Positions 1 to 64,000 of a DNA stretch of 64,000 nt are shown piece by piece (within the stretch, counting starts at the first letter, position 1; every line of letters begins with the position of its first letter). Location: NCBI RefSeq assembly GCF_002160895.1, contig NZ_NFLL01000005.1:1-64000 (forward strand), read 5' to 3'. The notes under the pieces are model-generated. The model made no database searches and was not told where the DNA came from. It saw nothing but the letters and a program-made list of their open reading frames with translations. The translations under genes and the position numbers were made by a program. The stretch comes from Faecalibacterium sp. An122. GTDB lineage: Bacteria > Bacillota > Clostridia > Oscillospirales > Ruminococcaceae.

Positions 1-1061
1 GCGGGGCGGCCTGGGAGGGGGAGGACGTGGTGGTCAGCGGCCCGCCCTCCTGCTGTCGGATGCCTCTGGCCGAGACCGCCCGGATGCGGGCGTCGGTGCT
101 GTTTGCAGCGCCCCTGCTGGCCCGGCTGGGCCGGGTGGAGACGGCTCTGCCCGGCGGCTGCCGGATCGGAGCCCGGCCGGTGGATTGGCACCTGGCCGCC
201 ATGGAACAGATGGGGGCCCAGATTACCCAGGCGGGGGACCGGCTGGTGCTGACCGCTCCCTGGGGGCTGCGGGGAACCGAAATCTGTCTGCCGGGGCCCA
301 GCGTGGGGGCCACCGAGACGGTGCTGCTGGCGGGATGCACCGCCCGGGGCGAGACCATCCTGCACGGCGCGGCCAGAGAACCGGAAATTTGTGATTTGGC
401 GCAGTTTTTGAACCGGTGCGGCGGAAAAGTCCAGGGAGCCGGCACCGACGAAATCCACATTCAGGGGGTGGGGGCGCTCCATGGGGTGACCTACCGCCCC
501 ATGCCCGACCGGATCTGTGCTTCCACCCTGGCCTGCGCCGTGGCGGCGGCCCGGGGCTGGATCACCATTGCAGGGTGCAGCCCCTCCCTCTATGGGCCGG
601 TGCTGGATGTGCTGGAGCAGGCAGGCTGCACCGTCAGCCGCACCGCCGGCAGCGCCACGGTGGGCCGGATGGGCAGCCTGCAGGGAGCCGGCCGCCTGGT
701 CACCGGGGGATACCCGGCCCTGGCCACCGACGCCGCGCCCCTGGTGGCGGCGGCCCTGCTCTTTGGGGAGGGAACCACCGTCCTGGAGGACCGGGTGTTT
801 GAGGCCCGTTTCGGCTGCGCCGAGGGCTTTGCGGCCATGGGGGCCCAGGTGAAGGTGGAGGGCCGGACGCTGCAGATTCGGGGCGGGCGGCCCCTCCGGG
901 GAGCGGCGGTCACCGCCTGCGATCTGCGGGGCGGGGCGGCCCTGGTGGTGGCGGCTCTGGGGGCGCAGGGCAAAACCAGGATCGCCGGGTGCGAATATAT
1001 CGCCCGGGGTTATGCCTCTCTGGGGGAAATGCTGACCGGTTTGGGGGCACGAATTGAGTAG
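1..1061 (+). CDS. murA: UDP-N-acetylglucosamine 1-carboxyvinyltransferase (MurA), 5' end outside window
   Basis: This is the C-terminal four-fifths of MurA, which transfers enolpyruvate from PEP to UDP-GlcNAc in the first committed cytoplasmic step of peptidoglycan synthesis. The reading frame is open to the first base of the window, so the true start lies upstream. Visible family motifs are [13 protein letters not shown], which holds the catalytic Cys, SVGATE, AAREPEI, the TD pair in [10 protein letters not shown] that corresponds to the catalytic Asp, and RGY near the C-terminus. It lies directly upstream of ftsZ without a divIB/ftsQ gene between, as part of a cell-wall/division cluster. 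An aroA assignment is less likely because the Cys loop is specific to MurA. Confidence 0.9.
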
Positions 1062-1119
1062 GAAATACGGATGTGAAGAAACAAATTCCAAAAAAGCGCC
1101 TTGAAAAGAAAAAAACAAC

Positions 1120-1148
1120 TTGCAATCAAGGCCAAAAGATGATAGGAT
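1120..1148 (+). promoter_or_regulatory. ftsZ promoter (sigma-A type)
   Basis: TTGCAA at 1120-1125, a 17-nt spacer and TAGGAT at 1143-1148. It lies between the murA stop and ftsZ and implies an ftsZ leader of about 95 nt containing a small AACTC/GAGTT hairpin. ftsZ can therefore be transcribed separately from murA. Confidence 0.55.
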
Positions 1149-1249
1149 AAACTTGTGTAACTCACGAGAGTTTTATCTGTGCGGCTGGGGACAACAGGAC
1201 CAGGGCTTGGCGGCACGGTGACCATATTGCCTGACGGAGGAACAAAACT

Positions 1250-2422
1250 ATGGCTTTGATGCTTGACGAAGAATTGGACGAAAACGTTACCACGATTAAA
1301 GTGGTAGGCGTGGGCGGCGGCGGCGGCAACGCCGTGAACCGGATGGTGGCCGACGGTCTGCAGGGCGTGGAGTTCATCGCGCTCAACACCGACCAGCAGG
1401 CCCTGACCAAGAACCATGCCACGGTGAAGGTGCAGCTGGGCTCCAAGCTGACCAAGGGCCGTGGTGCGGGTGCAGATCCCGAGGTGGGCCAGCGCGCCGC
1501 CGAGGAGAGCAAGGATGAGATCGCCAATGTGCTCAAGGGGGCACAGATGGTGTTTATCACCGCCGGCATGGGCGGCGGCACCGGCACCGGTGCAGCCCCC
1601 GTGGTGGCTGAGGTTGCCCATGACCTGGGCATCCTGACGGTGGGCATTGTCACCAAGCCCTTTGCCTTTGAGGGCAAGCGGAAGATGGGCCTGGCCGAGC
1701 AGGGCATCGCCAATCTGCTGATGCACGTGGACAGCCTGATCGTCATCCCCAACGAGCGCCTGAAGATGATCAGCCAGGAGAAGATCACCCTGATGAACGC
1801 CTTCCAGGCCGCCGACAATGTGCTGCGCCAGGGCGTCGAGTCCATCTCGGCCCTGATCAACGTGCCCGCCTTCATTAACCTGGACTTCGCGGACGTCCGT
1901 TCCATCATGAAGGACGCCGGCTACGCCCACATGGGCACCGGCAGCGCCAAGGGCGCCGGCAAGGCAGAGAATGCCGCCAAGGCCGCCGTCAGCAGCCCGC
2001 TGCTGGAGACCAGCATCGCAGGCGCCCACGGCGTCATCATCAACATCACTTCCAGCCCCGACATCGGCCTGGAGGACATCGAGACGGCCGCAGGCCTCAT
2101 CACCCAGAGCGCACACCCCGACGCCAACATCATTTGGGGTACTGCGTTTGATGAGAACCTGTCGGATGAGATGCGGATCACCGTGGTGGCCACCGGCTTT
2201 GAAAACCGGACCGGCGATGCTCTGCGCTCGGCTCTGGACAGCGCCAGCGCCGGCTCTGCTGCGTCCAGCGCGGCGGCTTCTTCTTCCACCACCAGCGGCG
2301 CTGTCTTCAACGCCGACGGCACGGCTCCCGGCTCTGCCAAGCCCGCCCCCGCTGTGGAGGAGGAGAACACCGATAACCGGTACTACGATGAGCTGCTGGC
2401 CATCCTGAACAAGCGCAAGTAA
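1250..2422 (+). CDS. ftsZ: Cell division protein FtsZ
   Basis: FtsZ is the tubulin-like GTPase that polymerises into the cytokinetic Z ring. The 390-residue length is typical. The N-terminal GTPase shows VGVGGGGGNAVNRM, the tubulin signature GGGTGTG at about residues 108-114 and ALNTDQQAL. The conserved core ends near residue 320, followed by an Ala/Ser linker. The extreme C-terminus, YYDELLAILNKRK, stands where most Firmicutes have the FtsA/SepF-binding peptide of D-(I/V)-P-x-F-(L/I) type. It keeps the acidic, hydrophobic then basic pattern but lacks the Pro. The start is chosen from a GGAGG 10 nt upstream of ATG. Confidence 0.98.
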   Translation: MALMLDEELDENVTTIKVVGVGGGGGNAVNRMVADGLQGVEFIALNTDQQALTKNHATVKVQLGSKLTKGRGAGADPEVGQRAAEESKDEIANVLKGAQMVFITAGMGGGTGTGAAPVVAEVAHDLGILTVGIVTKPFAFEGKRKMGLAEQGIANLLMHVDSLIVIPNERLKMISQEKITLMNAFQAADNVLRQGVESISALINVPAFINLDFADVRSIMKDAGYAHMGTGSAKGAGKAENAAKAAVSSPLLETSIAGAHGVIINITSSPDIGLEDIETAAGLITQSAHPDANIIWGTAFDENLSDEMRITVVATGFENRTGDALRSALDSASAGSAASSAAASSSTTSGAVFNADGTAPGSAKPAPAVEEENTDNRYYDELLAILNKRK

Positions 2423-2457
2423 ACACATCGGACAACGACACGTAAAGGGAAGCGGCT

Positions 2458-3216
2458 ATGACGGAGGAGATGCTTCGGCTTTTGGCGGTGCAGAACCGCG
2501 AGAAGGAGAATCTTCTTTTGTGCATTGACCGCGCCTGGGGAATTTGTGCCCGGCAGGCCCGCCAGGCCCGCCGCAGGCTGCGCCGTTTGGAGGGGGTGCT
2601 GGCTTTGACGACCGAAGAGATCAAACTACAGCCGGACGCATCCGTGCCGGCGGCGGAAGAACCCAGACCGGGCGAGACCCAGCTGGAGGCCCTGAGCCGC
2701 CGGCTGGCAGCCGCCCAGCAGGAGATCCGGCAGTACGAGACCAAGCTCTTTGCCTGTGACCGGGCGATCCTGGCCCTGAAAAAGGAAAACGCCGAGCTGA
2801 CCGCCCTGTGCAACAAGGCGCGGGAGCTGGGCTTTGTCCCGGAGGAAGAGGAGAATACCGGCCCCTTCTGGCCCGACGGCCTGGGCCCGGCCCCCAGCGA
2901 GGAGCGCCCTGCGGCAGAGGAGGAGCCGGCCGAACCGGCGGCCTTCGATGAGCCGGAGGACGAGCCCGCCTGGCTTGCGTCGCCCATGGAACTGCTGGAG
3001 CCTCCCGAGCCCCGCAAGGCCCCGGTGATGCTTCCCCCCGAGCCGGAGGAAGAACCCCGGGAGGCGGCGGCCCCTGCGGCCGAGCAGCCGCCGGTCCGCA
3101 GGCGCGGCCCGCTGGACGACATGACCTCTCAGGTTCTGGGCCAGCTGGATCTGCTGATGCAGAAGGAGCATATCCCTCTCAAGCAGTCCGCCTATCTGCG
3201 GGGAAAGATGGATTGA
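2458..3216 (+). CDS. Coiled-coil protein of unknown function downstream of ftsZ
   Basis: A 252-residue cytoplasmic protein with no recognised domain. Residues 1-130 are rich in Arg, Glu, Leu and Gln with heptad-like spacing and probably form two coiled-coil helices. Residues 130-215 are a Pro/Glu-rich acidic linker. The last 35 residues, beginning DDMTSQVLGQLD, form a compact amphipathic tail. It follows ftsZ by 35 nt with an AAGGGAAG ribosome binding site and a terminator just after it, so it is probably cotranscribed with ftsZ. A division-related role is only suggested by position. Confidence 0.75.
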   Translation: MTEEMLRLLAVQNREKENLLLCIDRAWGICARQARQARRRLRRLEGVLALTTEEIKLQPDASVPAAEEPRPGETQLEALSRRLAAAQQEIRQYETKLFACDRAILALKKENAELTALCNKARELGFVPEEEENTGPFWPDGLGPAPSEERPAAEEEPAEPAAFDEPEDEPAWLASPMELLEPPEPRKAPVMLPPEPEEEPREAAAPAAEQPPVRRRGPLDDMTSQVLGQLDLLMQKEHIPLKQSAYLRGKMD

Positions 3217-3236
3217 CCCCGCCCCATTCGAACCCC

Positions 3237-3271
3237 AAAGCCCTGCCGGACCCCGGCGGGGCTTTTCTTTT
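3237..3271 (+). terminator. Rho-independent terminator after the ftsZ operon
   Basis: AAAGCCC-TGCCG pairs with CGGCG-GGGCTT, followed by TTTTCTTTT, 20 nt after the stop of the coiled-coil gene. Confidence 0.85.
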
Positions 3272-3297
3272 GCGCCGATACCCGGACCCAAAACCGG

Positions 3298-3342
3298 AAA
3301 AACCCCATTTCCGCCCCGAAACAGGGGAAGAAATGGGGTTTT
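3298..3342. terminator. Bidirectional terminator between convergent genes
   Basis: AAAACCCCATTT and AAATGGGGTTTT are exact complements around a short GC-rich loop, with U-runs on either strand. It serves the minus-strand HD gene and backs up the plus-strand terminator. Confidence 0.8.
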
Positions 3343-3394
3343 GTGCTGTGTTGGGAGAGTTGCGGGCGAACCGTCCGCCGCCCCGGCCAAAGCG

Positions 3395-3976
3395 TCACCG
3401 GACGCTGCTGGTGCGGTGCTCCATCAGGTAGGTGGCCGTCAGGTCGGCGATGTGGAGCTTGATGGCCAGGGGGTAGCGGTCGTAGGCCTCCGAGATGGCA
3501 AAGCTGCCGCCCCGGGCCGAGTCGTCAAAGCCGCCCATGTGCCAGCGGATGGCCACCGCCTCCTCGGTCTTGAGCCGCATGAACCGCTCGATGAGAAAGA
3601 CGCTCTTTTCGCCGTGGCCGTAGGGGAACTGGTCCTCCACCGTGTAGTAAGGGACCTTTTCCCACTGGCCGGTGGCGTCGTTCTTGACGTTGCGGGAGGA
3701 GACTTTGTAGTAGTTGGCCTTGCACAGGTCGTGGAGCAGGGCGCAGATGGCAAAGCTCTCCTCGCTCTCGCCCTCCTGGAAAAAGCTGTCGTGAAGGGCG
3801 TGGTAGACGTTGAGGCTGTGCATGCACAGGCCCCCTTCACAGGCGCCGTGGAACCGGGTGGAGGCCGGGCAGGTGAAAAAGTCGGTGTTGTTGTCCATCC
3901 AGTCCAGCAGGCGCTCGGCCCCCGGCCGGGTCACGTGCTGGCGGAAGAGGGACAGGAATTCTTCCCGCTGGGTCAT
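3395..3976 (-). CDS. HD-domain phosphohydrolase
   Basis: A 193-residue protein with the HD metal-dependent phosphohydrolase pattern: H53 in GGLCMHSLNVYH, the H82-D83 pair in LLHDLCKANYY, and a later WHMGG His near residue 145. These fit the helical H...HD...H site that usually hydrolyses phosphomonoesters of nucleotides. The substrate cannot be told from the sequence. The start has GGAGG seven nt upstream. It lies one nt downstream of the PC4-like gene and is surely cotranscribed with it. Confidence 0.75.
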   Translation of the reverse strand: MTQREEFLSLFRQHVTRPGAERLLDWMDNNTDFFTCPASTRFHGACEGGLCMHSLNVYHALHDSFFQEGESEESFAICALLHDLCKANYYKVSSRNVKNDATGQWEKVPYYTVEDQFPYGHGEKSVFLIERFMRLKTEEAVAIRWHMGGFDDSARGGSFAISEAYDRYPLAIKLHIADLTATYLMEHRTSSVR

Positions 3977-3977
3977 G

Positions 3978-4235
3978 TTATTCCTCCGGCAGCTCGGGCT
4001 CGTCGGGGACGGTGATCTCCTCCATATCCTCCAGGATGCCCTTCAGGATGCCCATTTCCTCGGCGCTGAGGGAAATGCCCTTGCCCATCCGGGTGCCGTC
4101 CGGGGACCAGTCCCGGATGTCGTATTTGGGCTCGCCGTCGTTCCAGCTGATGAGGTTGAGCTGGCGCTCCCAGCCCCGGGGCCGCTGGGACAGGACTGCG
4201 ATCTTCTGGATGATGTCGTACTTGATTTCTGCCAT
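3978..4235 (-). CDS. YdbC-like PC4 family single-stranded DNA binding protein
   Basis: An 85-residue protein resembling the bacterial PC4/YdbC family, small homodimers that bind single-stranded DNA. The recognisable core is GWERQLNLISWN, then KYDIRDWSPDGTRMGKG, followed by an acidic C-terminal tail of about 20 residues. The family length is normally 70-90, so the gene is intact. It is first in a two-gene operon with the HD protein, behind its own promoter. Its role, in transcription or DNA metabolism, is inferred from the family only. Confidence 0.8.
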   Translation of the reverse strand: MAEIKYDIIQKIAVLSQRPRGWERQLNLISWNDGEPKYDIRDWSPDGTRMGKGISLSAEEMGILKGILEDMEEITVPDEPELPEE

Positions 4236-4278
4236 TTTGCCATTACCTGCTTTCTTTCAAATGGTGTTCGTACTAACC

Positions 4279-4307
4279 ATAATAAAGGAAGCGGGCCCGG
4301 ATTGCAA
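4279..4307 (-). promoter_or_regulatory. Promoter of the PC4-HD operon
   Basis: On the minus strand TTGCAA (4307-4302), a 17-nt spacer and TATTAT (4284-4279), about 45 nt before the start codon of the PC4-like gene. Confidence 0.6.
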
Positions 4308-4335
4308 CGGGTTACGCAAAAATTTTTCAGGTGGG

Positions 4336-4677
4336 TCAGCCGTAGGGGGCTTCCTGCCGCCAGCAGACCAGGTCCCGGACGGTGTCCTCGTTCTCCAGGG
4401 TGGGGATGGGGGAGTCAGGCTCCCGCCCGCCGGAGCCATAGGTGGCCATCACGCCGGGGGTGTCCCCCGCCAGAAAGCCGGCGGCGTTTTTCTGGCGGCA
4501 GGGGGCGGGGGTGCCGTCGGTGGTGGGGACCCGGCCCTGGGGCGCGCAGGAAGGGGAAGGATGGGGCGTCTGGGTGGCGGGCGGCGGCACCGGGATGGCA
4601 GGTTCCCGGGGCTGGGCCGGGGGCGTCACAGCAGGGGCGTCCCCTTCCTGATGGGATTGTTTTGCAAAATAAACCAT
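4336..4677 (-). CDS. Proline-rich small protein of unknown function
   Basis: A 113-residue frame with a strong Shine-Dalgarno (GGAGG, nine nt before ATG), which is the main reason to call it a gene. Residues 10-60 are Pro/Ala/Thr-rich and probably unstructured. The C-terminal half contains CRQKNAAGFLAGDTPG and a segment ending ENEDTVRDLVCWRQEAPYG. No signal peptide, membrane segment or known domain is seen. It follows a terminator behind the peptidoglycan-binding gene, so readthrough or its own promoter would be needed. Base composition matches the neighbours, and chance translation of GC-rich DNA cannot be excluded. Confidence 0.45.
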   Translation of the reverse strand: MVYFAKQSHQEGDAPAVTPPAQPREPAIPVPPPATQTPHPSPSCAPQGRVPTTDGTPAPCRQKNAAGFLAGDTPGVMATYGSGGREPDSPIPTLENEDTVRDLVCWRQEAPYG

Positions 4678-4733
4678 AAAGCTACACCTCCGCTGCCAGT
4701 GTGCCCGGCCCGGCGGGGGATTATGTGCTCCAA

Positions 4734-4770
4734 CAAAAAGGGCCCGCAGGCCGTGAGAGGTCTGCGGGCC
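4734..4770 (-). terminator. Terminator after the peptidoglycan-binding gene
   Basis: On the minus strand GGCCCGCAG-CC pairs with GG-CTGCGGGCC, followed by CTTTTTG. Confidence 0.85.
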
Positions 4771-4779
4771 GGGACCGGC

Positions 4780-5253
4780 TTAGTTGTACAGTTTGGTCCA
4801 GGTGGCGCGTCCGATGACGCCGTCGGCGGTCAGGCCGCTGGCTTTCTGGAAGCTGACCACTGCGGAATAGGTCTTGCTGCCAAAGTTGCCGTCGGCGGTG
4901 AGGCTGGCGCCCTTGGCGTTCAGCCGCCGCTGAGCGCTTTTGACGGTGGCGCCCTTCTGGCCGCTCTTCATGTTGATGCCGGGATACTGCTCCTGGCCGC
5001 CGTGGATGGCGGCGTATTTGTCGTACAGGGCGTTCCAGGTCTGCTGGCCCACCTTGCCGTCGACGGTCAGGTTGTTCATGGCCTGAAACTGTTTGACGGC
5101 GTTGGCGGTCGAGGAGCCGAAGGCGCCGTCCACCGTCAGGACAGGATACTGGGTGCAGTTGCCCCGCACCCCGTTGAGCCAGATCTGGATCAGAGCAACA
5201 TCGGGGCCGTTGGAGCCGGTCTGAGACAGAGAATAATATGCGGGTTTAGCCAT
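4780..5253 (-). CDS. Protein with two peptidoglycan-binding (PG_binding_1) domains
   Basis: A 157-residue protein made almost entirely of two PG_binding_1 repeats. Residues about 15-75 carry VDGAFGSSTANAVKQFQ and DGKVGQQTWNAL. Residues about 95-156 carry ADGNFGSKTYSAVVSFQ and DGVIGRATWTKLY. There is no catalytic domain. No signal peptide is evident, since the N-terminus MAKPAYYSLSQ is hydrophilic, so it may act in the mother cell during spore coat or cortex assembly, or be exported another way. The start has AGGAGG 11 nt upstream. It lies 49 nt downstream of spoIIR and is probably cotranscribed with it. Confidence 0.88.
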   Translation of the reverse strand: MAKPAYYSLSQTGSNGPDVALIQIWLNGVRGNCTQYPVLTVDGAFGSSTANAVKQFQAMNNLTVDGKVGQQTWNALYDKYAAIHGGQEQYPGINMKSGQKGATVKSAQRRLNAKGASLTADGNFGSKTYSAVVSFQKASGLTADGVIGRATWTKLYN

Positions 5254-5302
5254 TGTGTGATTCCACCTCCTGTCCCAGTGTATGCGGCGGGATGGAGATG
5301 TG

Positions 5303-5944
5303 CTACATCAAAGTGACCAGGGTTTTGTCCCGGCGGTCGGCGGTGAGCTGCTGCCACAGCTCCACCACCCGCAGCCGGAGGATGTAGTCCCCGCAGATCA
5401 GGTCATTTTCGGCGGGGTCGTCGTAACTGCCGCAGGCGGTGGTGCACAGGCCGGGGTAGAGGACGCACCACCAGTTCCGGCCGTAGCTGTCCGGCGCGCC
5501 GATGTCCACCCGCACTGCATCGTAGCGGCCAGCGGGCAGGGAGAAGCCGCCGTAATGGGTGGTGTCAAAGTACATGTTCACCAGGCTCACCCGGACGGCC
5601 CGGGCGGCGCCCAGCCGGGCCAGGGTCTGCTGGGCGGTCCACTGGATGTCCACCAGATGCCGGGCCGCCAGAGTGCGGGCCTCGGCGGCGGTGGAGGCGT
5701 CCTGGTAGAGACGTTGGGTCAGCTCCAGCAGGGCGTCCCGGACCGCCAGCTTGCAGGTCTGGTCCAGAACCGAATCGCTGTCCGCCCGGACATGGAGCCG
5801 GATGGTGTCAGCCCGGAGGGCCTCGCCGGTCTGCTGCTGGGCGTCCCACCAGCCGGCGGCCCAGGCCAGAAACAGCCCGCCCAGCAGGGCCAGGCATAGG
5901 GTCAGCATCTGGGTGCGGGTAAGTACGTTTTGGGAGGAATACAT
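5303..5944 (-). CDS. spoIIR: Stage II sporulation protein R (SpoIIR)
   Basis: SpoIIR is made in the forespore and signals across the septum to activate the SpoIIGA protease that processes pro-sigma-E. The 213-residue protein has a signal-anchor at about residues 12-31, then the family blocks IRLHVRADSDSVLDQ, LAVRDALLEL, and near the C-terminus SLPAGRYDAVRVDIG and NWWCVLYPGLC. All are strongly diagnostic. The ATG lies two nt after a perfect 12-bp hairpin and lacks an unpaired Shine-Dalgarno; no better start is seen downstream. Presence of spoIIR implies that the lineage forms, or recently formed, spores. Confidence 0.92.
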   Translation of the reverse strand: MYSSQNVLTRTQMLTLCLALLGGLFLAWAAGWWDAQQQTGEALRADTIRLHVRADSDSVLDQTCKLAVRDALLELTQRLYQDASTAAEARTLAARHLVDIQWTAQQTLARLGAARAVRVSLVNMYFDTTHYGGFSLPAGRYDAVRVDIGAPDSYGRNWWCVLYPGLCTTACGSYDDPAENDLICGDYILRLRVVELWQQLTADRRDKTLVTLM

Positions 5945-5946
5945 AA

Positions 5947-5996
5947 GGCGGCAGGCCCCTTTCCGGTGGATTTGCCGGAAGTATGGGCCTGCCGCC
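5947..5996. promoter_or_regulatory. Perfect 12-bp hairpin abutting the spoIIR start codon
   Basis: GGCGGCAGGCCC (5947-5958) and GGGCCTGCCGCC (5985-5996) are exact complements; the 26-nt loop contains an inner CCGG/CCGG pair. The spoIIR ATG begins two nt beyond the stem on the minus strand. There is no U-run, so it is unlike a normal terminator. Confidence 0.6.
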
Positions 5997-6012
5997 CCTG
6001 CTTTATGCCAGC

Positions 6013-6048
6013 AGAAAGGCGGCGCAGGAAAAATTTTCCTGTGCCGCC
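6013..6048 (-). terminator. Probable terminator after ispE
   Basis: A 15-bp stem, GGCGGC(A)CAGGAAAA with its complement, 17 nt after the ispE stop. The U-run that follows is short (TTTCTG), so termination may be partial and spoIIR could be reached by readthrough. Confidence 0.6.
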
Positions 6049-6064
6049 CGGGTGTGTATTGTGT

Positions 6065-6952
6065 TCAGCGGGTGACCTTGACCACCCGTGCCCCGCCCCG
6101 GTCGGGGCGAAGGACATAGACCTGGCGGCCGGGAGCCTCCAGAGCCGCGGCGGCCTGACGGGCGGTTTCCTCGGCGTCAAAGATGCCAAAGACCGCCGCG
6201 CCGCTGCCGGTCATCAGGGCAGCCCGGGCGCCGTGGTCGGTGAGAGCTTCCTTGAGGGAGGCGGTGTCCGCTCCGCCGGCGCAGACTTCCAAAGCGTTGC
6301 CGGCGGCGTCACAGATCCCGCCCAGATCCCCGGCCCGGATGGCCTCCTCCTGGGCGGCGCAGTCGGGATGGGTGGGGGAACCGATCTCGTCGTAGGCCGC
6401 GAAGGCAGCCGGGGTCGAGATGCCGTAGCCCGGCATCACCACCGTAAACCAGCAGTCGGGGCAGGGAGGCAGGGCCTTGATGAGGTCCCCCAGACCCTGA
6501 ACCCGGCAGGTGCCGCCCATCAGGGCAAAGGGGACGTCGGCCCCCACCGAGGCCCCCAGGGCGCACAGTTCGGTCATGGACAGATGGGCGCCATAGAGGG
6601 CATTGAGGCCCACCAGAACGGCGGCGGCATCGGCGGAGCCGCCCGCCATGCCGGCCCGCACCGGGACGGTCTTGCGGATGGTGATGTCAGCCCCGGCCAG
6701 CAGGCCGGTGTAGTGGAAAAAGGCCAGAGCGGCCTTGTAGGCGGTGTTTTTGGGCCCGGTGGGAATCCGGGTGCCGGGGACCCGCAGGACCAGGTCCTCG
6801 CTGCGCCGGAGGGTCACCTGCTCGTACAGGTTGACCGCCTGCATGACCATATCCAGGGCGTGGTAGCCGCCCGGCAGGATGCCCACCACGTCCAGGGAGA
6901 GATTCAGCTTGGCCGGAGCCAGGACGCTGACGCTCTGAAGGGGTGCTGCCAT
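6065..6952 (-). CDS. ispE: 4-diphosphocytidyl-2-C-methyl-D-erythritol kinase (IspE)
   Basis: IspE phosphorylates CDP-methylerythritol at the 2-hydroxyl in the MEP pathway to isopentenyl diphosphate. The 295 residues show the GHMP kinase order: APAKLNLSLDV near the N-terminus with the GGYHALDMVMQ block, the ATP-binding VRAGMAGGSADAAA near residue 95, GADVPFALMGG near residue 140 and a C-terminal LMTGSGAAVFGIF glycine motif. The start is supported by AAGGAGG eight nt upstream of ATG. It lies 12 nt downstream of the aminotransferase gene, in the same operon. Confidence 0.96.
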   Translation of the reverse strand: MAAPLQSVSVLAPAKLNLSLDVVGILPGGYHALDMVMQAVNLYEQVTLRRSEDLVLRVPGTRIPTGPKNTAYKAALAFFHYTGLLAGADITIRKTVPVRAGMAGGSADAAAVLVGLNALYGAHLSMTELCALGASVGADVPFALMGGTCRVQGLGDLIKALPPCPDCWFTVVMPGYGISTPAAFAAYDEIGSPTHPDCAAQEEAIRAGDLGGICDAAGNALEVCAGGADTASLKEALTDHGARAALMTGSGAAVFGIFDAEETARQAAAALEAPGRQVYVLRPDRGGARVVKVTR

Positions 6953-6964
6953 GGGTGTTCCTCC

Positions 6965-8134
6965 TTACTTGGCCCGTTCCTGCAAAAAGGCGGCGATGCG
7001 GCGCAGAGCCTCCCGCAGATGGTCCACCGAATAGGCATAGGACACCCGGCAGAAGCCCTCGCCCGACGCGCCGAAGGCGTCGCCCGGCACCAGAGCCACA
7101 TGTTTTTCCTGCAGCAGGGTGGTGCAGAATTCCTGGCTGGTCATGCCGGTGGACTGGATGCAGGGGAAGGTGTAGAACGCGCCCTGGGGCTCAAAGCAGG
7201 TCAGACCCAGATCGTTGAAGCCCTTGACCACCAGGCGGCGGCGCATGTTGTACTCCTCGCGCATCCGCTCGATCTCGTTGTCGCACTCCCGCAGAGCCAC
7301 GATGGCGGCGTACTGACTGGTGGTGGGGGCGCTCATGATGGCGCTCTGATGAATCTTGGTCATGACCTTGATGATGGGCTCGGGGCCGCAGGCATAGCCC
7401 AGGCGCCAGCCGGTCATGGCGTAGCTCTTGGAGAAGCCGTTGACCACGATGGTCCGCTCCCGCATCCCCGGCAGGGAGGCGATGGACACGTGGCGGGGGC
7501 CATAGGTCAGCTCGGCGTAAATCTCATCCGACAGGACGATGATGTCGGTGCCCTGCAGCACCTCGGCCACCGCTTCCAGGTCCTCCCGGCTCATGACTGC
7601 GCCGGTGGGGTTGTTGGGGAAGGGCATGATCAGCAGCTTGGTTTTGGGGGTGATGGCCTGGCGCAGGGCCTCGGCGTTCAGGCGGAACTGGTCCTCCCGA
7701 CGGCAGGGCAGATGCACCGGCACGCCCCCCGACAGGGTGGTGATGGGGTCATAGCAGACAAAGCAGGGCTCGGGGATGATGACCTCGTCCCCCGGGGAGA
7801 TGAGGGTCCGGATGCACATGTCGATGGCCTCGCTGCCGCCCACCGTCACCAGAATTTCCCGCATGGGGTCATAGCGCAGGTCCATCCGCCGCTCCAGATA
7901 GCGGGAAATCTCGATCCGCAGCTCCTTCAGGCCGGCGTTGGAGGTGTACTTGGTGTGGCCCATCTCCAGGGATTCGATGCCGGCCTCCCGGATGGCCCAG
8001 GGGGTCTTGAAGTCGGGCTCGCCGACGCCCAGGCTGATGCACTCGGGCATCTCGGCGGCCAGGTCGAAAAATTTGCGGATGCCGGACGGACGCATGGCCG
8101 CCGCAGCAGGCGCAATCAGCTTATCGTAGTCCAT
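6965..8134 (-). CDS. Class I/II PLP-dependent aminotransferase (AspC/PatA-like)
   Basis: A 389-residue fold-type I aminotransferase. Motifs are SLGVGEPDF and YTSNAGLKELR near the N-terminus, the PLP-contacting FPNNPTGAVM and LSDEIYAELTY, the Schiff-base Lys in NGFSKSYAMTGWRLGY, and the substrate carboxylate-binding Arg in GFCRVSYAYS. The likely substrate is an aspartate-, alanine- or aromatic-type amino acid; the sequence does not decide. I chose the start at 8134 because its ATG overlaps the stop of the Lrp gene as TGATG, a sign of translational coupling. An in-frame ATG four codons upstream also exists. Confidence 0.9.
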   Translation of the reverse strand: MDYDKLIAPAAAAMRPSGIRKFFDLAAEMPECISLGVGEPDFKTPWAIREAGIESLEMGHTKYTSNAGLKELRIEISRYLERRMDLRYDPMREILVTVGGSEAIDMCIRTLISPGDEVIIPEPCFVCYDPITTLSGGVPVHLPCRREDQFRLNAEALRQAITPKTKLLIMPFPNNPTGAVMSREDLEAVAEVLQGTDIIVLSDEIYAELTYGPRHVSIASLPGMRERTIVVNGFSKSYAMTGWRLGYACGPEPIIKVMTKIHQSAIMSAPTTSQYAAIVALRECDNEIERMREEYNMRRRLVVKGFNDLGLTCFEPQGAFYTFPCIQSTGMTSQEFCTTLLQEKHVALVPGDAFGASGEGFCRVSYAYSVDHLREALRRIAAFLQERAK

Positions 8135-8610
8135 CACAGCACGCACTCTCTTTCGTCGATCTCTTCCAGCTGGTAGAGCTTGCCCTCCCGCTTGTAGATG
8201 CGGAGGACAAAATGGGTGGCGGTGGACAGCACGTCGTCCAGGGGGGACAGGCGCTTGGCCACAAACAGGGCCACCTCCTGGAAGGTCTTGCCCCGGATCA
8301 CCAGCTGCAGGTCGTAGCCGCCGCTCATCAGCAGCACGCTCTCCACCTCGTCGAAGGAGGCGATGGTGGTGGCAATCTCATCGAAGCCGCGGCTCTTCTT
8401 GGGGGAGACGTGGAGCTCGATGACGGCTTCCACCAGGTCAACCCCGACTTTTTCCCAGTCCACCAGGGTCTTGTAGCCCTTGATATAGCCCTTGGCGGCG
8501 GCTTCGTCCATCAGGGCGGCAACCTCGTCCACCGGTTTGTCCAGCATGGCCGCAATGTCCTCCAGGGGGAGGCGGGCGTTGTTTTCCAGTAATTTCAAAA
8601 GCTGTTCCAT
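8134..8610 (-). CDS. Lrp/AsnC family transcriptional regulator
   Basis: A 158-residue regulator. Residues about 1-55 form a winged helix-turn-helix (LLENNARLPLEDIAAML, then AAAKGYIKGYKTLVD). Residues about 65-150 form the RAM/AsnC ligand-binding domain with VEAVIELHVS and VLLMSGGYDLQLVIRG, the latter resembling the effector pocket. Such proteins sense amino acids. It overlaps the aminotransferase start, so the two are translated together and the amino acid handled by the enzyme may be the effector. Start at the ATG with GGAGT 8-12 nt upstream; an upstream in-frame extension lacks a ribosome site. Confidence 0.9.
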   Translation of the reverse strand: MEQLLKLLENNARLPLEDIAAMLDKPVDEVAALMDEAAAKGYIKGYKTLVDWEKVGVDLVEAVIELHVSPKKSRGFDEIATTIASFDEVESVLLMSGGYDLQLVIRGKTFQEVALFVAKRLSPLDDVLSTATHFVLRIYKREGKLYQLEEIDERECVL

Positions 8611-8645
8611 ATCCTTACACTCCTTCTCTTTAACAGAATAAAACA

Positions 8646-8654
8646 AGTATAGCA
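8646..8654 (-). promoter_or_regulatory. Extended -10 promoter of the lrp operon
   Basis: Minus-strand TGC-TATACT, 36 nt before the start codon; a poor -35 fits the extended -10 class. Confidence 0.5.
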
Positions 8655-8754
8655 CACCCCCGGCCGGATTGCACCTGCTTTTTGGGTGGTTTGGGGGCGT
8701 GAAAGGGGCGGTTCGCCTTTTTTTCTAAAAGGAGTGTTCAAAATTCGTCAAATC

Positions 8755-8763
8755 TGCTATACT
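8755..8763 (+). promoter_or_regulatory. Extended -10 promoter of the ACT-UPF0210 operon
   Basis: TGC-TATACT with a weak -35 (TGTTCA) 17 nt upstream, 61 nt before the ACT protein start. It is divergent from the lrp promoter. Confidence 0.5.
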
Positions 8764-8824
8764 AAATACGTTGAGGGGCCGCCCGGCCCCGCCATTTGCC
8801 TGCAAGTGAGAAGAGGGACGGAAT

Positions 8825-9094
8825 ATGAAAGCGTTTATTACTGTCGTCGGCAAAGACACCGTAGGCGTTGTCGCCCGTGTATCCAGCCTGTGCAGCGAGC
8901 TGGGCATCAACATCGAGGACATCACCCAGAGCATTCTGCAGGGTATGTTCGCCATGATTATGCTGGTGGATCTGGGCGGTTGCAATGTGAGCCATGAGGA
9001 GCTGCGCCGCCGCATCGACGCCCTGGCCGGTGAGATGGATATGCAGATCACCCTGACCCGGCAGGAAGTCTTTGACGCCATGCACACCATCTGA
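8825..9094 (+). CDS. ACT domain protein (UPF0237 type)
   Basis: An 89-residue stand-alone ACT protein. The N-terminus [21 protein letters not shown] and the following [17 protein letters not shown] match the UPF0237 family, related to the ACT repeats of GcvR. Such proteins bind small ligands, mostly amino acids, and act as cytoplasmic sensors. It is separated by 19 nt from the UPF0210 gene, a pairing widely conserved in Firmicutes, so the two probably act together. The ribosome binding site is AGAGGGACGGA. Confidence 0.9.
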
Positions 9095-9113
9095 CGGGAG
9101 GGGAGTACATCAA

Positions 9114-10481
9114 ATGAGTATGTTCAACACGGGGGATATCCTCGAAACCATTGAGATGTTCACCCAGGAGAACCTGGACGTCCGCACCGTGACCATGGGC
9201 ATCAGCCTGCTGGACTGCATCGACCCCGACCCGGCCCGGGCCTGTGAGAAGATCTACCGCAAGATCACCACCCGCGCCGCCAAGCTGGTGTCCACGGTGG
9301 ATGCCATCTCGGAGGAGTACGGCATTCCCATCATCAACAAGCGGATCAGCGTCACCCCCATCGCCATGCTGCTGGGTGCCTGCCCCGACGCCGACCCGGT
9401 GGACTTTGCCAAGACCCTGGACGCCGCCGGCAAGGCCGTGGGCGTCAACTTTGTGGGCGGCTACACCGCTCTGGTGCACAAGGGCTTCTCGGCCGGCGAC
9501 AAGCGGCTGATTGAGTCCATTCCCCGGGCCCTGGCCCAGACCGACATTGTGTGCAGCTCGGTGAACATCGGCGCCACCAAGGCCGGCCTGAACATGGACG
9601 CCGTCAAGCTGATGGGCCAGGCCGTCCGCAAGACCGCCGAACTGACCGCCGACCGCCAGTGCATCGGTGCCGCCAAGCTGGTGGTCTTCTGCAACGCGCC
9701 CGAGGACAACCCCTTTATGGCCGGCGCCTTCCACGGCGCAGGCGAGCCCGACTGTGAGATTCACGTGGGCGTTTCGGGCCCCGGCGCCGTCCGCGCCGCC
9801 CTGGCCCGCCTGCCCAAGGACGCCCCCATCGATGAGGTGGCCAACCTGGTCAAGCGCACCGCCTTCAAGATCACCCGTGTGGGCCAGCTGGTGGCCAACC
9901 TGGTCTCCCGTGAGCTGGGCGTCCCCGCCGGCATCATCGACCTGTCCCTGGCCCCCACCCCCGCCATCGGCGACAGCGTGGCCAACATTCTGGAGGAGAT
10001 GGGCCTGGAGACCTGCGGCTGCTGCGGCACCACCGCCTGCCTGGCCCTGCTGAACGATGCCGTCAAGAAGGGCGGCGTCATGGCCTCCAACCACGTGGGC
10101 GGCCTGTCGGGCGCCTTCATCCCGGTCAGCGAGGACGCCGGCATGATCCATGCCGCCGAGACCGGCTGCCTGACCATCGAGAAGCTGGAAGCCATGACCG
10201 CGGTCTGCAGCGTGGGCATTGATATGGTCATCATCCCCGGCGACACCCCCGCCTCGGTCATCAGCGGCCTGATCGCCGACGAGGCCGCCATCGGCATGGT
10301 CAACTCCAAGACCACCGCCGTCCGCGTCATCCCCGCCATCGGCCGCAAGGCCGGCGAGGTGCTGGACTTCGGCGGGCTGCTGGGCTATGGCCCCATCATG
10401 CCCATCAACCAGAAGGACCCCTCGGTGTTCATCAACCGTGGCGGCCGCCTGCCCGCCCCCATGCAGTCCCTGAAAAACTAA
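9114..10481 (+). CDS. UPF0210 (DUF711) family protein
   Basis: A 455-residue cytoplasmic protein of the PFL/UPF0210 family. Recognisable stretches are the N-terminus [28 protein letters not shown], ARGPxR-like conserved blocks replaced here by [14 protein letters not shown], and the glycine-rich [17 protein letters not shown]. Structures in the family show a fold related to glycyl radical enzymes, but the activity is unknown. The start is the ATG preceded by GGGAGGGGAG; an earlier in-frame ATG lies inside the ACT gene. It forms an operon with the upstream ACT protein. Confidence 0.9.
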
Positions 10482-10513
10482 ACGGAGCCGGGCTTTCGGC
10501 CCCGTCTGTGCAT

Positions 10514-10561
10514 AAAACCCCCTTCCCCCGGGCAAGATACCGGCAGGAAGGGGGGCTTTTT
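10514..10561 (+). terminator. Terminator/attenuator between UPF0210 and DUF378 genes
   Basis: CCCCCTTCC (10518-10526) pairs with GGAAGGGGG (10546-10554) and is followed by CTTTTT. The GTG start of the DUF378 gene begins one nt after the U-run and its Shine-Dalgarno is the 3' arm of the stem. Confidence 0.7.
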
Positions 10562-10765
10562 GTGCAGACCTTTTATAAAATCTGTTTGTGTCTGATGATC
10601 GTCGGCGGCATCAACTGGGGTCTGATCGGACTGTTCCAGTTCGACCTGGTCGGCTGGCTGCTGGGCGGCAGCACCTCGCTGTGGTCCCGCATCGTGTTCA
10701 CGGTGGTGGGTGCAGCCGCCCTGTGCGGCATCCCGGGCCTGTTCAGCAACATGGCAGAAGAATAA
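10562..10765 (+). CDS. DUF378 small membrane protein
   Basis: A 67-residue membrane protein with two hydrophobic helices. The diagnostic block is LMIVGGINWGLIGLFQFDLV, followed by the second helix SRIVFTVVGAAALCGIPGLF, matching DUF378. Function is unknown. I take GTG at 10562 as the start because GGAAGGGGGG lies six nt upstream and the family N-terminus aligns there; the longer frame from 10508 would run through a terminator stem. The ribosome binding site is buried in that stem. Confidence 0.8.
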   Translation: MQTFYKICLCLMIVGGINWGLIGLFQFDLVGWLLGGSTSLWSRIVFTVVGAAALCGIPGLFSNMAEE

Positions 10766-10770
10766 CACAG

Positions 10771-10810
10771 AAAAAGGGCCTGCTCCCGCAAAGACGGGGC
10801 AGGCCCTTTT
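10771..10810. terminator. Bidirectional terminator between DUF378 and asnA
   Basis: AAAAGGGCCTGC-CCCG and CGGG-GCAGGCCCTTTT form a long stem with U-runs on both strands between convergent genes. Confidence 0.9.
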
Positions 10811-10823
10811 GGCTCAGACAGGG

Positions 10824-11837
10824 TTACAGCAGGGGGATGCCGGCCTTGGCGCAGGCTTCCCGGGTGTGGGCGTCCCAGACGGTGGCCTGGACTTCGCCGA
10901 TGTGGGCGCTGCCCAGCAGCAGCATGCACAGCCGGCTCTGACCGATGCCGCCGCCAATGGTGTAGGGCAGCTCGCCGGCCAGCAGGGCCTTGTGGAAGGG
11001 CAGGGTGCGGCGGTCGTCGCAGCCGGCCTCGGTGAGCTGGCGGTCCAGGCTCTCGGGGCTGACGCGGATGCCCATGCTGCTCAGCTCATAGCTGCACTCC
11101 AGCGGGTCGTTCCAGAACAGCAGGTCGCCGTTCAGGTCCCAGTCGTCGTAGTCGGGGGCCCGGCCGTCGTGGGGCTTGCCGCTGCGCAGCTTGCGGCCGA
11201 TCTGCATCAGGAAGGTGGTGCCGTGCTCCTTGACAAAGGCGTTTTCCCGCTCTTTGGGGGTCAGGTCAGGGTACAGGTCCTCCAGCTCCTGGCTGGTGAT
11301 GAAGGTCACGTTGGGATTGTGGAGGGGCAGCTCCTGCAGCTGGGGGAACATGGCGTGGAGGTTCATCTCGGTGGCGCACACCGCCGACACGATGGCCCGC
11401 ACCACGTTCTTCAGGTAGTCCAGGTTCCGGTCCTCCTCACGGATCACCTTCTCCCAGTCCCACTGGTCCACATAGACCGAGTGGAGGTTGTCCAGCTCTT
11501 CGTCCCGGCGGATGGCGTTCATGTCGCAGTACAGGCCCTTGCCCACATGGAAATCGTAGTCCTTCAGGGCTTTGCGCTTCCACTTGGCCAGGGACTGGAC
11601 CACCTCGGCGGTGACGCCGGTGTCCTTCATGTCAAAGGATACCTTCCGCTCCACGCCGTTCAGGTCGTCGTTGAGGCCGGTGGACGCCTCCACAAACAGA
11701 GGGGCCGACACACGGCGGAGGTTCAGGGTGGCACACAGGGTATCGGCAAACAGCCGCTTGACGGTGCCGATGGCCATTTGGGTGTCGTAGAGGTTGAGGG
11801 CGGGCTTGTAGCCCGCAGGCAGGATGATGTTGCTCAT
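10824..11837 (-). CDS. asnA: Aspartate-ammonia ligase (AsnA)
   Basis: AsnA makes asparagine from aspartate and ammonia with ATP going to AMP and pyrophosphate. The 337-residue length is right for this class II tRNA-synthetase-like enzyme. Motifs are the N-terminal [17 protein letters not shown] and [32 protein letters not shown], and the C-terminal [15 protein letters not shown], which corresponds to class II motif 3. The start ATG has a purine-rich AAAGGGGAAAG upstream. It is monocistronic, behind its own promoter and divergent from cysS. Confidence 0.97.
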
Positions 11838-11896
11838 AATACTTTCCCCTTTTCACACAGAGCACGCCGCGCACCGGCGCGCCATGGATATTACAA

Positions 11897-11925
11897 ATTA
11901 TCGCACAAGAAGGGACGATTGTAAA
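11897..11925 (-). promoter_or_regulatory. asnA promoter
   Basis: Minus-strand TTTACA (11925-11920), 17-nt spacer, GATAAT (11902-11897). It is divergent from the cysS promoter, with only 9 nt between the two -35 boxes. Confidence 0.6.
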
Positions 11926-11934
11926 GGGGCAGGG

Positions 11935-11963
11935 TTGCAACAAAGGCCGCGCGGCGGTATAAT
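11935..11963 (+). promoter_or_regulatory. cysS promoter
   Basis: TTGCAA, 17-nt spacer and a consensus TATAAT, about 44 nt before the cysS start. Confidence 0.7.
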
Positions 11964-12006
11964 GAAGGCAACACATTTTGTGCAACGAAAAAAGGAGAGA
12001 GCTGCC

Positions 12007-13404
12007 ATGCAGATTTTTAATACCCTCACCAGGCAAAAGGAAGAGTTTATCCCCCAGGAGCCTGGGGTCTACCGCATTTATGTCTGCGGCCCCACCGTCT
12101 ACAATTACATCCACATCGGCAACGCCCGGCCTCTGATCGTCTTTGACACCCTGCGCCGCTACCTGGAGTACCGGGGCAACAAGGTGCTGTATGTGTCCAA
12201 CATCACCGACATCGACGACAAGCTGATTACCCGCGCCAAAGAGGAGGGCACCTCCATGCAGGAGGTGGCCCAGCGCTTTGAGGCCGAGTACAAGAAGGAT
12301 GCCGCCGGCCTGAACTGCCTGCCTCCCACCGTCCAGCCCCGTGCCACCGAGCACGTCCAGCAGATTCTGGACATCGTGGCCGACCTGATCGCCAGCGGCC
12401 ACGCCTATGTGGCCCGCAACGGGGACGTCTATTTCCGGGTCCGCAGCGACGAGGGCTACGGCAAGCTGAGCCACCTGAATCTGGACGACCTGGAGAGCGG
12501 CAACCGCGCCCTGCGCAGCCAGATGGACGACGACCTGAAGGAAGATCCCGCCGACTTCGCCGTCTGGAAGGCCGCCAAGCCCGGCGAGCCCGCATGGGAC
12601 AGCCCCTACGGCCCCGGCCGTCCCGGCTGGCACATTGAGTGCAGCGCCATGAGCCGCACCCACCTGGGCAAGACCATCGACCTCCACTGCGGCGGCCAGG
12701 ACCTGATTTTCCCCCACCACGAGAACGAGATCGCCCAGAGCGAGTGCGCCAACGGCTGCACCTTTGCCCGCTACTGGATGCACAACGGCTTCATCAACGT
12801 GGACAATCAGAAGATGTCCAAGAGCCTGCACAACTTCTTCACGGTGCGGGATGTGGCCAACATCTACGGCTATGAGCCCATCCGCTACTTCATGCTGACC
12901 GCCGGCTACCGGATGCCCCTGAACTACACCGTGGACCTGATCGAGAGCTGCAAGAACAGCCTGGAGCGGCTGTACACCTGCCGGGAGAATCTGGACTTCG
13001 TGCTGAGCCAAGGCAGCTTCGGCGCCGACGAGACCCTGAAGGAAAAGGCTGCCGCCGCCCGCCAGAAGTTCTGCACCGCCATGGACGACGACCTGAACAC
13101 CCCCGATGCGCTGGCCGCCCTGTTCGACCTGGTGAAGGAGATCAACACCCTGTCGGCTTCCTCCACCAAGGAGGCCCTGGAGACCGCCGCCGCCGCCTTT
13201 GACGAGCTGGCCGGGGTGCTGGGCCTGCTGTACAACCGGAAGAAGGACGAGGTCCCCGCCGACGTGATGGAGCTGGTGGAAAAGCGGGCAGCCGCCAAGA
13301 AGGCCAAGGACTGGGCCACCGCCGACGCCCTGCGGGCCGAGATCACCGCCAAGGGCTGGGCCGTCAAGGACACCGCCCAGGGTCCCCAGCTGAGCCGGAT
13401 CTAA
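12007..13404 (+). CDS. cysS: Cysteinyl-tRNA synthetase
   Basis: CysRS charges tRNA-Cys. At 465 residues it is a standard class I enzyme: zinc ligand C27 in [10 protein letters not shown], the HIGH-type motif HIGN at 36-39, [11 protein letters not shown], the zinc/active-site block [18 protein letters not shown], and KMSKS at 269-273. A C-terminal helical domain ([14 protein letters not shown]) follows. The start is the ATG with GGAGAGAGCTGCC upstream. An in-frame extension to 11824 would overlap the promoter, so it is rejected. Confidence 0.98.
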
Positions 13405-13447
13405 AACTTCCCAAAATAGGGAAAGCAAGGGCAGTATAATCCCGTCA

Positions 13448-13476
13448 TTGACCGAAACTGCGCTTTGCTGTAAAAT
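13448..13476 (+). promoter_or_regulatory. Promoter of the secreted protein gene
   Basis: TTGACC, 17-nt spacer, TAAAAT, 50 nt before the start codon at 13527. Confidence 0.65.
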
Positions 13477-13526
13477 AAAAGCGGGGCATGCCCCTATATC
13501 ACCTGCTTTTTGTAAGGAGGGACATT

Positions 13527-14474
13527 ATGCTGAGAAAACGGATCGCCGCACTGGCGCTTGCAGCCGTCATGGCCTGTACAGCGACTGTGCCGGCCCTGGC
13601 GGCGGCTTCCAACACCGAACAGCCCGCCGTCCAGGCCCTGAAGGAAGACAACGCACTGGTTGCCATCCGCATTGAGGCCACAGACAACGCTGTCTATGGT
13701 TCGCCCATCAATGTGACTATCCGCGCCACCCCCGAGGATACGCAGTACATCGCTGTGGTCCTGGGCATCAGCGGCGAGGCAAAGGGCTTTGTCACCCTGC
13801 TTATGCCCGAGAAGGTCCGCATCCTGCTCGAGCTGATCCCCCTGCCGTCCTCCATGTCGGCAGACCCCGCCAACACCAAGAACTTCAACCTCTACCGCTA
13901 CCTGAAACAGCTGATTGACGGCAACGACGTCAGCGTCCTGATCCGGGTGGCCGAGGAGCTGACCTCCCTGATGGCTGTGCTGCAGTACTATGTACCGGCG
14001 CTGCAGGACGTGGTCTCGGGTATGAACGGCGCGCTGGAACTGATCCGCCGCTACCTGCCCGAGGACCTGGTCACCCACATCTATGTGGATGAGCAGCCTG
14101 TGGACTCCGGCAACTATGTGGCCGGCGCAGTCACCCTGAACAAGGGCGACGTCAACACCGGCGGCCTGGCCCTCTTCAAGGTGGCCCGCAAGAGTGAGGG
14201 CGTCCGGCAGTACTGGACCCAGCAGACTCCCGCCACTATGACCGTTGCGGAGGCACAGAACTTCAACTTCGCCGCGGTAGTGGAAGTGGACGGCGCCGTC
14301 CTGGAAAACCCCAAGGTCTCTTATACCTATAAGAAGAAGGGCGGTTTCCTGGGCCTGGGCAGCACGACCACCACCGAGCCTCCCACCGAGCCGGGCGAAT
14401 ACGTCCAGACCGCTGTGGTGGAGGGCAACTACAAGGCGGCCAACATCAGCCGCAGCTTCACCATCACCGGCTGA
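13527..14474 (+). CDS. Secreted protein of unknown function
   Basis: A 315-residue exported protein. Residues 1-26 are a classical Sec signal peptide (basic MLRKR, hydrophobic ALALAAVMACTATVPALA, AxA cleavage site). The mature part contains beta-rich stretches such as YGSPINVTIRATPEDT and a middle helical segment (LIRVAEELTSLMAVLQYYVP). The C-terminal 100 residues resemble an Ig-like or filamin-type repeat ending VVEGNYKAANISRSFTITG, as in MBG-type bacterial surface domains. There is no LPxTG or lipobox, so it is probably released. The start has AAGGAGG eight nt upstream. It stands alone between its own promoter and a terminator. Confidence 0.8.
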   Translation: MLRKRIAALALAAVMACTATVPALAAASNTEQPAVQALKEDNALVAIRIEATDNAVYGSPINVTIRATPEDTQYIAVVLGISGEAKGFVTLLMPEKVRILLELIPLPSSMSADPANTKNFNLYRYLKQLIDGNDVSVLIRVAEELTSLMAVLQYYVPALQDVVSGMNGALELIRRYLPEDLVTHIYVDEQPVDSGNYVAGAVTLNKGDVNTGGLALFKVARKSEGVRQYWTQQTPATMTVAEAQNFNFAAVVEVDGAVLENPKVSYTYKKKGGFLGLGSTTTTEPPTEPGEYVQTAVVEGNYKAANISRSFTITG

Positions 14475-14496
14475 TCCCCGCACCAGCGCATGACCC

Positions 14497-14545
14497 AAAA
14501 AGACCCCGCCGACCGGACAAGCCCGGCCCGGCGGGGTCTTTCTTT
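14497..14545 (+). terminator. Terminator after the secreted protein gene
   Basis: AAAAGACCCCGCCG pairs with CGGCGGGGTCTTT followed by CTTTG. Confidence 0.85.
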
Positions 14546-14565
14546 GCGCCGTCCGCGCCCCCGGA

Positions 14566-14614
14566 CAAAACGAAAGCCCCGCCGCAGAGGAACTTCCCTG
14601 CGGCGGGGCTGTTT
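14566..14614 (-). terminator. Terminator after fba
   Basis: On the minus strand AGCCCCGCCGCAGGGAAG loops back to CTGCGGCGGGGCT and runs into TTCGTTTT. Confidence 0.85.
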
Positions 14615-14639
14615 ACGTGCTTTTCAGTTCAGGAAGAAA

Positions 14640-15503
14640 TCAGCCCTTGCCGGCGCAGCCGAACAGCTCGATCTTCTCCTTGCACTTGTCGATGATGGCC
14701 TGAGAGCCGGGAGCCAGCAGCTTGCGGGGGTCGAAGCCCTTGCCCTGCTGATCCTTGCCAGCCTCGATATACTTGCGGGTAGCCTCAGCGAAGACCAGCT
14801 GGCACTCGGTGTTGATGTTGATCTTGCAGACGCCCAGGCTGATGGCCTTTGCGATCATCTCGTCGGGGATGCCGGTGCCGCCGTGCAGGACCAGGGGGAT
14901 GTTGTTGGTGGCCTTGTGGATGCGGTCCAGAGCCTCAAAGTCCAGGCCCTTCCAGTTGGCGGGGTAGACGCCGTGGATGTTGCCGATGCCGGCAGCCAGG
15001 AAGTCGACGCCCAGCTCGGTGATGCGGGCGCACTCAGCGGGGTCAGCGATCTCGCCGGTGCCCACGACGCCGTCCTCGACGCCGCCGATGGAACCCACCT
15101 CAGCCTCGATGGACATGCCGTGAGCGTGAGCCAGAGCCACCAGCTCCTTGGTCTTCTCCACGTTCTCCTCGATGGGGTAGTGGCTGCCGTCGAACATGAT
15201 GGACGAGAAGCCGGCCTCAACGCAGGCCTTGCAGCCCTCGTAGCTGCCGTGGTCCAGGTGCAGAGCCACGGGAACAGTGATGTTCATGGACTCCACCATG
15301 GCCTTGACCATGGCAGCGACGGTCTTGAAGCCAGTCATGTACTTGCCGGCGCCCTCGGACACACCCAGGATGACGGGGCTCTTGGTCTCCTCGCAGGCAG
15401 TCAGGACTGCCTTGGTCCACTCCAGGTTGTTGATGTTAAACTGGGGAACGCCATAGTGGCCGTCCCGAGCCTTCAGAAGCATTTCAGTTGCATTTACCAG
15501 CAT
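14640..15503 (-). CDS. fba: Class II fructose-bisphosphate aldolase
   Basis: This zinc-dependent enzyme splits fructose 1,6-bisphosphate into the two triose phosphates in glycolysis. The 287 residues show VPQFNINNLEW, the zinc ligand/His block VALHLDHGSYEGC, SSIMFDGSHYPIEEN, the Glu in MSIEAEVGSIGG, and the phosphate-binding LHGGTGIPDE and KININTECQ. The length and GVED insertion fit the FbaA/GatY-like Firmicute form. The start ATG (MLVNATEML) is chosen for GGAGG eight nt upstream; the longer frame has none. It is monocistronic with strong promoter and terminator, as expected for a high-level glycolytic gene. Confidence 0.96.
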   Translation of the reverse strand: MLVNATEMLLKARDGHYGVPQFNINNLEWTKAVLTACEETKSPVILGVSEGAGKYMTGFKTVAAMVKAMVESMNITVPVALHLDHGSYEGCKACVEAGFSSIMFDGSHYPIEENVEKTKELVALAHAHGMSIEAEVGSIGGVEDGVVGTGEIADPAECARITELGVDFLAAGIGNIHGVYPANWKGLDFEALDRIHKATNNIPLVLHGGTGIPDEMIAKAISLGVCKININTECQLVFAEATRKYIEAGKDQQGKGFDPRKLLAPGSQAIIDKCKEKIELFGCAGKG

Positions 15504-15586
15504 TGTTCTTACCTCCAGCATCTATTTTCCTATGAAAAAAACATAGACTCAGCTTGTCCGCCGTCCTGGCGGACCCCTGCTTCTCC

Positions 15587-15615
15587 AGTATAACCGAAAC
15601 AGAAGCCAAAATCAA
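15587..15615 (-). promoter_or_regulatory. fba promoter
   Basis: Minus-strand TTGATT (15615-15610), 17-nt spacer, TATACT (15592-15587). It overlaps the last codons of the upstream glycosylase gene. The leader carries a GTCCGCC/GGCGGAC hairpin. Confidence 0.65.
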
Positions 15616-16481
15616 TCACAAGCCCGGTTTTTATGTGTTTTTTTTGTCAAACCTGTGGTGCGGGCCCAGGCGAAGATATACTGCTGGGCGATGCCGGCAT
15701 AGCCGCCGGTTTTCCGGTTCAGATAGGCGGCGGGGTCCTTGACCCGGGCGGTGAACAGGGTCTGGTCCGCCCGGCGAATCCACACGTCGATGGGGTAGGC
15801 CTCCCAGCGCCCCAGTCCGTACAGCAAAACGCAGTCGGCCACCTTGGGCCCCACGCCGCGGACCTCCATCAGTTTGGCTTTGGCCTCGGCCAGAGGCAGG
15901 GCCCGCAGCTGGGCCTCGGTCAGGTCCCCGGCGGCCACCCGGCGGGCGGCGTCCAGAATGTAGCCGCTGCGCCATCCGGCCCGCAGAAAGGCCAGATCTT
16001 CCTCGGCCAGCGGAGCCAGACGCTGGGCGGTGGGAAAGGCGTACCGCTCCCCGCTGTCGTCCAGCGGTTCCCCCAGACCCCGGCAGAGCCGGTCCACAAT
16101 CCCCTTGATCCGGGGGATGTTGTTGTTCTGGCTGATTAAAAAGGTAATCAGCGTCTCAAAAAAGGGCTGCCGCAGCACCCGGATGCCCGGGGCGCAGTCG
16201 ATGCAGCCGGCCAGCCCCGGGTGGGCGGCTCGCATCTGTTCCAGCAGCCGGGGATAGTCCAGGTCCAGCGCGAAATACCCGGCCCAGAATTCCGGCTCGG
16301 CGGCGGGGTCGGGCCCGGCCAGGCCGGTGATTTCCAGCCGGTCCCCGGCGGTTTCCCGGACCTGCACCGCCCGGCCCTCCACAATGCCGGTCCAGCTGCC
16401 GTCGGGCTGGGGCTGCCAGCGGAAACACTGCCCGCAGTCCAGGGTCTGGGCCAGGGAAAGGCCCTGTGCGTTCCATTCCAA
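15612..16481 (-). CDS. ogg: 8-oxoguanine DNA glycosylase/AP lyase, OGG1 type
   Basis: This base-excision enzyme removes 8-oxoguanine from DNA. The 289 residues show an N-terminal OGG_N domain (LDCGQCFRWQ), then the HhH-GPD core: ITFLISQNNNIPRIKG, and VRGVGPKVADCVLLYGL with catalytic Lys213, and Asp232 in YPIDVWIRR. The Lys-Asp spacing of 19 equals that of human OGG1 (K249/D268). I choose a TTG start at 16481 because AAGGAGG lies seven nt upstream; an ATG five nt further in is out of frame, and the upstream in-frame ATG at 16577 lacks a ribosome site. It may be cotranscribed with nothing, as fba has its own promoter. Confidence 0.92.
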   Translation of the reverse strand: MEWNAQGLSLAQTLDCGQCFRWQPQPDGSWTGIVEGRAVQVRETAGDRLEITGLAGPDPAAEPEFWAGYFALDLDYPRLLEQMRAAHPGLAGCIDCAPGIRVLRQPFFETLITFLISQNNNIPRIKGIVDRLCRGLGEPLDDSGERYAFPTAQRLAPLAEEDLAFLRAGWRSGYILDAARRVAAGDLTEAQLRALPLAEAKAKLMEVRGVGPKVADCVLLYGLGRWEAYPIDVWIRRADQTLFTARVKDPAAYLNRKTGGYAGIAQQYIFAWARTTGLTKKTHKNRACD

Positions 16482-17010
16482 ATGGGTGTCCTCCTTTGGT
16501 GCGACCAACGCCCCCGGCGCCGGTTTTGCACCGCCCGGGTGGAAAAGGGCGGCGGGGCAGGGGGCGGAATTTTTCACAGTCTTTTCAACAGTATATCACA
16601 TTCGTCAAAGGGATGTCGGCATTTTCTGCAAAGCGGGCCAAATTTCGGGCTCGAAAATAGTCAGCTTTCCATCTTGAAAAATACAAATCGTAACCCACAG
16701 CCGCGGGGGCTTTCCGGTGGAATGGTTGAAAAGTTGGTTGAAAGGGTTGAATTCCACACCGGAAAGGGGCTTTGAGGCTAAAGTTTTTCACTTTTTCCAC
16801 CGTGTTTTCAACTTGTGGAAAAATCAGGACCCATTTACAACTCGTATATGGGCCCGAATGTTGAAAACTTTTGCCTTTCTGGCGGCCTGCGGTATGGGTG
16901 CAGGGCCGCCGGCCCATACTCCCTGAAAAAGGAAGAAACCTCCGGTTTTGCCCGTCCGCACCCGGCGGGAAAATCAGGGCCCGGGGGCCGGGCGGGCGTT
17001 TCTTAACATC
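16482..17010. other. AT-richer intergenic region with a cluster of GTTGAA(A) motifs
   Basis: About 530 bases without a convincing gene. Six GTTGAA-type octamers in both orientations lie at 16582, 16725, 16737, 16746, 16805 and 16860; four of them are full GTTGAAAA or its complement. An 8-bp inverted repeat TTTTCCAC/GTGGAAAA lies around 16793-16822. A minus-strand extended -10 (TGA-TATACT, 16598-16590) probably serves the glycosylase gene. Confidence 0.5.
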
Positions 17011-17164
17011 GCAGATACACCTCCACGCTGTCTCATTCTGACCCAAAGCGCATCTGCCGCGTTGCAGTTGCTTGCATTCCACCTAGGAGTGCGGCGCTCC
17101 TGCGCCTTGCAGCTGTATCTTTGGGGCGAAGGATCCAGCATGTTTGCATTCTCAGATACACCCT
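17011..17164. repeat. MITE-like intergenic repeat, copy 1 (left end altered)
   Basis: About 80% or more identical by eye to the 39342-39501 element across CTCCACGCTGTCTCATTCTG, the inner AGGAGTGCGGCGCTCCT hairpin and the right end CTCAGATACACCC. The left terminal repeat is degenerate here. Confidence 0.85.
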
Positions 17165-17183
17165 AGCAATACCGCGCGGCTTA

Positions 17184-17192
17184 TGTTATACT
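17184..17192 (+). promoter_or_regulatory. Extended -10 promoter of the methyltransferase operon
   Basis: TGT-TATACT, 64 nt before the start codon at 17256 and 20 nt beyond the repeat element; no clear -35. Confidence 0.5.
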
Positions 17193-17255
17193 TTATCATA
17201 GATTATCATTTTGCCGCGGCTTTTGGCCCATGCGGCAGATACAGGAGGACATATC

Positions 17256-18083
17256 ATGCAAGAAAACAGACCGCGCAGCCTCCGCCCGGGCAGCAGGGCT
17301 GACAAGACCCAGCAGGGTCAGGAGTCGCAGCCGAACGAGCGCCTGGTCTATGGGAAAAATCCGGTGGCCGAGCTGCTCAAGAGCGGCGCCGGTGTGGACA
17401 CCGTCATGCTGGCCGAGGGGATGGCCCCGGCCGTTGCATCCTATTACACCGCCCTGGCCAAAGAGGCCGGCGCCACCATTAAGCGGGTGCACCCCAACAA
17501 ACTCCGGCTGCTGACCGGCACCGAGAGCCACCAGGGTGTGGCGGCCTTTGCCAGCGAGATCGCCTATGTGGAGGTGGAAGAAATGCTGGAGGCCGCCCGC
17601 AGCAAGGGCGAGCCCCCCTTCCTGGTCATCAGCGACGGGATGGAGGACCCCCACAACCTGGGCGCGGTGATGCGCTCGGCGCTGCTGTGCGGGGCCCATG
17701 GCATCATCATTCCCAAGCGGGGCGGCGCGTCGGTGACCCCTACCGTCATCAAGGCCAGCGCCGGCGCCGCCGAGCGGCTGCCGGTGGCCCGGGTGGTCAA
17801 CATCAGCGAGACCATCCGCCGCCTGAAAGAGGAAGGCGTCTTTGTCTACTGCGCCGATATGGACGGCGTGTCCCTGCGCAAAAACAACCTGACCGGGCCC
17901 ATCGCCCTGGTGCTGGGCAGTGAAGGCAGCGGGGTGTCGCAGCTGGTGAAAAAGCGGTGCGACGGGGTGCTGCGGCTGGACATGGCCGCCGCCAACACCG
18001 GCGTGGACAGCTATAACGTTTCGGTGGCAGCCGGGATCATTCTGTACGAGATTCAGACCCAGCGCGCCGGCGCGGTGAAATAA
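17256..18083 (+). CDS. rlmB: TrmH/RlmB family rRNA 2'-O-methyltransferase
   Basis: A 275-residue SPOUT methyltransferase that most resembles RlmB, which methylates the ribose of G2251 in 23S rRNA. Residues about 30-110 form the L30e-like substrate-binding domain (LVYGKNPVAELL). The SPOUT domain has motif 1 (DGMEDPHNLGAVMRSA), motif 2 (IALVLGSEGSGVSQLV) and motif 3 (VDSYNVSVAAGIILYE), which together form the AdoMet knot. The N-terminal 25 residues are basic and low-complexity. Start from AGGAGG seven nt upstream. It is followed at 37 nt by the P-type-ATPase-like gene. Another TrmH paralog is possible. Confidence 0.88.
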   Translation: MQENRPRSLRPGSRADKTQQGQESQPNERLVYGKNPVAELLKSGAGVDTVMLAEGMAPAVASYYTALAKEAGATIKRVHPNKLRLLTGTESHQGVAAFASEIAYVEVEEMLEAARSKGEPPFLVISDGMEDPHNLGAVMRSALLCGAHGIIIPKRGGASVTPTVIKASAGAAERLPVARVVNISETIRRLKEEGVFVYCADMDGVSLRKNNLTGPIALVLGSEGSGVSQLVKKRCDGVLRLDMAAANTGVDSYNVSVAAGIILYEIQTQRAGAVK

Positions 18084-18120
18084 CCGAGGGCCAGACAGCC
18101 CCCGGATGGGAGGGACAAGG

Positions 18121-21069
18121 ATGCCAAAGGATTCCGAACGCCGGGAGATGACCCGGCAGGAGATGGAACAGAAGGAAAAAGAAAAGTTCAACACGTTTTT
18201 CACCACCAGCGTGGCCCAGGTGCCGGAGGAGATGATCAACCCCACCCGGACCGCCAGCCAGCCCGACCGCAAACACGGCCTGCTGGCCCGGTTCTTCGGC
18301 AAAAAGGAGAAAGCCGGCGGCCTGTCCCCGGAGAATGAGCCCGAGGAAGAGCTGTTCTGGGCCGAGACACCCATTGCTCCCGCCCCCACCGGTGAGATCA
18401 TGCTGGACAGCTCGGCCCCCGCCAAAGAACCGCCGGTGGTCACCCCCTCTCTGGAGGAATTGACCCTGGAACTGGAGGGCGCGGACGAGAAGCCGGTCCG
18501 GGCTCCGGAAGCCCCCCGCCCGGCCTCCAAGGCCGAACCCGCCCGCACACCGGTCCAGGCAGCACCCGCTGTCAAACCGGCCGTCTCTGCCCCCGAGGAA
18601 AAGCGGGAGGAAGCCGGTTCCGCCGCCGCCAAACTGGCCGCCGAACTGGAAAAGCCCCCGCTCTCGGCGGCCGCACGGGCCGAGGCCCGGCGGGCAGCCG
18701 CCCGGCCGGCCGCTTCGGCAGCACCGCAGACCACCGTCCGGGCCGCTGCTCCGGCTCAGCCGGTCAAGGCAGCGCCGGTGGTGAAAGCCGCCGCCCAGGT
18801 CAAACCGGCGGCCAAGCCGGTGCAGACGGCCGTCTCCGCCGCCCCGGCCCAGAGTCCGGCCCCCGAGGCTGCTCCCAAAGCCGCCGCCAAACCCGCTGCA
18901 GCTGCGGCCCAGCCGGAACCCGTTTCCGCCCCGCCCAGCAGTGAGCGGGAAAAACTCCAGTGGATTCTGGACGGCGGCAAGGGGATTCCCACATCCCGGA
19001 AAAAGAAGGTCGTCCAGCCGGAGGAGGACAAGGAGATCACCCAGCAGGTGGGCGGCTTCCACTTCTTCGGCGTAGGGGAGGATGAAGCGCCCCGGGGCGA
19101 TGCCTTTGGCCAGGGCATGGAGGATACCATGAGCCTGGAACTCCACGAGGACAGCGAAGAACCTGCCTCCGCCGGAGAGCAGGCCTCCGCCCCCGAGCAA
19201 GCCGTCAAGGCAAAGGGCCGCCGCAAGGGCAAAAAGGCCCGGGTTGAGGCAGCTCCTGCAGAGCACGCCGCAGCCCATACCGCCCCGGAACACGCCGCCG
19301 AGACCTCCGCCCAGGAGGAACCCGCTTCGGAGCCGGCCGCCGAGGCCGAGCTGCCCCAGACCGGCGAGGAGGCGGCCCAGGCTCTGGACCAGACCGTGGC
19401 CGCCATGAATCTGCGCTGTGCCCTCAGCGGCATTCTGGCCGCCGCCCTGATCTGGGCCGGGTTTATTTACGAGGGCTTCCTGCCCGGGATGGCAGGCCTC
19501 AGCCCCGACACCGCCCCGGCGGCCTTTATGGGCGCCAACCTGCTGCTGTTGGCGGCAGTGCTGGCAGTGTCCCGCAACACCATGCGGGATGGCCTGCTGG
19601 GCCTGGTGAAAGCCCCCTCCTATGACACCATGCCGGCGCTGGCCGGCGCGGCGGCATTGCTCCAGTCTCTGGTGGCTCTGCTGAATCCCGCCGCCTACCA
19701 GGGCACCACCCTGACCCTCATGAGTGGCGCGGCCGCTCTGGCCCTGTTCCTGAACAACCTGGGCAGCCGCCTGCTGGCGGTGTCGGTGCGGGATGGCTAT
19801 AAGGTAGCCACCAGCGGGGTGGCCCACGAGGGCGCCTACCGGGTGCAGGACAAGGAACTGATCCACAGTCTGGACCCGGTCCAGGAAGCAAGGGATCCCT
19901 GGATTCTCCTCAGCCGCCCCGTGGAAGGGGACGGCTCCTTCCTGGCCCAGAGCTTCGGCCCCCACACCGGGGAAAAGAAAATCCAGACCTTCTCCCGCGT
20001 CCTGCTGGGATGCGCTGCGGTGGGCGGCGTCTATATGCTGCTGACCGGCAAGGGGATCAACGGTGGGGCAGCGGCCATCGCCTCCATCCTCTGCCTGGGC
20101 GCGCCTTTGTCCTCCACCCTGATTGCGGGCCTGACCGCCCTGCGGACCGAACGGACCGCCGGCGCCGTGGGCGCGGTGATTCCGGGCTGGGCCGGCGTGG
20201 AAGAGCTGAACGGCATCGACACCGTCCAGGTGGACGCCGGGGAACTGTTCACCCCCGAGAGCGCTCAGCTGGAGGATATCCGCATCTTCAAGGGCGGCCG
20301 CATCGACCGGGCTATCCTGTATACCGCCAGCGTCCTGAACCAGGGCTGCAATACCCTCAGCCAGCTGTTCCGCCACATCATCGCCGACCGCACCGACATC
20401 CTGCCTCCGGTGAAGGATCTGGAACGCCACATCGGTCTGGGCTTCTCGGCCTGGTGCGAAAACAACCGCATCCTCATCGGCACCCGTGCCTATATGGAAC
20501 AGGAAGGGATTGCCCTGCCTGAGGTCAGCTACGAGGCCCAGCATTCCCGGGACGGCGAGCTGCAGATTTTGTATCTGGCGGTGTCGGGCAATATGTACGC
20601 CATGTTTGTGCTGCGGTATATCGGCGGCAAGCACGCCGCCCGCTGCCTGTCCATTCTGCAGAAGGAGAACATCCGGGTGCTGGTCACCTGCCAGGACCCC
20701 TCCCTGACGGCGGATAAGATTGCGGCGGCCTACCACCTGCCCGAGGGCCTGATTACGGTGCTGGACGAGACCCAGAGCAGCGCTCTGACCCCGGCCATCA
20801 GCCCGGTGAGCGACGCTCCCAGCTGCATGCTGCACCTGAAGGGTTTCACCAGCCTCACCGGCGGCCTGCGGGCCGCCCAGCGGGCCCAGGCGGCGGAATC
20901 GGCCGGCGTCATGATCCAGCTGGTCTCGACGGGCTTCTCGGCCCTGATCGGCCTGCTGCTGAGCTATTCCGGCAGCGTGGGCACCCTGTCTCTGCTGGTG
21001 GTTCTGATGTATCAGGCCGCTTGGAGCGGCCTGGGAATCGCCGTCGCCGCTATGAAACAGCACAACTGA
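18121..21069 (+). CDS. P-type-ATPase-like membrane protein with eroded catalytic motifs and a long disordered N-terminus
   Basis: A 982-residue protein. Residues 1-428 are Ala/Pro/Glu-rich and look disordered. Residues 430-980 have the topology of a P-type ATPase: four helices (about 431-553), a small actuator-like insert, two helices (about 623-675), a large cytoplasmic insert and two final helices (about 930-979). Where a pump has CPC, ILCLGAPL stands. Where it has DKTGTLT, VDAGELFT stands with Asp705 retained. Where it has TGDN, VTCQDP stands with Asp859 retained. TGES is not found. I infer a pseudo-ATPase that keeps the fold but not ion pumping. Start from GGGAGGGACAAGG. It is in an operon with rlmB. 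Function is unknown. Confidence 0.75.
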   Translation: MPKDSERREMTRQEMEQKEKEKFNTFFTTSVAQVPEEMINPTRTASQPDRKHGLLARFFGKKEKAGGLSPENEPEEELFWAETPIAPAPTGEIMLDSSAPAKEPPVVTPSLEELTLELEGADEKPVRAPEAPRPASKAEPARTPVQAAPAVKPAVSAPEEKREEAGSAAAKLAAELEKPPLSAAARAEARRAAARPAASAAPQTTVRAAAPAQPVKAAPVVKAAAQVKPAAKPVQTAVSAAPAQSPAPEAAPKAAAKPAAAAAQPEPVSAPPSSEREKLQWILDGGKGIPTSRKKKVVQPEEDKEITQQVGGFHFFGVGEDEAPRGDAFGQGMEDTMSLELHEDSEEPASAGEQASAPEQAVKAKGRRKGKKARVEAAPAEHAAAHTAPEHAAETSAQEEPASEPAAEAELPQTGEEAAQALDQTVAAMNLRCALSGILAAALIWAGFIYEGFLPGMAGLSPDTAPAAFMGANLLLLAAVLAVSRNTMRDGLLGLVKAPSYDTMPALAGAAALLQSLVALLNPAAYQGTTLTLMSGAAALALFLNNLGSRLLAVSVRDGYKVATSGVAHEGAYRVQDKELIHSLDPVQEARDPWILLSRPVEGDGSFLAQSFGPHTGEKKIQTFSRVLLGCAAVGGVYMLLTGKGINGGAAAIASILCLGAPLSSTLIAGLTALRTERTAGAVGAVIPGWAGVEELNGIDTVQVDAGELFTPESAQLEDIRIFKGGRIDRAILYTASVLNQGCNTLSQLFRHIIADRTDILPPVKDLERHIGLGFSAWCENNRILIGTRAYMEQEGIALPEVSYEAQHSRDGELQILYLAVSGNMYAMFVLRYIGGKHAARCLSILQKENIRVLVTCQDPSLTADKIAAAYHLPEGLITVLDETQSSALTPAISPVSDAPSCMLHLKGFTSLTGGLRAAQRAQAAESAGVMIQLVSTGFSALIGLLLSYSGSVGTLSLLVVLMYQAAWSGLGIAVAAMKQHN

Positions 21070-21088
21070 AACCCTATTGTGAAATAAA

Positions 21089-21103
21089 TGAGAATTATTC
21101 TTA
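21089..21103 (+). promoter_or_regulatory. Fur/PerR-like 7-1-7 box upstream of rubrerythrin
   Basis: TGAGAAT-T-ATTCTTA; the half-sites match at six of seven positions and resemble the Fur-family 7-1-7 box. It ends 17 nt before the -35 of the rubrerythrin promoter. Confidence 0.45.
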
Positions 21104-21120
21104 AAAACTTCCCAAAACCC

Positions 21121-21149
21121 TTGAATTCTGAACATCTTTGAAGTATAAT
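21121..21149 (+). promoter_or_regulatory. Rubrerythrin promoter
   Basis: TTGAAT, 17-nt spacer and consensus TATAAT; the leader is about 85 nt. One of the strongest-looking promoters in the window. Confidence 0.8.
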
Positions 21150-21241
21150 AAAGCCACAGCCTGGATGCAGGCAGCGAGTAAATGAACCCAACGCAAACCA
21201 AGCGTTCAACAAATCTATCAACGACAAAGGAGAGACAACTT

Positions 21242-21781
21242 ATGGAACTGAAGGGCAGCAAGACCGAGAAAAACCTGATGGAAGCATTTGCCGGCGAGAG
21301 CCAGGCCCGCAACAAGTACACCTACTTTGCCAGCCAGGCAAAGAAGGAAGGCTATGTCCAGATGGCCAAGATCTTTGAGGAGACCGCCAACAACGAGAAG
21401 GAGCACGCCAAGATCTGGTTCAAGCTGCTGAACGGCGGCGAGATCCCCGATACCGCTACCTGCCTGAAGATGGCAGCCGGCGGCGAGCACGACGAGTGGA
21501 CCGAGATGTACCCCCGCATGGCTCAGGAGGCCAAGGAGGAGGGCTTCAACCAGATCGCTGCCCTGTTCACCATGGTGGCCGGCATCGAGAAGGAGCACGA
21601 GGAGCGCTACCTGGCTCTGGCCGAGAACCTGGCCAACAATCAGGTCTTCGCTCGTGAGGAGCAGCAGGTTTGGCAGTGCTCCAACTGCGGCTACACCTAT
21701 ATCGGCAAGTCCGCTCCTCTGAAGTGCCCCGTCTGCGCACATCCCCAGGCTTACTTTGAGCTGAAGGTCAAGAACTACTAA
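21242..21781 (+). CDS. rbr: Rubrerythrin
   Basis: Rubrerythrin is a cytoplasmic peroxide reductase of anaerobes. The 179 residues contain a four-helix diiron domain (E19 in FAGES, E52-x-x-H55 in NEKEH, E116-x-x-H119 in IEKEHEERY) and a C-terminal rubredoxin domain with C146-x-x-C149 (QCSNCGY) and C162-x-x-C165 (KCPVCAH). All ligands needed for both iron sites appear present. Start from AAAGGAGAGACAACTT. It is monocistronic, with a strong promoter, a Fur/PerR-like operator and a terminator, so it is probably induced by peroxide or iron state. Confidence 0.97.
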   Translation: MELKGSKTEKNLMEAFAGESQARNKYTYFASQAKKEGYVQMAKIFEETANNEKEHAKIWFKLLNGGEIPDTATCLKMAAGGEHDEWTEMYPRMAQEAKEEGFNQIAALFTMVAGIEKEHEERYLALAENLANNQVFAREEQQVWQCSNCGYTYIGKSAPLKCPVCAHPQAYFELKVKNY

Positions 21782-21814
21782 TTCCTGACCCCCAGGGGCA
21801 AAACAAAACCAAAT

Positions 21815-21853
21815 AAAAACTCCCCGGTGCTGCAAAGCATCGGGGAGTTTTTT
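21815..21853 (+). terminator. Terminator after rubrerythrin
   Basis: AAAAACTCCCCGGTGC pairs with GCATCGGGGAGTTTTTT. Confidence 0.9.
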
Positions 21854-21981
21854 GCTGTGCGGCGGCGGTCAAAACCGCCGGCCCGGCGCCGGACGCCGGA
21901 GCCTTCGGAGGCAAGCAGGGACCTGGCCGGGACGGGCGCAGAGCGCCGGATGGACCAAAGCGGCCAGGCCGGTGCGGAAAG

Positions 21982-22305
21982 TTACAGATCCAGTTTGCCT
22001 TCCACCTTGTTGACCACATAGTAGGCGGCGCCGTCCTCGGGCTTGATATAAATCTTGCAGGACTGGACACCCACCTTGTGGGTCAGACGGTAGTCGGCCT
22101 TGGCCCGCTCCACAATATCGGTCACGTTGTACTGGTGACCGCCCGTTTCGATATAGATCTCGGGAGAAAGAGGCGGGCGGCCCCGGCGCGGGGTCGATTT
22201 TGCGGATTTCTGGGTTTTGCGCTTGGGCTCAGAAGCCGGAGCATCTTGCGCCGGAACTTCGGGCAGGGGCGTATCGACGGATGCGGCAGCTTTCTTTGCG
22301 GACAT
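21982..22305 (-). CDS. Small DUF6465-like protein
   Basis: A 107-residue protein. Residues 1-45 are Lys/Ala/Pro-rich and basic (KRKTQKSAKSTPRRGRPP), probably nucleic-acid facing and disordered. Residues 48-107 form a compact domain with IYIETGGHQYNVTDIVERAK, SCKIYIKPEDGAAYYVVN and a terminal GKLDL, which resembles the DUF6465 family of Clostridia. Function is unknown. Start chosen at ATG-TCC with AAAGGTGG six nt upstream; an ATG two codons earlier is a close alternative. Confidence 0.7.
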   Translation of the reverse strand: MSAKKAAASVDTPLPEVPAQDAPASEPKRKTQKSAKSTPRRGRPPLSPEIYIETGGHQYNVTDIVERAKADYRLTHKVGVQSCKIYIKPEDGAAYYVVNKVEGKLDL

Positions 22306-22385
22306 TTCCATCCACCTTTCTTTCGTTTTTTTATGGGGAACCGCCGCAGCACCCGGGCTGCGGGGCAGAAACACGGACTATTTAT

Positions 22386-22414
22386 ATAATATAAAGTTGT
22401 GCTTCATTTGTAAA
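22386..22414 (-). promoter_or_regulatory. Promoter of the DUF6465-like gene
   Basis: Minus-strand TTTACA (22414-22409), 17-nt spacer, TATTAT (22391-22386). From 22415 to 22747 I see no gene or clear signal. Confidence 0.6.
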
Positions 22415-22747
22415 GTCTTTTTTGAAAAAAGATGCCCCGCAGCGCCCAGAAATAACCCTATAAATACCTGGCTGTGAAAAAGATCCTGTGCTGCCTGCTT
22501 TTGCCATTTCCGCCCCATAAACCATCGCCCGGCTGCCGCCGGCGGAAAACTGCTTTCGGGGCACAAACAAAATCCCCGATCTGTGTTTTACGGCGCGGTC
22601 AAAAGCCGGGCCGCCGGGGGAAACCCGGCCGTTCCGCGGCCCCCGGCCCGGAGCCGGAACAGGAGACAAATGACGCCGCCACGACGCAGACACCCGGCCG
22701 CATGGGCGGGACGCCCGGCGCAAAATCCGGGGCGAGAAACTTTCCGC

Positions 22748-22776
22748 TTGATTTTGACCTCCAAATACGCTATAAT
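22748..22776 (+). promoter_or_regulatory. tRNA-Leu promoter
   Basis: TTGATT, 17-nt spacer, TATAAT; the tRNA begins 14 nt after the -10. Confidence 0.75.
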
Positions 22777-22790
22777 AACGTAGAAGATAA

Positions 22791-22877
22791 GCCGGTGTGT
22801 CGGAATGGCAGACGAGGGGGACTCAAAATCCCTTGTGCTAATCACACGTGTGGGTTCGACCCCCACCACCGGCACCA
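22791..22877 (+). tRNA. tRNA-Leu (anticodon CAA)
   Basis: Acceptor stem GCCGGTG/CACCGGC with discriminator A and encoded CCA (22875-22877). The anticodon loop CTCAAAA gives anticodon CAA, reading UUG. The long variable arm (about 22831-22851) and GTTCGAC T-loop fit a class II leucine tRNA. A terminator follows after seven nt. Confidence 0.97.
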
Positions 22878-22883
22878 GATACA

Positions 22884-22915
22884 GGCCCGGAATCCAACGG
22901 ATTCCGGGCTTTTTG
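22884..22915 (+). terminator. Terminator after tRNA-Leu
   Basis: CCCGGAATCC-AAC-GGATTCCGGG followed by CTTTTTG. Confidence 0.9.
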
Positions 22916-22989
22916 TTTTGTCGGCTGGGTCCGGGCGGTGCGCCCGGGCCCTTTCTTTTTCTCGACGGATGGCGAATTTTACGCATAGC

Positions 22990-23220
22990 CCCTCGGATTT
23001 GGAATAACTGCTTTTTCACTGGGGCGGGGGCTATAAAATGAAAACAGAATACATGGAAACCGGCCCGGCTGCGCTGCAAAACCGGGTGCGGACAGCACCC
23101 CGGTGAGAGACGAAACAGTGGCAGACGGGGGCCGGCGCGCATAGTCTGGATAAGAGTACATAGTCTGTAGGGACGGGAAGCCCGCACAAGCGCCTGTCCC
23201 CAGAGGAAAGGGAACGGGAA
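22990..23220 (+). promoter_or_regulatory. Leader of the exopolysaccharide locus with hairpins and a direct repeat
   Basis: No gene is seen. A hairpin ACCGGGTGC/GCACCCCGGT lies at 23081-23105 and GGGACGGG/CCTGTCCC at 23170-23200. The 9-mer CATAGTCTG occurs at 23140 and 23159, a 19-nt period. A TATAAA at 23032-23037 could be a -10 with a poor -35. The region probably controls entry into the downstream ten-gene locus. Confidence 0.4.
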
Positions 23221-24090
23221 ATGGAACAGACGAATGGAATGGTATGGGTGATTGTTCCGGTGTACAATGCGGCGGATACCCTTCCCAGATGCCTGGACAG
23301 TCTGCTGCGGCAGACCTATCCCCGGTGGACGGCCTGCCTCATCGACGACGGTTCCACCGACAACAGCATGCAGATCTGCCAGAAATACGCCAGGCTGGAC
23401 CTGCGGTTTGAGTGTCTGGCCAACCCCGGCCATTTTGGCCCCTCGGCCACCCGCAACCGGGGCCTGGGCCGGGCCCGGGGCACGTATGTGGCGTTTCTGG
23501 ACAGCGACGACTGGTGGGACTGCGAGTTTCTGGAAGAGATGGTGGTCATGGCCCGGCACTTTCAGGCGGATTTTGTCCAGTGCGGCTGGACCCTGGAGTG
23601 GCCCAATGGAAAGAGCCGCCCGGAGGAAAATACCTATCCGGATTTTCGCGTCTTTGACCGGGAGAACTTCTCCGGGCCGCTGACCGAAATGCTGCGGGGC
23701 ATCTCTATGAACCATGTGGCCCGCAAACTGGTGCGGCGGTCCCTTTTGGAGGGGCTGACCTTCTCCACCAAGCTGGACACGGCGGAAGATCTGGCCATGA
23801 GCTTTCAGCTTTTGATGCGGGCCCGGCGGATTGCCTTTGTGCCCGACCCCCTCTATCACTATTACCGCCACGGCGGCGGGCTGACCGGCCGCAGGCTGAG
23901 CTTTGGCCAGAAGTGGGCGGCCAACCGGGCGGTGGCCCGGATGATGCAGGCCGCCATCCGGGGAACCGACTTTGACACGGTGCGGTTCCGGTTTCTGATA
24001 TGGGCCCGCCCCTATCGTCTCCTTGCCTCCAAGGCCGTGCGGCTTTTGCGGGATCAATTCCATCAGAGTAAGGATCGTGTTCTGGAATGA
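23221..24090 (+). CDS. Family 2 glycosyltransferase (exopolysaccharide locus)
   Basis: A 289-residue GT-A fold enzyme, inferred to add a sugar to the lipid-linked repeat unit at the inner membrane face. Motifs are VIVPVYNAADTLPRCL at the N-terminus, the nucleotide-binding IDDGSTDNS, and the metal-binding DSDDWWD near residue 100. An EDLAMS acidic motif lies near residue 180, the usual catalytic-base region. No membrane helices. First gene of the locus. Its stop overlaps the next start as ATGA, showing translational coupling. Sugar specificity cannot be read from the sequence. Confidence 0.92.
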   Translation: MEQTNGMVWVIVPVYNAADTLPRCLDSLLRQTYPRWTACLIDDGSTDNSMQICQKYARLDLRFECLANPGHFGPSATRNRGLGRARGTYVAFLDSDDWWDCEFLEEMVVMARHFQADFVQCGWTLEWPNGKSRPEENTYPDFRVFDRENFSGPLTEMLRGISMNHVARKLVRRSLLEGLTFSTKLDTAEDLAMSFQLLMRARRIAFVPDPLYHYYRHGGGLTGRRLSFGQKWAANRAVARMMQAAIRGTDFDTVRFRFLIWARPYRLLASKAVRLLRDQFHQSKDRVLE

Positions 24091-25481
24091 GGAATGATGC
24101 GAGGAAATCATGCCGGACCCGCTCTCTGCGGGCCGAACGGAGCAAACGCCTGGGGGCCGACTGCGGGGTGACGGCGCTGGTCTGCGCCGTGCTGGGGGCC
24201 TGCTTGGTCCGGGTGGGCTGGATGGGCTGGCTCTGGTATGCCTGTCTGGGGATGGGGCCGGGTCTGACCCTTCTGTTCATGCGGTGGATGGAGGCCTATG
24301 ACCACTTTACGGCCCGCCTGCGGGAAATCCTGATCTGCGTGGTCCTGTCCAATGTCTATGCCTTTGGGCTGGGCTGCGCGGCGGGGTTCGGACTGTTCCG
24401 GTCCCGGATGCTGCTGGCCCTTCAGGGGGCGGGTTTCTGCCTGCAAATGGCGGGAATGCTGCTGTGCAACGGGGGACTGTACCGGCGGTTTCATCATCCC
24501 GGCATCTACCGCAATCCATCCCTTCTGGTGGTGGCGGCCCAGGGCTGTGAGGCCCGGCTCCGGCGCTTGAAATACGGGGTGCTGTCCGACTTTGACGCCT
24601 GGTATATGGTCATCGGCCAGCCCGGCCAGGAGGGACCGCCGGAGCTGTGGGAACGCCTGGAACGCTCGGACGCCCTTTGCATCTTTGACAACGTGTGGGG
24701 CCCGGTCTATGACCGGCTGATGGACTGTGCCATGAAGGCGGGAAAAGAAGTCTATACCATCCCCCGCATGACCGAGACCAACGTCAATCACAGCTGCCTG
24801 ACCCATTTTGACGATATCCCGGTGCTGTACCGGAACGACTGCCGCCTGTCCCTGGGCCAGCGGTTCTGGAAGCGGACGCTGGACCTGACGGTGGCCCTGG
24901 CGGCTCTGGCGGCGGCAGCCCTGCCCATGGCGGTGATTGCCCTGTGGATTCGGCTGGATTCCCCCGGGCCGGTGATTTACCGACAGGAGCGGTATACCCA
25001 GGACAAACGGACCTTCCGGATCATGAAATTCCGCACCATGGCGGCGGACGCCGAAAAGCAGACCGGCCCGGTGTTCGCCCGGAAAAACGACCCCCGCGTC
25101 ACCCGGGCGGGAAAGTTTCTGCGCCGGTTCCGGCTGGATGAACTGCCCCAGATTTTCAATATCCTGAAAGGGGAGATGAGCCTGGTGGGCCCCCGACCCG
25201 AGCGCCCCTTTTTCGTCGAGAAGTTTGAAAAGGAGGTTCCCCAGTACGACAGCCGCTTTGCGGTGAAGGCCGGTCTGACCGCCCTCTCCCATGTGTACGG
25301 GCGCTACTCCACCTATATCTGCGACCGGACCTATTACGACCTCCGGTACATCGTCAACTACTCTTTCCTGCTGGATATCCGGATTTTGCTGCTGACCAGC
25401 AAAACCCTGTTTATCCCCAACGCCGCGGAAGGGGAGGACGAATTCAAAGCCAAACCCATAACCCAGACAGGAAGCAGGTGA
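24087..25481 (+). CDS. Polyprenyl-phosphate sugar-1-phosphate transferase (WbaP/CpsE-like)
   Basis: This membrane enzyme is inferred to start each repeat unit by moving a sugar 1-phosphate from a nucleotide sugar to undecaprenyl phosphate. The 464 residues have several N-terminal helices (about 25-125), a soluble middle domain (FDAWYMVIGQ to IPRMTETNVN), then the bacterial sugar transferase domain from residue 255: FWKRTLDLTVA, the re-entrant hydrophobic helix, RLDSPGPVIYRQER, FRIMKFRTM, LDELPQIFNILKGEMS, VGPRPE and a Tyr-rich YGRYSTYICDRTYYDLRY tail. It overlaps the previous gene by four nt. Confidence 0.93.
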   Translation: MRNDARKSCRTRSLRAERSKRLGADCGVTALVCAVLGACLVRVGWMGWLWYACLGMGPGLTLLFMRWMEAYDHFTARLREILICVVLSNVYAFGLGCAAGFGLFRSRMLLALQGAGFCLQMAGMLLCNGGLYRRFHHPGIYRNPSLLVVAAQGCEARLRRLKYGVLSDFDAWYMVIGQPGQEGPPELWERLERSDALCIFDNVWGPVYDRLMDCAMKAGKEVYTIPRMTETNVNHSCLTHFDDIPVLYRNDCRLSLGQRFWKRTLDLTVALAALAAAALPMAVIALWIRLDSPGPVIYRQERYTQDKRTFRIMKFRTMAADAEKQTGPVFARKNDPRVTRAGKFLRRFRLDELPQIFNILKGEMSLVGPRPERPFFVEKFEKEVPQYDSRFAVKAGLTALSHVYGRYSTYICDRTYYDLRYIVNYSFLLDIRILLLTSKTLFIPNAAEGEDEFKAKPITQTGSR

Positions 25482-25486
25482 ATCCC

Positions 25487-27058
25487 ATGAAACGAAACCA
25501 GCGAACGGCAGGAAGAGGCGCGTCCGCTCACCTGCGCAGGAAAAAACCTCCCCGCCCGGGCCCCAATCTGAAATGGAGGGTCAAGCGGGCAGGCTACAGC
25601 CTGATGGCAGGCAACTGGCGGGGCACCTGGATCGGAGCGGTGGCGTTTGGCCTGGTGTGCAGCCTGCTCTTCACCAGCTATCACTATTACAGGAGCTATG
25701 CGGCGGCCAAAGCCTCCATCTCGGTGGTTTACCCCGAGATTGCCGGCGGCACCTACCCCGACGGCAGCCGCTTCACCATGTACAGCCTGGCCGATGAGGA
25801 AGCGGTCCAGGCCGTGCTGGACGAGATGCAGGCCGAGGGAAAATACAGCTCCTTTACCGCGGCGGACCTGATGCAGGGCATCCGCGTGACCGCCGTCATC
25901 GACGATTCGGTGGGGGAGACGGTGGCCTCCATGCAGTCGGAGGGCAACGACTATTCCTACTATTCCAGCCGGTACGAGATCTCCTTTGTGCAGCCCCGGG
26001 CGGGGGAAAACTTCTCGCTTTCCCAGCTCGTGGAGGCCAACCACACCGAGGAATTTCTCCAGCGGCTCATCGCCTGCAAGCAGGAGGAAATCGCCTGCTT
26101 TTACGGCAAACTCACCGCCTTTCAGGAGATGACCCGGGCGGATGTGCCCGACACGCTGGACTACGACGAGTGGGTCACCACCTTTGACGCCAACAACCGG
26201 GCCATCCGCAGCTTCCTGCGGAACATCAACCAGTCGGCGGGGAATTTCCACTCCGACACCACCGGCAAAACCATCGGGGACCTGATCGGCATGTTCACCA
26301 CCATGGGGGAGGAGCGGCTGACCGAGATCTCCAACTATATCAAAAATTCCGGCCTCACCAGGGACCGGGAGAGCTTCCTCAACAAACTCAACGTCCGGAT
26401 CGAAAACGCCGCCCTGGCCTGCGGCAAGGCGGTGGAGGAGGCGGCCATCAACGGCTACGCTATGAACGCCTACGACCACACCTTCACCGAAAACCTGCTG
26501 ATTGTGGCCACCAGTGCGGACAACGGCCTGTACCAGGCCCGGCCCAAGACGGTGTTTGACACGGTGGTCAACCAGTACAACGACGCCACCAACCGGTCCA
26601 TCGAGTATGCCAACAGCATCCAGGATATGCAGGATGAGCTGGCCATCTATCAGCAGACCGACGAGACCTCGGCCGAGTATCAGCGGATGGCGGCCCGGTG
26701 CAGCGAACTGATGGAGGCCTATGAGGCCGACTATCGGGACCTGTGCGCCCTGGCCATGACCACCCTGACCGATTACCTCTCCTTCCACAACAACGGCTAC
26801 CTGGAAGGTCAGGTGGAGCCCGACCGCCTGTTCAGCCTGCGCTTTGTGCTGCGGATACTGGGGGTGTTCGGGATGGGCAGCCTGGTGGTGGTGATGATGC
26901 GGGTGGTGCTCTCGCCGCTGGGAGACCGCCGGACACTGCGGCGGCGCCGCCGTGAGATGGAGCGGAACCAGCAGGACCAGGCTGAGGGCAGACCTGCCCC
27001 GAAACACAGCGCGAAAGGAGGCCGGAGAAGATGCTCACAATCACCGAACTGTTTCTGA
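25487..27058 (+). CDS. Wzz-like polysaccharide copolymerase, first of a tandem pair
   Basis: A 523-residue protein with the chain-length-determinant layout: a basic N-terminal cytoplasmic stretch, one membrane helix at about 48-66 (WIGAVAFGLVCSLLFTSYHY), a large external domain of about 380 residues rich in helices and heptads, a second helix at about 448-474 (VLRILGVFGMGSLVVVMM) and a very basic cytoplasmic tail (RRTLRRRRREMER). It lacks any ATPase motifs. Start at the ATG with AGGTG six nt upstream; GTG three codons earlier overlaps the preceding stop and is an alternative. Overlaps the next gene by 28 nt. Assignment rests on topology and context more than sequence motifs. Confidence 0.75.
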   Translation: MKRNQRTAGRGASAHLRRKKPPRPGPNLKWRVKRAGYSLMAGNWRGTWIGAVAFGLVCSLLFTSYHYYRSYAAAKASISVVYPEIAGGTYPDGSRFTMYSLADEEAVQAVLDEMQAEGKYSSFTAADLMQGIRVTAVIDDSVGETVASMQSEGNDYSYYSSRYEISFVQPRAGENFSLSQLVEANHTEEFLQRLIACKQEEIACFYGKLTAFQEMTRADVPDTLDYDEWVTTFDANNRAIRSFLRNINQSAGNFHSDTTGKTIGDLIGMFTTMGEERLTEISNYIKNSGLTRDRESFLNKLNVRIENAALACGKAVEEAAINGYAMNAYDHTFTENLLIVATSADNGLYQARPKTVFDTVVNQYNDATNRSIEYANSIQDMQDELAIYQQTDETSAEYQRMAARCSELMEAYEADYRDLCALAMTTLTDYLSFHNNGYLEGQVEPDRLFSLRFVLRILGVFGMGSLVVVMMRVVLSPLGDRRTLRRRRREMERNQQDQAEGRPAPKHSAKGGRRRCSQSPNCF

Positions 27059-29244
27059 TGATGAAAAAGTACCTCCTGCCTGCGGTGGCTGCGGCGTTTC
27101 TGGGGGCGGTGGCCACCTATCTGGGGGTGCTGCTGGTGCGGGATTACACCTGCACCCTGACCTTTCAGTACAACTATGAGGGGGCGGAGGAAAATCTGGC
27201 CCCCGACGGGGCCAGCACCCTGGACCCCTACCAGATGCAGAACCCGGCGGTCATCCACTCGGCCCTGGACCGGATGGGGATTTCCACCGCCGGCAGCGAC
27301 ATTCAGGTGGAGGACATCCGCAACAACATCTCCATCAGCAAGGTCTATACCTCCCAGGACCAGGAGGTGGCCGAGGCGGCCGCCGTTCTGGGGGAGAATT
27401 ACGCCCTGAAAACCTCGGAATACCGGCTGACCTATACCTATCCCGCCCTGCTGGGAGAGAACTATGGGAAACTGATCTGCAACGGCCTGATCAACGCCTA
27501 CGATGACTTTTTCATCGAGAATTACTACGACAAAGACGTCATCCCCGATTTCATGCAGAACATAGCCCGCTCCAATGTGGACTATCTGGATTTGGCCAGC
27601 GTCATCAAGAAAAACTTTGACGACGTCATCGCCACCCTGAACGACTACGCGGCGGCCTATCCCAATTACCGCTCCAGCCGCACCGGCTACAGCTTTGCCG
27701 AGCTGGCCGAACTGTACCAGAACGCAGAGAACGACCTCTACGCCCAGCTGGAGGGGAATATCCGGGCCGGAAACCTGGCCAGGGACCCGGAACTGGTGGT
27801 CAAGAACTACACTACCACCGTCCGCAGCCTGCTGATCAGCGAGGAGACCTACAACGAGATCGCCGAGAGCTACAAAACCCAGATCAAAACCTTCTACGAC
27901 AGCTACAAGGCCACCGGTCTGTACAGCCAGGCGGCGGGCACCCAGGTGACCCAAAACTCCTCCAACAACCGGGACCAGAACGTCCTGCGGGACTATGAGC
28001 ACGACTTTGAAACCCTCATCAATACCTACGACAGTATCGTTCTGTCCTATACCCAGCAGGCGGCCCTGGCCTCGGAGGCCCGGCTGGACCGCACCTATTA
28101 CCTGAACATCATCCAGGCCCTCCAGGCCGACCAGGTGGCGCAGGACACCAAGACCCGCCTGGTCGAAAAAAATGAGGCCCTGCTCCAGACCATGACCGAG
28201 ATCACCGGCCGTTACTGCGGCTGGGCAAACGAGAGCATCGACGAGCTGTTTGACCAGATTGTGGCGGAGGATATCCAGTATCTGATTTCGGCCAACGTGA
28301 CCAGCGATATCTCCATCCCCTTTGCCCTGGCCTTTGCGGCGGTGGTGATGGGGGCCATGGTGATGCTGGCGGGGATGGTCCGGGAGGTTCTCCTGAAAAA
28401 CAACCCCGAGCTGGCAGCCCCCGGCGAGCCGGAGAGCGAAACGGCCCAGCCCCGGGACCGGGAACACGCCGCGGCCTATGAGCAGTACAAACAGGGCTTC
28501 CCCGAGTTCTTCCTGGTCTATCAGGAGATGCAGGCCGGCATCCGGGCCGGAGCGCCCCGGTACGAAGCCTATGTGCGCTGGAACAGCGCCCAGCTGGGTC
28601 CGGTGTCCGTCCGGCAGATGTTCCGGTATTTCGGCGACCTGAACCTGATGATGGAGCTGAACGACTGGATTGTGGAGACCGTCTGCCGGGATGTCCGGCG
28701 GTTTGAGGCCGAACTGGGCGTGGCGCCGGTGATCCATATCAACTGCATGTTCTCGGAGGTGGCCGACTTCGGCATGACCGATATCCTGCACAAAAACAGT
28801 CAGGCGTCGGGTGTGGCGGCCTCCTGCCTGTGCGTGGAGATGGACGGCCGGGACATCATGTCCTGCGTCCGGGAAATGATGCTGATGCAGAAGATGGGGT
28901 ATCCGGTCTGCGTGGACCACTTTGAGGATAAGGCCCAGGCGGAGGAGATTCTGGCCATCTTCCGGCCCGACTATGTGAAGGTGTCGGGCAATATCTTCCG
29001 GGCCGATGAGGCCGCCCCGGCCGGGGAGGGCCTGCAGAACCGGCGGGACATCCTGGACTACCTGAAAACCACCATCCGCTCCTGCCACGAAAACGGCATA
29101 GGCTTCTGTATCAGCGGCATCGAGAACCAGGAGGAAGACCTGCTGATTTACAGCCTGGACATTGACTACAAACAGGGGTACTACTATGGCTATCCTGCCG
29201 CCATGGATGACCTGCTGAAGGATCTGCGGGAGACTGCAGAATGA
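27031..29244 (+). CDS. Wzz-like copolymerase fused to a degenerate EAL (cyclic di-GMP) domain
   Basis: A 737-residue protein. Membrane helices at about 15-35 and 428-450 flank a 390-residue external domain, the Wzz pattern. The cytoplasmic C-terminus (about 488-735) aligns with EAL phosphodiesterases: E512-A-Y-V-R-W for EAL-R-W, N571 (INCMF), E603 (VEMDG), D629-H630 (VDHFE for DDFG), K650, S695-G-I-E698 for EGVE, and KQGYYYG for QGYYF. The second metal Asp (to His) and the EGVE Glu (to Ser) are lost, so I infer binding without hydrolysis. This would let cyclic di-GMP set chain length or polymer output. Start has AAAGGAGG nine nt upstream. Confidence 0.82.
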   Translation: MLTITELFLMMKKYLLPAVAAAFLGAVATYLGVLLVRDYTCTLTFQYNYEGAEENLAPDGASTLDPYQMQNPAVIHSALDRMGISTAGSDIQVEDIRNNISISKVYTSQDQEVAEAAAVLGENYALKTSEYRLTYTYPALLGENYGKLICNGLINAYDDFFIENYYDKDVIPDFMQNIARSNVDYLDLASVIKKNFDDVIATLNDYAAAYPNYRSSRTGYSFAELAELYQNAENDLYAQLEGNIRAGNLARDPELVVKNYTTTVRSLLISEETYNEIAESYKTQIKTFYDSYKATGLYSQAAGTQVTQNSSNNRDQNVLRDYEHDFETLINTYDSIVLSYTQQAALASEARLDRTYYLNIIQALQADQVAQDTKTRLVEKNEALLQTMTEITGRYCGWANESIDELFDQIVAEDIQYLISANVTSDISIPFALAFAAVVMGAMVMLAGMVREVLLKNNPELAAPGEPESETAQPRDREHAAAYEQYKQGFPEFFLVYQEMQAGIRAGAPRYEAYVRWNSAQLGPVSVRQMFRYFGDLNLMMELNDWIVETVCRDVRRFEAELGVAPVIHINCMFSEVADFGMTDILHKNSQASGVAASCLCVEMDGRDIMSCVREMMLMQKMGYPVCVDHFEDKAQAEEILAIFRPDYVKVSGNIFRADEAAPAGEGLQNRRDILDYLKTTIRSCHENGIGFCISGIENQEEDLLIYSLDIDYKQGYYYGYPAAMDDLLKDLRETAE

Positions 29245-29276
29245 TGCGAAAGACGCGGCTTTCCCTGCTGGCGTGA

Positions 29277-29454
29277 GCATGGGGAAACGATGACGAGCTT
29301 TGTTTCCCGCGGTGCGATGGCGGCGGGTTTCAGAAGCCGGGGACACCCCCGATTGTCAGCGGCGGCTGCGGCAGCAACCCGCCGGAACTGGTTCCGGCGC
29401 CCCTCCGCCATGGGAAAGCCAATGTGTCCTGAGCTGGGAGAGGAGGGGCCGCAG
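29277..29454 (+). promoter_or_regulatory. Candidate structured RNA leader before the second GT2 gene
   Basis: ATGGCGG (29317) pairs with CCGCCAT (29405); stacked inside, CGGGTT (29324) pairs with AACCCG (29376). Hairpins CGGGG/CCCCG (29338-29351) and the palindrome CCGGAACTGGTTCCGG (29382-29397) fit the same fold, and GGGAAAC/GTTTCCC precedes it. The downstream start is at 29455. No known riboswitch class was recognised. Confidence 0.35.
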
Positions 29455-30453
29455 ATGGTCTATGTGGTGGTGCCGGTGTACAACATGGAGCCCTATCTGG
29501 AACGGTGCGTGGAATCGGTTTTGAACCAGACCCTGCGGGAGATCCGGGTGGTCCTGGTGGACGACGGTTCCCGGGACGGCAGCGGCGCCCTCTGCGACCG
29601 GTACGCCGCAGCCTGTCCCGGCCGGGTGTGGACGGTGCACCAGCCCAACGGCGGCTTGTCCGCCGCCCGGAATGCGGGGCTGGCCCGGTGCTTTGCACTG
29701 TCGCAGGACCCGGCCCGGGACTATGTGCTGCTGCTGGACGCGGATGATTTCATCCGGCCTGATTTCCTCGCCTATGCGCTTTCCGTCTGTGAGAAAGAGA
29801 ACTGCGACGGCGTCCAGGTGGACTGGGTCCGGGGGATCGGCAGCCGCTTTCCCCCGGAAACCCGGGACCCGGGGCCGGTGCGGATTCTGACCGGGGCCGG
29901 GGCCCTGCTGGACCCCGCCGTCAAGACCACCTTCTGCACCAAACTCTACCGGCTGGAACTCTACCGCGGCGAATCCTTCCCCCTGGGGAAGATGAACGAG
30001 GACGAATTTCTCTTTTACCGCCTGCTGTGGAAGTGCCGCCGCTTTGGGGTCAGCCGGGCCAAAATGTACTATTACTTCCAGCGCCCGGGCAGCATCATGG
30101 ACACGGTGGCCCGCGCCCTCAAAGACAATCCCCGCCGCCGCGACTGGCGGGAGGCCTTTGGGGAGCGAATCGCCTTTTTTACCGCGCTGGGGGAGAAGCG
30201 GCAGGTCCAGCGCTGCTATGAGCGGATCTGCATTGAGCTGATGTTCCGGTACGCCGAACAGATGAACCTGCCCCGGGACCGCCGGGCTGCCGAGGCGGCC
30301 GACGGCACCATGGTGCGGGAATACCGTGCCTTTTACCCCAAAATGATCGGGCTGGACACCATCCGCCCGCTGCGCAGGCTGCTCTTCACCCTGTTTTATC
30401 TCTGCCCCATGGGGGCGGTGCTGGCCTCCAGAATCCACCCCCTGCGCCGGTAA
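29455..30453 (+). CDS. Family 2 glycosyltransferase (exopolysaccharide locus)
   Basis: A 332-residue GT-A enzyme starting VYVVVPVYNMEPYLERC, with nucleotide-binding VDDGSRDGS, acceptor-side NGGLSAARNAG, and metal-binding LDADDFI near residue 100. A NEDEF acidic motif near residue 182 is the probable catalytic base. One weak hydrophobic segment near the C-terminus (LFTLFYLCPMGAVLAS) may anchor it to the membrane. Start at ATG with AGGAGG eight nt upstream. The frame is open further upstream to 29290, but that stretch folds as RNA and lacks a better ribosome site. Confidence 0.9.
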   Translation: MVYVVVPVYNMEPYLERCVESVLNQTLREIRVVLVDDGSRDGSGALCDRYAAACPGRVWTVHQPNGGLSAARNAGLARCFALSQDPARDYVLLLDADDFIRPDFLAYALSVCEKENCDGVQVDWVRGIGSRFPPETRDPGPVRILTGAGALLDPAVKTTFCTKLYRLELYRGESFPLGKMNEDEFLFYRLLWKCRRFGVSRAKMYYYFQRPGSIMDTVARALKDNPRRRDWREAFGERIAFFTALGEKRQVQRCYERICIELMFRYAEQMNLPRDRRAAEAADGTMVREYRAFYPKMIGLDTIRPLRRLLFTLFYLCPMGAVLASRIHPLRR

Positions 30454-30468
30454 GGAGGGACTGTCCGG

Positions 30469-31797
30469 ATGATTTCATCACTGAGCCCGGGACGGCTGAA
30501 AGACCGGCCCCGGCTGGAGCTGTATTACGACGCGGCCTTTCTGGTCAGCCTGCTGTGCTGCAGCCTGGTGGGCGCGTTCCCTCAGTACAGCTTGCTTTTG
30601 TCCTGCGGGATGGTGCTGTGTTTTGGAACCAGCCTGTTCAGCGACAACTTTTTTCTCTATGCGGCCCTGTTCCTGTTCATGCGGAACAAGATGGTCATCG
30701 GAGACACCACCGCCTATCGCTTTTACTCCTATCTTCTGGTGCTGAAATGCGTCTGGGAGCTGCCCCGGTTCAAAATCCGGGTCGCCTATCTGCCGGTGCT
30801 GTTTGTGCTGGCCATGCACTGCGTCTTTGCGGCGGGCCGGTACAATCTGCGGATGGGCCTGAACGTCATTGTGGACGTGGTGCTGGTCTATCTGATTCTG
30901 GCCCGGGTGGAGCAGGACGACGCCCTGACCCGCCGCCTGCTGACGGCCTTTCTGCTGGGCATGGTGCTGTCCGGCATTTACGGCTTCACCGCCTCCGACG
31001 CTTTCAAGGATATTCACGTCACCGGCGCCGGCTCCGAGACGGTCAGCCGCAATTTCGGCGCCCTGGGCGACGCCAATTACGCCGGCTTTTTCTATGACGC
31101 AGCCGTGCTGACCGCCCTGGTGGTGAAGGGGATTCCCCGGTGGCTGCGGGTCTTTTTTGTGGGGCTGGGCCTGGTGCTGGTGGTCCGCACCGCCAGCCTG
31201 TCGGCCCTTGCGTCCCTGGGCCTGGCCCTGTGCTTTCTGCTGATCCTGAAAATGCGGAGACGGGCGGTGCCGGTTTTGCTGTGTGCCGGGCTGGCCGGCG
31301 CGGCGGGAATTGCCCTGGTGATGTCTGTGCCGTTTCTGGGCAATCTGCCCGGCATCCACGGCCTGGTGCTCCGCCTGACCGAGAAACTCTATTACATCCG
31401 GCTGGGCCGGTGGGATATGCTCACCACCGACCGCGCCGTCCTGTGGGCGGCGGCCTGGAGCCTGTTTGTCAGCAAGGGCCTGGCAGGCCGGCTGCTGGGG
31501 GGCAGCGTCATCACCTATATGATCCAGGAGACCGCCCTCCTGTCCTCCTACATGGCCTGTCACCAGTCCTATCTGCAGGCGCTGCTGAACTTCGGCATAT
31601 TGGGCACCGTGGGCATTTACGGGCCTTTGCTGCTGCTGTTCCTTTACCGGCTGGCCAATCACTTTCTGCGCCCGGCGGGGTACGACAGGGAGGACATCAA
31701 AATCATGCAGCTGGTGTATGCGTTTCTGTTCTTTGTGTTTGGGTTCACCATTGACTTTTTCATCGACTGGACCTTTCTCTTCTTCTGCTTTTTCTGA
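30469..31797 (+). CDS. Wzy-like polysaccharide polymerase
   Basis: A 442-residue polytopic membrane protein with about ten hydrophobic helices, the hallmark of Wzy/O-antigen ligase family proteins, which join repeat units on the outer face of the membrane. A large extracellular loop (about 305-365, LRLTEKLYYIRLGRWDMLTTDRAVLW then HQSYLQALLNFGILGT in two parts) contains the RxxxW and HxSYL-type residues typical of the family. No other polymerase is present in the locus. Start has AAGGAGG upstream and lies 15 nt after the previous gene. Confidence 0.82.
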   Translation: MISSLSPGRLKDRPRLELYYDAAFLVSLLCCSLVGAFPQYSLLLSCGMVLCFGTSLFSDNFFLYAALFLFMRNKMVIGDTTAYRFYSYLLVLKCVWELPRFKIRVAYLPVLFVLAMHCVFAAGRYNLRMGLNVIVDVVLVYLILARVEQDDALTRRLLTAFLLGMVLSGIYGFTASDAFKDIHVTGAGSETVSRNFGALGDANYAGFFYDAAVLTALVVKGIPRWLRVFFVGLGLVLVVRTASLSALASLGLALCFLLILKMRRRAVPVLLCAGLAGAAGIALVMSVPFLGNLPGIHGLVLRLTEKLYYIRLGRWDMLTTDRAVLWAAAWSLFVSKGLAGRLLGGSVITYMIQETALLSSYMACHQSYLQALLNFGILGTVGIYGPLLLLFLYRLANHFLRPAGYDREDIKIMQLVYAFLFFVFGFTIDFFIDWTFLFFCFF

Positions 31798-31818
31798 GGG
31801 CCGCAAAGGAGGGTGCGC

Positions 31819-32634
31819 ATGGGAAACACGCTGGAGGAAATTCATGCCGTGCAGCTGTCTCTGCTGGAGGACTGCCGCCGCATCTGCGAGGCCCACGGGA
31901 TTCCCTATTATCTGGCCCAGGGCACCCTTCTGGGGGCGGTGCGGCACCGGGGCTTTATCCCCTGGGACGACGACATCGACCTGCTGTTCCAGGCCGACGA
32001 CCTGGACCGGTTCATGGCGGCCTTTGCGCAGGACCCGCCTCCCGGCGTGTCTCTGGAACACTGCAGCCAAAACCCCTGGATGCCCTATCCCTGGGTCAAG
32101 CTGAAACGGCAGGGCACGGCGTCCATGCCTCTGGCCTATCGGGAAATCCCCCTGGACTGGGAAATTGGCATCGACCTGTTTCCCTATTACCGGGTGGGGG
32201 ACGGCCGGCTGGCCCATGGGCTGGCCCGGGCCCGGTTTCTGGGGGCCAAGCGGCTGCTGGGGGTTACCCTGACCTTCTGTGAGAAAAAGGTCAAGTGGCT
32301 CAGCCGTTTGATCCGCCGCCTGCCGGTTGCATGGCGGCAGCGGGCGGCCCTGTGGCTTCTGGAGGGGCTGAAACGGCATCAGGCGGAAGGCGAGGATGTC
32401 TTTGCCCTGTGCCGGGGCGGGAAATTTTTAAAGCGCAGCTGGATCGAGGGAGCCCGGTGCAGCGGCATCTTTGAGGGGCGGGAATACCCCCTCCCGGCGG
32501 ACCCGGACGCCTTTCTGGCGGCCATGTTCGGGGATTACTGGCTCCTTCCGCCGGAAGACCAGCGGAAGGGCCACGACTTGAAACTGGGGGAGATCGTGTG
32601 GGACACCGAAAGAAGCTATCGGGACTATCTGTGA
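31819..32634 (+). CDS. LicD family phosphotransferase
   Basis: A 271-residue LicD-type protein. LicD enzymes transfer phosphocholine or another phospho-substituent from a CDP-linked donor onto cell-surface glycans. The signature GTLLGAVRHRGFIPWDDDID lies at about residues 38-57, and the conserved WEIGIDLFPYY at about 113. A small insertion (140-190) is basic and hydrophobic. No licA/licC choline genes are in the window, so the substituent is unknown. Start with AAAGGAGG seven nt upstream. It sits within the exopolysaccharide locus and probably decorates the polymer. Confidence 0.9.
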   Translation: MGNTLEEIHAVQLSLLEDCRRICEAHGIPYYLAQGTLLGAVRHRGFIPWDDDIDLLFQADDLDRFMAAFAQDPPPGVSLEHCSQNPWMPYPWVKLKRQGTASMPLAYREIPLDWEIGIDLFPYYRVGDGRLAHGLARARFLGAKRLLGVTLTFCEKKVKWLSRLIRRLPVAWRQRAALWLLEGLKRHQAEGEDVFALCRGGKFLKRSWIEGARCSGIFEGREYPLPADPDAFLAAMFGDYWLLPPEDQRKGHDLKLGEIVWDTERSYRDYL

Positions 32635-32687
32635 CCCTGCCGCCGGCGAAAAAGAGGGCTTTCAAACCCGGGACAGGAGATGAGAGG

Positions 32688-33938
32688 ATGGAGCACCCCG
32701 AACACAAAAAGAAAAGGCTTCTGGTAGTCTTTTCCCATAACCACATCGGCGGGGCCATGACCGCCCTGGTGAACTTTGTCAACAGCCTGGACCCCCGCCG
32801 GTACCAGGTGGACCTGCTGTTTTATGAGCTGCGGGGCCCGGTGGAAGGCATCCGGCCCGAGGTGCGGGTTCTGCCCCCGGCCCGGGAAAACCGGCTCTGT
32901 CCGGCCCGGTTTCTGGACCCGGTCTATCTGGCCGGGTATCTGGGAGCCCGGTACCTGATCCGGGTAAAACGCAATGAGCTGCTGGCCTGGCAGCTGTTCT
33001 CCCGGCGGTCGTGCCGCTATGCCCGCCGTCTGAACCAGAAGTACGACGCCGCCCTGGCCTTTGAGCTGGGCTGGCCTTTTTATTACACCATGCAGTATGT
33101 TCGGGCGGACAAAAAGCTGGTGTGGCACCACAACGATTACCACGCCATCGGCTACCGCTTTGAATGGGACAAAAAGTACTTTGACCGGGCGGACGGCCTG
33201 GTATTTGTCAGCCGGGAATGCCGAAAGAAATTCGCCGCCCTGCACCCGGCGTACCGGCCCCGGTGCTTTTTCATGCCCAACATCCTGACCCGGGAACAGG
33301 TGGAAGCCCGGGCCCGGGCCTATCGGCCCCGGCTGCCCTTTGAGCTGGCGCGCCCGGGTCTGAACCTGGTGACGGTGGCCCGGATTTATTTTGCCACCAA
33401 AGGGCTGGACCGGGTGCTGGACGTTTTGGTCCGTCTGCGGGAGGAAGGGTTTTTGGAGCGGGTGCGGTGGATGGTCATCGGCAAAGGGGACGACCTGCCC
33501 CGGTTCCGGCAGATGATCGCGGACCGGGATCTGGAACAGGTGGTGTACCCGGTGGGGGCCATAGAAAACCCACTGCCTTACCTGCCCCTGTTTGACGCCT
33601 TTTTGCTGCCCTCCCGCAATGAGGGCCGGCCGGTGGCGGTGACCGAGGCCCAGATTCTGGGCCTGCCGCCGGTGGTGACCCGGTACGCCTCCGCCGCCGA
33701 GCAGGTGGAAGACGGGATGGACGGGTTTATACTGGAAAACCAGGACCAGGCCCTTTATCAGGGCCTGCGGGACCTGGTGCTTCACCCGGAAAAGCTGGAC
33801 CGGGCGCGGGAAGCGCTGCGCCGCCGCAGCTATTCCAACCAGGAGGACATAGCCCGCTTTGACCGGATTCTCCGGGCGGTGGAGCAGGGCGGAGAAGGAG
33901 GAGACGCCCATGATTTCGGTGGTGATACCGGTGTATAA
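32688..33938 (+). CDS. Family 4 glycosyltransferase (exopolysaccharide locus)
   Basis: A 416-residue retaining GT-B enzyme. The N-terminal domain begins LLVVFSHNHIGGAMTALVNF with the acceptor-binding Gly pair. The C-terminal domain has LVTVARIYFATKGLDRVL, YPVGAIENPLPYL and the E-x7-E motif EGRPVAVTE, which binds the nucleotide sugar. No membrane helices. Start at the ATG preceded by AGGAGATGAGAGG. The last 29 nt overlap the next gene, and the C-terminus encoded there (GGEGGDAHDFGG) looks like by-product sequence rather than a domain. Confidence 0.92.
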   Translation: MEHPEHKKKRLLVVFSHNHIGGAMTALVNFVNSLDPRRYQVDLLFYELRGPVEGIRPEVRVLPPARENRLCPARFLDPVYLAGYLGARYLIRVKRNELLAWQLFSRRSCRYARRLNQKYDAALAFELGWPFYYTMQYVRADKKLVWHHNDYHAIGYRFEWDKKYFDRADGLVFVSRECRKKFAALHPAYRPRCFFMPNILTREQVEARARAYRPRLPFELARPGLNLVTVARIYFATKGLDRVLDVLVRLREEGFLERVRWMVIGKGDDLPRFRQMIADRDLEQVVYPVGAIENPLPYLPLFDAFLLPSRNEGRPVAVTEAQILGLPPVVTRYASAAEQVEDGMDGFILENQDQALYQGLRDLVLHPEKLDRAREALRRRSYSNQEDIARFDRILRAVEQGGEGGDAHDFGGDTGV

Positions 33939-34857
33939 TGGGGAGGCGTTTGTCGCCCGGGCGGTGCAGAGCGTGCTGGACCAGACCAGCCCCCGGTGGG
34001 AGATTGTGGCCGTGGACGACGGCTCCCAGGACGGGACCCGGGCCATTCTGGAACAGTTTGCCGCCCGGGACCCCCGTATACGGGTTCTGCACCAGGAGAA
34101 TGCCGGCGTTTCCGCCGCCCGCAATGCCGCCATGGCGGCGGCCCGGGGGGAGTATCTGGCCTTTCTGGATGCGGACGATTGGTGGTATCCGGATCATCTG
34201 ACCACCCTGGAACAGATGATCCGGATTTATCCAAAGGCGGGATTGCTGGGGACGGCCTGTGATATCCGTTTCCACGATGGCCGGACGGGAAACACCGCCG
34301 GCTTTTTTGAGGGCAAGCCCAAGACGTTGTATCTGGAGAACTTTCTGGAAGCCTACAGGGCGGACAAGCGGGCCAAATGCTTTGCCCTCAGCTCCACCTG
34401 TGTCCGGGCCGATATGGCCCGCCAGGCGGGCGGATTCCGGGTGGGATGCCGCATAGGGGAGGACCTGGGCCTCACCCTCCGGATCGCTGTCGCCGCGCCG
34501 GCAGTCCTCTGCGCCCGGCGGACCGTCCTGTACAACAAGGCCCAGAGCACTGCAACCCGGGTTCAGTCCTTTGACCCCGACTGGTATTTCTTTGAGGAGG
34601 CCAGGGCCCTGGCGGAGGACCCGGCCCTGACCCCGGAACGCCGGGCCAGCCTGGCCCGGGTGATGGCCTGGTTTGAGGTGCGGCGGGTCCGCCATTACCT
34701 CATCGACGGGCGCCGCCGGGAGGCCTGGGCGGCCTTCTGCCGGCGGGATGCGGCCCCCGGTCTGGCCGGGGACTGGCTGCTCACCGGGCTGCTGTTTCTG
34801 CTGCCCTGCGCTCTGGTGCGGCGGATCTTTCTGTTCCGCTGGCGGAACAAGGCGTAA
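33910..34857 (+). CDS. Family 2 glycosyltransferase (exopolysaccharide locus)
   Basis: A 315-residue GT-A enzyme: MISVVIPVYNGEAFVARAV, VDDGSQDGT, ENAGVSAARNAAM and the metal-binding LDADDWWYP near residue 90, with GEDLGL as the catalytic acidic motif near 185. The C-terminal 20 residues are hydrophobic then basic (LLFLLPCALVRRIFLFRW) and may contact the membrane. AGGAGG lies inside the end of the preceding gene, seven nt before ATG, so the two are translationally coupled. It is the third GT2 of the locus. Confidence 0.92.
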   Translation: MISVVIPVYNGEAFVARAVQSVLDQTSPRWEIVAVDDGSQDGTRAILEQFAARDPRIRVLHQENAGVSAARNAAMAAARGEYLAFLDADDWWYPDHLTTLEQMIRIYPKAGLLGTACDIRFHDGRTGNTAGFFEGKPKTLYLENFLEAYRADKRAKCFALSSTCVRADMARQAGGFRVGCRIGEDLGLTLRIAVAAPAVLCARRTVLYNKAQSTATRVQSFDPDWYFFEEARALAEDPALTPERRASLARVMAWFEVRRVRHYLIDGRRREAWAAFCRRDAAPGLAGDWLLTGLLFLLPCALVRRIFLFRWRNKA

Positions 34858-34871
34858 GGGAGGGGGCAGCC

Positions 34872-36335
34872 ATGACAAACGACAGTCCCCGCCGCAGAGA
34901 CGGCATTGCATCCGGGCTGTTCTGGTCCTTTGGGGAGCGGATGTCGGCCCAGGCGGTGGCCACGCTGGTGGCTATGCTGCTGGCCCGGTTGCTGGACCCC
35001 GCCGACTACGGGATGATCTCGGTGGTGACGGTGTTTGTCAGCCTGTGCAATATCTTTGTCACCAGCGGTCTGGGCACCGCCGTGGTGCGCAAACCCGGCG
35101 CCGGCCCCGCCGATTTCAACACCGCCTTTTGGCTGAGTCTGGGCCTGGCGGCGGTACTGTACGGCCTGCTGTTCTGGGCGGCCCCCGCCATCGGCCGGTT
35201 TTACGGCCTGCCCGCCCTGACGGCGGTGATGCGGGTGATGGGTCTGCGGCTGATATTGGCCGCCCTCAACAACATCCAGCGGGCCAGCGTCCAGCGAGAG
35301 ATGGCCTTCCGCCGGTACTTTGCCGCCTCCCTGCTGGGGACGGTTCTGTCCGGGGCGGCGGGGGTGGCGGCGGCGCTGGGCGGTCTGGGCGTCTGGGCGC
35401 TGGTGATTCAGTCTCTGTCCAATCTCGCCGTCCATGCAGGCGTTTTGCTGGCGGTGGGCCGGTGGCGGCCCCGGTTCCAGTTCTGCCCGGCCCGGGCCCG
35501 GTACATCGTCTCCTTTGGCTGGAAGGTCCTGGCCGCCGATCTGGTGCCCGGCCTGCAGCAGAACGGCCGCAGCCTGATTGTGGGAAAAGTCTTCGGCTCG
35601 GCCGAGCTGGCCTTTTACGACCAGGGGAGCAAGTATCCTGCCCTGCTGGTGGACAATGTGAACAGCTCCATCAACAGCGTCATGCTGCCCGCCTATGCCC
35701 GGGTGCAGAATAACCCGGAGGCTTTGCTGGGGATGCTGCGGCGGTCCATCCGGATGGGAATGTTTCTGCTGGGGCCGATGCTGGTGGGATTTGCGGCGGT
35801 GGCTGAAAATTTCGTGCGGGTGGTCCTGACCGACAAGTGGCTGCCCTGCGTGCCCTTTCTGCAGATTTTCTGCGCGTCCTGTTTGACCCGTCCCCTGGAA
35901 ACCTGCTGCCACAAAATCCTGCTGGCAGTGGGACGGGAGACGGCCCCGCTGCGGATCATTGCGGCGGTGAACCTGACGGCGGTGGCCACGGTGCTGGCGG
36001 CAGCCTTTTGGTTCCACAGCATCCTCCTGATGGCGCTGGGAAACCTGCTGGTGACCCTGGTGAGCCTGGCGGGCTTTATGGCGGCTTCCAGCCGGTATGT
36101 GGGGTACCGGCTGGGCCGGCAGATGGAGGATATTCTGCCCTCGCTGGCGGTCTCGGCCCTGATGGGAATTCTGGCCGGCCTGGCGGGTCGTCTGCCGCTG
36201 GAACCGCTGCCCCTGCTGGGGGTCCAGATGGGGGTAGGAGTGGTGTCCTATGGGGTTCTGTCCGCCCGGTTCAACCGCGGCCCGCTGGATGAAATGCGGG
36301 CCCTGGCGGCCCGCCGGCTGCACAAAACCCCATGA
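34872..36335 (+). CDS. Wzx-like lipid-linked oligosaccharide flippase
   Basis: A 487-residue polytopic protein of the polysaccharide transport family (MOP superfamily), inferred to move undecaprenyl-linked repeat units across the membrane. It begins with the typical GLFWSFGERMSAQAV helix, followed by LLARLLDPADYGMISVVTVF and DFNTAFWLSL, then about 12-14 hydrophobic helices including QQNGRSLIVGKVFGSAELAF and a Pro/Gly-rich central region. It closes the exopolysaccharide locus and is followed by a terminator. Start with GGGAGGGGG eight nt upstream. Confidence 0.92.
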   Translation: MTNDSPRRRDGIASGLFWSFGERMSAQAVATLVAMLLARLLDPADYGMISVVTVFVSLCNIFVTSGLGTAVVRKPGAGPADFNTAFWLSLGLAAVLYGLLFWAAPAIGRFYGLPALTAVMRVMGLRLILAALNNIQRASVQREMAFRRYFAASLLGTVLSGAAGVAAALGGLGVWALVIQSLSNLAVHAGVLLAVGRWRPRFQFCPARARYIVSFGWKVLAADLVPGLQQNGRSLIVGKVFGSAELAFYDQGSKYPALLVDNVNSSINSVMLPAYARVQNNPEALLGMLRRSIRMGMFLLGPMLVGFAAVAENFVRVVLTDKWLPCVPFLQIFCASCLTRPLETCCHKILLAVGRETAPLRIIAAVNLTAVATVLAAAFWFHSILLMALGNLLVTLVSLAGFMAASSRYVGYRLGRQMEDILPSLAVSALMGILAGLAGRLPLEPLPLLGVQMGVGVVSYGVLSARFNRGPLDEMRALAARRLHKTP

Positions 36336-36345
36336 CGTTCGGACC

Positions 36346-36389
36346 AATCCGGGCTTGCCCTGTTTCGGGGCGGGCCCGGATTTTCTTTT
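36346..36389 (+). terminator. Terminator closing the exopolysaccharide locus
   Basis: AATCCGGGC pairs with GCCCGGATT, followed by TTCTTTT, 11 nt after the flippase stop. Confidence 0.85.
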
Positions 36390-36428
36390 GGGAATCCGGC
36401 GCGAAAAAAGCCGTCTGCCGCCGCAGGT

Positions 36429-36457
36429 TTGCCATTTTGTTCCGCCCGTGATACAAT
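36429..36457 (+). promoter_or_regulatory. ftsK promoter
   Basis: TTGCCA, 17-nt spacer, TACAAT. The predicted transcript start near 36464 leaves 37 nt before the ATG at 36501 and argues against the ATG at 36468 as start. Confidence 0.6.
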
Positions 36458-36500
36458 AAAAGGACCTATGAGATTTTTTGCTGAGAGGTACAGGGAATCA

Positions 36501-39341
<2,841 letters not shown>

Positions 39342-39501
39342 GGTGTATCTGAAAACACCTCCACGCTGTCTCATTCTGCCCCAAAGCGCATCTGCCGCGT
39401 TGCAGTCGCTTGCATTCCACAAAGGAGTGCGGCGCTCCTGCGCCTTGCAGCTGCATCTTTGGGACGAAGGGTCCGGCGTGTTTGCGTTCTCAGATCCACC
39501 C
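39342..39501. repeat. MITE-like intergenic repeat, copy 2 (most complete)
   Basis: Ends GGTGTATCTGA and TCAGATCCACC are imperfect inverted repeats. Inside, CCCCAAAG...GCATCTGC (39370-39384) pairs with GCAGCTGCATCTTTGGG, and AGGAG...CTCCT forms the apex. The left end begins directly after the ftsK stop. Confidence 0.88.
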
Positions 39502-39520
39502 ATAACCAGTGAGGAAAACT

Positions 39521-41551
39521 ATGAGCAATACAACGACAGCCGGATATCCGGAATACACCGAGTTCCTGCCCATCTGCCGGGAGGACATGGAAAAGCGCGG
39601 CTGGGATCAGCTGGACTTTGTGGTGGTGGGCGGCGACGCCTATGTGGACCACCCCAGCTTTGGCACCGCCATCATCAGCCGGCTGCTGGAGGCCGAGGGC
39701 TACCGGGTGGGCGTGCTGGCCCAGCCCCGCTACACCGACTGCGAGGACTTCAAACGGTTCGGCAAACCCAAATACGGCTTTTTCATCGGCGGCGGCAACG
39801 TGGACAGCATGGTCAGCCACTATTCGGTGGCCAAGATCCCCCGGGCCGAGGATGAATACTCCCCCGGCGGCAAGGCCGGCGGCCGTCCCGACCGCAGCGC
39901 CACCGTCTACACCCGCCTGGCCAAAGAGGCCTACCCCGACCTGCCGGTGATTCTGGGCGGCCTGGAGGCCTCTCTGCGGCGGTTCGCCCACTACGACTAC
40001 TGGCTGGACACCGTCCTGCCCAGCATCGCCGAGGACTCGGGGGCCGACCTCATCAGCTTCGGCATGGGTGAGCACCAGACGGTGGAGATTGCCCGCCGCC
40101 TGGCGGCCGGGGAGTCCATCGACACCATCACCGACGTGGACGGCACCTGCTATATGACCGACTTTGACCACCTGCCCGCCCACTATGTGGAGTGCGCCGG
40201 CTACAAAAAGGTGGCCTCGGACAAGGTGGCCTATGCCAAGGCCTGCCGCATCCAGATGGACAACCAGGATGTGGTCAGCGGCCAGATCATCGTCCAGAAG
40301 CAGAGCGAGAAATACCTGGTCCAGAACCTGCCCGCCAAGCCCCTGGTCCGCTGGGAGCTGGACAAGGTCTACGCCCTGCCCTATACCCGCCGCTATCACC
40401 CCATCTATGAGCCCATGGGCGGGGTGCCCGCCATCCGGGAGGTGCAGTTCTCCATCATCCAGAACCGGGGCTGCTTCGGCGGATGCAATTTCTGCGCCAT
40501 CCAGCTCCATCAGGGCCGGCGGGTCACCAGCCGCAGCGCCGACAGCATTGTGGCCGAGGCCGAGCGGATGACCCATGAGCCCGACTTCAAGGGTTATATC
40601 CATGACGTGGGCGGCCCCACCGCCAACTTCCGCTTCCCCTCCTGCGGCCAGCAGATGAAGAAGGGAATGTGCACCGGCGGCAAGCACTGCCTGGCTCCCC
40701 AGACCTGCCCTCACCTGATTGTGGACCACAGCGACTACCTGAACATCCTGCGCCGGGTGCGGGAGCTGCCGGGGGTCAAGAAGGTCTTTGTCCGCAGCGG
40801 CATCCGGTTTGACTACCTGATGGCCGACCCCGACGACACCTTCTTCAAGGAACTGGTGGAGTACCATGTGTCGGGCCAGCTGAAGGTGGCCCCCGAGCAC
40901 TGCGCCCCCAACACCCTGGCCTATATGGGCAAGCCCCCCATCGAGGTGTTCAACAAGTTCAAGGACAAGTTCTATGAGCTGAGCCGCAGGGCAGGGAAGA
41001 AACAGTACCTGGTGCCCTACCTGATGTCCAGCCACCCGGGCAGCACCCTGAAGGACGCGGTCTACCTGGCCGAGTACCTGTACAAGAACCATATGCGGCC
41101 CGAACAGGTGCAGGATTTCTACCCCACCCCGGGCACCGTCAGCACCTGCATGTTCTACACCGGCCTGGACCCCTACACCCTCAAGCCGGTCTTTGTGGAA
41201 AAGACCGCCGAGGGCAAGGCCCTCCAGCGGGCGCTGCTCCAGTACTATGAGCCCCGCAACGCCGAGAAGGTCATCAAGGCCCTCAAGATGACCCATCGGG
41301 AGGACCTGATCCCCCTGCTGGTGCCGGCGGCGGGACGCCGTGCGGTGCAGCGGAGCGCCAAACAGACCCAGGCCCGGGACGTCACCATCCATCCGGACGG
41401 CAGCTATACCGTGCATCCCAAGGGCGCCGGACGGGAGGAAAAGCCCGCCGGCCGCAAGCCGGTGCCGGGGGCCCGTTTTGCACCCCGCACCGCCCCCAAA
41501 AAGACCACCAAAAAGGAGGGCGGGGCCGGTCCCCGCAAGGGTAAGAAATGA
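39521..41551 (+). CDS. ygiQ: YgiQ family radical SAM protein
   Basis: A 676-residue YgiQ/UPF0313 protein. An N-terminal cobalamin-binding-like domain (FVVVGGDAYVDHPSFGTA) precedes the radical SAM core, whose C318-x3-C322-x2-C325 (NRGCFGGCNFC) holds the 4Fe-4S cluster that cleaves AdoMet. Further conserved blocks are HDVGGPTANFRFPSC, APEHCAPN and YLMSSHPGSTLKDA. The last 60 residues are a Lys/Arg/Pro-rich tail (KKTTKKEGGAGPRKGKK) typical of the clostridial form. Substrate unknown. Start with GAGGAAAACT upstream. It overlaps the next gene by four nt (ATGA). Confidence 0.94.
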   Translation: MSNTTTAGYPEYTEFLPICREDMEKRGWDQLDFVVVGGDAYVDHPSFGTAIISRLLEAEGYRVGVLAQPRYTDCEDFKRFGKPKYGFFIGGGNVDSMVSHYSVAKIPRAEDEYSPGGKAGGRPDRSATVYTRLAKEAYPDLPVILGGLEASLRRFAHYDYWLDTVLPSIAEDSGADLISFGMGEHQTVEIARRLAAGESIDTITDVDGTCYMTDFDHLPAHYVECAGYKKVASDKVAYAKACRIQMDNQDVVSGQIIVQKQSEKYLVQNLPAKPLVRWELDKVYALPYTRRYHPIYEPMGGVPAIREVQFSIIQNRGCFGGCNFCAIQLHQGRRVTSRSADSIVAEAERMTHEPDFKGYIHDVGGPTANFRFPSCGQQMKKGMCTGGKHCLAPQTCPHLIVDHSDYLNILRRVRELPGVKKVFVRSGIRFDYLMADPDDTFFKELVEYHVSGQLKVAPEHCAPNTLAYMGKPPIEVFNKFKDKFYELSRRAGKKQYLVPYLMSSHPGSTLKDAVYLAEYLYKNHMRPEQVQDFYPTPGTVSTCMFYTGLDPYTLKPVFVEKTAEGKALQRALLQYYEPRNAEKVIKALKMTHREDLIPLLVPAAGRRAVQRSAKQTQARDVTIHPDGSYTVHPKGAGREEKPAGRKPVPGARFAPRTAPKKTTKKEGGAGPRKGKK

Positions 41552-42690
41552 AGAAACCAAACACCATCACCGGGCGGCTGCTGCGCCGCCTCACCGCGCT
41601 GGCACTTGCAGCGGCCCTGACTCTGAGCCTGGCCGGATGCCAGGATCTTCTGGCCCTGCTGGGGGAGGGCGGCTATCCGGCCTCCAGCACGGTCCAGACC
41701 CAGACCCCGGCCGAGGGCAGCAGCTTTTCGGTGAACTTCATCGATGTGGGCCAGGCCCTCAGCGTCCTGGTGACCTGCGACGGCCAGAGCATGCTGTATG
41801 ACGGCGGCAATGTGGCCGACGGCAGTCTGGTGGTCTCCTATCTGGAGAGCGCCGGCGTGACCCGGCTGGAATACGTCATCTGCAGCCATGCCCATGAGGA
41901 CCATGTGGGCGGCCTGGCGGCGGTGCTGGCCAAGTTCCCGGCGGGGCACGTCTATGCTCCCGTAACCCAGAACGACACCCAGTGCTTCCAGGATTTTGTC
42001 AAGTACACCCAGCAGCAGGGCCTGAACGTGGAAATCCCGGCGGTGGGCACCAGCTGGCAGCTGGGCAGCGCCACCGTCCAGGTGCTGGGTCCGGTGGCCC
42101 AGTATGACGACACCAACGACACCTCCCTGGTGCTGCGGATTGACTATGGCCAGACCAGTTTCCTGCTGACCGGCGACATGGAGCAGAAGGCCGAGAGCGA
42201 CCTGGTGAACTCGGGGGCCAACCTGGACGTGGATGTGCTCCAGGTGGGCCACCACGGCAGCGAGACCTCCACCGGCTATGTCTTTCTGAACAGCGCCCTG
42301 CCTGAGGTGGGCGTCATCTCGGTGGGGGAGGGGAACAGCTACGGCCACCCCAGTGAGAACACCCTCAGCCGTCTGCGCGACGCCGGCGTGGACGTCTGGC
42401 GCACCGATCTGGCGGGCACCGTGACCATCACCAGCGACGGGACCAACTACACCGTCTCCAGTGAGAAGTACGCCGCCCCCGAGCAGCAGAACCCCACCCT
42501 GACCGACGGCAGCGGCCAGCAGAGCAGCTCCACCCAGACCATTCAGGCCTATATCGGCAACGCCAACTCCAAGAAGTTCCACCTGCCCAGCTGTTCCAAT
42601 CTGCCGGACCCCGCCAACCAGGTCCTGTTCTCCAGCTATGAGGAGGCCGTCCAGGCGGGCTACACCCCCTGCGGCAACTGCCTGGGATAA
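41548..42690 (+). CDS. Metallo-beta-lactamase-fold lipoprotein with C-terminal Cys-rich domain
   Basis: A 380-residue lipoprotein: signal peptide with lipobox LSLAGC, Cys31. Residues about 55-300 form a ComEC/Rec2-type metallo-beta-lactamase domain with H114-x-H116-x-D118-H119 (SHAHEDHVGG), LLTGDM and LQVGHHGSETST. The family is related to the nuclease part of ComEC, so extracellular DNA degradation is possible but unproven. The C-terminal 45 residues (YIGNANSKKFHLPSC to YTPCGNC) form a small domain like the Ada metal-binding fold, with two Cys plus His likely to bind zinc. Translationally coupled to ygiQ (ATGA). Confidence 0.9.
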   Translation: MKKPNTITGRLLRRLTALALAAALTLSLAGCQDLLALLGEGGYPASSTVQTQTPAEGSSFSVNFIDVGQALSVLVTCDGQSMLYDGGNVADGSLVVSYLESAGVTRLEYVICSHAHEDHVGGLAAVLAKFPAGHVYAPVTQNDTQCFQDFVKYTQQQGLNVEIPAVGTSWQLGSATVQVLGPVAQYDDTNDTSLVLRIDYGQTSFLLTGDMEQKAESDLVNSGANLDVDVLQVGHHGSETSTGYVFLNSALPEVGVISVGEGNSYGHPSENTLSRLRDAGVDVWRTDLAGTVTITSDGTNYTVSSEKYAAPEQQNPTLTDGSGQQSSSTQTIQAYIGNANSKKFHLPSCSNLPDPANQVLFSSYEEAVQAGYTPCGNCLG

Positions 42691-42726
42691 CGTTTGAAAC
42701 CCAACCGGCCCGTCCCTGGACCAAGT

Positions 42727-42790
42727 CTCCCGCCCCGGCACAGAGGCGGGAGAACGGCAGGGCCAAAAGCCCCGCCCGGGGGCGGGCTTT
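42727..42790 (+). terminator. Two hairpins ending the ygiQ operon
   Basis: CTCCCGCC/GGCGGGAG (42727-42752), then AAAGCCCCGCC/GGCGGGCTTT (42766-42790). The U-run is short and overlaps the -35 of the next promoter. Confidence 0.65.
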
Positions 42791-42861
42791 GACTATGCCC
42801 TAGAAGTATGGTAGGATATACAGGACAGGTATTTGCCTTCCGGCCGGTTTGGTGCTATAGT
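42789..42861 (+). promoter_or_regulatory. Two tandem promoters of the ABC transporter operon
   Basis: P1: TTGACT (42789), 17 nt, TAGGAT (42812-42817). P2: TTGCCT (42833), 17 nt, TATAGT (42856-42861). Both precede the permease at 42919. Confidence 0.6.
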
Positions 42862-42918
42862 ATGTAAGCCCCCGACTGTACCTGCCGGGCCGAAAGTCCT
42901 GTGAAAGAAAAGGTTTCT

Positions 42919-43605
42919 ATGATGTTTGAGACACTTTTGCAAAACCGCACCGTTCAGGTGCTGATCGAATCCTTCCCCCGCATCCTGCTGCCGGGCCTGG
43001 CGGTCACCATCCCGCTGACGGTGCTGTCCTTTGCCTTTGCCCTGGTGATTGCGGCGGCGGTGGCCCTGGTGCAGTTCGCCCAGGTGCCGGTGCTCCGCCA
43101 GCTGGCCCGGGTATATATCTGGGTGGTCCGCGGCACTCCGCTGCTGGTGCAGCTGTTCATCATCTTTTACGGCCTGCCCAGCATGGGCATCGTGCTGGAC
43201 GCCTTCCCCACGGCGGTCATCGCCTTCTCCATCAACGAGGGTGCCTACTGCGCCGAGACCATCCGGGCGGCGCTGGAATCGGTGCCGTCGGGCCAGCTGG
43301 AGGCGGGCTACTGCGTGGGCATGTCCTGGTGGCAGGTGATGCGGCGGATCATTCTGCCCCAGGCCCTGCGCACCGCTTTCCCGCCCCTGTCCAACTCCCT
43401 CATCGGCATGGTGAAGGACACCTCCCTGGCGGCCAATATCACCGTCGCCGAGATGTTCATGGCCACCCAGCGGGTGGCGTCCTATACCTACCAGTTCCTG
43501 CCGGTGTACTGTGAGCTGGCCGTCATCTATCTGATGTTCTGCACCGTCCTGACCTGGGTGCAGAAACAGGGCGAGAAATACCTCAACGCCCACGGGTTTA
43601 ATTGA
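42919..43605 (+). CDS. Polar amino acid ABC transporter permease
   Basis: A 228-residue HisM/GlnP-type permease with about five membrane helices. Diagnostic features are GLAVTIPLTVLSFAFAL, VVRGTPLLVQLFIIFYGLP, the EAA loop AETIRAALESVPSGQLEAGYCVGMSWWQ (spanning about 110-140, with Glu-Ala-Gly) and KDTSLAANITVAE. It forms the membrane path for a three-gene importer with the ATPase and binding protein that follow. Start taken at ATG-ATG behind AAAAGG; a GTG six codons upstream is possible. Only one permease is encoded, so it probably homodimerises. Confidence 0.93.
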   Translation: MMFETLLQNRTVQVLIESFPRILLPGLAVTIPLTVLSFAFALVIAAAVALVQFAQVPVLRQLARVYIWVVRGTPLLVQLFIIFYGLPSMGIVLDAFPTAVIAFSINEGAYCAETIRAALESVPSGQLEAGYCVGMSWWQVMRRIILPQALRTAFPPLSNSLIGMVKDTSLAANITVAEMFMATQRVASYTYQFLPVYCELAVIYLMFCTVLTWVQKQGEKYLNAHGFN

Positions 43606-43617
43606 GGAGGGGATACC

Positions 43618-44361
43618 ATGCCGATGCTGGAAGTACATGACATTCACAAATCCTTTGGGGACCTGCAGGTCCTCAAAGGGGTGGACCTGTCGGTGGAAAA
43701 GGGCGAGGTGGTGGCCATTCTGGGCCCCTCCGGCTCGGGCAAAACCACCCTGCTGCGGTGCATCAACTTTCTGGAAAAAGCCGACAGCGGCCGTCTCACC
43801 TTTGACGGGGAGCCCTTTGACCTGGCCCGGGTGTCCCACGCCGACATTGCCCGCATCCGCCGGAAAACCGGCTTTGTCTTTCAGAGCTACAACCTGTTCC
43901 GCAACAAGACCGTCCTGCAGAACGTCACCGAGGGCCTGATTGTGGCCCGGAAGATGCCCAAAGCCCAGGCCGAGGAGATCGCGGTGCAGATGCTGGAAAA
44001 GGTGGGAATGGCCGACCGGTGCAGCCACTATCCCCATCAGCTGTCGGGCGGCCAGCAGCAGCGGGTAGCCATTGCCCGGGCCCTGGCCACCAGCCCCGAG
44101 ATCATCTATTTCGATGAGCCCACCTCGGCTTTGGACCCCGAGCTCACCGGCGAGGTGCTGGACGTCATGCGCCAGCTGGCCGCCGAGGGAATGACCATGC
44201 TGGTGGTGACCCACGAGATGGGCTTTGCCCGGGACGTGTCCACCCAGGTGGTCTTTATGGAGGACGGACAGGTGGTGGAGACCGCACCCTCCGCCGCATT
44301 CTTTGCCAACCCGCGGCAGGAGCGCACCCGCGCCTTCCTGAGCCGCATTGCCAACCGGTAA
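43618..44361 (+). CDS. Polar amino acid ABC transporter ATP-binding protein
   Basis: A 247-residue cytoplasmic ATPase that powers the adjacent permease. Walker A GPSGSGKTTLLRCIN (about 37-51), Q-loop FQSYNLF, ABC signature LSGGQQQRVAIARAL, Walker B IIYFDEPTSALDPE and H-loop VVTHEMGFA are all intact. Strong similarity to GlnQ/TcyC-type proteins. Start with GAGGAGGGG upstream, 12 nt after the permease stop. Confidence 0.95.
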   Translation: MPMLEVHDIHKSFGDLQVLKGVDLSVEKGEVVAILGPSGSGKTTLLRCINFLEKADSGRLTFDGEPFDLARVSHADIARIRRKTGFVFQSYNLFRNKTVLQNVTEGLIVARKMPKAQAEEIAVQMLEKVGMADRCSHYPHQLSGGQQQRVAIARALATSPEIIYFDEPTSALDPELTGEVLDVMRQLAAEGMTMLVVTHEMGFARDVSTQVVFMEDGQVVETAPSAAFFANPRQERTRAFLSRIANR

Positions 44362-44384
44362 CCAAACACAGAGAGGATTTTTTC

Positions 44385-45245
44385 ATGAAACGCAAAACCT
44401 TTATTTCCCTGATGGCCGTCATGGCCGCCGCAGGGGTTCTGCAGCTGTCCGGCTGCAGCTCGGACGCTTCTTCCACCGCCGGCAGCGCCGCCGCTTCGGG
44501 GTCTGCCTCCGGGGCCGCCTCGGGCGCAGCCGACCGCCTGGAGGCGGTCCGCCAGCGTGGCACCCTGATTGTGGCCATGGAGGGCGCCTGGTCCCCCTGG
44601 ACCTACCACGATGACACCGACACCCTGGTGGGCTATGACGTGGAGGTCTCCCGGGCCATTGCCCAGTACATCGGGGTGGAGCCCGAGTATGTGGAGGGCG
44701 AATGGGACGGCCTGTTCGCCGGCCTGGACGCCGGCCGCTACGACATCGTCTGCAACGGCGTGGAGGTCACCGAGGAGCGGGCCAAGAGCTATGACTTCTC
44801 CGAGCCCTACGCCTACATCCACACCGCTCTGGCGGTGAAGTCGGACAACACCGACATCACCAGCTTTGAGGACCTGGATGGCAAGACCACGGCCAACTCC
44901 ATCGCCAGCACCTACATGACCCTGGCCGAGAGCTACGGCGCCGAGGTCCTGGGGGTGGACACCCTGGATGAGACCATCCAGATGCTGGTGTCCGGCCGTG
45001 TGGACGCTACCCTCAACGCCGACGTGTCTTTCTACGACTATCTGAACGTCCATCCCGATGCCGATTTCAAGATTGTGGCCCAGACCGAGGACGCCAGCCA
45101 CGTCTGCATCCCGGTCAAGAAGGGCGGCGAGTCCGACACCCTGCTGGCCGCCATCAACGAGGCCATCGAGGCTCTGCGGGCCGACGGCACCCTGACCGAA
45201 ATTTCCGAGAAGTATTTCGGCAGCGACATCGCCACCGAGTCCTGA
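44385..45245 (+). CDS. Polar amino acid ABC transporter substrate-binding lipoprotein
   Basis: A 286-residue lipoprotein: signal peptide and lipobox LQLSGC (Cys24), an Ala/Ser/Gly linker to about residue 45, then an SBP_bac_3 domain with RGTLIVAMEGAWSPWTY, LVGYDVEVSRAIA, EGEWDGLFAGLDAGRYDI, the YDFSEPY signature and GRVDATLN. The ligand is a polar amino acid; the WDGLF and DATLNAD details resemble cystine or glutamine binders, but specificity is not decided. It completes the three-gene importer and is followed by a terminator. Confidence 0.94.
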   Translation: MKRKTFISLMAVMAAAGVLQLSGCSSDASSTAGSAAASGSASGAASGAADRLEAVRQRGTLIVAMEGAWSPWTYHDDTDTLVGYDVEVSRAIAQYIGVEPEYVEGEWDGLFAGLDAGRYDIVCNGVEVTEERAKSYDFSEPYAYIHTALAVKSDNTDITSFEDLDGKTTANSIASTYMTLAESYGAEVLGVDTLDETIQMLVSGRVDATLNADVSFYDYLNVHPDADFKIVAQTEDASHVCIPVKKGGESDTLLAAINEAIEALRADGTLTEISEKYFGSDIATES

Positions 45246-45263
45246 ATTTTCCCCTGCCTTCCG

Positions 45264-45299
45264 CCCCCGCCGCCCTTTGGGCCGGCGGGGGCTTTTTCT
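45264..45299 (+). terminator. Terminator after the ABC transporter operon
   Basis: CCCCCGCCG pairs with CGGCGGGGG, followed by CTTTTTCTG. Confidence 0.88.
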
Positions 45300-45344
45300 G
45301 TGGCATAAAGTCCCCCGTTTGGCGCATACACTGTTCCAGACTGA

Positions 45345-45383
45345 GGGTGCATCTCAGTACGTTGCATTTTGTCAGATACACCC
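45345..45383. repeat. Miniature 39-bp member of the MITE-like family, copy 4
   Basis: GGGTGCATCTCAG...GTCAGATACACCC: the two terminal repeats of the larger copies brought together around GTACGTTGCATTTT. It lies 27 nt upstream of the DUF4830 gene. Confidence 0.75.
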
Positions 45384-45409
45384 TGGCAGAGGGTAGGGGA
45401 GGCGGAACT

Positions 45410-46030
45410 ATGTTTGTAGTGACATTGAACCGGACGCGGCTGCGCCACATTGGTGTGGGCGTCATGTGCTGCGCGGTGGTGGTGTGCAGCGCCCTGCTGG
45501 GGCGGTACATCAGCAACCAGACCGTGGAGACAGCGGCCGGTACCAGCAGCAAAATTGAGTCGGCCCAGGATATTCAGACCTGGTTCACCGGCTACGGCAT
45601 GGAGGTGGACGGGGCGTCCATCACCGCCGACAAGGTCAAGATCCCCCGCAAGTGGGACGACAGTTTCGCGGCCTTCAACGAGGTGGTGGGCCAGAGCGGG
45701 ATGGACCTGTCCCGCTACAAGGGCAAGACGGTGGAAAAATGGCAGGCCCTGATCCCCTCCGCCTCCAGCGGCGAGGAGAGCCGCTACGGCGTGCTGCTGG
45801 TGTACAAGAAAAAGGCCATCGGGGCCTATCTGCTGTCAAAGCCGTCGGGGGTGGTCACCGGAATGGGTGACGCCCAGGCTGCCATGGCCGCCATGGAGGA
45901 CACGACAGTGGTGGCCATCCCGGAGGGCGCGGCCCAGCAGACCTCCGGAGAACCCGGCGTCTACACCGAGGAGAGCACCGCCCTCTACACCGACCTGCCT
46001 TTGGACTCGGAAGGCTATCCGGTGGAGTAA
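45410..46030 (+). CDS. DUF4830 membrane-anchored protein
   Basis: A 206-residue protein with one N-terminal membrane helix (about 14-33, IGVGVMCCAVVVCSALLG) and an external domain. Residues about 50-125 match DUF4830: DIQTWFTGYGMEVDG, VKIPRKWDDSFAAFNEVV, GMDLSRYKGKTVEKW. The remainder is a Thr/Glu/Gly-rich tail. Function unknown; related proteins are common in Clostridia. Start with GGAGGCGG seven nt upstream. It is bounded by a MITE miniature upstream and a terminator downstream, so it is monocistronic. Confidence 0.8.
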   Translation: MFVVTLNRTRLRHIGVGVMCCAVVVCSALLGRYISNQTVETAAGTSSKIESAQDIQTWFTGYGMEVDGASITADKVKIPRKWDDSFAAFNEVVGQSGMDLSRYKGKTVEKWQALIPSASSGEESRYGVLLVYKKKAIGAYLLSKPSGVVTGMGDAQAAMAAMEDTTVVAIPEGAAQQTSGEPGVYTEESTALYTDLPLDSEGYPVE

Positions 46031-46040
46031 CTTGTTCAAA

Positions 46041-46084
46041 CCCGTCAGATGCGTGAAAGCACGCTCTGACGGGATTTTTTGTTG
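46041..46084 (+). terminator. Terminator after the DUF4830 gene
   Basis: CCCGTCAGA pairs with TCTGACGGG, with an inner GCGTG/CACGC pair, followed by ATTTTTTGTTG. Confidence 0.88.
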
Positions 46085-46168
46085 TATACCAATAAAAGGC
46101 AGGGGGAGGAAAATACATTTTGTTCAATAATCACAAAAAACGCAATGAAAAATTGGCAAAATGAAAGG

Positions 46169-46197
46169 GTGAAAAAAATCGGTGCAGGGTTTATAAT
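46169..46197 (+). promoter_or_regulatory. ptsH promoter with AT-rich upstream element
   Basis: GTGAAA, 17-nt spacer, consensus TATAAT. The 80 bases upstream are strikingly AT-rich for this genome and look like an UP element. The leader (about 87 nt) holds the palindrome AGCGCAGCTGCGCT at 46239-46252. Confidence 0.65.
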
Positions 46198-46290
46198 AAT
46201 GTTATCGAAAAATGTGTATGCCTGTATGCACATGATTTGAGCGCAGCTGCGCTGCTGCAAGTTTACGCCAGATATAAGGAGAAATGATCT

Positions 46291-46548
46291 ATGAAGGAAT
46301 TCCAGTATACCATTAAGGATGCATGCGGCATCCACGCTCGTCCGGCCGGCCTGCTCGTCAAGGTGGTCAAGGGCCACGCCAGCACCGCCACCCTGGAGAA
46401 GGACGGCAAGAGCTGCGATATGCGCAAGCTGATGGCCCTGATGGGTATGGGCGTCAAGCAGGGCGACACCGTTACCATCAAGGTTGAGGGCGACGATGAG
46501 GACGCTACTGTGGCCGACATCGAGAAGTTCATGACTGAGAACCTCTAA
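46291..46548 (+). CDS. ptsH: Phosphocarrier protein HPr, with Lys at position 46
   Basis: HPr relays phosphate from enzyme I to sugar-specific EII proteins. The 85 residues carry the active-site His15 in GIHARPAGLLVK. The region round residue 46 reads CDMRKLMALMGMGV; the Ser46 phosphorylated by HPr kinase in typical Firmicutes (in KSIMGV) is Lys46 here. If real, this HPr cannot be Ser-phosphorylated and could not drive CcpA repression in the standard way. Start with AAGGAG nine nt upstream. Followed by a terminator and then ptsI. Confidence 0.96.
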   Translation: MKEFQYTIKDACGIHARPAGLLVKVVKGHASTATLEKDGKSCDMRKLMALMGMGVKQGDTVTIKVEGDDEDATVADIEKFMTENL

Positions 46549-46562
46549 GAACAACCGTTCCT

Positions 46563-46597
46563 GAGCCCTCGCGGTAAGCCTGCGGGGGCTTTTTTTG
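46563..46597 (+). terminator. Intercistronic terminator between ptsH and ptsI
   Basis: AGCCCTCGC pairs with GCGGGGGCT, followed by TTTTTTT. It should make HPr more abundant than enzyme I, as readthrough is needed for ptsI unless an internal promoter exists. Confidence 0.85.
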
Positions 46598-46658
46598 AAG
46601 GCAGCCGTCCAGCTGCCCCGTACAGAGGCAAACGTCTGGACGGAGAAAGGATACAGTT

Positions 46659-48323
46659 ATGCAGGTAGGTACCGGCAAAAGCGTTTTGAACGGCATTGCC
46701 ATCGGCAAGATCAAGATTTACAAGAAGAAAGATACCACCATCTCCACCAAGCCCGTCACCGACACCGGCGCGGAGCTGCTGCGCTTTGAGGATGCCCAGC
46801 AGAAGGCCATCCAGCAGCAGACCGCCCTGTACGAGAAGGCTCTGGAGGAGGCCGGCGAGGAGATCGCCGAGGTGTTCAATATCCACGCCATGATGCTGGA
46901 GGATGACGACTTTGTGGACGCCATCCGCGAGATCATCACCAAGCAGAAGATGTGCGCAGAGTACGCCATCAAGACCGCAGGCACCAACCAGGCCGCCGTC
47001 TTTGCAGCCATGGACGATCCCTATCTCCAGGCCCGCAGCGCCGACGTCATCGACATCGCCCAGGCCATGCTGGACATCCTGCAGGGCACCGATGTGGACA
47101 GCATGCAGGGCACCGAGCCCACCATCCTGGTGGCCGAGGACCTGGCTCCCTCCGAGACCGTCCGTCTGGACAAGAGCCTGCTGCTGGGCTTCATCACCCG
47201 CGAGGGCAGCACCAACAGCCACACCGCCATTCTGGCCCGCAGCATGAACATCCCTGCCCTGATCCAGTGCAAGGAGATCGACGACGCATGGGACGGCAAG
47301 ATGGCAGTCATCGACGGCTACAACGCCTGCGTCTACGTAGATCCCACCCCCGACCTGCTCAAGAGCCTGCAGAAGCGTCAGCAGGAGGACAAGAAGAAGC
47401 TGGCCCTGCTCCAGGAGCTGAAGGGCAAGCCCAACACCACTCTGGACGGCACCACCGTCAACGTCTACGCCAACATCGGCGGCATCGGCGACGTGGGCTC
47501 GGTCCAGCAGAACGACGCCGGCGGCGTGGGCCTGTTCCGGTCCGAGTTCGTCTACCTCAACAGCAAGGACTACCCCTCCGAGGAGTACCAGTTTGAGGCC
47601 TACAAGCAGGTGGTGGAGACCCTGGCCCCCAAGAAGGTCATCATCCGCACCTGTGACATCGGCGCCGACAAGACCGTCGATTACATGAAGCTGGACCACG
47701 AGGAGAACCCCGCTCTGGGCTACCGCGCCATCCGCATCTGCCTGACCCGCAAGGACTTCTTCAAGACCCAGCTGCGGGCCCTGCTGCGGGCTTCGGCCTA
47801 CGGCAATGTGGGCATCATGTTCCCCATGATCACCAGCCTGCGTGAGCTGCATGACGCCAAGAACATCCTGGATGAGTGCAAGGTGGAGCTGGCCGCCGAG
47901 GGCAAGAAGATCGGCGAGATCGAAGTGGGCACCATGATCGAGACCCCCGCCGCCGTTCTGATCGCCGACGACCTGGCCAAGGAGTGCGACTTCTTCTCCA
48001 TCGGCACCAACGACCTGACCCAGTACACCTGCGCCATCGACCGCCAGAACGCCAAGCTGGAGCCCTTTGCCAATCCCCATCACCCCGCCGTCCTGCGCGA
48101 GATCAAGATGACCATCGACGCAGGCCACCGCCATGGCATCTGGGTCGGCATCTGCGGCGAGCTGGGCGCAGACACCTCCCTGACCGAGACCTTCCTGCGC
48201 ATGGGCGTGGATGAACTGTCGGTGAACCCCAAGAGCATCCTGCCGGTCCGCAAGAAGATCCGCAGCATCGATCTGACCAAGCCCGCTGTGGACACCGCAG
48301 ACGCAGAGGACGCCAAGGCCTGA
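46659..48323 (+). CDS. ptsI: Phosphoenolpyruvate-protein phosphotransferase (PTS enzyme I)
   Basis: Enzyme I takes phosphate from PEP and passes it to HPr. The 554 residues show an N-terminal HPr-binding/phospho-His domain with active His188 in GSTNSHTAILARSM, and a C-terminal PEP-binding barrel with GGVGLFRSEFVY, IRTCDIGADK, MFPMITSL, EVGTMIETPAAV, SIGTNDLTQYT and the Cys499 active-site motif WVGICGELGAD. It is slightly shorter than the usual 570-575. No sugar-specific EII is in the window. Start with GAGAAAGGA upstream; 110 nt after ptsH. Confidence 0.97.
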   Translation: MQVGTGKSVLNGIAIGKIKIYKKKDTTISTKPVTDTGAELLRFEDAQQKAIQQQTALYEKALEEAGEEIAEVFNIHAMMLEDDDFVDAIREIITKQKMCAEYAIKTAGTNQAAVFAAMDDPYLQARSADVIDIAQAMLDILQGTDVDSMQGTEPTILVAEDLAPSETVRLDKSLLLGFITREGSTNSHTAILARSMNIPALIQCKEIDDAWDGKMAVIDGYNACVYVDPTPDLLKSLQKRQQEDKKKLALLQELKGKPNTTLDGTTVNVYANIGGIGDVGSVQQNDAGGVGLFRSEFVYLNSKDYPSEEYQFEAYKQVVETLAPKKVIIRTCDIGADKTVDYMKLDHEENPALGYRAIRICLTRKDFFKTQLRALLRASAYGNVGIMFPMITSLRELHDAKNILDECKVELAAEGKKIGEIEVGTMIETPAAVLIADDLAKECDFFSIGTNDLTQYTCAIDRQNAKLEPFANPHHPAVLREIKMTIDAGHRHGIWVGICGELGADTSLTETFLRMGVDELSVNPKSILPVRKKIRSIDLTKPAVDTADAEDAKA

Positions 48324-48356
48324 TCCGGAAAAAAGAACCCTGTACGGCCCGCCTGA

Positions 48357-49886
<1,530 letters not shown>

Positions 49887-49935
49887 GCTGGAAATGTGTT
49901 ATAAAACCAGAGAACTATCCGATCTGTAAATGAGA

Positions 49936-49969
49936 AGAGCGCCTGGCCTGTGGCCGGGCGCTCTTTTTG
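49936..49969 (+). terminator. Terminator after the phospho-beta-glucosidase gene
   Basis: AGAGCGCC-GGCC pairs with GGCC-GGCGCTCT, followed by TTTTG. Confidence 0.9.
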
Positions 49970-50090
49970 TGCCCTGGTGTGAAACACTGCCCCCCTGTGG
50001 TACATCTAACAGACAGAATCCACAACAAAGACCGGACAGGGGAGCGCGCCGCCTGTCCCGGCCGGTGACAACAAACGGGAGGAAACGAAG

Positions 50091-50255
50091 ATGCTGTATC
50101 TTTATGTTCTTGGCTGTGAAATGGCGTGCCTGGTCCTGATGGGGGCCAGCAGTATGGAGACGGTGGACGTCCGCCCGGCCCGGGCGGCGGCCCAGATTGT
50201 TTTCTGGCCGGCGGCACTGCTGTGCTGGCTGAAAGACCGGTGGAAAAAACGGTAA
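50091..50255 (+). CDS. 54-residue small membrane protein, unknown function
   Basis: A small frame found by eye: ATG at 50091, stop TAA at 50253, with GGGAGG ten nt upstream of the start. The peptide begins MLYLYVLGCEMACLVLMG, a plausible membrane helix, has a short charged turn (METVDVRPARA) and a second hydrophobic segment (IVFWPAALLCWL) before a basic end KDRWKKR. This hairpin-like topology with a cytoplasmic basic tail is that of many small membrane peptides. A terminator follows 24 nt after the stop, which supports a monocistronic gene. Confidence 0.6.
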   Translation: MLYLYVLGCEMACLVLMGASSMETVDVRPARAAAQIVFWPAALLCWLKDRWKKR

Positions 50256-50279
50256 TGGGAGAAGGGCGGAAAAGGCCGG

Positions 50280-50306
50280 GCCGGGGGCGAATGCCCCGGC
50301 TTTTTG
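50280..50306 (+). terminator. Terminator after the small membrane protein gene
   Basis: GCCGGGG pairs with CCCCGGC, followed by TTTTTGG. Confidence 0.8.
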
Positions 50307-50357
50307 GATGCAGGGGAGGGAAATTTCCCGAAAGCACTTTCCAACAGTAAAGTAAAA

Positions 50358-50366
50358 TGCTATACT
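50358..50366 (+). promoter_or_regulatory. Extended -10 promoter of the CDF-aminotransferase operon
   Basis: TGC-TATACT in an AT-rich stretch, 86 nt before the TTG start at 50452. Confidence 0.5.
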
Positions 50367-50451
50367 AAAGAGGTGCAGCCGCAGGAAAATGCCAGAGCTG
50401 CCAACAAAAGGTATATTTTGCTGAAATCTGTACAGAAGGGAGATCCTTTCC

Positions 50452-51660
50452 TTGACACAGCTGCTGATACGCGCTTTCGTCAAAGATTATAACAACCGCC
50501 AGGACCCGGTGGTCCGGGAGCGGTACGGCCGTCTGGCCGGTATGGTGGGTGTGATCTGCAACCTGATTCTGTTTGCCGGCAAGCTGGCGGTGGGCACCCT
50601 GTTCGGGTCCATCGCCATCACGGCCGACGCCATCAACAACCTGTCCGACGCCTCCTCCAGCGTGGTGAGCCTGGTGGGCTTCAAGCTGGCGGCCAAGGCC
50701 CCCGACGCCGAACACCCCTACGGCCACGCCCGCTATGAGTATGTGGCGGGCCTGGCGGTGAGCACCATGATTATGGCCATCGGCCTGAGCCTGCTGAAGG
50801 AGTCGGCGGTGAAGATTTTCCATCCCGAACCGGTGGGCTTCAGCCTGCTGACGGTGGGGGTGCTGTGCGCATCCATCGCCATGAAGCTCTGGATGAGCGT
50901 TTTCAACCGGCGGGTGGGCCTCATCATTGAGTCCGAAACCCTCATCGCCACCGCCACCGACAGCCGCAACGACGTGGTGTCCACCAGCGTGGTGCTGATT
51001 TCGTCCATCCTGTGCAAGATCACCGGCCTGGACGTCATCGACGGCATCATGGGCGTGGGCGTGGCGGCCTTCATCCTGTGGTCGGGCTGGGGCCTGGTGC
51101 AGGATACCCTCAGCCCCCTGCTGGGCGAGAGCCCCTCGCCCGAGCTGGTGGAAAAGCTGGAGAAAAAAGTCCTGTCCTATCCCCGGGTGCTGGGCGTTCA
51201 TGACCTGATGGTCCACGACTACGGCCCCGGCCAGCAGTTCGCCTCTCTCCATGTGGAGTTCCCCACCGAGGTGGACCCCCTGGACGCCCATGACCTGATC
51301 GACAACATCGAGCGGGATGTGCGGGAGGAAATGAACATCCTCCTCACCATCCACTATGACCCCATCGTCACCTCGGATGCCCAGGTGGGGGTGCTGCGGG
51401 CCCGGCTGAGCGCCGAAATCCGCTCCATCGACCCGGCCCTCTCCATCCACGACCTGCGGCTGGCGCCGGGGCCCACCCACACCAACGTCCTGTTTGACCT
51501 GGTGTTCCCGGCGGGCTATCAGGGGGACAAACAGGCCGTCCGGCAGCAGCTGGAGACCTTTGTCACCCAGCAGGACCCGGCCTATATCTGCAAGATCAAA
51601 GTGGAACAGAGCTATGTGGCGGCCCCGGCCGCCCCTGCCGCCAAAAAGGGGGAATCCTGA
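50452..51660 (+). CDS. Cation diffusion facilitator family metal transporter
   Basis: A 402-residue CDF exporter that moves divalent metal out of the cell in exchange for protons. It has six membrane helices in the first 210 residues. The metal site of helix 2 reads SIAITADAINNLSDASSS, with Asn where zinc transporters usually have His; helix 5 contains ATATDSRNDVVSTS. This pattern is closer to Mn/Fe-type members, but specificity is inference. The C-terminal domain (from about 215) is long, with the usual ferredoxin-like fold plus an extension. Start at TTG with AAGGGAGA upstream. Coupled to the next gene (TGATG). Confidence 0.88.
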   Translation: MTQLLIRAFVKDYNNRQDPVVRERYGRLAGMVGVICNLILFAGKLAVGTLFGSIAITADAINNLSDASSSVVSLVGFKLAAKAPDAEHPYGHARYEYVAGLAVSTMIMAIGLSLLKESAVKIFHPEPVGFSLLTVGVLCASIAMKLWMSVFNRRVGLIIESETLIATATDSRNDVVSTSVVLISSILCKITGLDVIDGIMGVGVAAFILWSGWGLVQDTLSPLLGESPSPELVEKLEKKVLSYPRVLGVHDLMVHDYGPGQQFASLHVEFPTEVDPLDAHDLIDNIERDVREEMNILLTIHYDPIVTSDAQVGVLRARLSAEIRSIDPALSIHDLRLAPGPTHTNVLFDLVFPAGYQGDKQAVRQQLETFVTQQDPAYICKIKVEQSYVAAPAAPAAKKGES

Positions 51661-52844
51661 TGCTGAATGAGATGTACCGCCGGATGCTCTCCAACAAGAG
51701 CGTCATCCGGGAAACCGCCGCCTACGGCCACCAGCGGGCCGCCCAGATCGGCTATGAGAACGTGTTCGACTACTCCCTGGGCAACCCCAGCGTGCCCTGT
51801 CCGTCGGCTTTTACCAAAGCTATGCAGGACCTGCTGGCGCAGGAGGACCCGGTGGCCCTCCACGGCTACTGCCCCAACCAGGGCGATCCCGGCTTCCGCA
51901 CCGCGGTGGCGGCCCATCTGCGGGCCAAGTTTGGCCTGCCCTATGAGCAGAAGGATATTTTCCCCACCACCGGCGCCGCCGGCGCCATCGCCCACGCCCT
52001 GCGGGCTGTGACGGTGCCGGGGGATGAGGTGCTGACCTTTGCCCCCTATTTCCCCGAGTACGGCCCCTATGTGGAGGGCACCGGCGCCTGCCTCAAGGTG
52101 GTGCCGCCCCAGGCCCCGGCCTTCCAGCCCAACCTGGATGCCTTTGAGGAAATGGTCACCCCCAGCGTGGCCGCCGTCCTCATCAACACCCCCAACAACC
52201 CCACCGGCGTGGTGTACTCCGCTGAGACCCTCACCCGGCTGGCCGCCATCCTCACCCAAAAGAGCCAGGCCTACGGCCATGTGATCTATCTGGTCAGCGA
52301 CGAGCCCTATCGGGACATCGTGTTTGACGGTCAGACGGTGCCCTATCCGGCGGCCTTTTATCCCCATGCATTGACCTGCTTCTCCTTCTCCAAGAGCCTG
52401 AGCCTGCCCGGCGAGCGGCTGGGCTACGTGGCCGTCCGGCCCGGCTGTGAGGGGGAGGAGGTGCTGGTGGACATGATGGCCCAGATCTCCCGGTTCACCG
52501 GCCACAACTGCCCGCCCAGCATCATCCAGAAGGCCGCCGCCCGGTGCCTGGACGTCACCAGTGACCTGGGGGTCTATCAGACCAACATGGACATCCTGTA
52601 CGACGCCCTCACCGCCCTGGGCTTTGAGGTGGAACGCCCCGGCGGCACCTTCTACATCTTCCCCAAGGCCCTGGAGGACGACGCCAACGCCTTCTGCCGC
52701 AGGGCCCGGGACTTTGACCTGTTGCTGGTGCCCAGCGACACCTTCGGGGTCAAGGGCTATGTCCGCCTGGCCTACTGCATCGGGACCGAAAAGGTCCGCC
52801 GCAGCCTGCCCGCCCTGGAAAAGCTGGCGGCATCCTACCGGTAA
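51660..52844 (+). CDS. Class I/II PLP-dependent aminotransferase
   Basis: A 394-residue fold-type I aminotransferase. It shows DYSLGNPSVPCPSAF, GYCPNQGDPGFR, NTPNNPTGVVYS, VSDEPYRDIV, the PLP Lys in SFSKSLSLPGERLGY and GYVRLAYCIG with the substrate-binding Arg. The N-terminus and NPSVP motif differ from AspC-type proteins and resemble a Firmicute group annotated simply as pyridoxal phosphate-dependent aminotransferase. Substrate unknown. Its start overlaps the transporter stop as TGATG, so expression of the two is coupled, although no biochemical link is obvious. Confidence 0.9.
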   Translation: MLNEMYRRMLSNKSVIRETAAYGHQRAAQIGYENVFDYSLGNPSVPCPSAFTKAMQDLLAQEDPVALHGYCPNQGDPGFRTAVAAHLRAKFGLPYEQKDIFPTTGAAGAIAHALRAVTVPGDEVLTFAPYFPEYGPYVEGTGACLKVVPPQAPAFQPNLDAFEEMVTPSVAAVLINTPNNPTGVVYSAETLTRLAAILTQKSQAYGHVIYLVSDEPYRDIVFDGQTVPYPAAFYPHALTCFSFSKSLSLPGERLGYVAVRPGCEGEEVLVDMMAQISRFTGHNCPPSIIQKAAARCLDVTSDLGVYQTNMDILYDALTALGFEVERPGGTFYIFPKALEDDANAFCRRARDFDLLLVPSDTFGVKGYVRLAYCIGTEKVRRSLPALEKLAASYR

Positions 52845-52895
52845 CTGCGCCGTGACGCACGGCGTACGATCACTATAGAGAGGAAGGAACGAATC

Positions 52896-54110
52896 ATGGA
52901 AAAGATCAAGATGACCACCCCCCTTGTCGAGATGGACGGCGACGAGATGACCCGCATTCTGTGGCGGAGCATCAAGGACGAGCTGATCCTCCCCTTTGTG
53001 GACCTGAAAACCGAGTACTATGACCTGGGCCTGCCCAACCGGGACGCCACCGGCGACCAGGTGACCATGGACGCGGCTCTGGCCAACAAGAAGTATGGTG
53101 TGTCGGTCAAGTGTGCCACCATCACCCCCAACGCCCAGCGGATGGACGAGTACAAGCTCCATGAAATGTGGAAGAGCCCCAACGGCACCATCCGCGCTGT
53201 GCTGGACGGCACCGTGTTCCGCGCTCCCATCATGATCGACTGCATCAAGCCGGCCGTCCGCAGCTGGAAAAAGCCCATCACCATCGCCCGTCACGCCTAC
53301 GGCGATGTGTATAAGTGCACCGAATTCCGTGTGCCCGGCCCCGGCCGCGCCGAGCTGCGGTTCACCGGCGAGGACGGCTCCAAGCAGGAGGCCGTCATCT
53401 ATGATTTTGAGTGCCCCGGCGTGCTGCAGGGCTCCTACAACAAGGATAATTCCATCGCCAGCTTTGCCCGCAGCTGCTTTGCCTATGCCCTGGACGCCAA
53501 GCAGGATTTGTGGTTCGGCGCCAAGGACACCATCTCCAAGAAGTACGACCACACCTTCAAGGATATCTTCCAGGAGATCTACGACGCCGAGTACAAGGAA
53601 AAATTTGAGGCGGCCGGCATCACCTACTTCTACAGCCTCATCGACGACATCGTGGCCCGCGTCATCCGCAGCGAGGGCGGCTTCATCTGGGCCTGCAAGA
53701 ACTACGACGGCGACGTCATGAGCGATATGGTCTCCACCGCCTTTGGTTCTCTGGCCATGATGACCAGCGTCCTGGTGAGCCCCGACGGCAAGTATGAGTT
53801 TGAGGCCGCCCACGGCACCGTCACTCGCCACTATTACCGCTGGCTCAAGGGCGAAAAGACCTCCACCAACCCCATGGCAACCATCTTCGCCTGGTCCGGC
53901 GCCCTCAAGAAGCGGGGCGAGCTGGACAACCTGCCCGACCTGGTGGCCTTTGGCGAGGCCCTGGAGGCCGCCAGCCTCCAGACCCTCAACGACGGCATCA
54001 TGACCAAGGACCTGTGCGCCCTGGCCGAGGGCGTCACCCCCACCGCCGTGGACAGCGAGCAGTTCATCCAGGCCATCCGTCAGCGCCTGGAGGCCAAGCT
54101 GGGCGCCTGA
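52896..54110 (+). CDS. icd: NADP-dependent isocitrate dehydrogenase, homodimeric eukaryote-like type
   Basis: Icd converts isocitrate to 2-oxoglutarate and CO2 with NADPH formation, providing carbon for glutamate. The 404 residues follow the type II (mitochondrial/cytosolic-like) family: VEMDGDEMTRILW at the N-terminus, KCATITPNAQRMDEY, SPNGTIRAVLDGTVFR, the catalytic Tyr/Lys region, KNYDGDVMSDMVSTAFGSL and EAAHGTVTRHYYR, which binds NADP. Start with AGAGGAAGGA upstream. It follows the aminotransferase by 52 nt and ends at a terminator; it may be cotranscribed. Confidence 0.96.
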   Translation: MEKIKMTTPLVEMDGDEMTRILWRSIKDELILPFVDLKTEYYDLGLPNRDATGDQVTMDAALANKKYGVSVKCATITPNAQRMDEYKLHEMWKSPNGTIRAVLDGTVFRAPIMIDCIKPAVRSWKKPITIARHAYGDVYKCTEFRVPGPGRAELRFTGEDGSKQEAVIYDFECPGVLQGSYNKDNSIASFARSCFAYALDAKQDLWFGAKDTISKKYDHTFKDIFQEIYDAEYKEKFEAAGITYFYSLIDDIVARVIRSEGGFIWACKNYDGDVMSDMVSTAFGSLAMMTSVLVSPDGKYEFEAAHGTVTRHYYRWLKGEKTSTNPMATIFAWSGALKKRGELDNLPDLVAFGEALEAASLQTLNDGIMTKDLCALAEGVTPTAVDSEQFIQAIRQRLEAKLGA

Positions 54111-54135
54111 TAGCCCCTTTCGTATCCCCGCAAAT

Positions 54136-54177
54136 AAAAATCCCTGCCCCTTTCCCGGGACAGGGATTTTTTCTTTT
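54136..54177 (+). terminator. Terminator after icd
   Basis: AAAAATCCCTG pairs with CAGGGATTTTTT, then CTTTT. Confidence 0.88.
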
Positions 54178-54180
54178 GCC

Positions 54181-54480
54181 TGCTCTGTGATAGAAATAAA
54201 TACACCCCCGCTCGCTGAAAGAGCAGGGGCGTATGTAAAGCAGCAGTAACTGTGTCTTAAGAGCCCCGCTGGCAACGTAGGCGAGGCGCGTCCTGCGGAC
54301 GAAACAGCCGAGCCGGAGTTGGGGCAGCGGTCTGCCTTTTGCGAGGGCGCGGCGACGCCCGAAGCAAAAGCAGGGCACCGCAACCCGGAGCCGCGCTCCC
54401 ATTTTCACAAGGGCATTTATGCCCGCGGGGAAAATGGGCTAAGCGCAAGAGGGAATTGCCCGCCGCTGTTTGGCGTTTGG
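54181..54480. other. Hairpin-rich non-coding region, possible structured RNA or palindromic element
   Basis: About 300 bases without a gene. Paired segments are CCCCGCTC/GAGCAGGGG (54208-54232) with flanking TAC/GTA, CTTTTGC...GGCG/GCCC...GCAAAAG (54335-54370), and CCCATTTTC/GAAAATGGG (54401-54440) enclosing GGGCATTTATGCCC. The hairpins are separate and regularly spaced. It lies between convergent operons, so it may be a 3' element of either. Confidence 0.45.
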
Positions 54481-54484
54481 CGAC

Positions 54485-55111
54485 TTAGGAGTTCTTCATG
54501 ACCACGCTCTCGACGTTATCGGCGATCTCCTCGCAGGCGTCGGCGCACTTTTCCAGGTAGGTGTAGATCTCCTCCCAGGCCATGATGTCGCGGATGTCCA
54601 GCCCCTGCTCGACGTGCAGCTGGCGCATATTGGCGATGAAGAGGCGGTCGCTCTCCTCTTCCAGGGAGTTGATGTGGATGGTGTACTCCTTCAGTTTTTT
54701 GGAGTGGCGGAAGTCGGCGAACTCGGCCAGCATCTTGCAGACCTCCTCGCAGCCGCGGATGACCACGTCCAGCATGGTGATGGCGTCGGGGCGGATGGTC
54801 TGCACGTTGTGGATGTACACCCGCATACAGACCTCTTCGATCTTGTCGGTCAGGGTGTCGATGTTGGTGCTCAGGGCCGAGATGTCCTCCCGCTCGATGG
54901 GGGTGATAAAGGCTTTGGCCAGTTTGTCGGTCATGCCGTGGCGGCACTTGTCGGCCGCGTGCTCGATGCTGTGGATCTGGTCCATCCACTCGGGCATTTT
55001 GGCGGGGTCAAAGTTGCGGAAGATATCCTTCAGCATCAGAGCGGCCTTGCTGGCGTAGCCGGCGCACTCGATGAAATTGTCAAAATAGATGGCGTCCTGC
55101 TTTTTCGACAT
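54485..55111 (-). CDS. DUF47/PhoU-like phosphate transport regulator
   Basis: A 208-residue all-helical cytoplasmic protein of the DUF47 family, distant relatives of PhoU that accompany Pit phosphate transporters and are thought to regulate them. Recognisable blocks are ECAGYASKAALMLKDIF, IHSIEHAADKCRHGM, FITPIEREDISALSTNID and YIEKCADACEEIADNVESVV-type C-terminus. Conserved acidic residues (PIEREDI) resemble the metal-binding E(D)xxxD of PhoU proteins. Start with AAGGAG upstream; 20 nt downstream of pit, in one operon. Confidence 0.93.
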   Translation of the reverse strand: MSKKQDAIYFDNFIECAGYASKAALMLKDIFRNFDPAKMPEWMDQIHSIEHAADKCRHGMTDKLAKAFITPIEREDISALSTNIDTLTDKIEEVCMRVYIHNVQTIRPDAITMLDVVIRGCEEVCKMLAEFADFRHSKKLKEYTIHINSLEEESDRLFIANMRQLHVEQGLDIRDIMAWEEIYTYLEKCADACEEIADNVESVVMKNS

Positions 55112-55131
55112 AATCGCTTACTCCTTTTTGG

Positions 55132-56184
55132 TTAAAAGATCTGCATGAATACCTTGGCCATGACAAAGCTGATCAGGCCGCAGCCGGGGAAGGTGAAGAT
55201 CCAGGTCAGCATCATATCCTTGACGACGCCGTAGTTGATGGCCGACAGGCGCTTGACGGCGCCCACGCCCATGATGGCGCTGGTCTTGGTGTGGGTGGTG
55301 GACACCGGGATGCCGAACAGGCTGGAATACAGCAGGCAGAGGGCGCCGGCAAGGTCGGCGCAGAAGCCCTGGTAGCGCTCCAGCTTGACCATGTCCATGC
55401 CCACCGATTTGATGATCTTTTCGCCGCCGACGCTGGTGCCCAGGGCCATGACCACGCTGCACAGCAGCATCAGCCAGACCGGGATCTCCATGCCGGCCAC
55501 CGAGCCCTGGCCGTGGGCAAAGGCCAGGCCCAGAAACAGCACGCCGATGAACTTCTGGCCGTCCTGCGCGCCGTGCATGAAGCTCATGCCCGCGGCGCCG
55601 GCGATCTGCGCCAGCCGGAAGAACCGGTTGGCGGCCCGCCGCTCAACATTGCGGCAGAGGATGGTGACGGCCTTGCAGATGATCCAGCCGGTGGCAAAGC
55701 CCAGCAGCAGGCTGAGGGCCAGGCCGTACAGCACCTTGACCCACTCGTCAAAGTTGATGCCGCCCACGCCGCCCTGGATGGCGATGGCTGCGCCGGACAG
55801 GCCGGCGATCAGACTGTGGCTCTCGCTGGTGGGGATGCCAAAGATGGATGCGCCCACGCTGTACACCACAATGGACAGCAGGGCGGCGCACAGGGCGATG
55901 AGGGCGCTGGATGTGTCGGCGCCGAAATCCACCATGTTGCTGATGGTGGAGGCCACCGAGCTGTTGATCTGGGTCATGACAAAGACGCCCAGAAAGTTAA
56001 AGACCGCGCTCATCCAGATGGCCTGGCGGACGCCCAGACAGCGGGTGGTGACGCAGGTGGCGATGGCGTTGGGGGCATCGGTCCAGCCGTTGACAAAGAT
56101 GACCCCCAGGGTAAAGACTACCGTGATGATGAGGATCGGGTTGCCGGCCAGCTGCCCCCAAAATGAGGTGAATGACAGATCCAT
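55132..56184 (-). CDS. pit: Low-affinity inorganic phosphate transporter (Pit family)
   Basis: A 350-residue membrane transporter that brings in phosphate, probably as a metal-phosphate complex with protons or sodium. The PHO-4 signatures are seen twice: VNGWTDAPNAIATCV in the N-terminal half and GMSFMHGAQDGQKFIGV in the C-terminal half, with GIPTSESHSLIAG and GIPVSTTHTKTSAIMG as the paired re-entrant motifs. About ten helices. The ATG at 56184 is the only good in-frame start, with AAAGGAGA 14 nt upstream, a long spacing. Operon with the DUF47 gene. Confidence 0.95.
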   Translation of the reverse strand: MDLSFTSFWGQLAGNPILIITVVFTLGVIFVNGWTDAPNAIATCVTTRCLGVRQAIWMSAVFNFLGVFVMTQINSSVASTISNMVDFGADTSSALIALCAALLSIVVYSVGASIFGIPTSESHSLIAGLSGAAIAIQGGVGGINFDEWVKVLYGLALSLLLGFATGWIICKAVTILCRNVERRAANRFFRLAQIAGAAGMSFMHGAQDGQKFIGVLFLGLAFAHGQGSVAGMEIPVWLMLLCSVVMALGTSVGGEKIIKSVGMDMVKLERYQGFCADLAGALCLLYSSLFGIPVSTTHTKTSAIMGVGAVKRLSAINYGVVKDMMLTWIFTFPGCGLISFVMAKVFMQIF

Positions 56185-56298
56185 AAACTTGAAACAGTCT
56201 CCTTTCGGCAAAACCGGGGCCGCGACGCCGGGGCCGCCGCCCGGGACGAAAAACGAACGCCTCTGTCGGACCGAAGCCGCAAAACGTCCAGGATCAGA

Positions 56299-56328
56299 GT
56301 TTGGCGGCACAGGGTTTGTGCGCCAAAC
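56299..56328 (-). promoter_or_regulatory. Hairpin in the pit leader
   Basis: GTTTGGCGGCAC and GTGCGCCAAAC form an 11-bp stem with one bulge and a seven-base loop, within 15 nt of the predicted transcript start. Confidence 0.5.
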
Positions 56329-56338
56329 GCTTACATCT

Positions 56339-56367
56339 ATTTTACTTAATCCATAAGAGATTTTCAA
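56339..56367 (-). promoter_or_regulatory. pit promoter
   Basis: Minus-strand TTGAAA (56367-56362), 17-nt spacer, TAAAAT (56344-56339); leader about 148 nt. Confidence 0.65.
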
Positions 56368-56407
56368 GAATGATGTCATATTCTGCACCATGTGTGCAGG
56401 CCCAGGC

Positions 56408-56440
56408 AACAAAAAAGCGGCCCCCAAAAAGGAGGCCGCC
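56408..56440 (-). terminator. Terminator after the CMD-cupin gene
   Basis: Minus-strand GAGGCGGCC-TCC then GG-GGCCGC, followed by TTTTTTTG. Confidence 0.85.
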
Positions 56441-56459
56441 TCAGGGCGAAAAATGGATG

Positions 56460-57203
56460 TTACGGGAGCAGGGCGTAGTCGGCGTCGCTCACCGGCTCGC
56501 ACCACTCGTTGCGGGCGTTTTCGCCGGGCACTTCCACCGCAATGTGGGAGAACCAGCTGTCCCGGGCTGCGCCGTGCCAGTGCTTGACCCCGGCGGGAAT
56601 GGTGACGGCGTCACCGGGGGCGAGAGGCTGGGCCTCCTTGCCCCATTCCTGATACCAGCCGCGGCCGGCGGTGCACAGGAGAATCTGGCCGCCGCCCTGG
56701 TCGGCGTGGTGAATGTGCCAGTTGTTGCGGCAGCCCGGCTCAAAGGTGACGTTGGCGGCGGTGACACCGTTTTCGCCCGCCAGCATCTTGAGATAGCTGT
56801 GGCCCACAAAATACTGGGCGTAGGCGTCGTTGGGCTGGCCCAGACCGAAGATGCCGCCGTGAGGCTCCTGGGCGGGATCCTCGTCGGCCCAGACCTCCTT
56901 GGCCATCCGGAACGCGGCCCAGGCCTTGGGCCAGCCGGCGTAAAAGGCGGCGTGGGTGATGATCTCGGCGATCTCGGTGCGGGTGATGCCGTTCTGCTTT
57001 GCGGTGGCCAGATGATACTGGAAGGAGCTGTCCACCAGGCCCTGGGCCAGCAGGGCCACCACCGTCACCAGAGACCGGTCCCGCAGGGAGAGGGCGTCCT
57101 CCCGGCTCCACACCTGACCGAACAGGACATCGTCGTTCAGCTGGGCAAATTGGGGCGCGAAGGAGCCGAGCTGGTCGCGTCCTGCTGTCTGTTTCACTGC
57201 CAT
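56460..57203 (-). CDS. Carboxymuconolactone decarboxylase-like/cupin fusion protein
   Basis: A 247-residue two-domain protein. Residues about 15-110 form a carboxymuconolactone decarboxylase/AhpD-like domain (DRSLVTVVALLAQG, ITRTEIAEIITHAAFYAGWP). The usual AhpD CxxC is absent, so it is not a typical peroxidase helper. Residues about 145-235 form a cupin with the metal-binding pattern NNWHIHHADQGGGQILLC and AGVKHWHGAARDSW. Such fusions are widespread in anaerobes and are annotated as (R)-mandelonitrile lyase or quercetinase-like, without proof. Start with GGAGG nine nt upstream; own promoter and terminator. Confidence 0.9.
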   Translation of the reverse strand: MAVKQTAGRDQLGSFAPQFAQLNDDVLFGQVWSREDALSLRDRSLVTVVALLAQGLVDSSFQYHLATAKQNGITRTEIAEIITHAAFYAGWPKAWAAFRMAKEVWADEDPAQEPHGGIFGLGQPNDAYAQYFVGHSYLKMLAGENGVTAANVTFEPGCRNNWHIHHADQGGGQILLCTAGRGWYQEWGKEAQPLAPGDAVTIPAGVKHWHGAARDSWFSHIAVEVPGENARNEWCEPVSDADYALLP

Positions 57204-57273
57204 GAGTTTCTGCCTCCGTTCTGGACCGGGCCGCAGAAAGGGGCGGCCGGTCATAAAGAATTCTTGTGCTTCT

Positions 57274-57302
57274 ATTGTAGCGCGGCGGGGCTGAAATGTC
57301 GA
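57274..57302 (-). promoter_or_regulatory. Promoter of the CMD-cupin gene
   Basis: Minus-strand TCGACA (57302-57297), 17-nt spacer, TACAAT (57279-57274). Confidence 0.6.
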
Positions 57303-57360
57303 ATACCTATCCTGCATCCTGGAAAATGCACTCAGAGCATGGATGCCGGGCGGGGCAAAA

Positions 57361-57396
57361 CAAAAAATCCGGCCCCGGCCAAAGGCCGGAACCGGA
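57361..57396 (-). terminator. Terminator after the PrsA-like gene
   Basis: Minus-strand CCGG-CCGGCC-TTT-GGCCGG-CCGG followed by ATTTTTTG. Confidence 0.88.
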
Positions 57397-57414
57397 CAAA
57401 ACGGGAACGGGATA

Positions 57415-58491
57415 TCAGACGCTCATCTTGATCTTGGAGGCGGGGAGCTTGTCCATGGCGCTCTGGTCCAGGCTGACGGTGAGAGCGGCGCCGGCCTCCT
57501 CCATGTCGGCCTCCACCAGGTCGGTGGCCATGTCGGACAGGATGGTGGTGCGCAGGGTGTCCAGGGTCAGGGTCTCCAGGGGATCCATCCGCATGGCGAT
57601 GAGGATGGAGCTGCTGCCGTACTGGACAGCGCAGCTGTCACCGAAGGCGAGGCCCCGCAGGGTCTCGGCGTCCTCGTCGGCAAAGTAGCCGTCCAGCTCG
57701 TCCTGGCTCAGGAAGCTGGAACCCAGCTGCGCGGCGGCGTCCTCGGCAGAGACTTCCGACTCCAGAACGGCGTAGATGTCGGGCAGGGCCTCGGCCACCA
57801 CCTGGTCAAAGGTGTCGGGAGTGCTGGCGGCGGCTGCATCCTTGGCCAGCTGCAGCATCTGGGCGGTCTGGTCCTCGTCGGCAAAGGCGAAGGTGGAGGT
57901 GTTGTACAGGGGCACGGTGACGTAGCGGATGTACAGCATCTCGTTTTCCAGATGGTCGGTGAGCTGCTGGTCGGTGAGAGGATCGGAGCCGTCCTGGCCA
58001 TAGATCAGGTTGATGAGGGAGGCCTGCTTGGACAGGTTGTACTCATACTGGCGGATGGTCTCCTCGCCGATGCCGTTGGCGGCGTAGATGTCGCCGTAGT
58101 TCTCCATCAGCTGTTGGGTGTAGCTGTCGGCCTGACTGACGTAGTCGGGGTCCAGCTCGTCGGCCAGCTCGGCAAAACGGTTCTCCACCGCCACATAGCG
58201 GCGCAGGTCCTCCTCGGTGGTCTGGGCCACAAAGTCGCTGACGGTGACGCTCTCGCCCTCGTCGGTGGTGATGGTGGCCTTCAGGAAGGACTTGACGTTG
58301 GAGGGGTCCTGGTCCTCGCCGGCGTACTGGGCGGCCTGCTGGTAGGCGTCAAACTGGGCCAGCAGGTACAGGCCCGAGCTGATTTCCTGATCGCCCACGG
58401 TGCCGACGGTGTCGGGGGTGGAGATGGTGCAGCCTGCCAGGGAGATGCAAAGCGCCAGCACAGTGGCCAGCGTGAGCAGTTTCTGTTTCAT
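57415..58491 (-). CDS. PrsA/SurA-like lipoprotein without a rotamase domain
   Basis: A 358-residue lipoprotein: signal peptide and lipobox ISLAGC (Cys21), then a long helical region with GTVGDQEISSGLYLLAQ, which resembles the N-terminal SurA/PrsA chaperone segment. The parvulin rotamase motif cannot be found; the middle is acidic and Ala-rich, and a last block ETLTLDTLRTTILSDMATDL resembles the C-terminal chaperone helix. It likely helps fold secreted proteins at the outer membrane face. It follows mfd, as in related genomes, but has its own promoter. Start with AAGGAG ten nt upstream. Confidence 0.78.
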   Translation of the reverse strand: MKQKLLTLATVLALCISLAGCTISTPDTVGTVGDQEISSGLYLLAQFDAYQQAAQYAGEDQDPSNVKSFLKATITTDEGESVTVSDFVAQTTEEDLRRYVAVENRFAELADELDPDYVSQADSYTQQLMENYGDIYAANGIGEETIRQYEYNLSKQASLINLIYGQDGSDPLTDQQLTDHLENEMLYIRYVTVPLYNTSTFAFADEDQTAQMLQLAKDAAAASTPDTFDQVVAEALPDIYAVLESEVSAEDAAAQLGSSFLSQDELDGYFADEDAETLRGLAFGDSCAVQYGSSSILIAMRMDPLETLTLDTLRTTILSDMATDLVEADMEEAGAALTVSLDQSAMDKLPASKIKMSV

Positions 58492-58544
58492 GTGCGGTAT
58501 GCTCCTTGTGAAGATTTTTGAGCGTGTGGGTGATGAACTTACCT

Positions 58545-58574
58545 AGTATAAACCCGCCGGGCGGGGTGCGTCAA
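58545..58574 (-). promoter_or_regulatory. Promoter of the PrsA-like gene, overlapping the mfd stop
   Basis: Minus-strand TTGACG (58574-58569), 18-nt spacer, TATACT (58550-58545). Confidence 0.65.
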
Positions 58575-61500
58575 GGGTTTTGGGGCGCAGGGGCGGCGGT
58601 TTTGCTCTGGATGTCGGCCATGGCCTGGAGCAGCTGGCTCAGCAGTTCCAGGGGCTTTTCGTCGGCCCGGAGAGTCACCGACAGATAGGGCTTGGCCCCG
58701 GCTCCCGCCGTCACCCGGCCGTTGAACGCAGTCAGCAGGCCGCGGATCATGGGCAGTTCCAGCTTTTCCAGCGAGAGGGTCAGCAGGTCCTTTTTCTGGG
58801 TGACCTCATAGACTCCCACCGCAGCGGCCTGCACGCGCACCAGAGACACATTCACCAGGTCGCTGACCGAGGCCGGCGGGTCGCCGTAGCGGTCGATCAG
58901 TTCGTCCAGCACGTCGGCGGCGTCGGCGGGGTTCTGGACGGCGGCAATCCGGCGGTAGGCCTCGATCCGGCCGGGGCCGTCGGGGATGTACCGCTCGGGG
59001 ATATAGGCGTCCACCCGCAGGTCCACCAGACATTCGCTCTTGTCCCGCTGGATGGGTTCGCCACGGGCCTGGGCAATGGCCTGGTTCAGCATCTTCATAT
59101 AGAGGTCGTAGCCCACCGCCTCCATGTGTCCGTGCTGGCTGTGGCCCAGCAGGTTGCCGGCGCCCCGGATCTGCAGGTCCCGCATGGCGATGCGGAAGCC
59201 CGAGCCGAAGGCGGTGAACTCCCGGATGGCGGACAGACGCTTCTGGGCGATGTCCGAGAGGGTCTTGTCCCGGCGGAAGGTGAAATAGGCGTAGGCCTTG
59301 CGGCCGCTGCGGCCCACACGGCCCCGCAGCTGGTACAGCTGGGCCAGACCCATCCGGTCGGCGTCCTCGATGATGAGGGTGTTGCAGTTGCGCACGTCGA
59401 TGCCGGTCTCGATGAGGGTGGTGCAGACCAGCACGTCCAGCTCGCCGTTCAGCAGCTTCTGCCAGACGGGGTTCAGCTCCTCCTCGGTCATCTTGCCGTG
59501 GGCGATGCCCACCCGGGCCGAGGGGGCCATCTGCTGGACCCGGGCGGCGGTGGCCTCGATGTTGTCCACCCGGTTGTGGAGGTAGTAGACCTGGCCGCCC
59601 CGGGCCAGTTCCTTGCGGATGGCCTCGGCCAGAATCACCTCGTTGTACTCCAGCACAAAGGTCTCCACCGGCTGCCGCTCAAAGGGCGGCTCCTCGATGG
59701 TGGACATATCCCGGATGCCGCTCATGGCCATGCTGAGGGTGCGGGGGATGGGGGTGGCCGACAAAGTCAGCATATCCACCCCGATAAAGCTCTGCTTCAG
59801 CTTTTCCTTGTGGCGGACGCCGAACCGCTGTTCCTCGTCGATGATGACCAGGCCCAGGTCGTGGAACCGCACGTCCTTGGACAGAAGCCGGTGGGTGCCC
59901 ACCACAATGTCCACACTGCCGGCCTGAATGCCCCGCAGAGCTTCTTTCTGCTGCTTGGCGGTGCGGAACCGGCTCAGCAGCTCGGCGTGTACCGGGAAGG
60001 CCTCCATCCGGGACAGGATGGTGTTGTAGTGCTGCCAGGCCAGCAGGGTGGTGGGGGCCAGGATGGCGCACTGCTTGCCGCCCATGACGCACTTGAAGGC
60101 GGCCCGCAGGGCCACTTCGGTTTTGCCCACGCCCACGTCGCCGCACAGCAGCCGGTCCATGGGCCAGGTGTGCTCCATGTCCTTTTTGATCTCGGCGGTG
60201 GCGGCCAGCTGGTCCTCGGTCTCGTCGTACTCAAAGCGGGCCTCAAAGTCCTGCTGCCAGTCGCCGTCGGGCGGGAAGGCGAAGCCCTGGGCCTGCTTGC
60301 GCCGGGCGTAGAGCTCGATCAGCTCCTGGGCCATCTCCTCGGTGGCCTTCTTGACCCGGGCCCGGGTCCGCTGCCACTCGGCTCCGCCCAGTTTGGCCAG
60401 CTTGACCTTGTCCTCGTCTCCCGGCGGGGTGTAGCGGCTCAGCAGGTCCAGCTGGGTGACCGGCACATACAGCACGTCCGAGCCGGAATACTGGATTTTC
60501 AGATAGTCCTTGGTGGCGCCCTGTACTTCCAGACGCTGGATGCCGGCGTACATGCCGATGCCGTGGCTCTGGTGGACCACATAGTCCCCGGGCTTGACGT
60601 CGGCCAGGCTGGACAGGGCGTCCTTGTTCTTTTTGCGGCGCTTGGCCCCGGCGTCGGCCTCGTCCACCCCGTGGCGGCGGCTGGTCAGGACGGCGCAGCG
60701 GGCAAAGGGCAGGGTGCACCCGGCGGTCAGATGGCCGGGCAGCACCTGCACCACCCCCGGTGAGGGCCGCAGGCCCCGGCTCATGCTGACCGAGTATCCC
60801 TTGTCGGTCAGGTCCCGGGTGAGGGCGGCGGCGCCCTTGGGGGTGCCGGTATAGAGGGTGACGGCGTAGCCCTGTTTCACCAGAGGGTCCAGGTCCTCCA
60901 GCAGGCTCCGCAGTTCACCGTTCCAGCTGGGGGAGACGTGGGCCTCGGCGTTGATGAGGTCCTTGAGCTTGAACTCGTTCATTCCCCGCAGGAAGTTTTC
61001 GCACAGGAGGGTGGGCAGCTTGCCCGCCGTCACCGCCAGATCCTCCATGGTCTGGTACAGCACGTCCAGGCCGGGGCAGACCACCCCTTCTTCCAGCAGG
61101 CCGGTGAGCTCCTCGCCCCGGCGGTATTCGGCGGCCTTCATGGCGTCCCGGATGCCGCCCACCTCGTCCAGAATCAGGAGGGGGCTGTCCATGTGGTCCA
61201 GCAGGGTGGCGGGGGCCGGATACCGCAGGCCGTAGTATTTGTCCATGGCCTCGGGCATCTGGCCGGCGTCCAGCTGGGCCAGCTCGGGGGCCGTGGCCTG
61301 TTCCAGGGCGGCGCGGTGCTTGCCGCGGGCCTTCTTGACCGCCTCCCGCAGGGCGGCGGCGGTTTCCTGGCAGCTGCCGAACAGCACCTCCCGGGCAGGG
61401 GAGAGGTAAATCTTTTTCAGGGAGGCGTCCCGCCGCTGGCTCATCAGGTCAAAGGAAGAGATGGAATCGATTTCCTCGTCCCAGAACTCCAGACGGGCGG

Positions 61501-62056
61501 GGGCCTGCATATCGGGCGGGTAGATATCCACAATGTCGCCCCGGACGCTGAACTGGCCCGGGCCCTCCACCTGGGAGCGGCGGACGTAGCCGGCGGCGAA
61601 CAGCCGCTGGACCAGCCCCTCCCGGGAGAAGGTCATCCCCGGCTTGAGGGTCAGGGTGTTGGCCATGAACTCGGCCCGGGGGACAGTGTACTGGGTCAAG
61701 GCCTCGGCGGGGACGCAGACGGCCTGCAGCCGTCCGCCCGCCAGGCCGCCCAGCACCGACAGGCGGCGGTATTCGTATTCCCGGTTGGAGCCCTCCACCG
61801 GCCGCAGCATGAAGTCCCGCGGGGGGAACACCGCAGCGTGGACTCCCAGGGCTTTCAGGTCGTCGGCAAAGTGGGTGGCCTCGGCCTCGCCGGGGGTCAC
61901 GATGCAGACCGGGCGGCCCAGGTCCCGCGCAAGCAGGGCATAGACCAGAACCCGCCCGGCGGGGGGCAGGCCAAAGAGGGCCGCAGGCCCCGGCGTGGCG
62001 AGGCTGGCAGAAATTTTCTGGTATTCAGGGGTTTGTTTCAGCAGTGCCTCGTACAT
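58571..62056 (-). CDS. mfd: Transcription-repair coupling factor (Mfd)
   Basis: Mfd displaces RNA polymerase stalled at DNA lesions and recruits UvrA. The 1161-residue length is standard. In order: the UvrB-like N-terminal domains (VREFMANTL region and REYEYRRLSVLGG), the RNA-polymerase interacting domain (about 475-560; GDYVVHQSHGIGMYAG), the RecG-like translocase with Walker A LLCGDVGVGKTEVAL near residue 640, DEEQ box LVIIDEEQRFGVRHKE, LSATPIPRTLSM, LVCTTLIETGIDVRN and QLRGRVGRS, then the TRCF autoinhibitory domain. Start with AAGGAG upstream. It follows pth by 154 nt. Confidence 0.98.
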   Translation of the reverse strand: MYEALLKQTPEYQKISASLATPGPAALFGLPPAGRVLVYALLARDLGRPVCIVTPGEAEATHFADDLKALGVHAAVFPPRDFMLRPVEGSNREYEYRRLSVLGGLAGGRLQAVCVPAEALTQYTVPRAEFMANTLTLKPGMTFSREGLVQRLFAAGYVRRSQVEGPGQFSVRGDIVDIYPPDMQAPARLEFWDEEIDSISSFDLMSQRRDASLKKIYLSPAREVLFGSCQETAAALREAVKKARGKHRAALEQATAPELAQLDAGQMPEAMDKYYGLRYPAPATLLDHMDSPLLILDEVGGIRDAMKAAEYRRGEELTGLLEEGVVCPGLDVLYQTMEDLAVTAGKLPTLLCENFLRGMNEFKLKDLINAEAHVSPSWNGELRSLLEDLDPLVKQGYAVTLYTGTPKGAAALTRDLTDKGYSVSMSRGLRPSPGVVQVLPGHLTAGCTLPFARCAVLTSRRHGVDEADAGAKRRKKNKDALSSLADVKPGDYVVHQSHGIGMYAGIQRLEVQGATKDYLKIQYSGSDVLYVPVTQLDLLSRYTPPGDEDKVKLAKLGGAEWQRTRARVKKATEEMAQELIELYARRKQAQGFAFPPDGDWQQDFEARFEYDETEDQLAATAEIKKDMEHTWPMDRLLCGDVGVGKTEVALRAAFKCVMGGKQCAILAPTTLLAWQHYNTILSRMEAFPVHAELLSRFRTAKQQKEALRGIQAGSVDIVVGTHRLLSKDVRFHDLGLVIIDEEQRFGVRHKEKLKQSFIGVDMLTLSATPIPRTLSMAMSGIRDMSTIEEPPFERQPVETFVLEYNEVILAEAIRKELARGGQVYYLHNRVDNIEATAARVQQMAPSARVGIAHGKMTEEELNPVWQKLLNGELDVLVCTTLIETGIDVRNCNTLIIEDADRMGLAQLYQLRGRVGRSGRKAYAYFTFRRDKTLSDIAQKRLSAIREFTAFGSGFRIAMRDLQIRGAGNLLGHSQHGHMEAVGYDLYMKMLNQAIAQARGEPIQRDKSECLVDLRVDAYIPERYIPDGPGRIEAYRRIAAVQNPADAADVLDELIDRYGDPPASVSDLVNVSLVRVQAAAVGVYEVTQKKDLLTLSLEKLELPMIRGLLTAFNGRVTAGAGAKPYLSVTLRADEKPLELLSQLLQAMADIQSKTAAPAPQNP

Positions 62057-62210
62057 GCTGGCTCCTTCCTCCGGCGGGCGCAGGGGAGAGATCCCCCGGC
62101 CCGCCCGTTTTCATCAAAAATTCCGGCCAGGGCGCACAGGCTGCGGGGCCGGTGAACTTGGCCGGAACAGAGAAATTTTCAAAGGCCCGGCAGAGGGACC
62201 CGCAGGGGCC

Positions 62211-62789
62211 TTACCGGTTGTACTTGTTCTGGGCTTCCCCCAGACGGCCGGCCATGATGAGCCGGGCGGCGGCTTCCAGGTCGGGGAAGCGGTCCTTCAC
62301 CGCCTTGGCGTCCTCCTCGGGGAAGCGGCCCAGCACCCAGTCGGCCAGGTCGTAGTCGGGGCGGGGCTTTTCGCCCACGCCGATCCGAATCCGGGGGAAC
62401 TGGTCGGTGCCCAGACGGGCAATGATGCTCTTGAGGCCGTTGTGGCCGCCCGCCGAGCCGGAGGGACGAATCCGCAGCTTGCCGGGGACCTGGGTGATGT
62501 CGTCGCACAGGGCGATCACGTGGTCGGGGGGAATCTTGAAGAAGCCGGCCAGGGGGGCAATGGAGTCCCCCGACAGGTTCATATAGGTCAGGGGCTTCAG
62601 GAGGCAGACTTTGTGCCCGTCCACCTCGGTCTGGCCCCACAGGCCCTGAAACTTTGCCTTGGACACCGACACGCCCCACTTGTCCGCCAGGTAATCCAGG
62701 GCGGAAAAGCCGGCGTTGTGCCGGGTGCCGTCGTATTTGGCCTCGGGGTTGCCGAGGCCGGCGATCAGCCAAATATCATTTGTTATCAT
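62211..62789 (-). CDS. pth: Peptidyl-tRNA hydrolase
   Basis: Pth recycles peptidyl-tRNA dropped from ribosomes. The 192 residues show WLIAGLGNPEAKYDGTRHNAGF with the catalytic His, KPLTYMNLSGDSI, the catalytic Asp in ALCDDIT, RIRPSGSAGGHNGLKSI and RIGVGEKP. The start ATG at 62789 lacks a clear Shine-Dalgarno (only AGAGCAA), and the promoter predicted at 62807-62834 gives a leader of about 10 nt, so initiation may be unusual. It shares an operon with mfd downstream. Confidence 0.95.
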   Translation of the reverse strand: MITNDIWLIAGLGNPEAKYDGTRHNAGFSALDYLADKWGVSVSKAKFQGLWGQTEVDGHKVCLLKPLTYMNLSGDSIAPLAGFFKIPPDHVIALCDDITQVPGKLRIRPSGSAGGHNGLKSIIARLGTDQFPRIRIGVGEKPRPDYDLADWVLGRFPEEDAKAVKDRFPDLEAAARLIMAGRLGEAQNKYNR

Positions 62790-62806
62790 AAATCGGTTGC
62801 TCTTGT

Positions 62807-62834
62807 ATTGTATGTCGTTTTTCCTGCAGACAAA
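62807..62834 (-). promoter_or_regulatory. pth-mfd promoter
   Basis: Minus-strand TTTGTC (62834-62829), 16-nt spacer, TACAAT (62812-62807). Confidence 0.5.
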
Positions 62835-62876
62835 CAGACAAGGCCGCACAGCCGGTGCGCAGCCTTGGTTTGCCTG

Positions 62877-62991
62877 GGGTATATCTGAAAACGCCTCCAC
62901 GCTGTCTCATTCTGCCCCAAAGCGATCTGCCGCGTTGCAACTGCATCTTTGGGGCGAATGGTCCAGCATGTTTGCATTCTCCGATACACCC
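62877..62991. repeat. MITE-like repeat, copy 3 (internal deletion)
   Basis: GGGTATATCTGAAAACGCCTCC at the left (quoted from 62877) and CCGATACACCC at the right, like the longer copies, but about 45 nt between two GTTGCA/TTGCA sites are missing, including the inner AGGAG/CTCCT hairpin. It lies between the GlmU-like gene and pth. Confidence 0.85.
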
Positions 62992-63013
62992 TGGGAATGG
63001 TGTGAATGGTCGG

Positions 63014-63778
63014 TCAGGTTTCGGAGCTCTGTTCCTCCGCCCGCTGCTGGGCCTCCAGGTCCTGCTTTTTGGCGATGTAGGCCTCCATCTTGGGTTCGGC
63101 CCAGCCTTCCAGATTGGACTGGCGGCCCCGGGCGATGCCCAGCGCCCCGGCGGGAACGTCCTGGGTGATGGTGCTGCCGGCGGCGGTATACGCGCCGTCT
63201 CCCACCGACACCGGCGCCACCAGGTTGGTGTTGCAGCCGATGAAGCAGTAGTCCCCGATGGTGGTGCGGAACTTGGACTGGCCATCGTAGTTGCAGGTGA
63301 CGGTGCCGCAGCCGAAGTTGCAGTATTTGCCCACGTCGCTATCCCCGATGTAGGTCAGGTGGCTGACGGTGTTGCCCCGGGCCAGGTTGGAGTTCTTGGT
63401 CTCCACGTAGGCGCCCAGATGGACGCCGTAGTCGGTGACGGTGCCGGCCCGCACATGGGTGAAGGGGCCGATGGCGTTGTGGGGGCCGATCTGGGAGGAG
63501 TAGATCTGGCTGGCGTTGACGGTGGTGCCGGCGCCGATTTCACTGTCCTCGATGAGGCTGTTGGGCCCGATGACGCAGTCCGGGCCGATCACGGTATGGC
63601 CCCGCAGGATGGTGCCGGGGAGGATTTTGGCCCCCGGGGCGATCTGGACCGTCTCGTCGATGCAGACGGTCCGGCTGTCAATCTGGACGCCGCGGGCCAT
63701 GTGGCGCAGCAGCACCGCCTCCCGGGCGGCCTCGGCTGCGTCCAGTGCGTCCCGCATGGCCTGGATGGTATCTTCCAT
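63014..63778 (-). CDS. GlmU-type glucosamine-1-phosphate acetyltransferase domain, stand-alone
   Basis: A 254-residue left-handed beta-helix protein matching only the C-terminal half of GlmU. Hexapeptide repeats begin at about residue 40 (IAPGAKILPGTILRGHTVIG). GlmU-specific acetyltransferase motifs follow: IGPFTHVRAGT, GAYVETKNSNL, the catalytic His in VSHLTYIGDSDVG, FGCGTVTCNYDG and LVAPVSVGDGAYTAAG. It lacks the N-terminal uridylyltransferase domain. It probably makes GlcNAc-1-phosphate from acetyl-CoA, with a separate uridylyltransferase elsewhere, feeding MurA. The start has AAAGGAGG nine nt upstream. Confidence 0.88.
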   Translation of the reverse strand: MEDTIQAMRDALDAAEAAREAVLLRHMARGVQIDSRTVCIDETVQIAPGAKILPGTILRGHTVIGPDCVIGPNSLIEDSEIGAGTTVNASQIYSSQIGPHNAIGPFTHVRAGTVTDYGVHLGAYVETKNSNLARGNTVSHLTYIGDSDVGKYCNFGCGTVTCNYDGQSKFRTTIGDYCFIGCNTNLVAPVSVGDGAYTAAGSTITQDVPAGALGIARGRQSNLEGWAEPKMEAYIAKKQDLEAQQRAEEQSSET

Positions 63779-63945
63779 AACAAAGAACCTCCTTTAAGCA
63801 AAAAAGAAAATAAGCCTGGAAAAACCCTTTGGGGGATTTCCGGCGAAAAAGCAGGGAAAATGCCGCCGCCCGGCCTGCTGTCCCAAAGACGGGACTGCAC
63901 CGGCCTTCCCGGGCGCGGAGGATGAAAAGAACTTCCAAACTTATC
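63779..63945 (-). promoter_or_regulatory. Structured leader of the GlmU-like gene
   Basis: A 165-nt leader with CCGC-GCCCGG pairing to CCGGGC-GCGG around an inner GTCCC/GGGAC hairpin (about 63861-63918), then GGAAATCCC/GGGTTTTTCC (about 63819-63842) followed by a U-rich tract. The second hairpin resembles a weak terminator, so attenuation is possible. Confidence 0.4.
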
Positions 63946-63952
63946 CCAGTAT

Positions 63953-63981
63953 ATATTAACGTAAAAGCCTCATTTTTTCAA
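63953..63981 (-). promoter_or_regulatory. Promoter of the GlmU-like gene
   Basis: Minus-strand TTGAAA (63981-63976), 17-nt spacer, TAATAT (63958-63953). Confidence 0.65.
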
Positions 63982-64000
63982 GGGAAATGCACAAATTTGT

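Follow-up and report, generated by a model that had tools for sequence, protein, structure and literature searches.

A co-polymerase-like protein fused to a degenerate EAL domain in a Faecalibacterium polysaccharide cluster: a candidate receptor of c-di-GMP

A polysaccharide co-polymerase-like protein of Faecalibacterium sp. An122 carries a cytoplasmic EAL domain in which the first metal site is whole and the second has lost all its ligands. From this pattern of residues we lean, by a small degree, towards reading the protein as a co-polymerase that binds c-di-GMP and does not cut it. Searches of open-access papers brought up no account of fusions between a co-polymerase and an EAL or GGDEF domain. 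The gene lies in the window, i.e. the whole stretch of 64,000 nt of contig NZ_NFLL01000005.1 that was analysed, and all coordinates are window positions. The relevant features are:

23221 to 24090, plus strand: glycosyltransferase family 2
24087 to 25481, plus strand: polyprenyl-phosphate sugar-phosphate transferase (Pfam; TIGR03025 over cut-off), overlapping the partner gene
25478 to 27058, plus strand: partner gene for a second co-polymerase-like protein (526 aa; profile matches), with a 28-base overlap with the fusion gene
27015 to 27021, plus strand: ribosome-binding site AAGGAGG of the fusion gene
27031 to 29244, plus strand: fusion gene for a polysaccharide co-polymerase-like protein with an EAL domain (737 aa, ATG start)
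27070 to 27141, plus strand: first membrane helix, residues 14-37 (hydropathy; a helix also in the structure model)
27142 to 28296, plus strand: outside part, residues 38-422 (385 residues; model of residues 1-460 and PDB fold matches)
28297 to 28398, plus strand: second membrane helix, residues 423-456 (hydropathy)
28504 to 29193, plus strand: cytoplasmic EAL domain, residues 492-721 (Pfam; own-genome search)
28918 to 28920, plus strand: H630 codon, replacing the second DDFG Asp, a metal-2 ligand
28984 to 28986, plus strand: S652 codon, Asp of K-x-D lost (metal-2 ligand)
29113 to 29115, plus strand: S695 codon, replacing the first EGVE Glu, a metal-2 ligand
29290 to 30453, plus strand: glycosyltransferase family 2 (Pfam)
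30469 to 31797, plus strand: Wzy-like polymerase (Wzy_C 29.4 bits, just under the cut-off of 31.7)
31813 to 32634, plus strand: LicD family protein (Pfam)
32598 to 33938, plus strand: glycosyltransferase group 1 (Pfam)
33859 to 34857, plus strand: glycosyltransferase family 2 (Pfam)
34872 to 36335, plus strand: Wzx-type flippase (Polysacc_synt_3, 284 bits)

The two-helix, Wzz-like topology with a cytoplasmic EAL domain that a preliminary description of this DNA had proposed was recovered, since the frame, both hydrophobic segments and a Pfam EAL match were all found. Residues 14-37 and 423-456 are the only hydrophobic segments by hydropathy, and in a model of residues 1-460 (mean pLDDT 79.5) they enclose an outside part resembling the Wzc/WzzE fold. 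All eleven PDB fold matches of this model at E ≤ 1e-3 were co-polymerase entries, nine of them Wzc; the TM-scores of 0.16-0.29 by query length are low and count against the favoured reading, though the ranking is clean. A full-length model built from two alignment rows (mean pLDDT 52.6) was set aside. Searching PDB sequences with a profile of the front part gave coiled-coil matches, the best at E 0.051. The Wzz profile PF02706 (cut-off 25.5 bits), named beforehand as a check, found no match in the window protein in the Pfam scan, but gave sub-cut-off matches in several relatives: six of ten in one scan (E 0.0014-0.0077), L153 (0.0027), L143 (0.00094) and, most strongly, L066 (24.9 bits, 2.6e-5, still under the cut-off).

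At the window locus the fusion gene is part of a Wzx/Wzy cluster that also encodes an initiating sugar transferase. The partner protein also has two hydrophobic segments by hydropathy, and a second co-polymerase-like gene stands just upstream of the fusion in 42 of 46 loci. Wzc and CpsCD resemble the window protein in their two membrane helices, an outside part of alpha/beta plus long helix, a cytoplasmic C-terminal domain and a Wzx/Wzy cluster; they differ by a tyrosine kinase, located in Wzc in the cytoplasmic C-terminal position, where the fusions carry an EAL or GGDEF-like domain. The fusion had been proposed to sense c-di-GMP instead of using a tyrosine kinase. The lack of a kinase holds at the locus: a CpsD-like kinase was found in none of 46 loci (E<1e-2; positive controls found), neither fused nor adjoining, and a CpsB-like phosphatase in one. 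However, the window genome retains adjacent genes for CpsB, CpsC, CpsD and a sugar transferase, about 100 kb from the fusion locus, and no CpsD match was obtained in six loci (L072-L077) with relatives classed as unfused from their frame lengths of 493-570 aa. For these two reasons the EAL domain should not be read simply as a replacement of the kinase, and the claim is unsupported as it was stated.

The EAL profile PF00563 matched residues 492-721 with 92.8 bits (E 2.8e-26), well above its cut-off of 31.3 bits. As previously described, E512, N571, E603, D629, K650, E698 and Q715 are kept and H630 and S695 are losses, but that tally was incomplete: it had overlooked S652 in place of the K-x-D Asp, the loss of the Glu at position 606, which we take to be the loop-6 Glu, and a Tyr (Y514) at the Leu position of the EAL motif. 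Behind DDFG, the sequence of loop 6 is rewritten as well. With metal-ligand roles as given in PMC5301497, all three ligands of metal 2 are gone (H630, S652, S695), whereas an active EAL phosphodiesterase requires an intact set of DDFG Asp, K-x-D Asp and EGVE Glu; with the loop-6 Glu lost too, the catalytic site is broken in the manner of a degenerate-EAL receptor. Table 2 of the same paper lists c-di-GMP complexes of EAL domains with metal 1 alone filled, consistent with binding at such a site. The closest solved sequence, the EAL domain of MorA (PDB 4rni, 4rnj; 3.2e-11), differs in that DDFG and EGVE are kept in the alignment.

Residues of PA3825 and FimX were mapped onto the window protein by spacing and motifs. 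Q498, R516, Q715 and G716 thereby match the FimX contacts Q463, R481, Q673 and G674 as they appear in a portion of PMC7288161; a further contact, E653, falls by spacing on the lost position 695 and speaks against binding. The proposal of binding without hydrolysis, first made in the preliminary description, thus fits the kept metal-1 and lost metal-2 ligands, a combination shared with distant relatives, but meets an objection in the ExLxR motif, which reads ExYxR. According to a passage of the review PMC10333796, this motif determines whether inactive EAL domains bind c-di-GMP; the passage also notes that in CsrD a change of its Leu to Met goes with no c-di-GMP binding. FimX of X. citri has, by spacing, a Phe at the Leu position, which would soften the objection.

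Contrary to the idea of a single unusual design, the window protein belongs to a family. In the sampled Clostridia genomes 48 distinct fusions were counted, 14 with EAL and 34 with a catalytically dead GGDEF-like domain; in a tree built from the front part only, each kind forms one clade, the two being sisters, and both kinds of domain sit at the same place. A search of related genomes for the same domain order, suggested earlier, thus returned 13 other EAL fusions, and because the order recurs in other genomes we reject an artefact or frameshift as the origin of the fusion. Pfam EAL matches were present in all five of the EAL-fusion relatives scanned (L136, L137, L125, L066, L143). The metal-1 ligands E512, N571, E603 and D629 are kept in 14 of 14 EAL fusions, as are K650, Q498, R516, E698, Q715, G716 and P722. 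At the metal-2 positions 630, 652 and 695, eleven fusions have lost all ligands, one has lost two, one has lost one and one is intact; residue 630 in the eleven is Arg (6), Lys (3), Gln (1) or, in the window protein, His. The window protein and 10 of the 13 others lack the loop-6 Glu along with every metal-2 ligand. In L136 none of the seven metal ligands is missing and K650 is present, so that its active site is apparently intact. The Leu position of ExLxR is Tyr in the window protein, Phe in eight fusions and Leu in five. By comparison, all seven metal ligands were kept in 16 of 16 ordinary EAL domains (from 18 loci taken, two dropped, out of a list with many further EAL matches).

The possibility of a decaying, unselected EAL domain is disfavoured because the eleven pocket and metal-1 positions are invariant, although conservation of the EAL part falls short of that of the front part: identity between the window protein and eight relatives is 33-38% in the former and 41-44% in the latter, and with L066 24% and 31%. 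In the GGDEF-like clade the RxxD site is present in 0 of 34 domains and the catalytic Glu replaced in 34 of 34. The guanine-site Asn, which we assign after PleD, is kept in 32 of 34, the Asp in 33 of 34 and the first metal-binding Asp in 17 of 34. A cell devoid of c-di-GMP was rejected on gene content: the window genome has the GGDEF proteins that the proposal presupposed (three matches, two with intact motif) and one HD-GYP protein with intact motif. At least one GGDEF match was found in each of the 14 EAL-fusion genomes, with motif intactness checked in the window genome only.

Wzz and Wzc act on the Wzy polymerase, and we assume that the outside part and membrane helices of the fusion protein would do likewise. 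Of the two proteins that would make up the co-polymerase of this Wzx/Wzy-type cluster, the fusion would be the regulatory one. Its EAL domain would bind c-di-GMP through the kept metal site 1 and, with all side chains of site 2 lost, would not cut it; the first of these lost positions (630) holds a histidine, in relatives mostly an arginine or lysine. Binding could change the pairing of domains in the subunit ring, and we infer from this that chain length might be altered or polymerisation switched. More polymer at high c-di-GMP might be expected by analogy to PssE.

To our knowledge, the polysaccharide receptors of c-di-GMP (BcsA, PelD, PssE and Alg44; BcsA, Alg44 and PelD are synthase-type) act on synthase-type pathways and not on Wzx/Wzy chain-length machinery. 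Listeria PssE and Pseudomonas PelD are alike in tying a c-di-GMP receptor to a polysaccharide pathway, and PssE is needed by the cluster that encodes it, as sections of PMC4125290 and PMC7288161 describe. Both bind at RxxD in the GGDEF domain of a separate protein, whereas the fusions carry an EAL domain, or a GGDEF-like one without RxxD, on a co-polymerase-like protein. LapD and FimX use a non-enzymatic EAL domain as sensor (parts of PMC7288161 and PMC3032553). The part of PMC3527489 on FimX reports that, of 10 residues it names as essential to catalysis, 4 are kept, and that of PMC3032553 on LapD reports that Lys stands at the Glu position of EAL and that loop 6 is not conserved; LapD thus offers an earlier case of a receptor with a basic residue where a metal ligand would be. 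The window protein differs from both: its metal-1 set is whole, what it has lost is the Leu of EAL, the Glu of loop 6 and all three ligands of metal 2, and it has a fused co-polymerase-like output in place of a GGDEF-EAL tandem.

Binding of c-di-GMP is thus favoured by the eleven invariant positions, the all-lost metal-2 site of 11 of 14 fusions next to the intact comparison domains, and the c-di-GMP enzymes of the genome, and is weakened by the Tyr or Phe in ExLxR, the lost equivalent of E653, the lower conservation of the EAL part and the intact L136. The sister clade raises a further doubt: if both domains do one job, the lack of RxxD means that c-di-GMP binding may not be that job, and the shared feature could be shape and not ligand. 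An unlikely, though by no means negligible, alternative is accordingly a dimerisation or docking module without nucleotide binding, like the inactive EAL-only YdiV; inactive EAL-only proteins that regulate without cutting are described in a passage of PMC10333796, and the changed ExLxR and rewritten loop 6 would suit such a role. A pure scaffold would not need the eleven kept positions, nor is the retained guanine site of the GGDEF-like domains expected of it.

This guanine site, combined with the lost catalytic Glu and RxxD, would agree with EAL and GGDEF-like versions as alternative readers of another guanine ligand (pGpG, GTP or ppGpp), and excerpts of PMC7288161 and PMC3527489 report GTP binding by the degenerate GGDEF of CC3396 and a structure of FimX-EAL with pGpG; with the first metal-binding Asp kept in only half of the GGDEF-like domains, we regard this as improbable. 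Slightly more improbable still is a slow or local one-metal phosphodiesterase that removes c-di-GMP near the co-polymerase: the kept metal-1 ligands and K650 and the complete L136 would allow it, but the loss of metal-2 ligands and loop-6 Glu in most fusions and the intact HD-GYP protein of the genome argue against it.

On the reading as a non-cutting c-di-GMP receptor, a wider proposal can be made, tentatively and as less likely than not. The fusions may form a Clostridia class of co-polymerases controlled by nucleotides and not by tyrosine phosphorylation, in a module of two co-polymerases and usually a metallophosphoesterase. The receptor of the second co-polymerase would have arisen twice: in one case an EAL phosphodiesterase would have had its metal site 2 dismantled, with a basic side chain filling in for the metal; in the other a diguanylate cyclase would have kept guanine recognition and lost catalysis and the inhibitory site. 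If so, c-di-GMP would directly control the assembly of sugar chains in the EAL branch, and GTP or a different guanine nucleotide would do so in the GGDEF-like branch. A co-polymerase-like clade with built-in domains of second-messenger type offers a direct, testable link in Clostridia, and the series from intact over partial to complete loss of metal site 2 is a natural set for studying how EAL enzymes become sensors or scaffolds.

A plasmid search gave no match. A calcineurin-like phosphoesterase gene accompanies the fusion in 42 of 46 loci and is absent from the window, L155, L164 and L165, so that it was rejected as an obligate part of the module; the own-genome search for it gave a single match (28%), on contig C78.

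The preliminary description had read the gene at 27031-29244 as a chain-length regulator fused to a degenerate EAL domain. The open frame encodes 737 residues, carries AAGGAGG ahead of its start and forms a pair with a partner gene:

25478-27058, forward strand, partner, co-polymerase-like protein of 526 residues
27031-29244, forward strand, fusion protein, co-polymerase-like front part with C-terminal EAL domain

The two genes share 28 overlapping bases, and the partner gene in turn overlaps the preceding sugar transferase gene. They are surrounded by a Wzx/Wzy-type cluster comprising an initiating sugar transferase (above the TIGR03025 cut-off), glycosyltransferases, a LicD protein, a flippase and a Wzy-like protein that scores slightly below its Pfam cut-off. 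The window also holds a 987-residue frame (18106-21069) with no Pfam match at E<=0.001; its long N-terminus is rich in Ala, Pro and Glu, and its membrane part resembles, by eye, a degenerate P-type ATPase.

Hydropathy places hydrophobic stretches at residues 14-37 and 423-456 of the fusion protein, flanking an outside part of 385 residues, and the EAL domain was confirmed by Pfam (PF00563, residues 492-721, 92.8 bits). The proposed Wzz topology stands as regards the two helices around an outside part and a predicted co-polymerase-like fold, but the Wzz profile PF02706 does not match the window protein. Matches of PF02706 in relatives all remain below the cut-off of 25.5 bits (six of ten in one scanned set, plus loci L153, L143 and L066, the latter with 24.9 bits), and a front-part profile found nothing real among the PDB sequences. 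A model of residues 1-460, built from four rows (both pair members of the window and of the related locus L087; mean pLDDT 79.5), gave 11 Foldseek matches in the PDB at E<=1e-3, nine of them Wzc or Wza-Wzc entries and the other two 6rbg ('full-length bacterial polysaccharide co-polymerase') and 8p3p (WzzE), with low TM-scores of 0.16-0.29 normalised by query length. The front part is therefore read as a putative co-polymerase on the basis of its fold, its topology and the surrounding genes.

A search of 197 genomes of the same family yielded one full-length relative with 30% identity (genome G082, on the contig of L087, 'uncultured Ruminococcaceae bacterium', Clostridia by NCBI). Relatives of the front part were detected in 48 of 396 genomes of the family (profile A2, E<=1e-8), 22 of 394 of the order and 50 of 391 of the class (profile A3, 1e-8); across the phylum, profile A6 (1e-10) detected them in 6 of 398. 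The samples overlap and include the own genome. The second pair member was matched inside a long frame (>580 residues) in 6 family, 13 order, 31 class and 1 phylum genomes. The 48 distinct fusions were sorted by C-terminus, through reading and alignment, into 14 EAL and 34 GGDEF-like fusions, so that the domain order of the window protein is indeed conserved in relatives. All six EAL fusions submitted to Pfam (window, L136, L137, L125, L066, L143) exceed the EAL cut-off, as do six of seven GGDEF-like ones the GGDEF cut-off, L070 scoring below. A tree built solely from front-part sequences (58 rows including ten without an extra domain, midpoint root only) has one branch that separates the 14 EAL rows from all others (support 100/98) and a second that does the same for the 34 GGDEF-like rows (100/100). 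The simplest reading of this sequence tree is that each domain type was gained once; conceivably, both types arose instead through domain loss from a GGDEF-EAL ancestor.

Individual relatives deviate. A partner-type match in the class-level search (G942, contig C110, 18348-19457) lies within an 806-residue open frame, and this partner may therefore bear an additional domain. A lone partner-like frame of another species of the genus (G329, L071:9896-11275), with no fusion adjoining, may be a remnant. Long low-complexity tails follow the GGDEF-like or EAL domain in L121:1501-4143 and L066:2988-5561.

In the passages of Bellini et al. (PMC5301497) on PA3825, metal site 1 is formed by Glu39, Asn98, residue 130 and Asp160, and site 2 either by Asp161 and Asp183 or, for the calcium form, by Asp160 and Glu217. 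Spacing and motif assign these to residues 512, 571, 603 and 629 (site 1) and 630, 652 and 695 (site 2) of the window protein. Site 1 reads E, N, E, D in all 14 EAL fusions. Site 2 is complete in L136 (DDE), reads NDE in L137 and NSE in L143 and has disappeared entirely from the remaining 11, including the window protein (HSS); the catalytic site is thus broken at H630 and S695, as had been claimed, and additionally at S652. Among the 11 complete losers residue 630 is Arg (6), Lys (3), His (1) or Gln (1). For comparison, EAL domains were taken from the bacterial family to which the window genome belongs, and all seven ligands are present in 16/16 (from 18 loci, two left out for lack of a clean frame; one pair >90% alike). 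L136 branches off first, with weak support (94/62), followed by L137 together with L143, and the 11 complete losers group at 100/99. The loss of site 2 thus follows the tree, its first step being poorly supported. The L136 fusion (7186-9480), near the start of the series with seven of seven ligands, could possibly be an active phosphodiesterase.

Eleven positions are invariant in all 14 EAL fusions (Q498, E512, R516, N571, E603, D629, K650, E698, Q715, G716, P722). The c-di-GMP contacts of FimX described in part of PMC7288161 include Q463, R481, Q673 and G674, corresponding to Q498, R516, Q715 and G716, and E653, which by spacing coincides with the lost position 695. According to an excerpt of PMC10333796, the ExLxR motif determines whether an inactive EAL domain binds c-di-GMP; the window protein has Tyr in place of the Leu, eight fusions have Phe and five retain Leu, and the replacements count against binding. 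In favour of binding, X. citri FimX apparently has Phe at this position, judged by spacing, as in 8/14 EAL fusions; LapD still binds despite a Lys at a metal ligand (section of PMC3032553), comparable to the basic residue at position 630 of most complete losers; and there are known c-di-GMP complexes in which metal 1 is the only metal present (same passages of PMC5301497). Binding without hydrolysis, as proposed before, agrees with the loss of site 2 and the retention of site 1 and pocket residues, but less well with the altered ExLxR and the lost E653 equivalent. That the window EAL domain would bind c-di-GMP without cutting it is, on these residues, the best single reading, at a chance barely above even.

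The GGDEF-like branch bears on how far this can be generalised. Its catalytic Glu is replaced in 34/34 fusions (S 17, Q 14, N 2, W 1), and no RxxD was present within 14 residues upstream in any of them. The Asn which we take to be the guanine-site residue is retained in 32/34, the Asp in 33/34 and the first metal Asp in 17/34. A guanine-site role of the GGDEF Asp and GTP binding by the degenerate GGDEF domain of CC3396 are reported in part of PMC7288161. Without RxxD and with guanine-site residues kept, this branch weakens the idea that all fusions bind c-di-GMP.

We regard the domain architecture, the clade and the pattern of kept and lost residues as secure. Wzz/Wzc provide the analogy for a presumed influence on chain length, and PssE (as covered in part of PMC4125290) the analogy for the direction of that influence. 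The parts were already known; their combination is new among the open-access papers searched and adds a graded series of metal-site loss.

GGDEF proteins, on which the proposed control would depend, were found in the window genome: three matches, two with an intact motif, alongside one response regulator whose HD-GYP motif is intact. A GGDEF match was obtained in 36/36 fusion genomes tested out of 48, the fusion itself being counted in the 22 GGDEF-type genomes and not in the 14 EAL ones. Besides the fusion the window genome has one other EAL protein; its site 2 reads G, D, S, so that two of the three residues are lost here too. It is a MotA/ExbB domain fused to EAL (L085:4434-9766, contig C3), adjoining a 737-residue protein with SpaA domains and a 484-residue protein with a Wzz-like part (below cut-off) and a P-loop part.

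Gene neighbourhoods were compared within the flanks of 46 loci (the window and 45 further stretches, 40 spanning 13-19 kb and 5 spanning 9-12 kb). The partner lies directly upstream on the same strand in 42/46. Neither a CpsD-like kinase nor a CpsC-like Wzz was detected in any of the 46, even at E<1e-2, and a CpsB-like phosphatase in one (L164, unfused); the kinase query does recover a diverged Wzz-kinase in L085 and, more weakly, an ATPase in L080. The suggested control instead of a tyrosine kinase is thus matched by the absence of CpsD from these loci, but the window genome carries a textbook set of CpsB (PF19567), CpsC (PF02706), CpsD (TIGR01007) and sugar transferase in a row ~100 kb downstream of the fusion (C45, 126.7-131.7 kb; L084:6708-11683). 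Six loci with unfused relatives also had neither a CpsD nor a phosphoesterase match; kinase absence is therefore no mark of the fusion. A calcineurin-like phosphoesterase, not found in the window locus, is encoded on the same strand in 42/46 loci (e.g. L132:9959-10819, L157:9587-10840; Pfam-confirmed for two), adjoining the pair in all of these but L150, where it lies 1.3 kb downstream (41 and 1 loci), and might correspond to the CpsB phosphatase.
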